A stretch of DNA of 64,000 nt from Actinostola sp. cb2023 (Eukaryota > Cnidaria > Anthozoa > Actiniaria > Actinostolidae), in NCBI GenBank assembly GCA_033675265.1, contig JAUJYZ010001233.1, forward strand, positions 1 through 64,000. Direction: 5' to 3'. The notes under the pieces were generated by a model. The model searched no databases. It had not been told where the DNA came from and saw nothing but the letters and a program-made list of their open reading frames with translations. The translations under genes were made by a program, and so were the position numbers. Positions 1 through 64,000 of the stretch are shown here, in pieces. Numbering within the stretch: position 1 is the first letter of the stretch; every line of letters begins with the position of its first letter.

Positions 1-28
1 GTAAAATTCAAAGAGAAGAGAAGGGACT

Positions 29-940
29 AGCCTGCGTAGCCCGGCGCAAAGGAAAAAAGGAGGGGAAGAGAGGGGGGGGGAGGGGAGGGGAGGGGAAGGA
101 GGAGGAGGGGACTGGGGAGGAGAGGAGAGAGGGAGCGCCTGCCGCCATATTATTGTTTGCGCGTTATCCGCCTCTCGTCAAATGTCAATGGTGCTTGTCA
201 AAAATCATCCAATCTGGCAAACTTCCGTTTGCTGTCAAATAATTCAAATGGCTATGTTATCAGTTGAAATCGAATAACCTCGAATAGTACAATGTGACGT
301 CTTCGAGACGAGACGAAAATAAACAAAGCATCAATCTTACACAAATATATTTAAAAACCTTCCTACAGAAGGAACTTGTACTAGCCGAAGGCCTTAGTGA
401 TATCGGGATGACTGTCTTTGAAGTCTCTGAACAGCGCACTGAGTCTCGTGTGCTTTGTAAACAATTTGTGTAAACCGTAGCTTCGTCAATTACCACTTTT
501 TGTCCGTGGTACATTCGGCAGAGGCATACAATCGAATACTTTCCAGAAAGTATATCATCTATAAACCAGTATCAATACTGTTCCACGAGCCGGAGAGAGA
601 AGAAGCCGTTAGACGTAACGACGCTACTATTACGATAAATTAATAAATCCTTTGTGGTCATGTTGTTGTTGTTACAATAGTACCAGAGCTAAATTTACAA
701 CGTCTGTTAAGTACTGCTCGTCGTCACTCGACACCTTCTCCTTCTCAACCAATGGGAATTCTACGTTCTCTGAGAGCACGTAGAAATACGATCAAAACAA
801 TAGGATGGCGGCAGGCGCTCCCTACCTCCTCTCCTCCCCAATCCCCCCTCCCCGTCCTTCCCCCTCCTCCCCAGTCCCCCTTCCCCTCCCCTCCCCCTCT
901 CTTCCCCTCCTTTTCTTCCCAGCGCCGGGCTACGCAGGCT
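29..940. mobile_element. Non-autonomous hAT-like element with ~130-bp inverted ends
   Basis: The ends are inverted copies of AGCCTGCGTAGCCCGGCG followed by a purine-rich (left) or pyrimidine-rich (right) tract and a shared GCCTGCCGCCAT block. The arms are about 29-160 and 801-940. The 8-base word AAGGGACT flanks both sides (21-28 and 944-951), as expected of an 8-bp target duplication; the right side has three extra bases. No transposase is visible inside. The 8-bp duplication suggests the hAT superfamily, by inference. Open frames across the pyrimidine tract are compositional. Confidence 0.7.
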
Positions 941-983
941 AAGAAGGGACTTGTAGGAAGTGATTGTAAGGAATTAGATGAAT

Positions 984-1545
984 TAGATTCCCAAGGAAGC
1001 ACCTGGAAATCACAGTAAACTGTAATACTCAAAGAGATACAGCTCTTGCGGGCCAAGTTTTCTCTGCTGCTTCCAGGACGCCAATTTAAGCAAATCCAGG
1101 TCGTGCGAGTTCGAATCAGTTCGAAAGCCGGCTGAATTAGATTCCCAAGGAAGCACCTGGAGATCACAGTAACTGTAATACTCACAGAGATACAGCTCTT
1201 GCGGGCCAAGTTTCTCTGCTGCTTCCAGGACGCCAATTTAAGCAATTCCAGGTCGTGCGAGTTCGAATGTTTTAAAGCCGGCTGAATTATATTCCCAAGG
1301 AAGCACCTGGAGATCACAGTAACTGCAATACTCACAGAGATACAGCTCTTGCGGTCCAAGTTTCTCTGCTGCTTCCAGGACGCCAATTTAGGCAATTCCA
1401 GGTCGTGCGAGTTCGAATGTTCGAAAGTCGGCTGAATTAGATTCCCAAGGAAGCACCTGGAGATCACAGTAAACTGTAATACTCACAGAGATACAGCTCT
1501 TGCGGGCCAAGCTTCTCTGTTGCTTCCAGGACGCCAATTAGACAC
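984..1545. repeat. Tandem array of a ~150-bp unit, four copies
   Basis: Units begin near 984, 1134, 1285 and 1434 with GAATTAGATTCCCAAGGAAG and each contains CACAGAGATACAGCTCTTGC and CTGCTTCCAGGACGCC. The last copy is cut short at about 1545. Copies differ by scattered substitutions and small indels. A diverged single copy on the opposite strand lies at 47548-47650, so the unit is dispersed as well as tandem. Long minus-strand open frames here only reflect the periodicity. Confidence 0.85.
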
Positions 1546-2318
1546 GTAGTCAAGTCCGATTTGAAGTGTTCGGATCCCGCCAAAATAATTATTTGCCGTT
1601 TTCGAGTTAAATACGATTTCAAGTCACAATGAGCACCGAGAAAAGGTAACCTGAGCAAAATATATTTCAGTTTGAGCAAAATTGACCAAGTAAAATAGAA
1701 AAATGACGGTAAAATGACCGATTTTACAGAGCCGATGTGTTATCGTGTGGAGAAAGCCCGCGAATATGATTTACAAAGGCTCATGACCTTGGAAATCGTG
1801 TTCCGGTATGTATCATGTTCCCACCGTGTTAAGTATTAAAAGCGGCTGTTTAACGTTATCAACACTGTACAGATTAAGACAGTGTTGAAATACATTTTAT
1901 TTCTATAAGTAGAGAACCTGCTGAGCAATTCAAAGTCGCACTAAGTTCCTCATGTTGGTATTTAAATGAAAAATGATTTTTTATGGACGTTTTTCGAGCT
2001 GTTTTTAAGGATTAAATTCCATAACTTGTCATATTGTCTTCAGTTTTTAAAAAGTATGCTCAGCAATGTTGACTAGGTCGTTGTTGATATCATAGGCTAG
2101 AAAAAAATAACCCTCAGTGAACGTGCTCGAAAATTTTGAAGGTTTTTGAAAACGAGAATCTGCGCATGCGCAGTGAATTCTTGTTAAATTTACCGTTCTT
2201 TTTCAGCATTGAATTGATGGATTTCGGAAAAGAATCCTACGAAAATGTTTAGACAGTTCTCTATTCTGTCATTTGGCATTAAAATTTTTATGCAGCAAAG
2301 ACGTTTTGATTTTCCTGT
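1546..2318. other. Intergenic stretch, nothing recognised
   Basis: AT-rich sequence with no long open frame, no splice-bounded exon and no clear repeat structure that I could identify. Confidence 0.5.
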
Positions 2319-2625
2319 TGTACCCCATCCTCGGGAACCCAGGGGTATATTCTGTCGCTCGTTACTCGCTCCCAGAGAAATACCCCTGGGAACGAAGTCT
2401 GTTGGAACTTGTTCCGGAAGTCAAAAGTGCTCTCGTTTCTGATTGGTCGACCTAATAAGGTCGACCAATCAGTATCAAGTATATTCTGGTTTGAATAGGA
2501 CAGCCGCCATTTTGAATTTTTACTTCCGGAACAAGTTCCAACAGACTTCGTTCCCAGGGATATTTCTCTGGGAGCGAGTAACGAGCGACAGAATATACCC
2601 CTGGGTTCCCGAGGATGGTTGTACC
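2319..2625. mobile_element. Palindromic element with ~100-bp inverted arms
   Basis: The left arm (2319-2418) and right arm (2523-2624) are near-exact reverse complements, sharing CCATCCTCGGGAACCCAGG, the GCTCGTTACTCGCTCCCAGA block and CTTGTTCCGGAAGT. The loop carries a second palindrome at 2441-2470, GATTGGTCGACC...GGTCGACCAATC. No coding capacity. It fits a fold-back or MITE-type element. Confidence 0.8.
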
Positions 2626-3716
2626 CAAGCAGGAGATGCGCGAATTTTATGACTTTCAATTCATAAATTGTATGCTTGCTCATTTCTGCTAAAACGAAAT
2701 TTAAAACCCCTAGAGAGAAGTAGGATGTTTAACAAGGCTATAAAATATCAAAATTTCAGAAAAAAATCCTCAACAAAGCTAAAGAATTTATTGAAGACAT
2801 GTAAAACCCCATGCAACGCGGTTGCATAGTAACGAAATATGTTAGTCCACCCTTAATACGTGATGCAAAGCATGCTACAAGTCAAACCCGACATGACCCG
2901 AATGATCGAGGTAAATAATTGGTGTTTTTTTTCTCACGTTAATACAACGGATGTTGATTCAAAAGAGTTGCAAAACCTAAAGAGAATAGTAGCTTATATT
3001 GTATGCAGTACGTTTTACTCGTCCAGTCGGACGAGTGCTTTGGGAAATCTAGTTGTCCGAAGTAAAAACTACTCGTCTCAGTCGAGCGGACGAGTGGAAG
3101 TTATTTGCCCTGCTCAGTGACTATAAGCTATTATGGATTTCACTATTTGCAAGGTTTGACCCCGGGGTTTGACCGTCAAGTATAAACATGAATTTCATAT
3201 TAAACTGATAACTACGATTGCTTCAAAATTCCAAAAAGCACATAAGTTTCCCTGTCTAAGCAAGGATACATGTTTTTCCATCATCCACAATACCATCTTA
3301 CGTTGTCTAGCCAAAGAAGGGCACGATATTAGAGTCGAGCACTGTAAATAAAACGTCTTCATGCTTTAAAGAAGTAATTGCTTCGTGTTTCGTGAAAGAT
3401 CATTGCTTTGGGGCTCGAGTAGTATAGTCTTGGTGATGCCATCGGTTCGTTAGGGATGTCAGTAGATCGGGCATTAGATTTATACTTGGGTTCTTGTGTT
3501 CATTGTACGATCGATTGTCCGCTCGTTTTCCGACTGTTGTGTAGGCTGACTCGTTACGAGACCATTGCTGTAGTTCGTTGAATTCTTATCACCAGTAAAT
3601 AAGACGAATACCAGTCCGAAAGGACCGGGGAAATGAAAGAACAATTGAAGCTTAGCACACAACAAACCAACCGTCAAAAATATGGCGGCCGGGAATAAAC
3701 AGTCAGGCGTCACACG
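2626..3716. other. Intergenic stretch with a small ACTCGTC-rich patch
   Basis: No gene is recognised. Around 3017-3097 the motif ACTCGTC and its reverse complement GACGAGT recur several times, possibly a decayed inverted repeat. Open frames here are short and lack family features. Confidence 0.4.
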
Positions 3717-4679
3717 ACCACTCCATATTTGGAACATATCCCCTGCAGCGCTTCACTCTGATTGGCTAGAACACGGTCTTGAGCGCCATTTTCTTGGTGT
3801 TTTAACGGTTCCAGAACGTGGAGTGAAACTAGGAACTCTTTTAGTATTTTATCGTGGAGTAATCACTCTTTTCTTCAACCAAATCCCTGGAGAACGACAT
3901 GGAACAATGGCATGTGTGATAGAGTGTTGTTTATTTACAAACATACAGTGAAATTCAAGAATTTATGCTCATTTTAAAAGGTGAGATTCGATGCTTATCA
4001 GTTATTGCTTTTTACATGAATATTCCTGATCAAAGTAATATTCTATACTACCTAGAGATTGTATAAACTTAAATCAGATAATGATACGACTGTTTGTTTA
4101 CCACTAATGTGCGGAATTGCAGAATATTGTATATTTTGTATAAAGTACAGACTACAGTGTATACACATTCAGACTTACCGATATACATGTACAGCTTTAA
4201 CATGTAAGCTTAAGATTAATATACACCATATATACAGCAGACATATATTTCCTGTCAAAAGTGTGTAAAACAAGCTCATATACATGTCTATTATGTCTAT
4301 ATATACATTTTATACTCTATAGACATCTACAATGTAGTATAATTGAGCAGGCTTGCTGGATTAGAGCCTATAATGCACCAGTCAATTCCAAGAGTTACTA
4401 ATTATTCTGGAACAAGCATACGTAAACCATACACTACACCATAATGCATCTAGTGTCTATTATATTTATACTCAGTACACCGACCTTAGTCTTCCTCTAT
4501 TGAGCGGCCTGTTTTAAAAGTCCCGAATGGAGTTTCAGCCATATAAACTCTGCATAAATTTGCTACCTCTATTAAGTGGTATAAAATGTATGTACAATGT
4601 ATATACATGTACATAATAATATATACTACATCCACTACATGCCGCTTACTCGTGCTGAATATAGACACTACAATATATT

Positions 4680-4800
4680 TATTGAATCAGTATAGTTTCA
4701 ACCACGTGAATTTATTTTTAATACCGAGCTTTTGGACAATGTGTCCATCAGCTTGGTATTAAAAATAAATTCGCATGGTTGAAACTATACTGATTCAATG
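4680..4800. mobile_element. Palindromic MITE-like element
   Basis: ATTGAATCAGTATAGTTTCA and the following GTGAATTTATTTTTAATACC are repeated inverted at the right side, with a loop of about 20 bases around 4735-4750. The arms are about 50 bp and nearly perfect. It sits in the spacer of the surrounding dispersed unit. Confidence 0.75.
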
Positions 4801-5264
4801 AATACTCTCACGTATAAAGGCATTTTGGATTTAATACAATATATTTGTTTATAAATAATATAAACTATGTGTACCTCCCAAGAACACACAATTTGATTGG
4901 TTGCTGAGCATGCATTATTATGTTATAGATGCACGGAGCAGCAGAAAGCCTGTTTAAAACTAGTTTTATATTATAAAGCGAATAGAAGACGCGTGTTCCA
5001 CTCGTGCATCCACTAGCCGCGCTTTCAAGACCTCAGCGTTCATTATTTTTGTATAGAAGCACGGAGAGTCTTCTATTAGTTAAATTTTCCAAATTTTATT
5101 TATGTAAATATATTATATAGCTTAATGTAGTTTAGATATATATTATGTAGTTTAGATAGTTTAGATATATATTTTAGATAGCATTTAAACAGGGAAGAGC
5201 CATTTATCAACATGGATCTGTTTAATAAATCGTTATTGTTATTATTATTAAATTATTATTATTA

Positions 5265-5560
5265 AATAGACACTACAATGTACATGTACATGTAAACTTG
5301 TACATAATATACACTATATAGACATTCCATACTTACATTAGTGCTGATCGAGTCTATACTCTACAGTACACTTGAGACACATACATGTACAACTGTAATA
5401 GACATGCATACTAGACACTACATACATTGTACATGTACTATAAACACGTGCTGAGTATAGGCATAATCGACATGTACAGAAGACACTAGACATATACTAC
5501 ATGTACATGTAGATATCTATACTGTTAGATTATGATGATCATTATGTGTTACATGTACAT
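5265..5560. repeat. Stretch rich in the palindrome ACATGTACATGT
   Basis: Overlapping ACATGTACATGTA and TAGACACTAC-type words recur through this AT-rich stretch. The same palindromic word appears at many other points of the window (for example near 7078, 28316, 28975, 31160 and 37488). No gene is seen. Confidence 0.5.
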
Positions 5561-6024
5561 GTAATTGCAAATGTATTTCAAAATGTTATTGTATTGTGTA
5601 TAGCCATGCTATTTCATTGTATTTTACATGCCATGGTTCACTTTGCCTATTTACAAATTTGATTTCATATTTGACACTTTTCTGTTTTTCTTCAATAGAG
5701 TGAAGCATAAACAAATCTAACACAATCATGGTGCTGGACAAATGGATGTAAAAGAGGTCAAAAAAGTTATAGCTACAATGTAGCACTAAGTGAACAATAG
5801 TATTGAACTATTTTTATTTAAGTTAAGAATTATAGCTTTATTATACCTTATTATTTTTGTCATGCAATCGTCATTCAACGTTGTTTGAAATACTGTAGCT
5901 GTATGTTGCTCACACACATGCATTGTATTTTAAATTCACTTGATATACAATACGCACAGGATTTTTGTGGACAGATGAGGTTCAAGTGAATGGATATGAG
6001 GAAAAAATGATACAAGTGCATAGT

Positions 6025-7072
6025 ACAGTCGAAGCTCTCGTAAGCGACCACCTCGGAAATTTGAAAAAGTGGTAGTAACTAGATCAGAGCTGGTCGTTTA
6101 TGAGACCATGCGCTGAAACAGCAAAGGTTGGTCGCTTACGAGAGCTTTAAGGTGGCCGCACACTAGGGGCCATGAAGCAGGGACATGTCCCAGATACATG
6201 CAGCAACAACAAAATCACGTTCTGTACACACAAGGGAATGAATAGCGGGGACATGTAATGGGGATATGTAGCAGCTCAACATAATTACAACATGTACACA
6301 CCCATGAAAATGTATCAGGGACGTGTCCCAGGGACATGTAGCAGCGACATGTCCCTCCGTCTGATCATGAACTATTGTGTTCAAAGCCATGAAGCACGAG
6401 TTAAATTTGGCAGATATTCTGTCCCTGCAACATGTCCCATGACGTTCAACCAGTTGAACTTTGTGGATCATATGGTGATTTGTGGATCATGGCTAGGAAT
6501 ACAATAGTTCAGACGGAGGGACATGACCCTGGTACACGTCCCCACAACATTTTCATGGGCGTGTACATGTTGTCATTATGTTGCTGCTATATATATATAT
6601 TATAATATCCCCACTACATGTCCCCACTACACATTCCCTCGTATGTACAGAATGTGCTTTTATTGCTGCTGCATGTTTCTGGGACATGTCCCTGCTTCAT
6701 GGCCCCTAGTGTGCAGCCACCTCTTATGATGTATAGTAATACGTAAGCACGATACCTGCACATTACTACAATATTTTAGTATGATGCACACTTGCAAACA
6801 ATGTTTCACACAAGCATGCACATATTTTGTGTCTAAGAATAATAATAATAAGACTTATTGAAGAAGTTATTGAGTATTGACTAATACGACTCAGCCTCTG
6901 GAATGGTTGCACTTATGAGAGCTTAAAAAGAAAGGAACCACGCAGTTGGTAATTCTCTTACCAGAGATTTTAATTACAGACTTTGAGTGACAATACAAAT
7001 GGGGTTTCGTAAAGGTGGTAGTAACTAGAACTGGTCGCTTACGAGAGTGATTGCAAGGAAAGCTTCGACTGT
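6025..7072. mobile_element. Inverted-repeat element with AGTCGAAGCTCTCGTAAGCG ends, interrupted
   Basis: The left end ACAGTCGAAGCTCTCGTAAG is matched at the right by GGTCGCTTACGAGAG...CTTCGACTGT. A further inverted copy, GGTCGCTTACGAGAGCTT, lies at 6130-6148, so the left 125 bp forms its own fold-back. The word GTGGTAGTAACTAGA occurs in both the left and right parts. A second element (6150-6722) sits inside. No transposase is visible. Confidence 0.65.
6150..6722. mobile_element. Nested MITE with AGGTGGCYGCACACTAGGGG ends
   Basis: The ends are inverted: AAGGTGGCCGCACACTAGG on the left and its complement at 6700-6722. The arms continue for about 200 bp through repeated GGGACATGTCCC words, with GCAGGGACATGTCCC near the left tip and GGGACATGTCCCTGC near the right. 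No coding sequence. It lies within the 6025-7072 element and is therefore probably the younger insertion. Confidence 0.75.
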
Positions 7073-7085
7073 ACAGTACATGTAC

Positions 7086-7868
7086 AGCCCAGTTGGCTTT
7101 TAGAAATTTACCAGATATGGACCAAAGGTACTCAGAAATTTCTGAACACCTTTTCAGCTCAGCCCAGTTGGCTTTTAGAAATTTACCAGATATGGACCAA
7201 AGGTGATCAGAAATTTCTGAACACCTTTTCAGCTCAGCCCAGTTGGCTTTTAGAAATTTACCAGATATGGACCAAAGGTGATCAGAAATTTCTGAACACC
7301 TTTTCAGCTCAGCCCAGTTGGCTTTTAGGAATTTACCAGATATGGACCAAAGGTGATCAGAAATTTCTGAACACCTTTTCAGCTCAGCCCAGTTGGCTTT
7401 TAGGAATTTACCAGATATGGACCAAAGGTGATCAGAAATTTCTGAACACCTTTTCAGCTCAGCCCAGTTGGCTTTTAGCAATTTACCAGATATGGACCAA
7501 AGGTGATCAGAAATTTCTGAACACCTTTTCAGCTCAGCCCAGTTGGCTTTTAGGAATTTACCAGATATGGACCAAAGGTGATCAGAAATTTTTGAACACC
7601 TTTTCAGCTCAGCCCAGTTGGCTTTTAGGAATTTACCAGATATGGACCAAAGGTGATCAGAAATTTCTGAACAACTTTTCAGCTCAGCCCAGTTGGCTTT
7701 TAGAAATTTACCAGATATGGACCAAAGGTGATCAGAAATTTCTGAACACCTTTTCAGCTCAGCCCAGTTGGCTTTTAGGAATTTACCAGATATGGACCAA
7801 AGGTGATCAGAAATTTCTGAACACCTTTTCAGCTCAGCCCAGTTGGCTTTTAGAAATTTACCAGATAG
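7086..7868. repeat. 75-bp minisatellite, about 10.4 copies
   Basis: The unit starts AGTTGGCTTTTAGAAATTTA and contains ATATGGACCAAAGGTGATCA and TTCAGCTCAGCCC. Copies are about 97-99% alike. Because 75 is divisible by three and the unit lacks stops in some frames, a 364-residue minus-strand frame (6891-7985) and a 100-residue plus-strand frame run through it with a 25-residue repeat. Nothing outside the array supports a gene, so I treat those frames as by-products. Confidence 0.9.
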
Positions 7869-8543
7869 AGAGTGAAATAATGTCCGCACTTTAGAATTCA
7901 ATGTATGGTCAAAAACACTTAGCATTTTACTAAAAGTGTCTAGTGCATGAAATGTAAATTTGCTATGTTTTGGTAATAAAAACATATGATAGACTGATTG
8001 TGTACCAATTTTTTTTTAAATGGTAAAACATCTATGATATATCTCTTAAATTTACCATCTTTTCTCTACTTCAGAATATCGGAACTTAAAAAATAACGTG
8101 TTTTATGTTATGTTCGAATAAGCTGTTATTGGTCTACCTCCGGCTTCTCAGAAGATTCAAATGTAACGGCACGCCGTACTATGCTTGAGTTAGTAGCCGG
8201 TTAGTTTTTAGAGTTTACCACGTTCTAGAATGGCGAGTTCATTTACGTTAAAAAATTTTTTACATGCACGTAAATTATATTAATTGCAAGTTCACAGAAA
8301 GTGCAATAAGAAAAACATTTTTAAAATTAAAACGTCTTCACGCAGATGATTTCGGTATAATTTAGTTGGCAGTACGATATACAGCGCATTAGCATATTAG
8401 CAAACTCATTAGTATTCCTAACCCCAGTTAAAGGGAAACATTCTACTGGTTTCAAGTAAACCTGCAAAAAAACAAAGCGTGGAATTACTGCCTAGTAATA
8501 TATACTTGGTCAATATCTGTTTCACAGGCTAAGTGCCATTACT
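7869..8543. other. Intergenic stretch, nothing recognised
   Basis: AT-rich sequence between the minisatellite and the broken reverse transcriptase. It may include the decayed 3' part of the retroelement to its right, but I could not identify RNase H, integrase or recombinase motifs in it. Confidence 0.4.
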
Positions 8544-9209
8544 CTATGTATTTGTTAATAAGTTAACTAGATGAAGCTTTTTACTTAAATTATGAACAGT
8601 AGCAAGTAATATTTCCCCTCGAGCTCTCAAAAATAAGAATTTAAATAGCCTAATATTTAACAACTGAAATAGATTCCTTTTCCCCGTGCGTCTGTACTCC
8701 TTCGCACCCGTTTTTAGTTCCGTGACGCAATGCTTTCTGAATCCGAGTCGTTCTAAAAGAGATATTAAATGTTGAAAGGCCACCCAGCAATCAAGTTCCG
8801 TGTCGGCAATGACTAGAAAATCGTCCAAGTATGCTAAAGTGGTCATATCTTTACGTAACATCATGCGCGTGATTGATTGAGTTATCCGGTGAAAAATTCC
8901 TGGCGACCGAGAGGCACCAAAGGGCAGCTTTGTGTCAATAAGATAAGAGTGATTTGAATCGCCTGAAAAAGTCCATTTTTAACCCGTAGCGGTATAGTTG
9001 GACGGGTGAATGGGAACATGACGATAGGCACTCTTCAAGTCGATTTTTGCCATAAAGGCTCCTGGTTTGATTAATTTAGATGCGCGTTCGACAGTTTCAT
9101 AGGCGTAATGCTCACATGCGGCATAAGAATTTACACTGACTCCCGCTGGGCGACTACAGTCATGTATTAATCGAATGTCATTGCTGTCTTTCTTGGGAAC
9201 CGCTCCCAA
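8544..9209 (-). pseudogene. Broken reverse transcriptase of a retroelement (DIRS/Ngaro-like?)
   Basis: Two minus-strand frames cover the palm of a reverse transcriptase. The upstream frame (9209-8979) has GAVPKKDSNDIRLIHDCSRP and then AKIDLKSAYRHVPIHPS, the motif-A region. After a frame change near 8975 the next frame reads LPFGASRSPGIFHRITQS and reaches YLDDFLVIADTE, the catalytic YxDD motif. The family's connection and RNase H regions are not recognisable after about 8700. This RT style, together with the gag-like ORF upstream, recalls tyrosine-recombinase retroelements (DIRS/Ngaro group), but no recombinase is seen and other retroelement classes are not excluded. It is dead as it stands: at least one frameshift and truncation. 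Confidence 0.75.
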
Positions 9210-9482
9210 GGCGCTGATTATCGTCGGTTTAGTATCGGTGATTACATAGTTCCCTTGAGCAATTTCCTGTTTTATTTGTAGTTCAACTTTTACTTTGTTG
9301 GGGTTTTCCGTTGCTGATTTGTAATTATGTACTTCCGCGCTTACTAGATTGTCATGAGGTACGTCGAGAATGTTAAAACCGTTCTTTATTCCGTCAATCA
9401 GAAATTCCTTGTCGAAGTCGTTTTGTAGTTCTGTTGTCCATGTTTCGAGCTTGAAGGGTGATTCGGGCCTAGTATGTGGTTG
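9210..9482 (-). pseudogene. Retroelement remnant between gag-like and RT parts
   Basis: The minus strand here probably continues the polyprotein upstream of the RT, since both flanks belong to one element and spacing is short. No single open frame spans it and I recognise no protease motif with confidence. Confidence 0.35.
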
Positions 9483-10493
9483 TCAAAACTGATGTGGCTT
9501 TAGTGGTGTAGCTGATGGCACGTGATTGATCTGTGAGTGTGGTTTGCCACATCCCGGCGCTATGCACACATGACTAAATTTGCAGTTAGGCCACTGGCAT
9601 CCAGCAGTTGTGTTGTACTGCTTACATACGGGCGCAGAGGGTGCACTGGGGGATGACTTAGGTCCGAGGGACCAGATGTGGCAAGTGTTGAGAATCACTA
9701 CCCCAGCGAAAATTATATTCATGCTGCAGTTTGCGGTATTGGTCGACATAATTAAGCACAGAAGCCAAGGTATATGATTCTAGTAGCTCTGAGATCTTCA
9801 CTGTGTACGATAAGTAATCTTGAACATCATTGAAGGACGATAACTTGTTGTTTTGAATTATGTGGTGCATGATTCGGCAATTCGCCCTAACCCAAGTCGC
9901 TAAGGATATTTTTTCTAGCATAGGCTTAGCCCGTGCTGTGCGAACTACGATTCTTGAATTGAGTGCATTTGAGAGGTCGTGCTCCTCAAAGTCGTCCTGC
10001 CCATACCCAACTGATTGAACAAAATGAGGAATTAAAAGTGCTTTGTCAGTTATAATTCTTTTCTTTTCAAGTCCGAGAAAAACTTGAGGGTCCTTTCTTG
10101 TCGATTCGGCTCGCTGCTTGTGTCATCCCTTTTCCTTTACCCTCTTCGAGGTCAGTTTTTGAAGTCTGCATCGGCTCCGTTGATTAAGAGATCGAGGCCC
10201 CCGTCTGTTTCGAGTTGTTGTAACATAGCGTTAAGACCTGAATCTTTTGCCAAGGACGATGTAGTTATTGGCACTTGAGGGGTCGCTTGAGGTGGTTGTT
10301 TTCCTTGAAGTTTTTGGATAGCATTTTCCAACAGTCTTGTTTGTCCCTTGGTGATTTCCAGGTCCTTTATATCACATTGTCTTATCAGCATAAGCGTTTC
10401 TTTTCCATCAAAGTCATTTGTTTTTAACTCCTCTATTGTCTGATCCTTTAGGTTTGAATCCTCTGCCCATTCATCGAAATTAAACTTTGCCAT
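9483..10493 (-). pseudogene. Broken gag-like ORF with SAM-like N-terminus and CCCH/CxxC knuckle
   Basis: An ATG at 10493 opens a frame whose first 65 residues (WAEDSNLKDQTIEEL, then DIKDLEITKGQTRLLENAI) look like a SAM-type helical domain, a common start of cnidarian retroelement ORF1 proteins. It stops at 10152. A second frame (9921-9658) and a third (to 9483) continue the protein. The last carries CKQYNTTAGCQWPNCKFSHV followed by CIAPGCGKPH, a zinc-binding array of the kind used for nucleic-acid binding by gag proteins. At least two frame breaks separate the parts. Order and strand match the RT at 8544-9209, so both are one element. The domain assignments come from motif reading only. Confidence 0.65.
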
Positions 10494-10642
10494 ACTTATA
10501 ATAGAGAACTGTTACTGCGGCGCGACGTTGCGCCAGTGTACGAAGGCACCAGTGTAGGCACTAAGTAACTCTATCCGGTTAGGCCTACGTCAGACCTAGC
10601 TAGCTAATAATTAAATACGAATAAAGTGAACATTATTCAATT

Positions 10643-11120
10643 CGAAATAAATTTGCCTTACGAACGGTTTCTTTGCCCTTAAACTGATCAAGAGTTCATC
10701 AATAAGATCAAGAAAGGATTTACAGCCAATAGTATCATTGAAGAAGCGATGTTATAAACGAATTATTTGCTGATCATCACGGGAGAAAATTGAATTATAA
10801 ACACACCAAAACTCGTGAAATAAATTTGCTTTACGAACGGTTTCTTTGGCCTTAAACTGATCAAGAGTTCATCAATGAGATCAAGAAAGGATTTACAGCC
10901 AATTGTATCAGTGAAGAAGCGATGACATAAACGAATTATTTGCTGATCGTCACGGGAGAGAATCAAATTATAAACACACATCGTTACGAAACTCGTGAAA
11001 TAAATTTCCTTTACACACGGTTTCTTTGGCCTTAAACTGATCAAAAGTTCATCAATATGATCAAGAAAGGATTTATAGCCATTAGTACCAGTGAAGAAGC
11101 GATGTTATAAACGAATTCTG
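10643..11120. repeat. Three tandem copies of a ~178-bp unit upstream of the retroelement ORF
   Basis: Copies begin near 10645, 10822 and 11002 with GAAATAAATTTGC/TCTTTAC and share TTAAACTGATCAAGAGTTCA, GATCAAGAAAGGATTTACAG and GAAGAAGCGATG. Similarity is about 90%. On the minus strand the unit is open and reads as a repeated peptide, but the copies drift in frame. The position just 5' of the gag-like start suggests the leader or terminal repeats of the same element, by inference. Confidence 0.7.
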
Positions 11121-12197
11121 TAGCAAAGCAGTATACAAGGTCAAGGTCAGACTTCTGGAAAATACGAGCGCGAATCTGATTGACTGAGTCAGGGAATGGA
11201 ATGTAGTGCTGGAGTCAGCAGCCGGTAGTGTGACGAAGGCATTGCGTGACGACACTAATAATGGGTGCGTAGGAGTCTAATATATGCACAGATGACGTCA
11301 AAATGTGGTGAAAACAAAAAAGTACGCCACGAGACGAAGTCGAGAGATGGCTTAGCAATATTAATTTATTTATGACAGATTCTAAAACGGATACTACCTT
11401 GTCTTTAAAAAGTACAAAAATAACGAAAACAAATGAAATATTTCATCAAATTAAACTTAACTTTATTATATATCTCTTTACCTTATAAATCTTTCTTATA
11501 CGCAGAAAGCCATTTTCCAGATTTGCAGCAATTTTTTTCTTCTTTTGACAGTCATATTGTAAAAAACTGCCGATCGAGTGACAAAGTCAACAACAAAAAG
11601 CTCAAAAACATTCCCTAAACATAGCTCAATTGCCTTGAATATACCCACACAATTGAAAGGATTTTTTTTGTGAACAGTTACATGAACATTATATCTTACG
11701 AAAGTACCACAAAAAAGTAATTTTGTAGTCCGAAATCGGTAAACATCAATTCGATCTGGATTCAGCAAATTTCCAAGCTAGATGGCGAATTTGTGATGAC
11801 GTCATTCCAAGTTTCAGCCAATGAGGGCGCGCGTTATATTGTAGTGACGTCATCTGTGTGTCTGTCCTCTAATAACACATGGCTCTCGACCAATCAAATC
11901 GCATGTAATATACCATTTATTATATAATTCTCAATATAATTCAGTCTGCCTTGGAAAAATAGGGCAAAGTTACACAGGGTATAACTCAAATACAGCAACA
12001 TGATATGCAAATAATTTATTATATTACACATTCACACTTTACAAAATGTTTATGTTAATTTTTCTTAATGTGTAGTCAATCTTGCTGCATGTTGTCTTCA
12101 TTATTTGTTGTGATTGTACTTTTATCTGCACATTTACTGAGAAAGGATCGGAAGAAAATAGATCCCGCCATTTGGACCAATCAGCATCGGCATAGAA
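11121..12197. other. Intergenic stretch, nothing recognised
   Basis: No gene recognised. Frames of 60-90 codons occur on both strands but show no splice context or family motif. Confidence 0.45.
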
Positions 12198-13771
12198 ATG
12201 GCTGTTACCAGAGCCTACGAAGGGACACGGGACGACCGAGGAGCTCTGGGTACGAGAATGTTTTGTATTCGTCAACCCCAGTTCTTCCCTGCTGAAAAAA
12301 AAACCTACATGGTTTTAAGGTTCATTGCAAATTACTGGATCCAAATTACTTCAAATTACTCCTTGGAATACTGGGAGCACTTACCAGGCCAGGGTTCAAA
12401 GGATCAACATGTGACCGAATTCTTGGCACATGATTGGTTGTCTGGTTACCTCATGAATAATTAACGAGTATTTGATTGAATCATATTGAGTAGGCACTTC
12501 AGATTGTTCATCAGTTGTTCCGCCTGAAGAGTGAAAGGTGCGAGAATCGGCGATAGAGAGCAACATGACCGTAATTCAGGTATTAAGATGAAACCAATGT
12601 TCTATGAATCACTTGATAATCTTCATAGAAAACTGAATATTTATTTTTGTATACTCTGGACACGTTTGGGAATGGTGAAAAGTTCTATATATTTCATTTC
12701 ATGTATTAGTATGTCTTGATTTATCATTTTATTGTTATTATTATAGTTTTATCCAAATGATTTTAAAATTTGTGTTTATTTCTATCGAAAAACACTGCTT
12801 ACAATTCGCCTAATCTTACATAGAAATCTCCACACGGCCTGGGTTTAAGTATAGAGTGTAAGGACAGCTGCTATCAATTCTGCTCAAATCTGTGTACTTC
12901 AATGTTTTATTTCATCAGCCCTTTCGAACATACTTCCTAAACTTAGCTTTTCTTTTTTTTAATTGAAATTTCAGTTTCTGTTTATTAATTCACAAAATGT
13001 TTAGTTAAAGAAATAATACACAAACGCTTTCCAACAAATCAAATCGATTATCTTTCAAATTGTACCGATGTACGTATTACCAATCAGAACTAAGACTAAT
13101 AAATATGATTGATTCTTGAGTTCTGGTCATGTATGGAGAGCCCGCATGCTTTCGAGTTTCCATTGCATGGCCCGTGTTGTTAGTGCAGTAGAGAGATATT
13201 TGAAGACCGGACTATCACAACATAAAAGATCAATTGAACACAACTTACATACTTCAGTCTGCATCGATCACTGTTGTAAAAAATGATTTTATTTAAGTGA
13301 CTTCATTTGAGTGACCTCACCATACAAAAACATCAATGAACTCTTTTGAAACAGAATTCAATTTCATAAATTTATATCAATGGTTTACTTCCTGCTCAAG
13401 AGAAGAGTTCCATCCGCATGGATCTGGCCCCCGTTGCACGACAGAAATATCATTCAGGATTCCCACGAATTGCACGATGATGTATAATGACAATTAATGA
13501 ACTCTAATAGGATTTCAATGTAACTGGTTCGGGCGATGTTTGTGATGAAACCATAGGTTTGTTCAAAACTGGGAACAGTCCCTCTTTTCCCTCCAGACGA
13601 GAGCAAGCTAATCCCGAACTTATGAGGATTGGGGAGAGCCAACATTTAAGGAGTTCAAATCGTAGTTTGGTAGCGCTTAGGGTGATTAAACCTGAAAATA
13701 CCAACATTATATAATTATACCGGTATGGTCAAATATTTCAAGATATTTCATGCCTTGCCTGTTTCTTTCAG
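12198..13771. other. Upstream of the LRR-GPCR; one possible MITE end, no clear exon
   Basis: CGAGGAGCTCTGGGTACGAG at 12237-12256 resembles a single terminal repeat of a MITE, without a partner. At 13516-13725 the plus strand has a ~65-codon open stretch after CTCTAATAG that could be another exon of the downstream receptor; there is no family evidence, so it is left unassigned. The rest shows nothing I can name. Confidence 0.35.
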
Positions 13772-15871
13772 ATTCTCTCAATGTTCATGCTTACCGCCTC
13801 TAATGTGTTTATGCTGGAATCCCATCATACAGACAATCGCCCAAAGAGTATTTGCATAACACGTCATCAAAAGGGCTGCAGGTGCACCAATGGCGTCACG
13901 TATAACAAAACTGCGAAGTGTAATGTTAGTCACGTGACCGATGTTTCCAAATACCTTGTTGATCCGCGAGTTGTCCAGAAACTGTGAATAGAGCATTTTC
14001 AATTTCTGGTTGTAGTCTTCAATTTAATTTCTTTCGTATTCTGAAGAATCTAGTGAATTAGACTATTCTCACCTCAAGATACAAAATGCTTTATTTGTAC
14101 CAAAACTTTTTTACATATATAGTTATACAACAAATATCACTAGACCAACCTGCCCCCTTGTCTGATTGTCTGATTATTACTGTCGTTCACAGTGACCCTT
14201 CTTGGAATAACATCGAAGTGATTCCCTCAAAGGCCTTTGTAAATGTTTCCCGCCTTCTTACTCTGTAAGTAACTATCTCTCTTCACGTAATTTATTTGTT
14301 TTGCAGGCAATTCATTTATAGTGTAGAAACAGCTAAAGTTATATGTTTTAAATATTTAAAAATATTTTATTGGATAGGTCTTTGGCATCCAATCGAATAC
14401 ACACCATAAGTGGAGAAGCATTTTATGGCTTGACCAGACTAATGGAATTGTAAGTTTTCTGTGCTTCGTTCTATTCATTATCTACCATGGATACCACCAG
14501 CTATCCAACCTACTTCCTTATATGGTAAAAATGAAATTTAATCCTCCCTTGTATTTACTGGCTTGTTTCGATCTTCTTTTTCCAAGGAATCTCAATGATA
14601 ATAACTTAAAACAATGGGACACAAAACACATCGAGAAGCATCTACCGAATCTGAAAGTCTTAAAGCTGCAACTCAACTATAACTTCCTGCCTGAAGAAAA
14701 CCTTCTTTCATTGCCGAACTTGGATACTGTGGATTTCTTACTTTCTAATGTTATGCATCGCAGAACGTTTTTCTTGAATTGCATTCTGAGTCGAAACAGT
14801 TCACAGATATATGACCCACTGACTAGCTGGCTTGTTTTAAATCCCAAAATATCACGCCTTGCAGGAGGTTCATACTGTGATGCTCACAAACTAATGGATA
14901 TGCCTGATACGCTTTTAAACATTACTTCTCGAACTCACTTTAAATTCATGTGCAGGGTTTTAACCATATATAATAAAAAGGCCAGAAATGTGGAAACAAA
15001 GGCAAAGGGCTGGTACACAATCACATCCTCCAATACATGTTGGGACACCATCAATAAGATTCATATTCTGCTGACGCTGATTATCGGTATTTTTGCCATG
15101 ATGTTCAATCTTGTCATTATCATCACTACTCTAAGAAGCAAAGTTCTTCAAGATTCGGTTGCACATGTATTAGTGGCCAATGTGGCTGCAGGAGACGTGT
15201 TGTACACACTTTACCTGATTATAATCACAACTACGAGACAAAGTATGACCAGCGAAGAATTCTATCGTTTCTACTTACCTTATTATTGTAGAATCGTTGG
15301 TGCCTTTCTTCTGATTGGATTGTTCATCACCCCATTTATGACGTTTATGATGACGTTAGAAAGATATTTGGTTATAGTATATTGCATGAAACCTAACGTA
15401 AGACTCACTATGAAACACTGTTGCGTAGGTTTATGCTTGGGATGGTGTTTAGCAGTCTGTTTCGCTATAAGCTTTATGAATTCAGAACACTTTTCCATGG
15501 AGACAGATACTATGTGCGTGCCTTTGTCAAACATTGACAGACAAGACATTGTTCGACTCTCCGTGATCTCGATTGGCATTTTGTACATCGTTTGCACATG
15601 TTTATGTTGTCACATTTACATAGATGTGAAAAGAACTACTGAGAGAACAGAACAGTTCCAAAGAGAAAGCCGTGGTGCACGTAGAATTGCACTGATAATG
15701 TTTACAAATGTGCTGTTTTGCATTCTACCATTGGTTGCTACTGCAGTCATTACATTCTCCACGCTCGTCAACGTATCAGGGAAGGACAAGCTTATTTTCT
15801 GGAGAACTTGTACAGTTACATGTTTTGGCATGAATTCATCAGTTGTTGAATCCTATCTTATTTTCGTTTAG
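13772..15871 (+). CDS. LRR-containing GPCR (LGR/relaxin-receptor-like), frameshifted at TM7
   Basis: Four exons are readable: 13772-13983, 14193-14264, 14378-14449 and 14587-15871. The introns all interrupt the codon after its second base, and exons 2 and 3 are exactly 72 bp, the one-repeat-per-exon pattern of LGR receptors. Exon 1 carries a cysteine-rich cap (CITRHQKGCRCTNGVTY). Exons 2-3 and the start of exon 4 encode leucine-rich repeats. Exon 4 then encodes seven hydrophobic helices starting at INKIHILLTLIIGIFAM, with LERYLVIVY after TM3 (DRY-type position). The frame stops at 15871 inside TM7. One base over, the sequence reads LNPILFSFRNELF, the expected NPxxY-type motif and helix 8, ending at 15947. 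So a single-base shift near 15845 breaks the receptor: a pseudogene, an allele or an assembly error. The true start exon is not identified. Confidence 0.8.
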
Positions 15872-16249
15872 AAACGAATTATTTTGTTTGGAGTTTCACA
15901 AATTGTTTCCCTTAAAAATACATAATTCCGTTGACACTATCAGTTAAGAGCGGCTTTCTGTAAATATCGACTACAGTTGTTCACTAGCAAAATATCGAAC
16001 ATTATCAACCTTTTTTAGAAAATAGGTTCATCTGAGATGTTCCGCGGAAAATGTATTTCTATACTTATATGGAATGGAACTCAGTTGATTAGATTGTTCA
16101 CCTAATTCAGGCCTTCACGCTTTTACGGGGGTTTTCCCTTGGGGCTTACTGATTGGCGTATTTGAGTATAAGTACAGAGAACAGTGAACGCCTATTCATT
16201 ATCTCACTCACGCAGTCTTGACGTTCACGTCACCTACTTTTGACCAACG
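15872..16249. other. Receptor 3' end and spacer
   Basis: The first 75 bases would be receptor C-tail if the frameshift is an error. The rest has no recognised feature. Confidence 0.4.
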
Positions 16250-16647
16250 ATGACTGACGCTGATCCTGCCGAAGGTTCTGCTACTATAGTCGAGACTCTG
16301 GCAATTCTGGCGAATTAATCTGAACCAAGTCAATCCTAACCCACAACTGGTAGCTAGAGCAAGTCTATTCGCTGTTTGAAGGTTTTCTTAGTTCGCAGCT
16401 CAGGATACTAACGGAAAACAGTTGGAAGATAAAACGGCAGCGAGCCTCAAATTCAAAGGAAACAGGAGGCAGTTGGAGTTTTATTCGCAGATGGAGCCGG
16501 TGTATTTTATCCCAAGTCCAGGACGCCGCTGACAACCCTGCCGAGATTCACAGGCTGGTTGCAAAAGGAAAGAAGCTAATAAAGAAAAGACAAAAGCTCA
16601 TCAAAATCAGATTGCAGACCGAACTAGTAAAGAACCTCATGGACTAA
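16250..16647 (+). pseudogene. Decayed retroelement ORF1 (gag-like) fragment
   Basis: Starting at an ATG at 16250, three frames together resemble the helical ORF1 protein of cnidarian tyrosine-recombinase retroelements: a LKFKGNRRQLEF stretch, then DAADNPAEIHRLVAKGKK and LIKKRQKLIKI. Stops at 16316 and later, plus frame changes, break it. It stands alone without an RT. The assignment rests on resemblance only; a translated search against retroelement ORF1 proteins would settle it. Confidence 0.45.
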
Positions 16648-16790
16648 ACAATACCTTAAAAATACCATCACATCGTTAGTACCGCTATTCTAGACGGTTA
16701 TAGTTTCACACCCTAAATGATATTATTGTTTAGAAATGCCAAGCGCTGTCCTTAAAGGGGCTATGTCATCCGTGGCGCATGCGCGGTCGA

Positions 16791-17445
16791 TAAGCTCTAT
16801 CTTGAAAACATTGGCCCAATTTTTTCAAGTTTCACCCGTGAGATAGCGTTGTTCATTAATCCATGTAAATCTTTGTAATATTTTGAACTGGCTGTGGAGT
16901 GACCATTTCGAATTAGTCTTTGGACATCCTCCATTAGTCGGAGGATAATATTTTGAGTATTATTGGACAATGAGGGATGATAATGAGAGTTGTTCAACAA
17001 CCAAAACAAATTTTCATGGCGGCCGTCGAAGCGGCAGTGGAAGGAGAAGACTTTATAAGTCAGTCAAATAAAGAAATAGAGACTACCAGAAGACACACAG
17101 CCGTTGATGGTTATCTGCTGCAGTTTCTACATCCTGTAACAGAACTAAATTTCGTACTCATGAGAAGCCGCAGCCCTTGGATACCGCCAACTTGGTCATT
17201 TCAAATGACCAAGTTACGCCACAGGGAAACTACACATACAATAGAAGTGTGAACAGAAGTAATTACGGATCTGAGATAATATGAGAAAGACATGTCATCG
17301 CCTCGTGTTAGAAGATTGCCATACTATTTACAAACTGAATTGAATTTAAACCTGATTACTATTTAAGCTTACATGATTTACTAACGCATAGTCAATTGTT
17401 GAAACAATATTTCAAAAGAAAATCGTCGGTGCTTGGTGATATCCA
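16791..17445. other. Spacer left of the kinase gene
   Basis: No gene recognised. It contains an exact palindrome at 17189-17215 (AACTTGGTCATTT, one base, then its complement). Confidence 0.45.
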
Positions 17446-18738
17446 CTAAACACTTTGCGTGTCATTTAAAATACTGTCAAACGTATTCAAAATATTGGCA
17501 ATATTGGGTCTTGTAATGCTCGAGGTTGCTGTGGTGGCTTGAATAATCCTTGACAAACACTTTCCAAAGCTTCGTTTATCTACACACGACTCTAACATTT
17601 TCCCCAAGGAATATACGTCGCTTGCGGTGGTTTGTTTATAACCGGACCTCACTTCCGGCGCAAGGTAGAGAGCATTGGATAATCGTTTGCGTTGTTTTGC
17701 TTTGTCTATTCTTCTGCTCTTACCGAAATCAATAATGATAGCCCGTAAATATCCATCGTCATTGCACTGTTCAAGAAGTACATTATTCGCTTTTAAATCA
17801 TTGTGCAAGTATCCTTTAGAGTGAATATAATCTAAAACTTTGCAAATGTCTTTAAATACTAAAATTGTTTGCCTCTTATCCAACCTTTTTTGGTTACAGG
17901 CCCTTTGGAGAGTAAGGCTTTCTTTTCCTATCCCATGAAACTGTAACACGATGGAATAGGGTGCTTGATTTGGACATACTCCGAAAAGAAGCGGTAAACC
18001 AGGATGATCTCCTAGATTATGGAGAACTGCAGCCTCGTGAAGCGCTTCTCGCCTGCATCTTTCTTTCTCTGTAGTGGAGTCGCGCATCTCCTTCATTTCC
18101 TTTACTACTACTTTTATTCCACGATAGCTTGCAAGGAAACAATTTCCAAACGTTCCACAGCCAATTGGGACATCAGAGAGCTTAACAATCAGGGACCTGT
18201 TAATCTCGCGTATTTGGTTGGAAACATTCCTTGAATAATCTCTCTTCCGGGAACCACTATTTCCTGTGATTACATGTTGATCTTCTCGCGAATATTTCTC
18301 CAAAGGCTCACTCTTTCTTTGAGTACTCTTTTCAGTCAATCTTGAGGGAGGCCCATGTTTATCACATAAATTCGAACATAAATGATGTTTTTTCTGTTTA
18401 GCTAATTCCACCATTTTTTTCCCTCTGCTCTCCATTTTGAGACTGACGTTTTGAACTTTGGTGACATCTTTAGGGTTTTGTGCACTGCATGGATTTTCAA
18501 GCTCTTTGCATAGTATAGAGGTTCCCCCTTGTTTTTGTACTTCGTCAACTGCGCTTGGTTCACGAACCTCAGACGCATAATCCAAAGGCGTCTCTTCAAG
18601 ACCGATACTTCGCCACAGTTTCTTCTTCCTCCTTTCTTCTACTTTATTTGCTCGATTCCTCTTCTTCCACTCCTCCTTTTGCCTTTTTTTCTCTTCTTTA
18701 GAATGCGGACGAGATTTAAAATTCCGTCCTTTCGGCAT
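17446..18738 (-). CDS. Single-exon protein kinase, lysine-rich N-terminus
   Basis: An intronless 430-residue frame from a true ATG at 18738. Residues 1-45 are highly basic (KEEKKRQKEEWKKRNRANK), a possible nuclear or nucleolar signal, followed by a low-complexity linker to about 185. The kinase domain spans roughly 186-425: glycine loop GCGTFGNCF at 193-201, catalytic lysine in VVVKEMK (K213), helix-C glutamate near 231, catalytic loop HNDLKANN at 312-319 (D314, N319), DFG at 337-339 and APE at 360-362. All catalytic residues are present, so it is probably active. The usual HRD arginine is asparagine (HND), which removes the basic residue that normally contacts an activation-loop phosphate. 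The absence of introns, unlike its neighbours, suggests a retrocopy origin. It is divergently arranged with the zinc-finger gene 314 bp away. Confidence 0.88.
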   Translation of the reverse strand: MPKGRNFKSRPHSKEEKKRQKEEWKKRNRANKVEERRKKKLWRSIGLEETPLDYASEVREPSAVDEVQKQGGTSILCKELENPCSAQNPKDVTKVQNVSLKMESRGKKMVELAKQKKHHLCSNLCDKHGPPSRLTEKSTQRKSEPLEKYSREDQHVITGNSGSRKRDYSRNVSNQIREINRSLIVKLSDVPIGCGTFGNCFLASYRGIKVVVKEMKEMRDSTTEKERCRREALHEAAVLHNLGDHPGLPLLFGVCPNQAPYSIVLQFHGIGKESLTLQRACNQKRLDKRQTILVFKDICKVLDYIHSKGYLHNDLKANNVLLEQCNDDGYLRAIIIDFGKSRRIDKAKQRKRLSNALYLAPEVRSGYKQTTASDVYSLGKMLESCVDKRSFGKCLSRIIQATTATSSITRPNIANILNTFDSILNDTQSV

Positions 18739-19052
18739 AATGACTGCTTTCCATAAGCCTGCATTACAGCCGGAGTGAAATTCGAGCTAGTAGCTCGACT
18801 GTACGCACCACTGAAGATACTAAGGGTGGTTGGGTGGGTTAACGGAAAAATATTTATAAAAGCAATCGGTTGAATCCCGTATATTTGCGCAAAACTTTTG
18901 TTCCTTTAAACCAGAACTCCTGATTTAAAGCGGACTACGTTTTCTTCGCTGACATAACCAGAAAAATAGAAAAAAATAGAAATATATATTTGGGGTTTCA
19001 AATTACGTAAATCAATGTTGTTGAGAGCATCCTGTTACAGTGTTTGGTAGAA
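18739..19052. promoter_or_regulatory. Shared 5' region of the divergent kinase and zinc-finger genes
   Basis: The two start codons face away from each other across these 314 bases, so promoters of both genes must lie here or in unseen 5' exons. The word GCCTGCATTACAGCC near 18758 resembles the end of the MITE at 28291-28447. No specific promoter motif can be assigned with confidence. Confidence 0.4.
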
Positions 19053-20216
19053 ATGGCTGCAACTCTGTCTACCAAGTGTCCCTCGTGCCATCGACTTTTT
19101 AAAACTTACTATATGCTAAAAAAGCATGCTTTTCAGCGACACCAAATTTTAGAAGAAAATCTAGTTCCTGTTTTCAAAGACTCCGAAGGAGAAAGAGTAG
19201 TCATTCCAGACAAGAAAGAACTTTTAGGCGCACAGCACGTGGCATATATAGCATGGCTTGCTGGACTAACCGAGAGGATAATCTCGGTATTCCATCCACG
19301 TTTACCAGGTACATACAAATAATTTACACACATTACTAAACAAGATATCTAATGAGATACAAAGTGTGAAACATCGCTTGTTTTCTTCTAATATATCTGA
19401 AACATCAATTTTAGATTAGAATCGCATCCAACAAGGACAACACAATAATTTCAGCAAAAACAGTTGTATTTTAGCATGTCTAACATTTTGCATCTCATTA
19501 GATATTTGTATAAATGTATACTACAACGTTTCTGCAATTGAGTGTATATATACTATTTACATTTAGCCATACTAACTGCACACAAGTCACACATAATAAC
19601 TGTCAAATGTCAACCATTTTTAATAAATGTCACAGACATAAATAATAATTAAAATATGTTCTCAAAATTTGTGGTAATTTATTGAATATATTTTTTTAAA
19701 TACTTATATCATTATATCAAACACATTTTTTTTGCACTAGGAAAATGGATAAGAATAGACTCCCAGCAGGTTCCAATCATCTACTTTCAGCATTTCATCT
19801 GGAAAATGAGTGCAGTCATTAACTCTGTCAGGGTGATGCCTCACAGGGCACAACCAGCATATCAAGGGTCTACTAAAAAAATATCCTACAAATTATTTGA
19901 CATAGAGCTATTTTGGGATGCTCTGGAAGAGCAATCAATTGTTCCATTTACCAACGAGGCACTATTTGCTGGTAATGAACAATGTAATGACGACACTGAA
20001 GTACTTTCTGTTGAAGAGGAAATTGAGCGTGCCAAACAACAATCAAGAGAAGGTCTAAGAAGAAAGAGATCTTCTTCGAAATCATCTTTAATTGTTGGCT
20101 ATGGGGAGGGTCGAGCTACCCGAGAAATTGAGCTAATCTGGTGGCCAAACCTATACCGTCTAACCAACCATGGCCGCCTTGTAATCAGAATATACATTAG
20201 CAAATGTGAATTTTAG
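19053..20216 (+). CDS. Two-exon C2H2 zinc-finger protein, function unknown
   Basis: Exon 1 is 19053-19308 and exon 2 is 19741-20216. Donor CCAG-GTACAT and acceptor TTTGCACTAG join in frame, giving 243 residues. One canonical C2H2 finger sits at residues 9-30 (C9, C12, H25, H30; sequence starting CPSCHRLFKTYY). The middle is mixed and hydrophobic (AQHVAYIAWLAGLTERII; VPIIYFQHFIWKMSAVINSV). Near the end is a basic serine-rich stretch, RRKRSSSKSSL, a possible nuclear signal. A single finger would hardly give sequence-specific DNA binding alone. Its position inside the candidate 16.5-kb element, head-to-head with the kinase and tail-to-tail with the transposase-like gene, makes an accessory role possible; that is inference. 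The last 35 codons may be read-through of an exon if a further exon exists. I do not recognise the family. Confidence 0.7.
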
Positions 20217-20273
20217 ATACTATATTGAAAACGTTGGGTCAACTTTCATTATAATTATCCTTCCGCTGCTTAA

Positions 20274-20841
20274 AGGGGGACTAGTCCTGACGAATATCAT
20301 TCAAAATTTAATTTAGCCAAAACTCCATAGAAAAAAATATTCAAGGGCCTAGCTTATAATCACTAGTTAAAATTTTTCTCAATATTCCAGAGGGAAGTAC
20401 TATATGTTTATGAATCTTTAAAGGTGCAAGTGACATCACTTATACTCAACCCAAACTCGTTCCATACATTTCTTTGTATTTTGTGATCAAAATATCTGAA
20501 TGGTTTGTTCTGATAACAGCTCTGCATTGAAGAAAACTGGTCAAACATTCAATCCTAAGCACATATAAGATAAGAAAACAAACTCCTTCACACAAATGTT
20601 TAGCTTCATATAAATAAAATAATTCAAGACATTAAACATGAAGAAATGTACGAAGCAAAACCGTGTTGATTGTTTGGGTTGAGTACGTGACGTCACTGAC
20701 ACCAATAGATTCATAACAATGTAATACTTCCCATTGGATGTTTGAGAAAAAAATTAACCAGTGATTGTATGGGTCTTTGAGATTATTTCAGTGAAGTTTC
20801 AGCTAAATCAAATTTTGGACGATTGATGTCCTAGTCCCCCT
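20274..20841. mobile_element. TTAA-flanked MITE with AGGGGGACTAG ends
   Basis: Both tips read AGGGGGACTAG immediately inside TTAA (20270-20273 and 20842-20845). The inverted arms extend about 130 bp with recognisable pairs such as CAAAATTTAATTTAGC with CAAAATTTGATTTAGC. No coding capacity. TTAA flanks point to a Kolobok- or piggyBac-type mobiliser. Confidence 0.8.
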
Positions 20842-21011
20842 TTAATTGATATACATGTAGCTACACAATATTCCATGCCAAGAAAGAAGACGAAATGCAT
20901 AATAAGGTAACCAACCAATCATAATAACAAACAAGATTGACATTATTTTAAATGACATCACTAAAATCAATCTCTTGAAGCTTTTTTATAATCTGTTATT
21001 GACTTGTTTTA

Positions 21012-21185
21012 ATAGGCGATTTCCATGTTGTTTTACTACAACTACCAGAATGCTTCTTTCTTATTCAGATTTGTATTCCCTCATGAGAATAGTAAGACAA
21101 TTGGTGCTAATTATCTAACAAAAGAAAATGGGCAAAAGATTCTGGTACTTGTAGTCAAACGACGCCATCATGGAAATCGCCTATA
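21012..21185. mobile_element. Small TA-flanked MITE
   Basis: TAGGCGATTTCCATG at the left and CATGGAAATCGCCTA at the right are exact inverted repeats; inner bases (GTAGT...CCAGAAT) also pair. Mariner-like by its TA ends. It lies 3' of the transposase-like gene. Confidence 0.75.
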
Positions 21186-21256
21186 GTTAACACGACGAAG
21201 CATCTTCATTATGCATTTGTTCAATTTCTGACTTATCTGCATTTGGACTTATTTAC

Positions 21257-21513
21257 AGTGGAGCTACACAAACCAAGGCCACCCAAAAACATTTCAACAC
21301 AAATTATCCAATGATCATGTTTGAGTATTTGAACAATATAATCTGTACACATTTGCCTGAAATGTTAACTCCCAATAATTATTATTGTGTATTTACGTTC
21401 AGATGATTGTTAAAAATTTGTACAGATTCTATTGTTCAAATACTCAAACGTGATTGGATAATTTGTGTGAAACTTGTTTGGGTGGCCTTGGTTCATGCAT
21501 TGTAGTCGCACTG
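21257..21513. mobile_element. Palindromic MITE, ~100-bp arms
   Basis: TTACAGTG...AACCAAGGCCACCCAAA at the left recurs inverted at the right, and the arms continue through AATTATCCAAT and GTTTGAGTATTTGAACAATA. The loop is about 50 bp. No coding sequence. Confidence 0.8.
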
Positions 21514-21812
21514 TAACACTTTTATATTTATGCATTCGTTTGACCAATGAGCAAAATCATTGATCATTTGTATTTTAGAGTAAACTGTTTTATGTACAGT
21601 AGTTACATTTGTACATGTAATATTAGACTAAAACAAGAGTCTTTCATTCTCCTCAACAATTTAAATGTACAGTGGCAGCTCAATTCTTTTGAAACCCACT
21701 AATTTTCATACTTGCTATATTTACAAAATATTTATGTACAGTTCAAGTTAGAAAAAAAATTGTATAGTTTTTCTCAACAAATTTTGCTGTCAGCAAATAG
21801 CATTTACAAATA

Positions 21813-24800
21813 TTAAACATTATTATTTGACTGACCTACAGTATTATTTCTCCAATCAAAAACAAGAGCCATCAATTCTTTTCTTAATGCTTTCATGTTG
21901 TCAAACTGCCAAGTGAAGCATGGTAAGACATCACAACTGTTTGCTATGTCTCGGATTGAGAGAATCACCCCAACACCACAGCTGCTCGAGCCTTCACCAG
22001 TCTTGGTTTGATTGGGCATGTTGAAACGGGGCAAAGGCAGATTTAACTTTGGAGAGTTCCACATGTCTTCCATAAATTCTGTGCCATGACTTAGTTCATT
22101 AAACCCAGCTAGCATGTTTTTAACCACAGTCAGGGTCTGTCTCCTTGGATTGATCTTCATGCCATCATCAAAATAGACACATCTTGTTTTGGTGTGGAAG
22201 CAAAGCATTCCCCAGTGGTCTCTTGTTTCATAGTGTATTGGAGTGACTATGAATGTGGCATCATCAATAGAACAGCGTGAAAAATAGCCAGCTACCTTTC
22301 CTTTAAAGTAAAGTGCACCTTGTTTGGCCCATGTCTGACTGTATGTTGGTAGGTAAATGGTTGTACACTTACTGACCTCTATCAATGTCAAGCATATTAC
22401 ATCTATTGTGAAGCTATTTAGGTACCTCTCACCAACAAGAGTACTAAAATCACTGACATCCATGATGTACAATCCATGCCTTAGTACTTCACTTTGAGGT
22501 TTTGCACTCATTAATAGCTCTTTAATTTCAAGGTCAGAAGGCTCTGCTAGCCAGGCTTCTTCTTCTTTGACTTTGACTGCCAAATCAGCAAATTTGCAAG
22601 CTTTCTTGAATAGCTCTAATGATTCTCTGGTAAATACCCCGAGATTAGCTATGCTTATGGCAATTATTTTGCTGTCGTTCTTGTCATCATCATCATCATC
22701 ATCATCACTATCCATATTTGCTCTTTCGGAAAGTAAGTTCAGGGCATATAGAACAGAGCTCTCACAAAGACGGACAGTAACTTGTGAAGGGTTTGTCAAT
22801 GATGAAGGAGTGTGTACAACAACAACATCTGATTCTCTGAATTGCTTAGATACTTTAGGGAGCTGTAGCATGGACACTTCTCCACGGGTAAGAGTACAAG
22901 AGATACTATTCAAATTATTTACAATTGCACTAGAGCTGCCTTTATTTTTGTTATTCCTGCAGTTGGGTGTTTTTTCTTTCTTTGTTGTATTCACACTTTT
23001 ACCAGGGGTAACTTCATTCTCCTCATCAATGGTGCAGTTGAATTTGGATTCCTTGTCGTTGAGGTGTTGTGGAACATCGAGGATTTTATCCCAATCACTG
23101 TGGCTGTAGTCCAATAATGGCAACTGATCGTCTTTGAGAACACAATTCTTCTCTTCTGTATATTCATACTGACATGAATCGGGACCAAACAAATCACTTA
23201 ATAGTTTGTCCATTTCAAACATCCACTCCTTGTCCTCTTCTGTCCAAGTAACATTCTTCTTTGCCCACCCACAACCTCGATAAAAGAACGGTTTACCTTG
23301 GATAATAAAATATAACATTAATGAGCAATAATTTATTATAAATTTATTGTATTATTGGAAGGTTATAATTACAACCATTATCGTTGAAATGCGACCCTGA
23401 AAACGACAATGCTTTCAGAGAAACTCCAGTCTAGAGGGCCATCAATCAAACTAGCTTTGCTACATGTATGATTGCCTAAATTCTGGACACGCCCATGTTG
23501 TTTGATTGACGTCTGACTATTTTCAAACCTGCCAAGCTGTTTTGAAGGTCACACTTCAATGATAAACGGTTATAATATATATTTCATAATATCTAATATA
23601 TACAGTAATCTAGTTTCATTATTATTATTAATTTTAATAAGATCAAATTCGGCAATAAGTGATAGTTATAGATTAGCTTTTTGATGTAGCTTTGAACTGA
23701 TGTAACCTGAAGTTGGAATAAAGCCTTTACTACCATATCATCCGAGTAATATAACATACATGTATACAAGCATCAAGAGTTCCAGACTTCCGGTAATATT
23801 ACAAAGGAAAAGTGAGCACCAATTCTAGACACAGGGAGCCCAAGCTATGTAATATTCTCACAATGCATTGCGGGCGTACGGGAAGTCTGGAACTCTTGAT
23901 GCGTGTATAACAGCATCATTTTATCCACTGGATAAGGATTTATCCAATGATAGCACTATCCACCTAGCTTTCATGCAACTGGGACCTGATGTATAAACTC
24001 ACTCTAATAGACCTCTATTAGCTTTGTATGTAAATTGCCCATTTCAAACCATGTGATGTAAACATGGTGTTCTCTGGAAAATTAGTCCTTTCAATATGAA
24101 TGAATAAATTTCAGAAATATAAAGGAACAATAATTCTCCAGAGAACACCGTGTTTTAATACATCACATGGTTTGAAATTGGCAATTTACATACTGTACGA
24201 AGCTAAAGAGGTATATTGCCAGATTAGAAGCTGGGAAATACAAACTTTTCATACCTTCTGATGCACAATGCAGAGCTTCTCTAAATGACAGTCTTAGTTC
24301 AAGCAGTGTCTCAGTGTATAAGTGAGTGAGGATTTGGTCCACTGAAAATAGACAAGTCATGACAGTTATAAGCACTAAAGTTTCACACATATATTGTAGT
24401 ACCGGGTAATATCTTGTTTGTTTTTGTTTTTCTTATTTTCAGTTTGACTGTTGTTTTTTGTTTCATTTTGTTCTCAAATTGGAACTACACGTACATGTAT
24501 ACTGTACAATGTACTTACATGATGTGGTATAGCCCTTTGAATCATGGGAGGTAGCTTTCAGGTAGAGCTGTCTTTGGAGCTTGTGGGAAGCTTCAAACCC
24601 TTGATTAGAAAAGCGGCGGAAGGATCTGTGAACTCTCATCAGCATCGGAGCATGTTCCACAGTCAAGTGACCATAATCCCCAGTCCCTAAACTTTTCCCA
24701 AACATCTCACAGAGGAGAAACCCCCATTCTTTACACTAGCAGAAAAAAAAACATTCAACATTAAAACTTAATTTGTCAAAAAATATGTATCTTGCAGGGG

Positions 24801-27800
24801 AAAAAGAACAACAGTACTACTGTATTATATTTATAGTTACAATACCTATAAATTACATTATAATGATCAAGCAAAAGAGCAGCTGTTATTACAATGTGAA
24901 CACTCGAATATATATATATATATATTAATATAATTAATATATTAACTGTGCCAATGACATCGTATTAAATTTTCCTTCACATTATCTAATTACATTATTT
25001 AATTATATACAGTCATTTGCAAAAATTCTGGCCGCTACGAAATATCAATATATCAATAATCGGGTGCATTATGGGTAATTAAATAATAGAAAATTCCCCT
25101 TAAAGCAGGTTAACGCCAGCAAAGTTGATATAAATATTTAGTATAATGCTTATTTTAGTCATACGTTTGTTGTTTGTAAGCTTTGCTTCACTTAATAAGA
25201 TAGGAAACTCAAAATAGTATTATTTAATTACCCATAATGCACCCGATATATTGATATATTGTGGCGACCAGAATTTTTGCAAATGACTGTATAATATAAT
25301 TCAGGTGAAGTTCACTGGTGAAACCAAGTTAATTATTAATATTTATATATATATAAATTATCGATTGAACAACTAGATCAGAAAAATGATTTATTTTGAT
25401 CACTAGTTAGAGGTTAACACCCTTTTTGCTCATGAGTTATCGGGATTTACCTGCACAAGCTCACTAACAATGAACAAGAAATTTAAATACTGCACGAGGC
25501 GTAGCCAAGAGTGCGAATGAGAAAATTTCGAGTTCATTGTTAGTGAACGAGTGAAGGTAAAATCCTGATAACTCACGAGCAAAAAGGGCGTTAACATTTT
25601 TATTATTCAATTTGAATACATTGCGGAGGCAAGCTAGTAACTAATACTATATCGTGGAGTAAAAGCACCACGATCATGACCATGTCATAACCACGCGTCA
25701 CATGGTACAAATCAACCAATCAGAATTTTTACAGTGTAGTGTCCACACTTTAAAAACTAAAAAATGATTTGTACATGTCATTAGGATTAATTATTTGTCA
25801 AGACAACAGCATGCAAGTACAGACTTGTGTGTGGGATAAATGCAATTTTATCCAAAAATCACCTTGAGATCAAAAGAATCAATGAAGTGTTCTTCTTCTG
25901 GTGCATATTCTTTTTTCCTCATAATTTCTGCTATTTCCTTCCAGCTGGTGCAAACCTATATATTACAAAACCAATAATTTTATTAATAACTGCAATCTAC
26001 AAAGTTGTCAAATTAATATTCAATTTGAATAATTTTTTTATTATTTCTTTTTTACACCTATACATTGTTGTACTGTTCCAGTTTTACAGTGTAAACACTT
26101 GGATTTTGAAGACTTTTTTGTATTTGCATACATAATAATGTGTAAATGTTATTTAATTCATTTCTCTCATCACTTTTTAGTATTTTTAGCATTAGACTAA
26201 TACCCCATTCACACCAAACCTTGTTTAGTGAAACTAAGTTTATTCTCGCTTCTCTAATTCGAGGGCATTTAATTCCACAAGAATCAAACTACCTGGAAGT
26301 TATACTGTGTAACATAAAGGACAGTTTACTAGCAGTTTTGTGCCAAAAGTGTCATGGTGTTTGCAGATAATTGTCTAAACCTGTTTAGTTAAACCACCTT
26401 AGTTAAACCACCTTAAACCATGTTTAAGCCTTGGTGTGAATGGGGTTTAATACATGTACTATAAACATAATCAAATTAAGGTTTTCCAACTTTATGAATA
26501 TACCTTGGTCATAAACTCTTTAGTTATTTCGGCTGCAAATAGACTTAGTTCTTCATTTTCCACTGCAGCTTTCATTCCACGTCTGCGTCTTTTTACAGCA
26601 ACAGGACCATACACTTCTTTGAATTTGGCTTCAATTTCCAGCCCTTTGGATTCCCATGACTTTTGAAGTTCATTAATCTCATCTGCTACAACTAAGCCAA
26701 TATCGAAACCCCCAATGTAACATTAGATTCACTGATTTATCAGATCATATTAAATTTATATTATTTGCAAACCCAACCTGTTTATTAGATGTTTTTGTAA
26801 AGCATTATAATAATTATTTACCTGATCCGGATAATGGAATCTCCTCAAGTTTTGTCCCAAAATCTCTCACAAAAACTTTACTGTCCAACATTTCAGAGTA
26901 GTACTGTACAAAAAAAGGAAATGTACATGGTAGAAAATGAGGCTGTATCAATCAAATATACCAATAAATGTTGTGTGCAACATTTGAGTGATTACAGTCA
27001 AGTTCCTCTTCTTTACAGTCAAACCAGGTCACGCGTGCCCCCCTAGAGTCCATTATTGACTTTGTTATTTGAAAATTGATTTGATTTTTCGTTATGAACT
27101 TCGAATATTGCGAACGAACATTTCAATATTCAAAACAAGAATAATTTGAAAATTCGATTGCTGATTGGATTAATAAAACAAACGTTACCCCTAATATGGG
27201 CAGACACACATGCAGCCCGTACGGGCTACATACATGTACATCATGTGTGTCTGCCCTTATTTGGGGGGGCACGCGTGACCTGGTTTGACTGTAAGACTGA
27301 CCACAGGATTAAAGGGATTAATTGCCCCATACTGATAGCAATATGATTGACATGCTTAGGGGTATGCCTGTATTATTTTAGTTACAAATAGATAATCATA
27401 CAGTGTACTCTAGATCAGATTATCATTGCATGTGTCATCTCACAGCCACGCATATCAAATTTGGTTGTCATTTTACTTTACATTACAGTATGGACACTCA
27501 AACTGTGAACACTACCAGATCCAATCAGATCATTATTATCCGAACTTTTCATATCATAATCTGTCAGATATGAAACATTCAAATTGAAAAAAACAACAAC
27601 ATTGAAGTGTTCACGGTGTTTGAGTGTCTACACTTATGGTACATCTATGTTTGACTGTTACCACAGGCAAACCACAGTGATAAAGTGACATTTTCTCTAA
27701 AAAATACCAAATGATAAACATGTTTTAAAATATTTTAGCCCGAGTAAAAATGCACCATTGTTCCCCACCCTCCCCCACTGCATTTACTCGGGCTAAAAAT

Positions 27801-30800
27801 TATTAAAACGCATTTCATTCGGTATATTTTAGAGAAAATGTCACTTTATCACTGTGTTTTGCCTGTACTGTCACTGAGCTATGAATGAAAAAAAAATACA
27901 TATTTACCTTTTGACGAACTTTACAAAATATTAGTTTATTGAGAATGCAATTTTTTGCTGCATCAATGGGCTTGAAGTGGGCCACAAGCTTTTCCTGAGG
28001 CAAGGATTCTTTGACAATATCTTTAATATCTTCCAGCATTTGCCGTTCAGTGCTGCCTAAAACAAAATAATTATTAATTAATGTTAGTAAAACTTGTGTG
28101 ATTGCATGAACATTATTTTATTTCACAGACAAATTACCAAGGAACTTAACAATCAATAGATCTTTTATTTATACTTGTGTGTACAAAAATGTATGTATTC
28201 AAAATACAAACTTATATCACATCAGTCCATTACTTGCTTGGAAATAATAACAACAACTTCTCATTTGTTCTGTAGCTTATATAATTAAAATATAGCCTGC
28301 ATTACAGCCAAACTACATGTACATGTAAACACTTTAATTGTTACGTCTGTCTGGAAATTAGCGCCAGAACTAAGGCTTTGATTTTAGTACGCAATGTTAA
28401 TTGGTTGTTAGAAATGAATGTTTTGTTTGGCTGTAACGTCAGGCTATAGATTATGGGACAAGTAATTTTTACCTGAAAAAGAGGAAATAGACATATTGTT
28501 CCTTTCAACAGCTGTTGTCTGCCCAGATTTCAACTTTGTCTTAATCCTATCACCTCTGACATTTTCTGGTCCATATTCTTTTAATTTATTGTTGCATTCA
28601 TCAAGGGATCCAATTTTGTAGGCCATGAGTCCTACACTTTTTAAAATCTGTTCTGTGTTACGCATCTCACAGTGGAGAGCACACAGACACATTGAAGATA
28701 TGTCCTCATCAAGAATACAGGTAAGATCATCTCTTATGCCTTTGAATCTAAATACAAATGTAGGATCATATTGTTACATCATAGTATAACAAAAAGAATG
28801 AAAAACTTAATTTATTGAGAATGCAAAAATGTATGCTCTCCTCATTCCATAGCTTACTACTTACACTTGGAACTTATGAAACTCTTAGCCTATTTGAATG
28901 TTAAACTTGTGGCTTAAGGTACAAAAAAAAAAATGTATGTAATACTATATGTAAATGTATGTGTGTGCTACATGTACATGTTCATTGTAGCTTATTTGTT
29001 ATGTGCAGTATATCAAAATTGTTCAAAATATAACATACCCTCCAATGTTTGCTTTGGTGTTAACAAAGTGCTCCAAACATAGCTCATGTATTCCCAAATC
29101 ACAGTCACATGCCTATGATAAAACAAAATTCAACAATCTAAATTTAAATGGAAATTCAATAGCATCAGAGGAGCAGAGGATAGACATGTATGTACATGTA
29201 TTATACTGTATACAGCTTATTTGGCTATGACGTGAGCGTCCATTGAGTTATGGATGCACGCTCGCGCATGCTAATTAGCCAATCAGAGCGTGCATTATAT
29301 CAATGCTATGTTATAAATTTTGCTTGGTGTCTTGCACGTGAGTATATAGTTTAGCTTAAATTACCTGTTTTGTAATACAATCCGTAGAGTCTAAAATAAT
29401 ACATTCCATATCTAACAATATTGAGATCACCTTCTTTAATTTGTTTCTCACCCTAACAGCCTCACAGAAAATACAAAACTCTACATTAAGGCCACGTCCT
29501 CCCAATTGGAACTTGTCATCTTCAGCTTTTGCAAGAAGCAATGTCAGTCCTTTGTAATCAAGGGTAACTGGGAAAACCAAAGTGTAGTTACTGAGGAACA
29601 ACCATTTTATCTAGCTATCCCAACCAACAAACTATATCACTGACAGTGATTAGCTTAAATCAAATGCTATGTAATTCATAGTTATAATGAAATCTAGCTC
29701 ACAAAATCACAGGCGTGCCACCCAAGTAATTCTGTTGCAAAACATTGCACTTAGGAGTCTAGATTATCATTACTGTATGCTTATCAAATGCTATGTAATT
29801 CATAGTTATAATGAAATCTAGCTCACAAAATCACAGGCGTGCCACCCAAGTAATTCTGTTGCAAAACATTGCACTTAGGAGTCTAGATTATCAATATTAT
29901 TATAAGTATTATTTATTGCATGCAGAGTTAGATCATATGAAGCAGTGGTTGCATGCATTAAATGTTCTTACTTTTGAAAGATACATCATATTTAATACCA
30001 TCCACAATGATACCATCTCTCTTTAGTGTATCTTTCTCAGCATTCAAAGACGAAAACAAAATTTTTAAGTCCTTCCTAGTATATTCAAGATAGAAAAACA
30101 TAGAGTGATCAATGTTTGTACAATAATTATTATCTTGAGTGTATCGTACTGGCATCATTAATTATTATATTTATTCCATTTTCATATCTTTTTAAACTGA
30201 CCTTTCTTCGTCACAATTAGCAATAGCTAAAGTGTATACTGACTTCGCACTTTGAGTGGATCTGTGGAAATCTACTGGTACTACACCAACAGAAACTTGA
30301 CTTTTGCCTGAAATCAATTAAAAGTATCAGCAAGTGCTTTTTATTTTATTTTATCTCAAAATAATATTAAATGGGTAACAAATGAAATCCTTTGTTTTCT
30401 ACTGTTCAGCTGGTTTTATCTAGTACACATTATATATACAGCACTACAGTATTGCTATAACTGTTTCATGCTTTTAGTACATTCAATCTAAACAACCAAA
30501 TAAATAAGGAAGCATAATTTTATTTACCAAAAAATGGGCGACCATCAACTTTAAGATTGAGCACAAGTTCCTTGGGAATCTGACCATGCAGTCGCATCTC
30601 CCTTGCTATCCACTGGACTATACATCTCAGGTTAACTCTATAACCAGGAGTAGCTGGGTCAAGCTTTTCAATTCCTATGAGCTTTCTTGTGACATTGAAA
30701 ACTCCCCTTCTCAAAGCAACCATATTGTTTTTTAATGGCATGATTGGCTCATCGGTTTTTTTCTAGGAGGATATAAATAAGCATATATTACATATTACAA

Positions 30801-32421
30801 TAAATTAATATTACATAAAACTAACAACATAGAAAATACAGTCAATCAGACAGCAGAGTTGCTATTGCATATATATATACAGCTTATTTGATGGTTTGAC
30901 AGATAATATTCGTGGATATTTTACGAGTTGTGTAGTATTTTCCCGAGGCCGTAGGGCGAAACAAATATGAGCAATATGAATAAAATGCCCGCAAATATTA
31001 TCTGTCAAACCATCAAATAAGGGGTTTATTATTCCACAATAATTACTGATTTCCTTTCTTTCTTTCCTGAAGTTTTTGGGCCATTTTTCGCTATGTTTTT
31101 CGTGCGCGCCGAGCTACTGTGTAATACGCTGGCATATTTTGCGTGTTCTCTTGCCCTTACATGTACATGTATATGGTAAAATGATGCACGAGTGGAATAA
31201 TAATCCACAGTATTCCACTCTTCCTTCCCACAATGCATTGATGTGATATGTTTCTTTGTTCTAGTATTTTCTATGGTGTGACAGACATGAATTATGTAAT
31301 GGTTTTGAGTTGTATTAATATACAATGTACAATAAATAATTGTAAACTTAATTTAAGTTTCTAGACTTTCTTACCCCTGAACGTCCAAGCTTTGTGAGAT
31401 TGGTCATTTGTTGCCAAGCGTTGTCTGACAATCTTGCTTTCAATTTAAATAAGAAATACACCCAATCTGGCGAACGCATGGACTGGATTCTTTCTTTCCA
31501 CGTTTCGTCTGGAATCAATCGTTCACATGCCTCCTTTACACCAACTTCACTGGCTAAATGAAGGAACACATTGTGAATGTGTGATATAGCGCTGCAATCG
31601 CCTTCGTCTTCCCCTTCTAACAGACAACATTCCCCAAGAACGGCGCCCAAAGACTCTCCTTTCGCTTCGCAGAGTTTCGACAGCTGGTCGAGGGTTGAGC
31701 TAGCGACCTCCAGGCTTTTCTTTTTTTTTATGGAAGGAGATAAGTCGGGATCCTTCTTTATTTGGTCGAGGGTTTTTGGCGGGCTTTTGGTTGGCGGGCT
31801 TTTTGAATTAGATGGTGTCGAAGGTGGTGTATCTGGAAGAGATGAATCTTGCTCTCTCTGTCTTCGAATTTGTACTATTTCTTTAGCAGCCAAGCTGAGC
31901 TGCACTTCTAGAATGGAAACTTTGCGTTTCAAGTGAGCGACTTCGTCTGCCTCGGTCTTAGAAGAGAGCGCGCCAAAACCCCTTGAGTTTATCTCCGTTA
32001 CCAGCGAAGTGAATACATCTGTACGGAGAAATTCGCATTGCTCCAATGACTTTAGGCGTAGGATGCCAAGAAGCAGCCCGAACGGAGTTGCAACATATAC
32101 CTTTCCGGACTTGCAGAAGTTGGAAAACCACTTGAATGATGCAGGGGCGCCATGTTCATCGACAAGATCCTCGAGGTTTACGGCTCGATATTCGTCTTCA
32201 AAATATCTCGCTGACGTGGTAGAACAAAACGTTCCTGGTTTAGAGCAGCACTGCGATGAATTAACCGCATACCAAGTCTTTGTGTGGCATAACTTTAAAG
32301 AAAAGACTTGTTTTGGTGAAAGCACTGGAGAGCCAGAACTAGTCCTTTTCATCGTTCCATCGAGATTTGGCGCGATTGTAATCATAGATGCTTGCTTTAT
32401 ACTTTTCAAATTAGGCGCCAT
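21813..32421 (-). CDS. 14-exon protein: RAG1/Transib-like DDE core plus Ulp1-like protease
   Basis: Exons (minus strand): 32421-31375, 30762-30528, 30307-30202, 30075-29972, 29567-29365, 29112-29039, 28747-28473, 28056-27908, 26903-26822, 26685-26504, 25955-25863, 24735-24519, 24341-24255, 23296-21813. Every junction is GT-AG and phases match; the total is 4338 nt, 1445 residues. Residues 1-349 hold a coiled-coil stretch and a proline/serine-rich linker. The core has D422 (LKVDGRPF), D501 (LDYKG), CxxC at 529/532 (CIFCEA), ALHCEMRN at 613-620, HxxxxH at 873/878 and E898 in SNQGFEASHK. In mouse RAG1 the corresponding zinc and catalytic residues are D600, D708, C727/C730, H937/H942 and E962, so the order matches and the H-H-E spacings (5 and 20) are identical. 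The C-terminus (about 1230-1430) has H1312 (HWG), D1328 (YFDD) and C1391 (SSSCGV), a C48/Ulp1 triad; an acidic run precedes it. CMC-type transposases share some zinc motifs and are the main alternative. The model is strong; function is inferred. Confidence 0.85.
23360..23580. mobile_element. MITE in an intron of the transposase-like gene
   Basis: TTATAATTACAACCATTATC at the left pairs with GATAAACGGTTATAATATA at the right, with internal pairing TTGAAATGCGACC with GGTCACACTTCAA. It lies between exons 13 and 14. Confidence 0.6.
23762..23912. mobile_element. MITE in an intron of the transposase-like gene
   Basis: Inverted ends TATACAAGCATCAAGAGTTC and its complement, continuing through CAGACTTCC / GGAAGTCTG. 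About 29 bp per arm. Confidence 0.75.
24026..24192. mobile_element. Palindromic MITE overlapping the intron after exon 13
   Basis: GTATGTAAATTGCCCATTTC with CATGGTGTTCTCTGGA on the left; TCCAGAGAACACCGTG and GAAATTGGCAATTTACATA on the right. Arms of about 55 bp. Confidence 0.75.
25009..25291. mobile_element. Mariner-type MITE in intron 11 of the transposase-like gene
   Basis: TACAGTCATTTGCAAAAATT on the left and its exact complement on the right, with ATTACCCATAATGCACCCGA pairing further in. Ends start with TA as in Tc1/mariner elements. Confidence 0.8.
25411..25605. mobile_element. Palindromic MITE in intron 11 of the transposase-like gene
   Basis: GGTTAACACCCTTTTTGCTC and its near-complement GAGCAAAAAGGGCGTTAAC form the tips; AGTTATCGGGATTTACCT pairs with AGGTAAAATCCTGATAACT. 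Confidence 0.75.
26200..26448. mobile_element. MITE with CCCCATTCACACCAA ends
   Basis: CCCCATTCACACCAAACCTT on the left; TTGGTGTGAATGGGG on the right, with TTAAACCA-type internal repeats. It lies between exons 10 and 11. Confidence 0.75.
27016..27294. mobile_element. MITE with 30-bp perfect ends, TA-flanked
   Basis: TACAGTCAAACCAGGTCACG, followed by CGTGCCCCCC, is matched exactly in inverse at 27265-27294. It lies between exons 8 and 9. Confidence 0.85.
27489..27632. mobile_element. Short inverted-repeat element
   Basis: GGACACTCAAACTGTGAACAC at the left pairs with GTGTTCACGGTGTTTGAGTGTC at the right. It lies between exons 8 and 9. Confidence 0.65.
27648..27880. mobile_element. Palindromic element abutting exon 8
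   Basis: Left arm GGCAAACCACAGTGATAAAG and TGACATTTTCTCTAAAA; right arm the complement with small differences; the inner pair TTTTAGCCCGAGTAAA / TTTACTCGGGCTAAAA is exact. The right end is 28 bp from exon 8. Confidence 0.8.
28291..28447. mobile_element. MITE with TATAGCCTG ends next to exon 7
   Basis: TATAGCCTGCATTACAGCCA at the left and its near-complement TGGCTGTAACGTCAGGCTATA at the right. It ends about 25 bp from the exon 7 donor. Confidence 0.75.
29659..29894. repeat. Recent tandem duplication, 124-bp period, in intron 4
   Basis: The segment from ATCAAATGCTATGTAATTCA to TTAGGAGTCTAGATTATCA occurs twice with no visible difference over about 110 bases (starting near 29659 and 29783). It is very young, or an assembly duplication. 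Confidence 0.9.
30888..31021. mobile_element. Palindromic MITE in intron 1 of the transposase-like gene
   Basis: CTTATTTGATGGTTTGACAG with ATAATATT and its exact complement at the right end; loop of about 70 bp. Confidence 0.8.
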
Positions 32422-33240
32422 TTCATGAAAATATATCCTTATAAAGGATAATCCAATTTTAAACGTTAATATTCTACATTCAGAGCTGGTCAAATTCAAA
32501 CCCGTGTACAGTTGTACATATTCTTGTTATTCAGTGTACGCCATATTGTATTTAGTGAGCAACCGCTGGTCATTAAAACGCAGTAGCGACATTCCTTGAA
32601 AGTCGATACAGTATTTTGATTAATTATCGCGGACTGCTGCTGGGCTGACTAGCATAAAGGTGTAACAGCAAATCGGATTAACTAGCGCGTCTTTAGCAAC
32701 GTTGGATTCACGCTGGGCCAAAAAATCCAACGCTGCGGCTTCTCATGGGATATCGTTCAGACGACTCATTTGCCCTTCCTCTTCTTACGATAGAGGAGCG
32801 ACTGATCTCGAAGGATAGTCTTGCATGGACAACCACGCGAACTCTCAGTCGTTCTGCGTGAACATATGTAGTTTTTCAGGTGCATGGTTCATTCGTCTAT
32901 ATAGTATAAAGGAAAAAAAACAAAGAAAGGTCATCACCTGATAGTGGCATAACTTACTGACTGGAATGTTGTTCGAAAGTAAATTCACAACATCGATCAT
33001 TTCAATTGAAAATTATAAAAAATATCCTCACCTCAGTCTGTTCACTCCATAGCTTATAAAATCGTCTATATGAGACTGTTAGCAGGGAAGAAGCTTGCAG
33101 ATAGGTTTTAGAATTCCGATAATCACGCTGAACATTCACGGCGGCAAAACATCACGCTTGAACTGTCAAAGTTTTACTGTGACATCGCATGCTAATTTAT
33201 GCTAATTAGAAAAATATGGCACTTAGTGCGCAGACTCCCC
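32422..33240. other. 5' flank of the 14-exon gene
   Basis: No coding frame is recognised. It must contain the promoter or a non-coding 5' exon of the gene starting at 32421. No specific element can be named. Confidence 0.4.
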
Positions 33241-33282
33241 AGGTGACATAGCCCCATTAAGCTCGAGTTTGAGTAGTCGTAC

Positions 33283-33356
33283 TACAATCCTGGCCAAAAT
33301 GATTGGGACACTTGGCTTAATGATGATTGTCTACGTCGACCCCCATCGTTAATAAA
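33283..33356. mobile_element. Mariner-like element fragment
   Basis: TACAATCCTGGCCAAAATGA and GATTGTCTACGTCGACCCCC match the two parts of the element at 38446-39172. The fragment is cut at its right by the TTAA-flanked element that follows. Confidence 0.65.
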
Positions 33357-34078
33357 GGCAAGGTCTCACGTAAATCTGGTAAATTTTGGTAAATTTTGGA
33401 AAATAAATGAAGTCTATGGTTTTCTGACCTAAAAACGCGATGAATGTATTTAAGTAAGTTCGAACTAATTTCTTCACAAAAAATACCAGAAAACTGACGA
33501 ATTTTGAGTTTTTGGGTCCACGAGAAGCAGATTTTCCGAAGATTTTCCGACGAAAATCTCGATTTTTGTCAGGAGTCGTTGTGACGTCACTAGTGGAACA
33601 CAGCTAAAATTAAAAATGGCGACCGTGTTGACTTCGAATTCGGTTCTGCAAGTGTTAGCGAAGCAAGTTCTTATCGCGATAACTTCGTCTACAGTGAAGA
33701 AGAAGATCTTTGTGCCAGCGTTACAAGTATTTCACTATTAATTCAGCCGTACAGATTCGAACCGAGACGTCCAGCTGATACTCGATAACCTGTAATCGAA
33801 TCGACCTCGTCTTCAACTTCAGTTCAGTAAAAAAGAGTTGGCACTACATGTACACATTGGTAAGATGCAGTTGAATCCTTATGAATTGATCTGTCTCATG
33901 TATTCTTTATGCCCGTGGATGCTAGGCAAAAGCTCGAATTATCCGACCTTTGGCTTATTAAATTTTATAGTTTTGAGTTGAAGAAAGAGAGACGATAGAC
34001 AATATTATTAGTTTTACCAAGTTTATAACAGCATTCATGACAGTACACAGTCAATAAATTGATTTCGAAAAACTCTTA

Positions 34079-34511
34079 CTACTCGTAAAATCGTGTTTCG
34101 TGTTCACAGGATACAAAAACAAAGTGTAACAAGCATTCTTCTGTAATTTTCTGACAGAAAATAGCATTCTTCAAATCGTTTTTCGTGTCAAAACAGTAAA
34201 CTGCACAGATAAAAGTTTTCGAGTCGCTTTGCCATTTTGATTTCTTTCGTGAGATTTGATTGGATGATGGGCGATTTCTGACGCTTTTCAGGAGAATTGA
34301 AATTTTGATCACTAAAATATCGCGTAAATAAAGGAGTTTTACGAAAGAAATCCTTGTAGTTATTTTATAAAACAAATAGAAAACGTTTTCCCGTGTTTAC
34401 ATAGCCTGATATAAGCAATCGGGAAAGTTTGGGAGAAGTCTCGAGCTCTGTGTAAAACCGAGCAGTTAGGCGAGGTTTTACACAATAGCTCTCGACTTCT
34501 CCCAAACTTCC

Positions 34512-34542
<31 letters not shown>

Positions 34543-34558
34543 GAAACGTTTTCTATTT
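34079..34558. repeat. Dispersed repeat plus fold-back, copy 1
   Basis: 34079-34380 is the reverse complement of 41612-41905 (shared TTCTCCTGAAAAGCG, CATCCAATCAAATCTCACGA, TTTCTGTCAGAAAATTAC). Adjacent, 34381-34558 is a palindrome with ~70-bp arms (GTGTTTACATAGCCTGATAT...). The second copy likewise has a fold-back next to it (41402-41611), so the two parts travel together. Confidence 0.7.
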
Positions 34559-34579
34559 GTTAAATAGCATAGACTTTAA

Positions 34580-35892
34580 CTGGCTGTCTCTTTAAAAACC
34601 TCTCAGTCGTTTTCGCTTCTAAAATAAATATCTCCCAAACTCTAGCTAATGAAAGACTATATCAAGGTTATTACTAAAACGGGTTTGGTTTGCTTCAAAA
34701 TATTTTTTTTTATTTTTTATTTTTATTTTGAAATGATTCCGTCTGAGAGCTGGTCAAGAGGTCAAATTTGCATGAAATTATGCACTTCTTTACGGCGCTG
34801 TACAAACTTCGTCTTGCATTATGCAGCGAAACGTTTTATATCATGTTGTAGATAAATGTATCTAGTTTGTCTAGAGGTAAAGCGTTATTATCGGTTCAGC
34901 CGTTTATGAGAACATTAGTTGATAATTAACCCCACTAAGATCTAACTGAACGGCGGCTCAAAATTACCCAACTTTACTCGATTATTTTGCAAAAGTGGCA
35001 CCTCGCTGGACTCTCTCATTGACACAATCGGATTGAACATCATTTCATTTACACAAATCTGTAAAAACCTGTGTACGTTTTGGATATTTCAAAAGTTACG
35101 ACAATTTCAGTTGGTGCATGTTAGACGATTTACGAATATTAATTAGGTGCAATATCTCAGATATCTTATCCATATGAAGTTGAAAACAGCTTACCTCCTT
35201 CCTAAATCGCTCATGTTTCCCATTTTACCCATGCTAGACTTCATTCCAGGTCAACATTTCCAAATACAGCGATTTAGGAAGGAGGTAAGCTATTTTCAAC
35301 TTCATATGGATAAGATATTGCACCTAATTAATATTCGTAAATCGTCTAACATGCACCAACTGAAATTGTCGTAACTTTTGAAATATCCAAAACGTACACA
35401 GGTTTTTACAGATTTGTGTAAATAAAATGATGTTCAATCCGATTGTGTCAATGAGAGAGTCCAGCGAGGTGCCACTTTTGCAAAATAATCGAGTAAAGTT
35501 GGGTAATTTTGAGCCGCCGTTCAGTTAGATCTTAGTGGGGTTAATTATCAACTAATTTTCTCATAAACGGCTGAACCGATTGAATAACGCTTTATCTCTA
35601 GACAAACTAGATACATTTATCTACAACATGATATAAAAAGTTTCGCTGGATAATGCGAGACGAAGTTTGTACAGCGCCGTAAAAAAGTGCATCATTTCAT
35701 GCAAATTTGACCTCTGACCAGCTCTCATACGGAATCATTTAAAAAAATTAAAATTAAATAAAATAAAAATATTTTGAAGCAAACCAAACCCGTTTTAGTT
35801 TTAACCTTGATATAGTCTTTCATTAGCTAGAGTTTGGGAGATATTTATTTTAGAAGCGAAAACGACTGATAGGTTTTTAAAGAGACGGCCAG
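34580..35892. mobile_element. 1.3-kb near-perfect palindromic element, copy 1
   Basis: Flanked by TTAA (34576-34579 and 35893-35896), with tips CTGGCTGTCTCTTTAAAAAC and its complement. Each arm is about 640 bp, the two arms are nearly identical, and the loop around 35215-35265 is only about 55 bp. Short open frames inside are incidental. A second copy lies inverted at 42816-44097. Confidence 0.85.
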
Positions 35893-35920
35893 TTAATTAC
35901 ATTACACTAAAGCATGAATA

Positions 35921-36175
35921 TTAGATTCCTTAGCTACCGAGTGATAGTCTATTGGCTAAAACAAGGGTGTTGTTTGCTAGCATATTACATCCATGAACGT
36001 CAGATTCCTTAGCTACCGAGGGACAGTGTATTGGCTAATAAAGTTTTGCTTGCTAGCATATTACATCCATGAACGTCAGATTCCTTTGCTATCAATTAAG
36101 GGACAGTGTATTGGCCAAAACAAGGGTTTTGCTTGCTAGCATAATATTGCATCCATTAACATCAGATTGCTAACG
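35921..36175. repeat. Three tandem copies of an ~80-bp unit
   Basis: Each copy has AGATTCCTTAGCTACCGAG (or a variant), GTGTATTGGCTAA and TTGCTAGCATATTACATCCA. Confidence 0.8.
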
Positions 36176-36284
36176 TTCTAGTCTATTGGATAGGAAATCA
36201 AGAGCTAAGACTGATGCTACCACTTGCTGCTGAAATATATACAACGGAAAGTTGTAGTCTTATGTCACATTGGATTTTCCTTTT

Positions 36285-36495
36285 AGGGTTGAAAATGTTT
36301 CCTGTGTGTACCTTTTAGGGTTCCGACTCAAAAGTCAGTTACGTAACATCACTCCGTACCTTTTAGGGTCAATTGTTATTTATTTTCTTTATTGAACAAA
36401 CATGAAAGAACAGAAGATGTTGTCCAGTCACTGCATGATAAAACGATATCAGCACAATCACTTTTTTGCCATATACGGTCGTACTTTTTAGGGGT
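36285..36495. repeat. Interspersed CCTTTTAGGG motif
   Basis: CCTTTTAGGG or a close variant occurs at about 36281, 36310, 36358 and 36485, most often preceded by GTA. It is interspersed, not a tandem telomere-like array. Confidence 0.5.
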
Positions 36496-37962
36496 CGAAA
36501 CGACCTGTTATTATACTTGTGATAAACAAATAATACTACACAATAGATTCAAATCAAGGTAATGGACTTACTGCACATAATAACAACTATATAGTAGTTT
36601 TATTAATGCACAGTAAGTCCAACCTCGACTTGGAAGTATTGTTTGTGAGAACTGTGAAGTGATGTATTGGACTCCTGCCATGCGGTCGTCCAATTACGTT
36701 TATCTGACTTGCATGATTACAAACCAAATTGAACTCCACTCAGTCCTGTTACCATTATTTAATCATCAGACACCATGACAACATAATAATGCTAATCCAC
36801 AAGATTGCCTACTAAGGAAGTGCCTATAGTCAAATCAACCCATGTTGTTTCTGTGATAGAGTGATTGCAATAAACCCCTGAAATTAAAACAGTTTTGAAA
36901 AATTACAAAACTACTCATATTGAGTGATTTTATTTAACCTGTGAAATATATATCAGTCTAATACATCAGTACATCAACTGGGTGCTGCTGAGCCTGATCC
37001 TGGTTAGTTATTAGTTATTAGTTAGTTATTTAGAGTGCAAACAATATATTCATGAAACAGTACTAACTAATTAGTACTAAATAGCACTGATGAAACAATA
37101 GAAAACAATAGATATAATAACACTATTTGATCATGGTTATATTGTTTCCACTCTAGTCTCTATTACTCTCCCCCCCCCCCCCCCAATATGGTGTACCGTA
37201 TACATGGAAACAATAATTAGGAAATAGATTAGGTGTGCATAGCAGACAACACTGATGGAGTCCAGTAGTATATTGTAGCACATATGACAATCTGCTCAGA
37301 GTATAGATTTTCTGAGCACAAATGGATTTCAGATGGCTCCCCGATTATATATAAGCCCACCACAAAACCCTTGTGAAGTTACATAAGCCCAGCTAGGGCT
37401 CACAACCGGGATTGAACTGTATTTTGGTAATACATTATTTGTTGGCTTTAAAAAAATCAGGATAATGAACTACGTACATGCATGCATGTACATGAACATA
37501 TTAGCTATTCATTAGCAATTCCTGGTTCACCCTTAGCAATGCATTTCATTATAAAGAGTGTTTTTAAATAAATATATTTATGAATGTGTGATCCACAAGA
37601 AAGTGAAATCTGATCTTGTTTATACAGCATGAATCAATACAAACATTATCAATGTTGCATTGTTTGTGTTTCTGTATGTGCATGTAGGTATACAGATCAG
37701 ATTTATGTATTTGTTTTAATTTTCAATATCAAGGCTGTTAAAAGTTTCATAGCAATATAAGCTTACATTCTTACTTACCCTTGAAACAGAGTTTTACATT
37801 GGCTCGATCTACTCTTTCGTCCAGAGATTCGATCGAGTGTACCAAAATCGTCGGCAGACCATTTCTTTTGAGGTAAAACTTTTTTTTAACCTGCTCTCCA
37901 ATGTTCATAGCCAATAAAATGATCTGGGAGAAAGTGGCTGCCACAAATGAACAGAAGTAGAA
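36496..37962. other. Interior of the THAP transposon, no exon resolved
   Basis: Later exons of the THAP protein would be expected on the minus strand here, but I could not trace a DDE core. A C-run at 37168-37184 is a simple repeat. Confidence 0.4.
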
Positions 37963-38103
37963 CTACTTTTCTAGCCTTTCCTGAATCCTGGTTCTTTTCA
38001 CGAACTTCGCCCACCGTTCACGAATGACAGGATGGCAAATTGTGATTGTTGACCCGTTTAAATTAGAATTGGAGCAGCCGCCAACAACACAACGCTTAAC
38101 CAT
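37963..38103 (-). CDS. THAP-domain first exon (transposase fragment)
   Basis: From an ATG at 38103 the frame reads MVKRCVVGGCSNSN, then HPVIRERWAKFVKRTR: the start of a THAP zinc-binding domain (C-x4-C, then the basic W-x2-FV-x-RTR helix). THAP domains bind DNA and open P-element and Kolobok transposases. The frame ends after 46 codons with AAA-GTAGTT, which could be a splice donor, so this may be exon 1 of a longer protein. The second C-x2-H half of the domain is not found in this exon. It lies just inside the right end of the 33357-38436 element, which supports a transposase role. Whether the element is still complete is doubtful. Confidence 0.6.
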   Translation of the reverse strand: MVKRCVVGGCSNSNLNGSTITICHPVIRERWAKFVKRTRIQERLEK

Positions 38104-38476
38104 GACTAGTGTGTCTAAAATTGAGCTTGGAAAAGCGAAGAAATATAAAAAAGCAAACACCTTCAAGTTGGTAAACAATCTCAGTTCGTACATTCTCAGC
38201 GCTGTGTGTTCCACTAGTGACGTCAGATCACGTGACTTTCCGAAAACAACCCGAACATTTCTCCTCGAAAGTCAAATCACTTTTTCGCGGATTATTTCGA
38301 GTTAGAGATAACTTTTGGCAAAATTTTCTCGATTTCAACAACAAGTGTAGTCTTTACATTTGTTTTGGGTGTTTTTCCGATTTGTTAAATCATTTTCCAA
38401 AAATTGTCAAATTTACGTGAGACCTTGACTTTAATCATATTACAATCCTGGCCAAAATGATTGCGACACCTGGCTT

Positions 38477-38908
38477 AAAGTGGATATGACATGAATTTTT
38501 TTCTTTTGAAAATCGATTACATATGAAGTGAATAGTGGGATGGTTCAGTATTTTATGATTTGAGCGTGATATGGTAATTCGGTGACGTCAGAGTGGGTTT
38601 AATTTATTATACAAAAGCGCCATTGTGCAAATTATTGATTTTTTTTTATCTGGCAAAAAGTTTTCTACAATTGATATACATGATGTTCATTTTGTTTTTC
38701 TATTTTAGAAAAGAGTACTGCTTGGAAAAATACAAATAAGTTTCGGCAAAACCCACTCTGACGTCACCGAATTAGCATATCACGATTTCAAAGCTTTATA
38801 ACTCGCCAATGCGAAGCTCAAATCACAAAATACTGAACCATCCCACTATTCACTTCATATGTAATCGATTTTCAAAAGAAAACATTTCGTGTCATATACA
38901 CTTTTTAA
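38477..38908. mobile_element. Palindromic TTAA-flanked MITE, ~150-bp arms
   Basis: TTAAAGTGGATATGACA at the left, matched by TGTCATATACACTTTTTAA at the right. The arms share GAAAATCGATTACATATGAA, GGGATGGTTCAGTATTTT and GGTGACGTCAGAGTGGGTTT with their complements. Confidence 0.8.
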
Positions 38909-38950
38909 ATTAAAATAAATTAAATTAAATTAAATTAAATTAAATTAAAA
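38909..38950. repeat. (AAATT)n pentanucleotide run
   Basis: Consecutive AAATT units with minor interruptions. Confidence 0.85.
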
Positions 38951-39172
38951 TATCGATCTCAACATGAAAATATCCATATAACTTGACCCCACCCCCCTTC
39001 CCCCATAACAATCTTGATGATTGCCTACGTCGACCCCCATCGTTAATGAAAGTTGGAGACAACATTGTAGCAGGGGAAGGGGGTGGGGTGGGGAGGGGAG
39101 GGGGATAACGTGCTTATATTAAAACATATTGCGCATTAACTAGGGTCCCAATTAATTTTGTCCAGGATTGTA

Positions 39173-39583
39173 GCTTCGTACCTTTTCGATAGCATATATT
39201 ATAATAGTTTTGACATAGAGATGCTAATGACACATGGGCCGCGTCGCGCGAAAAGGGCCCGGAAGACATATGACGTAATTTCGAGTACTTTGCATTTAAA
39301 ATCAACTGAAGCAAAATAGCGGCAAATCCCAGCGTGTTTCCGAAGGTGGAGGTTTAGGCCCAATTATTTCTGAACTTTATGGTAAATTCTAACTTTTAAC
39401 TCCATAAATTCATCAAACATATAGTAATTATTTTGTTTTCATTCAGAAAATGAGATCGAGATTATATTGTGTGCAAAACTTTGTGATTAAATACAGTTAA
39501 ATATTGAATCATTGTTTGTCTTCGGGTACTTTGTTTGTAGCCGGTGTTTGCTTGTACGTCTCTCGCTTTCTCAAGGTACTTAA
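39173..39583. other. Spacer, nothing recognised
   Basis: AT-rich with no identifiable gene. Its last 12 bases form half of a palindromic insertion target (see 39584-40234). Confidence 0.4.
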
Positions 39584-40234
39584 GGCCTGGTTCAAGCCTT
39601 AAATACCAGAAAACGAAAAAAATTATAATGTCTAATCATTTTGACTAAACATCACAAAAATTGGCATACCTTTAGAGTTTTACATCCTCTACTCATTTAA
39701 GTGAATAAAATCCAAAACAGCGTATCACGTGGTTAACCACGTGACAAATAATTTTGAAAATAAAAAATAAAATGCGGTCGCCAGTTTAAGAGGAAAGTGA
39801 AAGCAAATAGGTGTGTATAATCACGTTTATGATCATCTATTAACGTTCGTTTAGAAAACCTGTCTCCCGATTTTTGCAAGGCGAATATTGTGGAAAAGAG
39901 GTCACGTGACCATTTCATCAGATTATATTTCGGTAGTTTTCTCTTAAACTATAACTCGGAGCGAGGTTTTCTCGACGCTATCTTTTTTAACCAGTTATCC
40001 TTAACGCTATTACGTAAAAACTATTTCATTGTGAATTGAATTCGCGACCGCATTTAAGAAAAACTATATTTTCAGCCAAAAGGTCACGTGACAACATGAC
40101 GTCACAATGTTTATAACAAAATTGTCACAATTCGTGTATATAACCTTATGCCTAAATATGAGTGCCTAAGTAAACAAGGGTAGCGAGTTATTACAATAAA
40201 TGTGATTTTCCAAAGTGCCTTTTTGAACCAGGCC
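39584..40234. mobile_element. TTAA-flanked MITE inserted in a palindromic target
   Basis: Tips are GGCCTGGTTCAAGCC and, inverted, TTTTTGAACCAGGCC, each next to TTAA (39580-39583; 40235-40238). Outside, CTCAAGGTAC and GTACCTTGAG are exact complements, so the uninterrupted site would have been a 24-bp palindrome centred on TTAA. Confidence 0.8.
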
Positions 40235-40288
40235 TTAAGTACCTTGAGTTTATTTTATATTTTCGCCAACTATTTCATTTGCTTAAAA

Positions 40289-40525
40289 ATGGAGAGCTTT
40301 TCCCTAGACTTATCTATCGATCATGAGCTTAGAGATGTAATGGAAGACCTTTTAACAAGCGTTTATGGACCCGAATTTGAGAGCCAACAGAGTCAGCTTA
40401 GTGTAACTGTAAACCAGTCGGAGAGCGACAGTGAAGATGAATATATTTATGAAGAACAAGAGACAGACACGGAAGAAGAACACTGTAGAAGACTAGCAGG
40501 GGAATTACTCCAGATAATAGAGTGA
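40289..40525 (+). CDS. Short acidic hypothetical protein
   Basis: A 78-residue frame from ATG (MESFSLDLSIDHELRD...) with a strongly acidic second half (SESDSEDEYIYEEQETDTEE), ending at 40525. There is no signal peptide, membrane span or recognised domain. It lies 55 bp right of a MITE in a transposon-dense region, so it may be an N-terminal exon of a host gene or of a transposon protein. Codon use looks protein-like but I cannot prove expression. Confidence 0.35.
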   Translation: MESFSLDLSIDHELRDVMEDLLTSVYGPEFESQQSQLSVTVNQSESDSEDEYIYEEQETDTEEEHCRRLAGELLQIIE

Positions 40526-41401
40526 ATGCAATAATGGCATCCTTAATTTCAATTGCCATATTGTTCTGGACTGACTAGGCTCTCATACAACAACAACAAT
40601 AACTTTATTGGTGCCTTGTAGAGTGTTGAACCAGCACCTCCCTGGTTGAACTATACATCGGTTTGTTAACCAATAAAAATATATAATGTAATAGACTAAT
40701 GTGAAAATGCTTTTGTGTTTCCATATGAACACGTATCATCAGGCTTAAGTCATGATCAGTCCAGAACAATGGCAATATGCAACTTGCATGACATTGTTTT
40801 ACAACACTAAAAGCATGCAATTCTTTGTACTATTTAAATAGTGCTAAATAGCACTAATTAAACATTAGAAAACAATATAATTAGCATAATTTAGCAGTAT
40901 TTAGTACTATTTATGTTGTATGCTTTTAGTGTTTTACATGTATGTATATGCACAAAGATATAATTTTATTTTGAAGTCATATTTTAATAATGATTCCAAT
41001 AAATCTGGGCACTACTATAAATTAGCTGTCAGTTTTTATTAGATACAAAGGAACAAAGGAAAACAAAAGTGTGAATGTCTAATGGTGTGTATTGGTGTAC
41101 ATGTAGTTAGTAATGCCAATGCAGGTTTATAAGAATCACTATGTTGAAGCCACCATGTAATTTTGATTTTATTATATAGACCTGCACGATAATGCCTGAA
41201 TCAAAATATAATTTGGAACCCTTTAAAGAATGTATTCCATGATATAAGCCAAGTCACAGTGTAGGCTATTGTATTAGGATGATGGACAACTGAGGAAATG
41301 CATCAATGAGCACTAATTTGACAATTTATGATAATTAGATTGTGATAACAGTTCATGTAACAATGATATTTTTTAATTAACAAATAAAGAAGGCTAAGCA
41401 G
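40526..41401. other. Spacer with short repeats, no gene recognised
   Basis: Contains (CAA)n-type sequence at 40590-40602 and TTTAGTACTATTTA-type repeats around 40830-40920. Nothing else identified. Confidence 0.4.
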
Positions 41402-41905
41402 TGTTTTATTTAAGCATTAATGCACGCTTGCCGTGTCTTTGTTCTCTGTTAAAAACACGCGGGATATGTTGGGAAAACAAAAAAAATGTTGGAAATCACG
41501 AGCCTCCGGCGAGTGATTGTTCAACATTTTCTGCGCTCTCCCAAGATATCCCAAGTGTTTTTAACAGAGAACAAAGACACGGCAAGCGTGCATTAATGCT
41601 TTTATTAAATAATTACAAGGATTTCTTTCTTTAAAAAATCCTTTATTTACGCGAATTTTGATTGATCAAATTTGCAATTCTCCTGAAAAGCGAGAAATCG
41701 TTCATCATCCAATCAAATCTCACGAAAGAAATCAGAATGGCAAAGCGACAGTAGCGACTCGACAACTTTTATCAGTACCGTATAAATAGTGTTTTGACAG
41801 GAAAAACGTTTTGAAGAATGCTCTTTTCTGTCAGAAAATTACCGAAGAATATTTGTTGCACTTCGTTTGTGTATCCTGTGAACACAAAACACGAAGAAAA
41901 GTGAG
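41402..41905. repeat. Fold-back plus dispersed repeat, copy 2 (inverted relative to copy 1)
   Basis: 41402-41611 is a palindrome with ~70-bp arms (GCATTAATGCACGCTTGCCG...). 41612-41905 is the reverse complement of 34079-34380 at roughly 85% similarity. Confidence 0.7.
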
Positions 41906-42815
41906 AAAAGCTGAGCTGATTCAATGACGACGAATCGTCAAACTTTCTGAAATATTTGATAACTAGATGAATGGAACACGAAGTCAGGTAGCCAAATATC
42001 CACAGTTTTTGTCGTATTTTTGAATCTTTTCATCGCTTTTCTCGACATGCAAGAATGTATAAACGATGGACATTTCTGAGACATTTGAAGATATTTTTTC
42101 TCTTTGACATATTTTACTAGAGATATGAATGTTCTGGCGAACCCGCCGTGTAGCTACAAGAATCGCTCTGTTTTCACTCTTGTGAGTAAGCTTATAAGCT
42201 TAAATACGGCTATCTTTTCTTGATATTTTCAGTCGTACACTTGAGAAAATATGTGTAACTATAGAACTTACAGAACGGTTAGTATGTTATTGAGAAAACT
42301 GAGCAGTTAGATTTAGTTTTCTTCAGTTATTGTGGACAAAAATAATTGGACGATTCGTCTTGCCATCTTGGTGTGTTTGAAATTGAAGCTCAATTCTTGC
42401 AAATTTTCGGTTTAAAATCATCAAAATCACATCTAGATAGAACTTGAACTTAACTAAACAAGAAAAACTGTAATGCTATGGCTTATAATTAGTAAATAAA
42501 ATATGTTTGACAACAGAAAAATATATGTTTGTGGTTGATCGAATCCACTGCATCGCTTCAAGGTTGTTCAAGGTCATCAAAACCATGTTTCTGTGCTCTT
42601 ATATCACATAGCTTTTTAGCCAATCAGAGCGGGCGTTATATCATAGTTATTTTATAAACTGTGATAAAACACGACGGACGTTTGAAAACACGAGAGAAAT
42701 ATTAAAAGCATGAGCCGTAGGCGAGTTGGTTTACTTACAGATGATTTACAATATGTCTGTACTAAACCAAGTAATTTAATCAGTGTCAACATTTTTGTAT
42801 ATAAGTTATACTTAA
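41906..42815. other. Spacer, nothing recognised
   Basis: No gene or clear repeat identified in this AT-rich stretch. Confidence 0.4.
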
Positions 42816-44097
42816 CTGGCCGTCTCTTTAAAAACCTCTCAGTCGTTTTCGCTTCTAAAATAAATATCTCCCAAACTCTAGCTAATGAAAGACTATATCA
42901 AGGTTAAAACTAAAACGGGTTTGGTTTGCTTCAAAATATTTTTATTTTATTTTATTTCATTTTTTTAAATGATTCCGTCTGAGAGCTGGTCAGAGATCAA
43001 ATTTGCATGAAATGATGCACTTTTTTACGGCGCTGTACAAACTTCGTCTCGCATTATCCAGCGAAACTTTTTATATCATGTTGTAGATAAATGTATCTAG
43101 TTTGTCTAGAGATAAAGCGTTATTCAATCGGTTCAGCCGTTTATGAGAAAATTAGTTGATAATTAACCCCACTAAGATCTAACTGAACGGCGGCTCAAAA
43201 TTACCCAACTTTACTCGATTATTTTGCAAAAGTGGCACCTCGCTGGACTCTCTCATTGACACAATCGGATTGAACATCATTTTATTTACACAAATCTGTA
43301 AAAACCTGTGTACGTTTTGGATATTTCAAAAGTTACGACAATTTCAGTTGGTGCATGTTAGACGATTTACGAATATTAATTAGGTGCAATATCTTATCCA
43401 TATGAAGTTGAAAATAGCTTACCTCCTTCCTAAATCGCTGTATTTGGAAATGTTGACCTGGAATGAAGTCTAGCATGGGTAAAATGGGAAACATGAGCGA
43501 TTTAGGAAGGAGGTAAGCTGTTTTCAACTTCATATGGATAAGATATCTGAGATATTGCACCTAATTAATATTCGTAAATCGTCTAACATGCACCAACTGA
43601 AATTGTCGTAACTTTTGAAATATCCAAAACGTACACAGGTTTTTACAGATTTGTGTAAATGAAATGATGTTCAATCCGATTGTGTCACTTTTGCAAAATA
43701 ATCGAGTAAAGTTGGGTAATTTTGAGCCGCCGTTCAGTTAGATCTTAGTGGGGTTAATTATCAACTAATGTTCTCATAAACGGCTGAACCGATTAATAAC
43801 GCTTTACCTCTAGACAAACTAGATACATTTATCTACAACATGATATAAAACGTTTCGCTGCATAATGCAAGACGAAGTTTGTACAGCGCCGTAAAGAAGT
43901 GCATAATTTCATGCAAATTTGACCTCTTGACCAGCTCTCAGACGGAATCATTTCAAAATAAAAATAAAAAATAAATAAAAATATTTTGAAGCAAACCAAA
44001 CCCGTTTTAGTAATAACCTTGATATAGTCTTTCATTAGCTAGAGTTTGGGAGATATTTATTTTAGAAGCGAAAACGACTGAGAGGTTTTTAAAGAGA
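42816..44097. mobile_element. 1.3-kb near-perfect palindromic element, copy 2, right end interrupted
   Basis: It starts right after TTAA (42812-42815) with CTGGCCGTCTCTTTAAAAAC and runs as the inverted twin of 34580-35892. Its right tip is lost: AAAGAGA is followed by the next element, and a GGCAGTTAA remnant like the expected tip appears at 46259-46267, after that element. Differences from copy 1 are few. Confidence 0.85.
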
Positions 44098-44749
44098 CCA
44101 AAATTTGATATACAAAATGTATACATTTTAGGCCAAAAAGTATACAACAGATATACAATCACTGCTGTTTGTATATTTGATGTATACATCTAATATACAA
44201 TCAGCGAAATGAGAGAATGTGAAGAGATTCTGATGTATACTTTATGTATACAGAAGAAAATAGAGAAACATACATCAACTATACATCATATACAATAGAT
44301 ATACAACGAGGTTGTATGCAATCATAGAAATTAAAGATTGTGAAGAGATTCACTAGATTCTGATGTACACTTTATGTACACAGAAGAAAATGGGAAGCTA
44401 TACATCAACTATACATCATGTACATCACAAATAATTCCAGTGTATATTTATTATTATTGGAATACCGAATAATTCAAAGACTGAAAAGAAAACTTTTGAG
44501 AACTGATCGATTGGTTTTACAATACAAGCCCGCTACATGTCTTCAAAATACGGTATAAAATGGCCGGCAGTCAAAAAATATTTCAGATTTTCAAGGAATC
44601 ATCTTAGCTGATTGAATTCAAATCTTCCTTTAAAGTTTGTTATTTTTCAATTTGAAAAGTTTGCCTTTGATGCTACGAAATACTCCTGACGAGACACTTA
44701 GAAAATTTTCACAGCAACTTTGTATGGCCGAGGGAGTCTAGTACCTAGC

Positions 44750-45650
44750 TCCATATTTGGAACATATCCCCTGCAGAGCTTCACTCTGATTGGCTACTGA
44801 CACAGTTTTGAATCTTGTGACCACCGCCATTTTGTGATTCTTCGCTTAGGTAACGAATATAAAACGTGTAGTGGAAACTATTAGTCGAATAATCACTCTT
44901 TTCTTCCACTAAATCCCTGGAGAACGACAAGGAACAATTGACATGTGTTGCAGAGAGTTATTTCTTCACAAACATGCGGTGAAATACAAGAAATTATGCT
45001 GAATTCACAAGGTAAGATTCGATGTCATGAAACCATTCAAATGTAAAGCCAAACGGCCTGATGTACAGTAGTTCAGATCAAAATATTCTTAGATAGTGTC
45101 ATGAACAATACTTTGTTGAAATACTTTGCTTAAAACCCCGTTAAAACAGAACATTTTAAGACTGTTTCTCTCTGTTATATGAATGCCGATTATTAGTATT
45201 TCGCAAATGAACCAGAACTTAAATGATCGATAGATCGAAGTTCAACAGCAATGTTTGTTAGCGAAATAAATACTCACTGAAAGAGATTTGTCAGGTTTAC
45301 CTGAATCTACATTTTACTTATATAGCTTAATGCACAGCAAGAAGCTATACGTACGTTGTATAGAAGTATTCTTACATTGTATTTCAGTTCTCTGCCGCTT
45401 TCAGTTATTACTGAATGTACTGTATGCACTGATCCGCGTTTGCTTTCCTGTTATCCTTCCATACTAACAATATTCTCTGGTAGATTAATTATGATGATAT
45501 GCTTTAATACTTTTATGTTTTTCTTCAATAGAATGAAGCATAACAAATCCAATAAAGTCATTATGGTGGTGGACAATTATAGTCAAGAGGTCAACAAAAA
45601 GCTAAGAGAACTGCAGACATCAGTACAGAATAATTCAAAGTGATGTGATC
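44750..45650 (+). repeat. Dispersed gene-like unit, copy 2
   Basis: 44750-45023 matches 3717-3993 and 45516-45650 matches 5680-5770. The donor CAAG-GTAAGATTCG and acceptor TTCTTCAATAG are both kept with a 0.5-kb spacer. It lies inside the 44098-46254 element, so it was probably picked up or mobilised by it. Confidence 0.55.
45533..45643 (+). CDS. 36-codon frame in the second block of the dispersed unit
   Basis: Starts at the ATG two bases after the acceptor-like AATAG and reads MKHNKSNKVIMVVDNYSQ, a helical, charged C-terminal half (EVNKKLRELQTSVQ), then stop. The first block has a stop in the joined frame, so the ATG here would be the start. There is no known family. The matching frame in copy 1 stops after seven codons. 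Weak evidence for a gene. Confidence 0.25.
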   Translation: MKHNKSNKVIMVVDNYSQEVNKKLRELQTSVQNNSK

Positions 45651-46254
45651 TAGTATTGAATCCAAGTGAAAGCAATGTAATTTTACTCTATTTTTTTATG
45701 TCAATGAAAATATATAGTTTTATACATGTAGAGAAATTAATTCACATTAAATTTCTGCTTTAAATCAGGGTTTCTAGCTTTTTTATATATATTCTTACAA
45801 ATTCCTAATTATTCCTAGGAATTCCTAGGCTGATCTATGTAGGCTTGGAATTCTGGAATACAGGGGAATTCCAAGGTTTACTTTGCAAGGGAACTACTAC
45901 ATGCAATCAGTGTATTGGTATTTCATAATTTTGTTAGATTATATTTATGTATACATTTTATGCACATACATTTGATGTATATATTTTGTATTCCTTTGTG
46001 GTATACAAAATGTATACACATGAGTCCCAAATTGTGCATACTAAAAGTATACATTTCAATATATCTATTGTATACAAAATGTATACAAATGTTCACTGTG
46101 TTGTATACAAAATGTATACACATGAGTCCCAAATTGTGCATACCAAAAGTATACATTTCAATAATCTTTTGTATACAAAATGTATACAAATGTACACACT
46201 GAATTGTATACATTTTGTAGGGAAAAAATATACATATTGTATATCAAATTTTGG

Positions 46255-47547
46255 TAAGGGCAGTTAATTAATCTTTCAATGGTAGACTATAAAATGTTTT
46301 ATTTATGATTCAATTCAGTTAATAAGTAGTATTGAATTTGTTACATGAATTAAGTGTTTGTACGGATATGTTAACAACATAATACACAACAAATGATATT
46401 CACAATTTAGAACCTATAGGTGTGTAATAATTGTGTTCATGTTTGCATGTGACTTCAAATAATTTAGCAATCACATAGAAGTATGTCAGGAAGCATTAAA
46501 TCCTAGCTAAGGGACCATTGGTAATATTTCTACTGGGTGGGGGGAAGGAGGGAGGGGGGCATTTATATTGATTATGAGGGGGACAGCCATTTCCCCTAGA
46601 AGCATTTAGGGGGCTATAGAAAATATTTATTAAAAGAGATACTGGGCGAGGGGTATTAGTGGGGGCATCCAAAACGTATCACTTGTCCAGCAACATTGGG
46701 TGCATGCTTGCACAATGTACCAAGTCATGTGGGTATTTTCTGGGGGGGGGGGGGGGTTATATGGGGTTATATGGGGACGTGCATGCCGCTGTAGACAGGG
46801 TATGGATTTTGGCCTCTGTCCTGAACAGGGTATATAATTTTATGTGAGTGTGTCCTAAACAGGGTATGGTAATGCACAGTTGTCGGCCTAAACCAACCAA
46901 TATTTGTGATCATGCTATGCGAACCGATTCTAAGTCGAAAGCTGATAGAGTGTGGCTATAATGTCCCCTGAAAGGATTGAGCAATGTGCTGTTCCTACGC
47001 CTAGTAACATGATTGGCTGTGAGGTGTCCTGTGACCCTCACGCGAATACTAAGGGCATGAGGTCACCCCCCGGGATGGGGGATCCCCCACCCCTGAGGGT
47101 GGGCGTGGTATCTGTATGTACTAAACATGGTGTCATGATGACACTACCAGGGCCCATCCTCTAGGTTCCAGTCTAGATTCATATCATGAGGAGCTTTACT
47201 CGAAAAAGTTGTCACAGTTGGAGGCGTGGTATCGGGTTGTAGGCCTTTCAATCTTAGTATTGCGATAAGATGATCGACAGTTGCTAGGATTAAGTCAACA
47301 GGATTAAGTAGTAAAGTTAGCTAATGAGTCTTTCTCAATCACATTCCCGCGCATTCTACTCGACAACATATCGCTCTGTACAATCTGCTATTCTATGGTT
47401 TATTTCTGTATGTTCTTGGTTGATTTTGTCCAAATAGAGATATTCCATGTTCAAGCTATCTTTCTATAGTATCCAATGTATTTTGGCACGAAAGGATTGA
47501 TATATAATTTGGCGGGAATGAATTGACTTTTATTCTACTACAATTGT
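46255..47547. other. Satellite-like and simple sequence, no gene
   Basis: A G-run at 46741-46756 and several CCTAAACAGGGTAT / CTGAACAGGGTAT words at 46790-46870, which recur near 48445. GC is raised near 47060-47110. No coding region supported. Confidence 0.5.
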
Positions 47548-47650
47548 TTGCGTCTTGGAAGCAGCAGGTAAACTTGGCCCGCAAGAACTGTATCTCTGTG
47601 AGTATAAAGTTTATTGTAATCTCCGGATGCTTCCTTGGGAATCTCAATTT
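47548..47650 (-). repeat. Diverged solo copy of the 150-bp repeat
   Basis: Reverse-complement match to the unit at 984-1545: TTGGAAGCAGCAGG, CTTGGCCCGCAAGAACTGTA and TGCTTCCTTGGGAATC. Confidence 0.75.
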
Positions 47651-47940
47651 GATTTAATTTTAGCAGCTAGAAGTTGTATTTATTTATTACATGCAGGACC
47701 CCTGCCGGCCGATGTTCTGTGATTCAGTCGAATAATTAAACATCAGCAAGGTTCAGAAGATGCATAAGTTCGTCAACAGGTCTAGGGTATATATATTGTA
47801 CATTTGGACTGGGAGTCTTTTTGAATTTTTACGAGTATTTGAAGATCTCTAATCAGGTTTATAAATGATCGTAGCGGCAAAATAATAATTATTACCTTCA
47901 AATTGGTCACAAATTTCAAATTTTAGGGTATAGATGTTCA

Positions 47941-48043
47941 GCCTAGTGCGTTATACCTGCGGTCTCGTAAACAGCTTGGGTAGGCCTAGTGCGTTATACC
48001 TGCGGTCTCGTAGACAGCTTGGGTAGGCCTAGTGCGTTATGTT
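47941..48043. repeat. 44-bp tandem repeat, 2.3 copies
   Basis: GCCTAGTGCGTTATACCTGC plus GGTCTCGTARACAGCTTGGG repeated with one difference; the third copy is truncated. Confidence 0.9.
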
Positions 48044-48689
48044 TTTATAACTTTATAATTACTCAGAAACTATTCCGGCCGTAGATTTGTGTACCTATTC
48101 GTTTACTCTTGATCCATTTGCACGTACATAATATAAAGAAAGGGATTAAAGTTAGTTTGCTTTGGTTACTTTGTTTGATGACAGATATAATACGGGAGTA
48201 ATTTAGTCCGAAACCTTGAAGGTGTCGTAAAGTGCAATATGAAACCAAAAAATGTCAATCAAGCCCAAACTTTTTCTCTCTAAAGCTCCTCATGATACCG
48301 GGCTATTAATATCCACGTTAAATATGGTTTTAACCTGTATTTAGCCAACCAAGATGCGAGAAGTTTGCCGGTCTTTAGCAGGTCATCAGTCAACATAAAA
48401 CACGATAAAATTGTGTAAAAGAAGACAGTGTGTATTTTGTCCTTTGTCCTAAACAGGGTCCTAAAATAGAGAGTGTTGTCCTAGACATAGCTTGTATACA
48501 GTTTATAGTAAAAGACAGTAAATGTATATCGGTCGAAAATATCGTAAAATTATATAACAAAAGAGCTGACGATCGAAATTCCATATCATGTTCCATGCTG
48601 AGTACGTGTGATCGATGTTTGCATTTTATATTTAGATTGTTCGTATCCGTTTTAAAATACGCGTTTTCCAAGGGGGACTGAGTGACAGT

Positions 48690-49140
48690 GGAGTGTATCA
48701 CTATCAGAAGAGTTATTATCAGGATATCAGGGCTATATAACGACGAAACTCCATTCATAGATAGGATATCGATCGAGGGTTTCAGTGAAAACGACGAAAC
48801 TGATCCATTCATAGAGCTTGACTGTTGGAGATGTTTGTATAAAATCAGGATATCGATCGTCAGGGCTTTGAAAACGACGAAACTCCATTCATAGATCTAC
48901 CAGTATCACTGCGAATTTGGAGATGTTTGTTATGATAAGATATCGTTAAGATTTTAGCTTGACGGTTGGAGATGTTTGTATAAAATCACGATATCGAACG
49001 AGGGCTTTGAAAACGACAAAACTCCATTCATAGATCTACCAATATCACTGCGAATTTGGAGATATTTGTTATGATAAGATATCGCTAAGGTTTTAGCTTG
49101 ACGGTTGGTGTATAAAATCAGGATATCGATCGATTCAGTG
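48690..49140. repeat. Irregular tandem repeat, ~139-bp period
   Basis: AACTCCATTCATAGATCTAC recurs at 48881 and 49020, with related copies near 48747 and 48795. Shared parts are GATATCGATCG, CACTGCGAATTTGGAGAT and TTTTAGCTTGACGGTTGG. Confidence 0.8.
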
Positions 49141-49179
49141 GAAGTAATTATTGTCCGTAAAGAGTGAAATAGATTGCGA

Positions 49180-49558
49180 ATAAATGTCGAATTCACGACA
49201 TGTTTTGACACAGGGTACCCAATTGACGACCTGTCACGACCTGCAAATAAGACGCACGGCCCGTAAAAGGTTTTTACCGGCGGTACGGCCCGTATCGGCC
49301 GGTGAGCAATGTGGCCGACACTATAGCCAAATTAATTATGCGACACAGGGTGACCAATTCATGAGTGATAGAAATGAATATTCGATAACGAATGCTATTG
49401 TGGGTATGAATCATTTAAAAAATTCATCAATTTTGAATAACTCAAAATAATTACATGCTTTGTTTACGCATATTAATAAGATATATGAATAGTAATTACT
49501 TCACGACCTTATACGGGCCATAAAGGAGTTTCACGGCCCGTATCAGGTCGTGTGTATT
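49180..49558. other. Spacer with GACCTG/CGGCCCGTA words
   Basis: ACGACCTG and CACGGCCCGTA occur near both ends (49222-49265 and 49502-49550) in a partly inverted arrangement, possibly a small decayed element. No gene. Confidence 0.35.
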
Positions 49559-49559
49559 G

Positions 49560-52413
49560 AACATGTATGGCTTTGACAGGCACCTCCTTGTTGTAGAAGA
49601 ACGAACGAGCACATCTCTTCGAACCTCGGCCACAGCGTCTCCGGGATCTCAATGTCCACTTCCGCGAACCCAAACCACGTCCCTTTTCTGAGACGTTCCA
49701 CCAACCCCTGACCCGCTATCACAGAGTCACAGTAGCGGGTGACCCTCTATTTCCCGCAGGGCTTGGTGCGAAGCATGGTGGACAGGTAGAGAGCGTTGGC
49801 GTCATAACCGAGGATACGGCGGCATTGCCGAGCTTGTGGCCCGAATTGGTGATCGCGGATTCTAGTGGCGCCTGCTTCGTGATAGCGTGTGAAGACGATA
49901 CTTGGCCCTCCGACAACAGCCCACTTAAGCATCTCATAAGCTTCTTGTCCAGGACTGAACATCTCAACACCTCGCTCTATCGAGCCCCGAAGGAGGTAAT
50001 GTAAGCTCACTCCCGGTATACTGACGGCGTCTTTTAAAATGTCGATACCCTTCTCGGTGTAGTAGCGCAGCCAATCCCCAAACGTACGCATACCGCGCTC
50101 CTTGAACAGGCGCTTGCAGGCCCGCCACTCGGAGAGCTTGAGCCCGTAGCAACCCTTGAGACGGGAATACCAGGCTGGGTAATCCGGGAGCCCGGGAAAG
50201 TCGTGTTTTTCAGGGCTGTCAAACCACTCGTACGGGAGCCAGGACTTCTCCAGGGTACACTCGTACGCCTTCGTCCATTTGTCATACGAGATTCCTGGTC
50301 CGAGGTAGTTGATAATATCGAGGAACCGGAAGCCTGGCATCAATATGAACATGGTCGAATTCGCCTTTTTCGCGACTTTTATTCGAGTGGTCGTGTCGGC
50401 TAGGAGTTCGGCGAAGTGCTCTTTGATGAGGTTGAGGTCATAACGCCCGCAGTTGAACCCCAGACCGGCACTTGGTCACACCATTCCTCGATCTTTGTCC
50501 GCTGCTTCTTTGGTAGCGTGCCTAGGTCGTCGGGAAGATAGTCGGCTCGCACCGCCCTTCTGATCTGGGCTCCTCGCCGATCTAGCTCCTCCATGAACTG
50601 GAGGAGCAGCTGCTTGGGCTCGCGACAGCAGATATGAGTCGGGTTGGGATCAAGGGTGTCGCCGACACTAACTGAGATAGGCACGTGTTAGCCGTTTACT
50701 CTTATCTTGGAAGGTCTCGAAATCGTAGAAGAGGGCGTGAGGGTAGCTCTCGGTTTTGCTCTGCGGTGCCTCTGCCCGGCAATGACCGACTTCGCACTCT
50801 CAACCTTCGTGGACAGTGTAGCCAGCGTCTTGGAGCTTCTGGGTGCGCGCCCTCGTAGCTTGATAGAGCTGTTCACGCGTTTTCTCGCGGAGGATGAATC
50901 TGTCGCGATCGTGAGGGTAACATCGTGGGCATCCATGCCATTGGCAGCCTTGGAACTGCCAGATAGTTCTGTTGGTGGGGTCATACCCGTCGACAGGAGC
51001 GCCCTCGAGCCAACGCTGGCCTCCGTGACCACATGCAGCATGGTGGATGTGCACACCTTTTTCTGAAGCTTGTGTCTCGAGCCACCGAATGGAAACGGAA
51101 GAATTAGTGTGGTTTGGGTAGAGGGCCTTCTCGTAGGCAGTCTGTGGACACTGCACTTTCTCGTTTGGGCACTCGATTTTCGTCTCTCCTCGAGCACAGC
51201 GCGTGGTGTGGCGTTGTAGGTGGCAGGCTTGTGTGAATCGTGCTCCGCAGTGTCCACACGCGTACGTCTGGGCGAGCTTCCCGATGTCCTTGATCAAGAA
51301 GGCATGCCCGCCGTAAATTCCAATCGTCATCACGTTGTTTGTCACCTCTGGTGTGTTTTGCCGCAGGTGCCAGATTATCTGTTCTCCTTCGAGAGCAACA
51401 GGCAGATGCTCTGGCTCATATACGCGAATCCCGAGACGACCGGCGATTGGGCAGCCATGTCCGAGATGATCTTTAACCTCGGCAAGAGCGTCTAGAGACG
51501 TTTTCGGTACATCTCTCGGAGCGGTAGCGAGTTCGTAGAAACTCTTCGCCAGCTTCCGAGCTGCTTCAGTGTTTCGATCCCGGCGCGCCCCGCGATGTAC
51601 AGCGATACACCGCCAGAGACATAGGTTGTCTCCGTAATTGTCCAGCGCCATCAGTGCCCGACTGTGCGCAAGGTTACGCAGCCAGTCTGGCATCAGCCCT
51701 GTGCCCATCAGCGGTTGCCGGTCTAGCACCACCTTGACGACAGTACTGATGAAGCGAACGAACACCCACTTCGTGTTTGGTCGATTGATGTTATCAGGAT
51801 CCCGCCTCTTCTTTTCCTCGTTGCTCAGCCAGGTTTCGGCTTCCGCCAGCCGGTTGATCCAAGGGGAGCCTCCGTGGTTCTTGTGAAACTGAATAACGGT
51901 CCCGTCTTCTACGTCGCGGATCTCGTACGTGTATAAATAGCGCAGGTAGAAGGCGGTGTCAACCCGCTCCCGAAGTTTGGTCATGATGCGCTGCGTGAGG
52001 TCCTCTCCCGGGTCTTGGGAGAACCGCCATCGAATGAAACGACGACCTTTTTCTTCCCCTGTCTCCTCCTCCTTCTGCAGGGCCAGGACCTCCTGATAAT
52101 CCTGAACAGTTTTTAGCCTCTTCTGCACAGGTGATGGGTCGAACTCTTCAAGAACAGCCTTCCTGTTTCGCTCCCGGATCTCGCGTTTTCCCCGTGGTGG
52201 AGGGGGAAGTCGAGCAGCAACTAGAAGCAGAGGCTTGAGTAACTGCCACTTTACGGCTTCCGAAATGGGCTCATCTAGGATGTTCTGTACAACCCTCTGG
52301 AGAACCTTGGGGGCCTCCGTTTCTGAGAGCAGCTGGTCGATGTATTCATCCATAGTAGCCATGTAGCTTCGTGGGTCATCTGTTGTAACACGATATGTTG
52401 AATATACCCCCAT
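49560..52413 (-). pseudogene. Broken Polinton/Maverick-type protein-primed DNA polymerase B
   Basis: From an ATG at 52413 a 537-residue frame runs to 50800. It has a Cys/His-rich segment (CGHCGARF with later H and C residues) and then WHGCPRCYP, an arrangement typical of the N-terminal part of protein-primed family-B polymerases of Polinton elements. The 3'-5' exonuclease DFE motif is visible around 50725 but in another frame. A further frame (50352-49747) contains the palm motif-A region, DANALYLS. More sequence of the same protein continues in yet another frame to about 49560, where it ends abruptly. So there are at least three frame breaks and loss of the C-terminal polymerase motifs. No capsid, integrase, ATPase or protease gene is nearby, so this is a fragment. 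The region is clearly GC-richer than its surroundings. Confidence 0.8.
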
Positions 52414-52620
52414 TTGTCTAAATGGGGAATGCCGAATGCCATCCCCTTCGGAACAGAGGCTGGGAGGCTCTCTGGGAACTGGGGCTCTCCCAAGAGGTTG
52501 TTGGGAGTAGTCAACAACCGCCTCCCCGGAACTTGGGGTGGGGGGCGCCCAGGGCCCAGGGGCCCAGGGGCTCTTCCAGGGGCGGTGGTACTTGTCGACT
52601 TCCGACTATACTACTGAGGA
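52414..52620. other. GC-rich flank of the polymerase fragment
   Basis: High-GC sequence with GGGCCCAGGGG-type runs, continuing the composition of the polymerase island and ending abruptly near 52620. Probably part of the same inserted element. Confidence 0.55.
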
Positions 52621-55499
52621 CAATAAAACATTTTCGTAGGGTGGAAATTTGTATGTGAATAAATCAGAGTTAGTGGGTAGTCTCTTGGTCTAATTTGAAA
52701 ATGTGTTTAACTTGTGTGGAAGTCTCATTACACATGAAATGTGATATTCTTTATTTTCTTCTTTGTTATAAAATTATTTCATGATATCTAATTGGAGTGA
52801 TAAACTTGAAGGCATATAGTATCATATAGAATGTTTAATAATCCAATACATCAACATTTTTCCATACTGCCGAGACCTTGAAAGTTATTTTTCAAAACTT
52901 CGGTTCAAAGGTCAAGTATGTTGTCGCCATGGTTACTATATTAACAAAAAATTACAAAACGTTAATCTTAATGACGTGTCCTAAATTGTAGTCTCTACAG
53001 TAAAACTAGATGATATTACAAGATGGCTGTAAAAATACTAATAAAAGCTGAAATAAGTTCTAAACGTGTAGTTTCATATGCCAACATGCTAAGAATAGAC
53101 CTGTCAAACGTCGACAAATTGCATGTCAAAACCATAACATTCACACTTTAATTGCTATATTATAATACGAGATCAAACATTAAAGGTATAGCCTGAAACT
53201 ATAGCGATGTTCCCGAACCAGTGAGAAGATTTATAGAAACGTCTTTCTTTTATAAAGTTATGGCATCTATGGGCTTTTTCTGATGAATATTGAACTTATT
53301 TATACGAAAATCTTGGCTTACTTTTCTATAACAGTCATCCATACGCTCACTCTTCACCATCGCCGATTCATTGCCATCTTGTTCGCGAAAAAGACGGCCA
53401 AGGTCAAGGTCGTACCCACAAGCTTTTGTGGGGCTTTCTCTGATTGATCAAATTCGTAGAAAGGAATGTTGTTCGAGTCTTAGCAGACTAGGCTAGGAGG
53501 CTAACTAAAGGCAGGCAGTGAGGATTTTCCACAAAATCAAGGGATTTCCTGCAGCCGAGAACGTTTGGAATTGGTGGAAGTAGAGTGTCCGGTTGCTCTG
53601 TTCAAAGAGTTTGTAAGCCGAAGACCAGTTCACGTAACACTGCGCCATTTTACCTCTTGCTAAAACACAACAGAAGAGCGAACGACGTAGTTTGGTACAA
53701 AGTCCAGCCCATGGGACTAAATAAAATCAACTCCCTGATGAAGAATATAGTAGAAGGAACCGCTCTTAATTAATAGCTTGAAACAAGCGAGAAGAGGTTT
53801 ACTAACCACAGTGGCATGCAGGAAGATTGTAGTTAGTAAGCTGAAAATTGCAAACTTCGCATTACCAGAAATGTGAGACATTTTACTCCCGCGATATTAT
53901 GAACAGCGGTCTACTGGCAGTCCGAAATTCTCCTCGAATTTATATCAAAATAAATCAATTTATCAAAACCAAGCTACTCTAAGTTTGTTTAGAAATACCA
54001 AGCGTTTGTGTTGTGGTTGATAGATTTAATATTGAAGAGCTTGCTTACGCTCGGCACAGAGTACGAACGACACCCTCTTGGCACTTCGAAATTTTGAAAA
54101 GAACACAGGAAACCCAATCCATGAACTATGAAGTTTGAATTTCCCGCTTTTAGGAGCCTTCACCTTCTTTGAACAGCAGTATCACACATAAAACTACCAG
54201 GCTACTAAGTTCTTGTAAAATGGCCGAATCAAACGGCGAAAATTGCTATATTTTGGGTGATTTCTTGGTGATTTCAGGACATTCAACAACTCAGATGTTT
54301 GCTCAAGGCCTCCGAGAAATAGTACTTTTTCACTTGTGGTTTGCGGCCTTTTATATCATCGAAATCATATAATTTTGACGGATTTAGACTTACTGTGAGT
54401 TGAGGCAATGTTTGAGATGTCGGCACCGATGGATCCATGCAATCATCGAAAGTTTAAAGCTCGGAAAGTAATGCAGGTAACACTTTTTTGCTCGAATTAA
54501 GAGGCATGTATTGTCAAGATTCGTTGTTGTTTTGGATCCATTTTGCGGCCAGTAGAATGAATTAAACGATGCAAAAATGTTCACAGAATATGTTATAAAG
54601 ACTATATTTTACATCTGGAGGTCGGCACCTAAAATTCAAAGCTGTATAAATGTCAAAATTTCAAATTAAATTTGAAGTCCCATACATTTCTTTGTGTTGT
54701 TGAGCGGCCATTTTGAAATGTCCATCGTACTGAAAACTAATACCGTGACGTCAGATGTCCGTAATTTCTGGTAATGGAGCGAGCAGGAATCGCTAAGGTG
54801 ATGGGACACCGAAATGTTCAGTCGATCAACGATACTTTCCATGGCCATTTCCCGAAGTAACAACAGTGCGAACTAGTTCCTCTCCAAGGCAACCATCAGG
54901 TCACACAGAACGCCACTGTTCCGTTGCAAAGCCACAATGGAGCATCCACATGTCTGTCTGCCCTCAGCACAACAGTCTCGCAATGGAATGCCAGTGGTAG
55001 TATAGTGCATGGCCGGCCCTTTGTACAGCAATGCGACTTCAAACACGGGCCTTTCCATGAATCCAATGATGATGGGATCCCAAGCCCAGAATCTCATGAA
55101 CACTTGAATTCAATAACTGCATATTATCATTCAACTTCAACAGCAAGTCCTCGCCAGGTTCAATCGCTCCTTGCAAACGAAGCTATCAAGTCCTTGAAAG
55201 CGATTCCGACTCCGATTGAACTATTTTAAGTGAACTTAAACTGAACAACTTATAGTCTAATTACGACTGAAATCCCTGTGTGAGACAATTTTATAGCTTC
55301 AAAATGTGCATTTCTTCTATCGAAGAATTGATGAATGAACTTTGTTTTCATGTTCACTGTGATATTATGGGATTCTATTTATGTAAGAGGCAATCAGTTG
55401 GAATAAAACACGAGTTCACGTGGGGTCCACGCAACGAATTATGTATTGTCGTCACTTCCTTTGTCTATAATTTTTCATATATATTATTAATAAGTAATC
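52621..55499. other. Intergenic, no gene recognised
   Basis: AT-rich with frames under 105 codons on both strands. A short frame from 54220 (MAESNGENCYILGDF...) and one at 54924-55229 have no splice or family support. Several ATTTTGAAATG / CCATTTTG promoter-like words occur near possible starts, but nothing decides a gene. Confidence 0.4.
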
Positions 55500-55655
55500 A
55501 TAGGATTCCTCGTTCAATTTGTAATTAATTTGCACTCGTGTGTTTTTCAATGAGCTCTAATTGCACTCGCCCTAAGGGCTCGTGCAAGTTTGATACTCTT
55601 TGGAAAACACACGCATGCAAATTAATAATTGAACTCGAAACCGTATGATTACCTA
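55500..55655. mobile_element. Palindromic MITE-like element
   Basis: AGGATTCCTCGTTCAATTTG with AATTAATTTGCA...GTGTGTTTT is matched inverted by AAAACACACGCATGCAAATT and AATTGAACTCG. Loop of about 60 bp. Confidence 0.65.
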
Positions 55656-55967
55656 TACTAATGAAATTGTTTTTCCAACAAAGGAACATTGTTTCATCTG
55701 TGCGGTACTTAGGCCTAATATGTACAAACTATGAACCAATCGGACAATGGAAGTTTTTGAGCTGTGACCGCAACCTCGAGGATTATGTCTGATATTTTCT
55801 GGCATTTACTCATAATTTATTCGTGATATATTCGCCCGTATGGCATAGAAAACCATGGAATAACCAATAAATATAAATAATAATATAATAATCAATAAAT
55901 AATGGCAGCAGAAATATGACTGGTATCCCAATGGCTACCATGGCTCAGATGATGTCTGGAAATCCTA

Positions 55968-57977
55968 TCACAAGCGAGTGTCGTATCCTTCATTACTCTG
56001 GCCGTTGTCAAGCTTTTCGTCAGTAGAAGGGATAGAGTCCCTACGACAGATTGGTACATCATCAAGAACAGCAACAGAGTTCCTAGGACGGACCGGTACA
56101 TCAGTAGGAACACCAATTAACTCCCTACGATGGGATGGTAAATCATCAGGAGCAGCAATACAGACCTTACGATGAGTTGTAATAGAGTACCCATGATGGG
56201 TTAGTACATCATCAGCAACAGAAACAGAGTCCCTACGACAGATTGGTACATCATCAGGAGCAGCAATGGAGTCCCTACGATTGGTCGGCACATCATCAGG
56301 AACAGGAACAGAGTCCCGACGACCGATCGGTACATCATCAGGAACAGCAAGAGAGACCCTAGGATGGGTTGGTACATCCTCTGGAGGAGCATTTTCAATT
56401 TGAGCAGCAACAGAACTCCTACGATGAATCTGCACATCAACATGTAAATAAGTAGGCGAGTACTGTTCGTCATCATTCACGTCTTCAGTATGGACGACAC
56501 GTTTCTCTGCATCGTGATTCTCACGAAACTCGCCATCTTCATCTTCTTCAGTACGAGCTATGATTGGTGAACTGAAAAGTCCATTGACATTGCATTCATC
56601 CTTTCCGTCTTCACTCTTAATGCACTCATTGAAAATGCTTTCTCTGTCGCTCTGAGTATTTTGCTCATGTTCGATTTCGAGTTCCGATGTTTGTTTGTTC
56701 AGAAATCCTTTCTCTCCCACAGTCTCCACACTAACGCTTTTAGTGTCAGTGTCTTTAGGTCTTCCATCTTTGGAAGTAGAAGGTACTGTCATGGTGTCAC
56801 CAGCAACAGAATGTGTGCTTAATATCCAGATTAAAGATTCTTCAGTTTGGCTGTGCGGCAAAGGAGATGTTGATTTTGTCGGGAAATTATTTCCTTTCGT
56901 TACTTCAACTGCAACACTTTTGAGATCCTCTTCTGGACGTTTTATTTTGCGGGCTTTGAATTTATTTTTCTTCGATTTCAGATTTATTACGCGTCCATTA
57001 CGATGATGGGTCAAACCATGCTGCGCAGCATAGTCTAAATACGCGTTTCTGGCCAAGGGATGTTGTCGTATGTGAAACAGTGCACGTTTAAAGGCCAGTG
57101 ATCGTGAAAAATATATGACAGGCATGACGGAACTGGAGAGAAACAGGCAGAAATAGGCTGTAAATGCGAACCATCGATTTCCATCGATTTTGTCGTCCAC
57201 CGCAACATAGCTGTACACTGCAGCTGGAACTTTACAAAGCGTTTGAACGATCATGATTATGAACAGAGTATTAATTGCTTTGTTGCTGTTCTTACTGCCT
57301 CTTCCAAACAATTTCATCCCATATCGCTTGGACGTGACATTTCTGCTTTTTATGATTTGATAATTGGTCGTTAGGATTGTAAACACCGACACCGCTTGGC
57401 AGCTCGGGATGACGACTTTCCAGATAATTTGACTAGGGCCAAATAGTAGTCTTTGGTAGTTCTCGTCAGACACACTTTCTGTTACAAGAGTATACTCTGA
57501 AACTGAAAACCCCAAGAGCAAAGCTAATATCGTCATCCATTTCAGTGCGATGAAAGCCAGAACTGTCATCGATGTCTTTTTGCCAGTGAACGCTTTTCCA
57601 AACGTGATTGCGAGTAAACAGTCCGTGGAGAGCGAGATTTGAGTGAACAAGTCATTAATGAGAAAGAACCGGTGAAATAACATGGCATACCATCTTGTTT
57701 GTCGATCAAGATTGATCCTTTTGGTCAGTAGGAAGAATTCCATAAAAATGGGAATGTTCACCACGACGTCCAAAAATTCGACGATCGTTAGGTCGATCAG
57801 GAGATAATTCGAAAGAAATCGTAGGCTTTTGAACCGAGCAAAAAGAGTGATCATACACCCGTTGGTCAGGATCCCACAGAATAGCAGTATTGAAAGTAGA
57901 ACAATTTGGATATTCATGCTTCTCTCCATCGTTGGTCCTATCATGTATTCAAGATTAGGTTCATTAATATTGGCCAT
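55968..57977 (-). CDS. Class-A GPCR, orphan, with RRxS repeat tail
   Basis: A single-exon frame from the ATG at 57977 gives 669 residues. Seven hydrophobic helices lie at about 23-48, 54-80, 98-127, 137-160, 184-208, 233-260 and 267-291. Class-A signs are the TM1 asparagine (GILTNGCM), the TM2 aspartate region and a TM7 PxxY (SSSVMPVIYFSRS), where the usual N of NPxxY is M. The DRY triad after TM3 is absent (TDCLLAITFGKAF). The third loop is basic. Residues 300-669 form a long hydrophilic tail with an acidic middle and then about nine units of 14 residues such as DDVPICRRDSVSVA. RRDS is a good protein kinase A consensus, so the tail may be multiply phosphorylated (inference). The ligand is unknown. 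A decayed inverted copy lies at 59674-60117. An earlier non-ATG start is possible but unsupported. Confidence 0.85.
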   Translation of the reverse strand: MANINEPNLEYMIGPTMERSMNIQIVLLSILLFCGILTNGCMITLFARFKSLRFLSNYLLIDLTIVEFLDVVVNIPIFMEFFLLTKRINLDRQTRWYAMLFHRFFLINDLFTQISLSTDCLLAITFGKAFTGKKTSMTVLAFIALKWMTILALLLGFSVSEYTLVTESVSDENYQRLLFGPSQIIWKVVIPSCQAVSVFTILTTNYQIIKSRNVTSKRYGMKLFGRGSKNSNKAINTLFIIMIVQTLCKVPAAVYSYVAVDDKIDGNRWFAFTAYFCLFLSSSVMPVIYFSRSLAFKRALFHIRQHPLARNAYLDYAAQHGLTHHRNGRVINLKSKKNKFKARKIKRPEEDLKSVAVEVTKGNNFPTKSTSPLPHSQTEESLIWILSTHSVAGDTMTVPSTSKDGRPKDTDTKSVSVETVGEKGFLNKQTSELEIEHEQNTQSDRESIFNECIKSEDGKDECNVNGLFSSPIIARTEEDEDGEFRENHDAEKRVVHTEDVNDDEQYSPTYLHVDVQIHRRSSVAAQIENAPPEDVPTHPRVSLAVPDDVPIGRRDSVPVPDDVPTNRRDSIAAPDDVPICRRDSVSVADDVLTHHGYSITTHRKVCIAAPDDLPSHRRELIGVPTDVPVRPRNSVAVLDDVPICRRDSIPSTDEKLDNGQSNEGYDTRL
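55990..56420 (-). repeat. 42-bp coding minisatellite in the GPCR tail
   Basis: Units of 42 bp around GGTACATCATCAGGA and AGAGTCCCTACGA repeat about nine times with substitutions. One unit is degenerate, without RRxS. The frame is preserved throughout. Confidence 0.8.
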
Positions 57978-58330
57978 GATACTGATATTACCATATATAA
58001 CCAACTATTTCGCTGGTGTATGGTAGTGATTTTATTATTGATTTTGATATCGGCCTATCCCATGAATTGTAAAATTAATGTTAATTCGCATATCGTAAAA
58101 CCACTGAATTTGATTGGCTGAAATGAGTTGTATATCGGTTACAAATAGCGTTACTATGGTGAATTGTTTCTATGGTAACATAATGTGTCACTGTGAGGTT
58201 TTCCGACAGCTGCACACCCAGTGCATGAGTTAATCTACGGTTTCATAGAGACGCAGGGTCAATTAAAGTTGCTCAGAGTGACGTAAATCCACAGGTAGCC
58301 CAACTATTTACTCTGAGTCTACCTGTATAA
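57545..58330. repeat. Left arm of an inverted duplication (GPCR 5' half and flank)
   Basis: Matches 59305-60118 in inverse orientation, covering the receptor from its start to TM4 and about 350 bp upstream (for example CCATGAATTGTAAAATTAAT and CCACAGGTAGCCCAACTATT). Confidence 0.85.
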
Positions 58331-58358
58331 TAAATACAACGATTGTTGTTAATGAAAC

Positions 58359-58726
58359 GAGATCTTTCAGAATGGGCCTACACGAATCGACGTATGCGTT
58401 TGTATGTGAAATGAGCGTGTTTAAAGCCCGTGTTTTATCGGCCATAAAGATCCTAGCCGTCTGGTTTCAGATATATTTAAGCTTACAAAGGCTTCAATAG
58501 CATTATTTTCAGTCAATCATGCGTGTTGACGTTGTTGCGGTACATGCACTCCATTATGAAACTATCTCTTTGAAATACAACACTATTCAGTTTAGCAGCA
58601 TTAAAACAATTATATTCAAGATTGATGAGTTCGTGGACCGGCCCTTTCAAAAACACTCGAGATCTTTCAGAGTGGACCCACACGAATCGGCGTATGCGTT
58701 TGTATGTGAAATGAGCGTGTTTAAAA
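58359..58726. repeat. Two direct copies of a ~67-bp segment
   Basis: 58359-58425 and 58660-58726 share GAGATCTTTCAGA, CACACGAATCG and CGTATGCGTTTGTATGTGAA. They lie in the spacer of the inverted duplication. Confidence 0.85.
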
Positions 58727-59304
58727 GGAAGTGACCGATGGCTCGCCTTCGATACAACATCATATCTTCTGCATATTAAACACAACTGCTTCTCTCTCGA
58801 TACAGCACGAGCTTCTACACAGCACTCAGTCTTGTCGGTAGTCGTGGAACGATGAGTTAGCACTTCTAGTAACGATGACCCAGCACTTCTAGTCTTCGAA
58901 CCTAAAGCGAACAATACTTCGGATTTAGTTTGATATACGCTCGGAAACTATTTGATCCGTTTGAGCGAATCATACCGAAAGGCTTTCGGAATTACTTCAT
59001 TAGGCGTTCGGATATCATCGCCCCCGTTTTCAGCCAATCGAAACCCTGAAACAGACATTCCTGGCATTTTGTGTACAACGGGGAAAAAAACAGAATTAAG
59101 AAAGCTCATTTTATAACTCGGGCTTCCTCCGGAAGTGCCGAGTAATAATAACAAGCTTGTATTATATAAACACTTGTTTATCGCCGGGTTATAACTGTAA
59201 TTGAGCTTAGTTTGAATTCGAAGCAAAGGGTGAATCAGTATATTTCTCTATGGCAACGAAACTTTCGTGAATTATACCCTGTAAGAATAGGAATTTTTAT
59301 TTAT
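58727..59304. other. Spacer of the inverted duplication
   Basis: No gene recognised; frames are short. Confidence 0.4.
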
Positions 59305-60118
59305 TATAAATAGACTCAGAGGAAATGGTTGGGCTATCTGTGGATTTGCGTCACTTTGAGCAACTTAATCACATGCAGCCTTTTTGCGATATGCGAATTA
59401 ACATTAATTTTACAATTCATGGGATGGGCCGCTGTTAAATCCAGACGATAATCACTCCCATATACCAGCGAAATAGTTGGCCGATATTCGTATTTTGTTC
59501 ATGCACCAAGGATAACATGGCCAATATTAATGATACTTTTAAAAAGTTAAAAGTTAAAACTTAAAACTTAAAACTTAAAACTTAAAAGTTAAAACTTCGA
59601 TTCAAAAGCAATAATAAAATCGCACTACCATACACCAGCGAAATAGGTGGTTATATATAGTGATATCAGTATCATGGCCAATATTAATGAACCTAATCTT
59701 GAAAACATGATAGGACCAACGATGAAGAGAAGCATGAATATCCAAATTGTTCTACTTTCGATACTGCTATTCTGTGGGATCCTGACCAACGAGTGTATGA
59801 TCACTATTTTTGGTCGTTTTCAAAGCCTACGATTTCTTTCCAACTATCTCCTGATCGACCTATTAACGATCGTCGAATTTTTGGACGTCGTGGTGAACAT
59901 TCCCATTTTGATGGAATTCTTCCTATAGCTACTGACCAAAAAGATCAATCTTGATCGACAAACACGATGGTATGCCATGTTTCATCGGTCCTTTCTCATT
60001 AATGACATGTTCACTCAAATGGCGCTCTCCGTCGACTGTTTACTCGGAATCACGTTTGGAAAAGCGTTCACTGGCAAAAAGACATCGAATGGATTCCTGG
60101 CTTTCATCGCACTGAAAT
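59305..60118. repeat. Right arm of the inverted duplication
   Basis: Inverse counterpart of 57545-58330, with an added AACTTAAAACTTAAA simple run at 59545-59595 that is missing from the left arm. Confidence 0.85.
59674..60117 (+). pseudogene. Truncated GPCR pseudogene
   Basis: From ATG at 59674 the sequence encodes a protein nearly identical to the first 85 residues of the GPCR at 55968-57977. An in-frame TAG at 59926-59928 and indels then break it (an extra residue in TM2, a deletion near 59980), and it stops at TGA 60117, where homology ends after the TM4 start. TM4-TM7 and the tail are missing. No function expected. Its similarity to the intact gene suggests a fairly recent duplication. 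Confidence 0.9.
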
Positions 60119-60449
60119 GAAGTTTGACTAGTGTGACTTCAACACAATAAACAACCATTGCACTTCGAAATCTCAACTCACTTACTTTATTCAGATCATC
60201 ATCAATGTCAACATTTAATTTTCTACAATAGCATCATATACAGTCACAGAAGTACCATTATATCTTCATATAGCAAGTTGAAAACATCTTATAATACTGG
60301 TTCAACATTGAATCGGTTTATATGATACGTTGGTACACTGTCTAACATATTCGTCAACTTCACAGCTTTCTCCACTTGTAGAACGCAACATATAAAGTAC
60401 CAGAAGATAAGTAGTAGGCAAATGACAGCTCTGGACCACAAATTCCGCC

Positions 60450-60595
60450 GGATTTCACCGAATTTCATCGGATTCACCGGATTTCGTTCGGATTCGTCAG
60501 ATTTCGCCCGGATTTCGCTCGGATTCGACAGATTTCGCTCGGATTCGACAGATTTTGCTCGGATTCGCCCGGATTCCGAGTCACGGCTATTTACG
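60450..60595. repeat. Short tandem repeat, CGGATTCGACAGATTTCGCT type
   Basis: About seven degenerate ~20-bp units of GGATTTCG/GGATTCG. An open frame through it is compositional. Confidence 0.75.
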
Positions 60596-60870
60596 ATCAA
60601 AACAAGTGACGTCATCAACGGTTATTACGCTCTGTTGATCCGGGATTGTTCATCTGTTTAGAAATTATTTCGAATATGAATACTAATTTAATTTAATTTG
60701 GTACATTTTGTAAACTTCAGAAAGAAATGGCCCACCAACCAACCTATTTGTTTTGGTAAGTGAAAGTTTTATTCCGGTAGTGTTTTCAGCATGTAACTAT
60801 GTATGCTCTTCTTTAGATTTCTGTGTGATGTTATTGTTTCGCGAATTGTTAGTACACTTAAAAATTAAAC

Positions 60871-60935
60871 TGACCCTGATAGGAATGGAACCCATAACTT
60901 CTGATCTGGAGTCAGATGTGTTCACCATTACACAA
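60871..60935 (-). tRNA. tRNA-Trp(CCA), 3' part of a split gene
   Basis: On the minus strand the sequence folds as D-arm remainder, an anticodon stem TCTGA/TCAGA with loop CTCCAGA (anticodon CCA), a T-stem ATGGG/CCTAT with loop TTCCATT, and the acceptor 3' strand CAGGGTC plus A. It closely resembles metazoan tRNA-Trp. The 5' part is displaced to 62320-62340. It may be a pseudogene or a tRNA-derived repeat. Confidence 0.6.
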
Positions 60936-62319
60936 CATGTATACATTTTGTCTGCGCATGCGTTAGAATTCAGATTTGAAAGTGATTTGCCGCCATTTTC
61001 TTTGCAAATTGCACTGCGGTGGGAGATTTAGTGAGCGATCTTCGTCTCTAGAATTATGTTCAAGAAAATATTTGAAAGGAAATCAATAGTCTGCCTACTT
61101 TTGTTTTGCTGTAGATGATTTTTTCCGTATAAGGGTCGTAGATGATAAAATATCAAGGAACACAATCCGCCAAAACAAGGAGTTATCCTAAAACCAGCTA
61201 CATTGTCCTTTGGGTTTATTCTCATCGAAGATGATTTCAAGAGATACTTCACAGTGAACGTTAGTACCGACACATTGAAGGTCACATTCTGTGAATTTGA
61301 GTTCTCTACATTCCAGTATTCTCAAAGTATTTTGCTCGGTTCAGTTAGGTATTTATCATTTTTGCACGTGTTTTCCTAACATTCCTACCTAAAGTACAAT
61401 ACTTATTAACTAGCCCCCCAGCCGAAAATAGCACAAATTGACTTCTTCTAAGCTTATTCTTTGCATTCGAGAACTTATTTTAAGCTGAAAAATTGTACCT
61501 CGATGTGAGATCGTATTATTTAGGTACTATGGTATTAGTACACTCTATTGTTATGATTTGACCGATTTTCATCGCTGGTGTATACCATATTACAAACACT
61601 CTATGTGTTGAAGTTTATCGGTAAAGGAAAGCTTAATTCTTCATTTTTTTGGATTTCTTAGAATCAGCTGTAAACCGTTTGATATAAGTTTGATTCACAA
61701 TGAGTTTTTATTCAGCATTGTGTTTGCGAATCGTTTATCTGAATTGGTGACGTGTCAAACTAAATTATAAGAAAACCTCTCTTAGTAGCTCACCCCCCAG
61801 CAATTTTCTTCCGTGATTTATTGCTTCACTCATGCTAGTTTCGTAAGGTCTTGTTTGTTGGAGTTTAAAAATTGTCCCTCTTGCTTTGCGGTGGATTTGA
61901 AGTGTCCAAGTATCACTCATTCACCCGACTTCTCCGTAGGAATGTTGCCTTGTTTTGGCGAATTTTGTTCCATTATACGGACAAAAATATCCACAGCACC
62001 ACACAAGTAGGCGGACTATTGATTTCCTTTCAATGATTTTCTAAAACTTCATTCTAGAGACGTAGATCGCTCACTAAATCTTCCACAGCAGTGCACTTGG
62101 CAAAACAATAGCGATACTTCATGTTTACAAACATTAACATTGTGATGTAAATGTGCCAACCATTCCCACAAAGACTTCTCACACGTTTTGTTTCAACAGC
62201 CAATCGATCTCTGGTTGGCACATCGTTGGCACATGAATGACAAAAGCTGAAGTGTCGATTATGCAAATAGGTACTTTGAAATCTGAATCCAAACGCATGC
62301 GCAGACAAAATGTACACAT
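60936..62319. mobile_element. 1.4-kb inverted-repeat element inserted in the tRNA-Trp sequence
   Basis: Ends: CATGTATACATTTTGTCTGC at the left and its near-complement GCAGACAAAATGTACACATG at the right, with long diverged arms (60940-61270 and 61870-62319) that share CTCTAGA...CTCAC, AAAGGAAATCAATAGTC and CCAAAACAAGG. The flanking tRNA word TTGTG(G)TGTAATGG is present on both sides, as expected of a ~14-15-bp target duplication. No transposase is recognised; superfamily unknown. Confidence 0.6.
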
Positions 62320-62340
62320 GCTCCATTACACCACAAGGCC
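62320..62340 (-). tRNA. tRNA-Trp, 5' part of the split gene
   Basis: Minus-strand GGCCTTG, then TGGTGTAATGGAG: the first seven bases can pair with CAGGGTC at 60872-60878 (with two G-U pairs) and the rest fits the start of a D-arm. Confidence 0.5.
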
Positions 62341-62370
62341 TCCACCAAGTTTTAATGGATAATAAGTAAG

Positions 62371-62514
62371 GGTTAGAGAATAACGCGAGTGCTATATGGG
62401 ATTTAGAGCTCCGAGCAGCAGATAGAAGGCCACGAGGCGCGTAGCGCCGAGTGGCCCTTCTATCAGTGCGAGGAGCTCTAAATCCCATATAGCACGAGTG
62501 TTTATTCTCTAACC
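62371..62514. mobile_element. Palindromic MITE-like element
   Basis: GGTTAGAGAATAACGCGAGT and GCTATATGGGATTTAGAGCTC pair with the right arm AGCTCTAAATCCCATATAGC...TTCTCTAACC; the inner pair AGAAGGCCAC / GTGGCCCTTCT is part of the loop. Confidence 0.8.
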
Positions 62515-63200
62515 GTTTTAGAATATAGTCATACTCACGAGAGTATTCTTTGGCTGCATGTCTGTTGCTTTCCCAAAGGAATACTGATTTCAGATGCAAA
62601 TACGCTTATGCAAAGCTGTTCAGTTGTGTGTAACTTGGAGCCGGTGAAGATGAATAACCGAAGCTTGAGGCTTAATACAAGCTTGCAACGCTAGAAATTA
62701 CCGGTATTTGTTGTGGAAATGAAGAGCAGCAATCTCAAAGTTTCCTCAAGCCAGTTAGAATGGACGAAATTGAAAAACGAGAGAAATAATTAATGGACAC
62801 CAAAGAAAACTCAAGCACGATGTGGACATTAATATATTGAAAGATTGGGCTAACTATATCGCAATAATCATACGGAGAACTTGGATGACTGATGTATATA
62901 CGTACATCGATCTACACTTCTTGTTGAACTGAACATGGACTGGAAACTCGTTTGTGATTTCATTTTGAAGAGTAAGTGACTCGCTACGTTTCTTTAGTGT
63001 TTAGTAAAGTTATGATCTGTATTTCTGTACCATTTTTCGTGTATAAATCTATAGCTAGCTGCTACGAATCCAAATAACTGTCGATTTATTGGATTATGAT
63101 ATAATATTTGAATAGTATTTCTCAAACTCATTAATTATTCATGAGGTAACCAGCCAATCCGGTGCATCAAATCCGGTCACATGATGGACCTGGAAACCCC
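62515..63200. other. Intergenic, nothing recognised
   Basis: No gene or clear element identified. Confidence 0.4.
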
Positions 63201-63216
63201 GGAAAGTCCGCTCAAG

Positions 63217-63335
63217 AGTACTTTGAAATGCATTTCAAAGTCCAAGGACTTTGAAATAATTTCAAAGTCCAAGGACTTTGAAATGATGGATTTCAAAGTC
63301 CAAGGACTTTGAAATGATTTCAAAGTACTCTTTCC
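63217..63335. repeat. Clustered ATTTCAAAGTCC palindromes
   Basis: TTTCAAAGTCCAAGGACTTTGAAA occurs three times in a row, bounded by AGTACTTTGAAAT and ATTTCAAAGTACT. A further AAGTCCAAGGACTTTGAAAT copy lies at 63507-63526. Confidence 0.85.
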
Positions 63336-63624
63336 TGAGTTCTTATCCCTCATATAACAATCATCGGGACCTTGGACAGAGTACCACTCTGTCCAAATGA
63401 GATTAAATCTGAAAGCAGGCTCTACTTCATGCTACTCAAGAGTCCAACACATGTGGGATATTATTTATATACGATGTACTCGACTCTGCAAGGAGAAATA
63501 TTTCTAAGTCCAAGGACTTTGAAATTTTTTCAAGGTACTCTAGAGAATAATTTACATATTATACAAATCAACTTACAACAACATCAACTTTCATTTTAAT
63601 TATTACTCAGTGTGATTTAGCAAT
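63336..63624. other. Spacer before the terminal coding region
   Basis: Holds one more copy of the AAGGACTTTGAAAT word. Probably 3' flank of the minus-strand gene that follows. Confidence 0.4.
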
Positions 63625-64000
63625 TCACTTATAGTTATTTATTATTACGTTACAGTGACCATCAATATTAATAGTATTCGTTCTTTTCGGCTCGACTGGC
63701 CCATGTGCAGCATAACTGGATACCTCAATTGCCTGATGCTCTACATTTATGGGCATGAAACTCATATTATTAATAATGCCGCAATCAAAAGATGGCAAAT
63801 CACTATCATCAAAATCATCACTTACATTTGGCAACCAGTTATATTCTAAAACATTTCCCCTTACATCTGTCTCACTTTTATCCTGACAAACTTTCCTGGT
63901 TTGAACAGGTCCCAAAATATTAGATACTCTCACTTGTTGTACATAACTGGATTTCTCATACTGAAAAAGTGCATTCGAAACGTGACCCGTACGGTCTCTG
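63625..64000 (-). CDS. C-terminal end of an unidentified protein (partial)
   Basis: The minus-strand frame is open from the window edge to a TAA at 63625, 124 residues, so it continues beyond 64000. Visible parts: LGPVQTRKVCQDKSETDV, an acidic stretch NVSDDFDDSDLPSFD and a C-terminus ending NIDGHCNVIINNYK. No membrane span or recognised domain. It could be a last exon, since no acceptor is obvious within the visible part. I do not recognise the family. Confidence 0.5.
   Translation of the reverse strand, partial: RDRTGHVSNALFQYEKSSYVQQVRVSNILGPVQTRKVCQDKSETDVRGNVLEYNWLPNVSDDFDDSDLPSFDCGIINNMSFMPINVEHQAIEVSSYAAHGPVEPKRTNTINIDGHCNVIINNYK

Follow-up and report, generated by a model that had tools for sequence, protein, structure and literature searches.

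The classic example of a transposase that became an immune enzyme is RAG1. RAG1L-RAG2L pairs are known from three cnidarians, as described in PMC7204232. For the CMCT transposases, the diagnostic traits given in PMC12730594 are C(2)C and H(3-4)H motifs between the second D and the E, and 5'-CA..TG-3' termini. According to PMC2836005, an Ulp1 or OTU protease lies C-terminal on Ginger1 and some Mutator transposases, including those of cnidarians such as Hydra, and its authors proposed that transposon Ulp1 acts in transposition and repair.

Here we analyzed a window (the whole stretch of DNA under study, 64,000 nucleotides from the sea anemone Actinostola sp. cb2023) that carries a gene joining a transposase core to an Ulp1 protease. 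We propose, with a probability of roughly 0.86, that this gene belongs to a large cut-and-paste transposon that was recently mobile, with a DDE core (D422, D501, E871) of RAG1/Transib fold, an Ulp1 domain, and a kinase, a C2H2-like and a third open reading frame (ORF) aboard. The element resembles RAG1, RAGL and Transib in its modeled core fold, in the order of the DDE, CxxC, ALHC and HxxxxH residues, in being bounded by terminal inverted repeats (TIRs), and in a second gene lying tail-to-tail with the transposase. It differs from RAGL and Transib in its TIR, CATGAGAA.., which stands against their RSS-like heptamer; compared with the protostome RAGL consensus CACTW.. (as given in PMC7204232), the first two letters alone agree. 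Its insertions show no target-site duplication (TSD) at two sites, whereas a TSD of almost always 5 bp is reported for RAGL/Transib in PMC7204232. In gene content, it has a C-terminal Ulp1 domain and a kinase, while a Kelch/PHD RAG2 was not recognized in the ORFs scanned. The CMCT traits are present, both as residues (D501, C529xxC532, H846xxxxH851 and E871) and as CA..TG ends, but the CMCT lineages (EnSpm/CACTA, Mirage, Chapaev, Plavaka, ESTA) have TSDs of 2-5 bp according to PMC12730594. Unlike Ginger1, which has a Gypsy-integrase-like core, the element has a RAG1-like one and carries the kinase and C2H2-like ORFs.

The transposon, its copies and its insertion sites

The initial annotation had taken positions 21813-32421 as the unit. 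This range is indeed the span of the transposase gene, but it is incomplete: the true unit is a DNA transposon of 15,589 bp, which had been missed. Its parts are as follows.

17159-32747, no strand: whole DNA transposon; ends common to copies C430 and C736, and left end to C568, in different flanks
17159-17174, plus strand: left TIR CATGAGAAGCCGCAGC, perfect, 16 bp
32732-32747, minus strand: right TIR, the same 16-mer as its reverse complement
17446-18738, minus strand: protein kinase ORF, 430 aa from the first Met; PF00069, E 5e-29
19053-19319, plus strand: C2H2-like ORF (CPSC...H...H, by eye); matched at all 7 other loci compared
19806-20216, plus strand: 136-aa ORF, tail-to-tail with the transposase; matched at all 7 other loci compared
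21813-32421, minus strand: transposase-Ulp1 gene, 14 exons, 1418 aa as corrected below

Both ends recur in two near-identical copies, C430:121608-137136 and C736:310257-326524, and the left end recurs in a truncated copy at C568:123750 (97.4-97.5% identity). Identity to the window is 99.6-99.9% for C430 and 98.9-99.1% for the long pieces of C736, and homology to both stops at 32747 on one side and, on the other, at 17159 for C430 and at 17155, within 4 bases of the TIR, for C736. The 424-Mb genome contains the 16-mer CATGAGAAGCCGCAGC at 7 positions, none away from these ends: each of the three full-length copies has it twice and the truncated one once. The reversed control sequence gives 0 occurrences. 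Exons 2-13 are identical to those of the window in 12 of 12 cases for C430 and 11 of 12 for C736. Exon 1 differs in length by one nucleotide in both C430 and C736, as does exon 14 in C736, and the window copy is the only one of the three full-length copies with an intact reading frame. From the 99% identity of the copies, we infer that the element was recently mobile. Elsewhere in the genome, the ALHC exon matches at at least 43 separate places (80-row table, 72 of 553 candidates scored). A second, diverged element lies at C1271:19520-39396 and has a near-copy at C592:359327-375172 (main pieces 98.7-99.6% identical); its ends are CATGAGGAGCCGCAGA and CATGACGAGCCGCAGC.

The window copy sits inside a repeated 86-codon frame (MAAVEAAV...SRSA), parts of which flank it at 17016-17158 and 32748-32858. 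This frame is itself another multi-copy element; a genome search gives 82 match rows for it, counting that of the window. In four of the five uninterrupted or nearly uninterrupted relatives examined (L050, L051, L052 and L054), the two flanks adjoin with nothing between them, at ..CGTACT|GGATAT.. (GAATAT in L051); L050 has a separate interruption of its own further along, and L049, rearranged at the site, was left out as not clean. Since the flanks adjoin in this way, the insertion occurred without duplication and the CATG belongs to the element; CATG as a 4-bp target duplication is thereby ruled out. For the C430 insertion, the empty site in C309 has one extra T at the junction compared with the two flanks joined, reflecting either one base lost upon insertion or an indel between copies, and it rules out TA as a 2-bp duplication. 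A second match to the C430 flanks, in C902, is at 78%. Thus, empty-site comparison gives no TSD at either of the two sites that it covers, window and C430. The C736 copy has TT on both sides. At C1271 and C592, there is no 2-bp duplication.

The kinase ORF lies on the transposase's strand and contains the VVVK, HNDLKANN and IDFGK motifs. The order and orientation of the three companion ORFs are kept at all seven loci compared (C430, C736, C568, C180, C522, C592 and C1271). Four of these loci are diverged and represent three distinct elements, C1271 and C592 being near-copies. There, the companion ORFs are 41-67% identical to those of the window (41-47% for the C2H2-like ORF and 45-67% for ORF 19806-20216), and the kinase match spans 215-289 of 430 residues. 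Because order and orientation are shared at diverged loci, the companion ORFs are old parts of the element family. At C736 and C568, the kinase matches in separate pieces and is probably interrupted. ORF 19806-20216 has no meaningful Pfam match, Kelch and PHD included, and may be an exon of one gene together with the C2H2-like ORF. These convergent ORFs occupy a place similar to the one that RAG2L has in RAGL elements.

The transposase-Ulp1 gene

The gene was first read as 14 GT-AG exons on the minus strand, with 4338 nt, 1445 aa and one terminal stop. The sequence reproduces this splice exactly, and all the residues then named are in place in its numbering (D422, D501, C529/C532, ALHC at 613, H873/H878, E898, H1312, D1328, C1391). 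The GT-AG splice can thus be read as it was described, but two exons needed correction: exon 5 was too long by 87 nt, and the start of exon 10 was shifted. The earlier splice has 29 extra residues where ..RAC.. runs uninterrupted in P0008, P0010, P0001, P0009, P0012 and P0014; a GTGAGA donor closes exon 5 at 29452, and the 87 nt formerly counted as exon are intron. P0008 and P0010, which read GSVVADE, place the start of exon 10 at 26691, 6 nt earlier, adding two residues. The corrected coding sequence has 4257 nt including the stop and encodes 1418 aa, with D422, D501, C529/C532, H586 (of ALHC), H846/H851, E871, H1285, D1301 and C1364; this numbering is used here. The minus-strand features are the following.

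31375-32421, minus strand: exon 1, aa 1-349, N-terminal region common to homologues
30528-30762, minus strand: exon 2, where the RAG1-like core begins; first catalytic Asp, D422
30202-30307, minus strand: exon 3, corrected splice
29972-30075, minus strand: exon 4, corrected splice
29452-29567, minus strand: exon 5, with D501, C529 and C532; 87 nt shorter than in the earlier splice
29039-29112, minus strand: exon 6, corrected splice
28473-28747, minus strand: exon 7, ALHCEMRN motif (H586)
27908-28056, minus strand: exon 8, corrected splice
26822-26903, minus strand: exon 9, corrected splice
26504-26691, minus strand: exon 10, start according to P0008 and P0010
25863-25955, minus strand: exon 11, corrected splice
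24519-24735, minus strand: exon 12, H846, H851 and E871
24255-24341, minus strand: exon 13, corrected splice
21813-23296, minus strand: exon 14, a single open frame with the conserved RGCGW core tail and the Ulp1 domain
21834-22544, minus strand: Ulp1/C48 protease domain, H1285, D1301 and C1364

P0008 and P0010, annotated fragments from the same Actinostola sp. cb2023, are nearly identical to the window product, P0008 with one substitution in the gap-free aligned part. Both annotations end before the protease, probably owing to a splice placed inside exon 14 by the gene predictor. In another Actinostola gene model, P0005, a PF21787 part before about residue 430 is joined to the same core; this is possibly a merged prediction.

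Fold of the core and fusion to the protease

The RAG1/Transib fold was found by structure comparison among Foldseek's 1000 best chains, using a model of P0008 rather than of the spliced window product. The confidence of this model is moderate (pLDDT 64, pTM 0.59; 206 of 629 residues below 50, the CxxC region included), and its rmsd to RAG1 is large, 6.7-8.5 Å. By sequence, RAG1 is a weak match, with E 0.25 for a single sequence in phmmer and P of 0.0097 and 0.0096 in hhalign; as a yardstick, mouse RAG1 reaches HzTransib at no better than E 0.003. The best local hhalign alignment pairs H846/H851/E871 with RAG1 H937/H942/E962. In the full-length local alignment, D422, D501 and the CxxC are not paired with their RAG1 counterparts; a global alignment imposed in hhalign was uninformative. 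RAG1 was absent from the hits listed by PDB searches with the family profiles A2, A4 and A6. In the N-terminal region, where RAG1 has its RING/Chapa part, Pfam gave no match at E<=10 (1445-aa version). Among viral contigs, 21 pattern matches included no relative. The DDE core residues, CxxC, ALHC and HxxxxH are all present in RAG1 order, and the H-H and H-E spacings and the ALHC motif agree with RAG1, as the initial annotation had pointed out.

That annotation had also proposed a fusion of this core to a C48 protease with an H/D/C triad. The protease model, built from 4 sequences (pLDDT 60), has the Ulp1/SENP (C48) fold, and the H-D-C triad is in place. Exon 14 is a single open frame of 1484 nt including the stop, covering both the RGCGW core tail and the protease. 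The fusion also occurs in three diverged gene models, P0001, P0004 and P0007, at 27-57% identity by segment. Taking these together with the fold of the P0008 model, a transposase core of RAG1/Transib fold joined in one gene to a C48/Ulp1 protease is supported. Pfam detected zero domains at E<=10 in the 1445-aa version, C48 included, and C48 in 1 of the 15 members of family alignment A5 (E 0.0012). In a tree of the core (16 rows, three with less than half of the columns), the window groups with Exaiptasia P0012 (support 99/98). A deep fork divides the Ulp1-bearing members, with P0007 next to P0003 (87/90) on one branch, and P0004, P0001 and the window (97/95) on the other. The fusion is therefore probably old within sea anemones, judging from these sequences.

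The architecture was initially called unusual. Its kind is not unique, since Ulp1-transposase fusions are precedented in Ginger1 and Mutator (as described in PMC2836005); no RAG1-like/Ulp1 fusion and no kinase-bearing RAG1-like transposon appeared among the matches listed from open-licence PMC papers, and an earlier description is possible.

In P0002 (from the coral Oculina) and P0006 (from the octocoral Paramuricea), the last 300 residues form another C-terminal domain in place of Ulp1 (NTCPIDN, NGQHY, YDG). It looks USP-like by eye from these motifs, is 37% identical between the pair, and has no PDB and no Pfam match. Within the Actinostola genome, C48 (Ulp1) frames give 52 match rows, many in long open frames; some score equally and may mark further Ulp1-bearing elements.

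Alternative explanations

A host gene family domesticated from a RAG1-like transposase, and no longer mobile, would fit the 13 introns and the intact frame. It would also fit the tree, where a set supported at 100/99 unites the window and Exaiptasia P0012 (99/98) with a protein of Acropora, the pattern of vertical descent, although such host-tracking is also possible in long-lived transposon lineages. Moreover, the TIR signal from the flanks alone is weak, with 1 of 20 shuffles equalling its 32.2 bits. However, two near-identical full copies have the same end bases and TIRs in unrelated flanks, the truncated copy shares the left end, and there are two empty sites, so that domestication is contradicted for the window copy and very improbable overall. 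A domesticated gene without TIRs was dropped as a candidate, because the top-scoring repeat pair of the flank-only search proved to be the true TIR. That the copies are segmental duplications or uncollapsed haplotypes might be suggested by their 97-99.9% identity and retained introns, but homology ends at the TIRs (in C736, no more than 4 bases from them), the flanks differ, and the empty sites already contradict this reading, which we consider hardly credible.

The transposon reading leaves the lineage of the core to be weighed. The absence here of both the RSS-like TIR and the 5-bp TSD that mark RAGL/Transib points to a different CMCT lineage, named (EnSpm, Mirage, Chapaev, ESTA) or unnamed, whereas the ALHC motif and the H/H/E spacing are as in RAG1; we give even odds to a core from outside Transib/RAG1 proper. 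We know of no EnSpm, Mirage or Chapaev transposase whose structure has been solved, and a fold match therefore cannot separate those lineages from RAG1. It is also conceivable, but rather doubtful, that the kinase and the C2H2-like ORF were picked up as passengers and contribute nothing to transposition: the kinase is probably interrupted in C736 and C568, and yet both carry the TIR. Against this, the four diverged loci, counting as three distinct elements, have retained these ORFs at 41-67% identity, arranged and oriented as in the window, which is unexpected of passengers.

Proposed mechanism and implications

By analogy, the mechanism of the transposon would resemble that of the RAG1/Transib cut-and-paste transposons. 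A transposase dimer would bind the 16-bp ends, and the element would be excised by RAG-like nick-and-hairpin chemistry. Strand transfer to the target would be opposed rather than 5-bp staggered; we propose that this is why no TSD is made. The Ulp1 domain would probably remove SUMO or NEDD8, either from the transposase itself or from host factors of silencing and repair at the insertion, and the kinase may serve in the same host-manipulation role.

Whether the element represents an undescribed multi-gene superfamily of animal transposons, with a RAG1 fold plus a ubiquitin/SUMO-type isopeptidase, its own kinase, a convergent C2H2-like gene at RAG2's place and no TSD, is in our estimate a matter of equal chances. 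If so, the element would in effect arrive at its target with post-translational tools of its own, and the core would have recruited Ulp1/USP-like proteases more than once (C-terminus of P0002 and P0006). The RING of RAG1 has ubiquitin-ligase activity, as reported in PMC4411706. A RAG1-fold transposase with the opposite activity, removal of ubiquitin-like modifiers, and with a kinase would make the need for control of host modification testable. Duplication-free insertion by a RAG1-type enzyme also raises the question of what distance separates the two strand transfers. The near-identical copies and empty sites make this an accessible system.

Other features of the window

Outside the transposon, nested near-perfect inverted repeats at 34576-35896 (268 nt at 99%, 133 nt at 95% and 154 nt at 92%) form a large hairpin. 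Two long open frames on the minus strand, 49750-50475 and 50803-52605, have no Pfam match at E<=0.01; they resemble parts of a large viral-like mobile element and may belong to one. A reverse-transcriptase fragment lies at 8547-8978 (minus strand; PF00078, E 1.2e-8). Rhodopsin-type receptor frames are found at 55971-58004 (minus strand; PF00001, E 2.4e-5, below the curated cut-off) and at 14378-15868 (plus strand; PF00001, E 4.5e-19).
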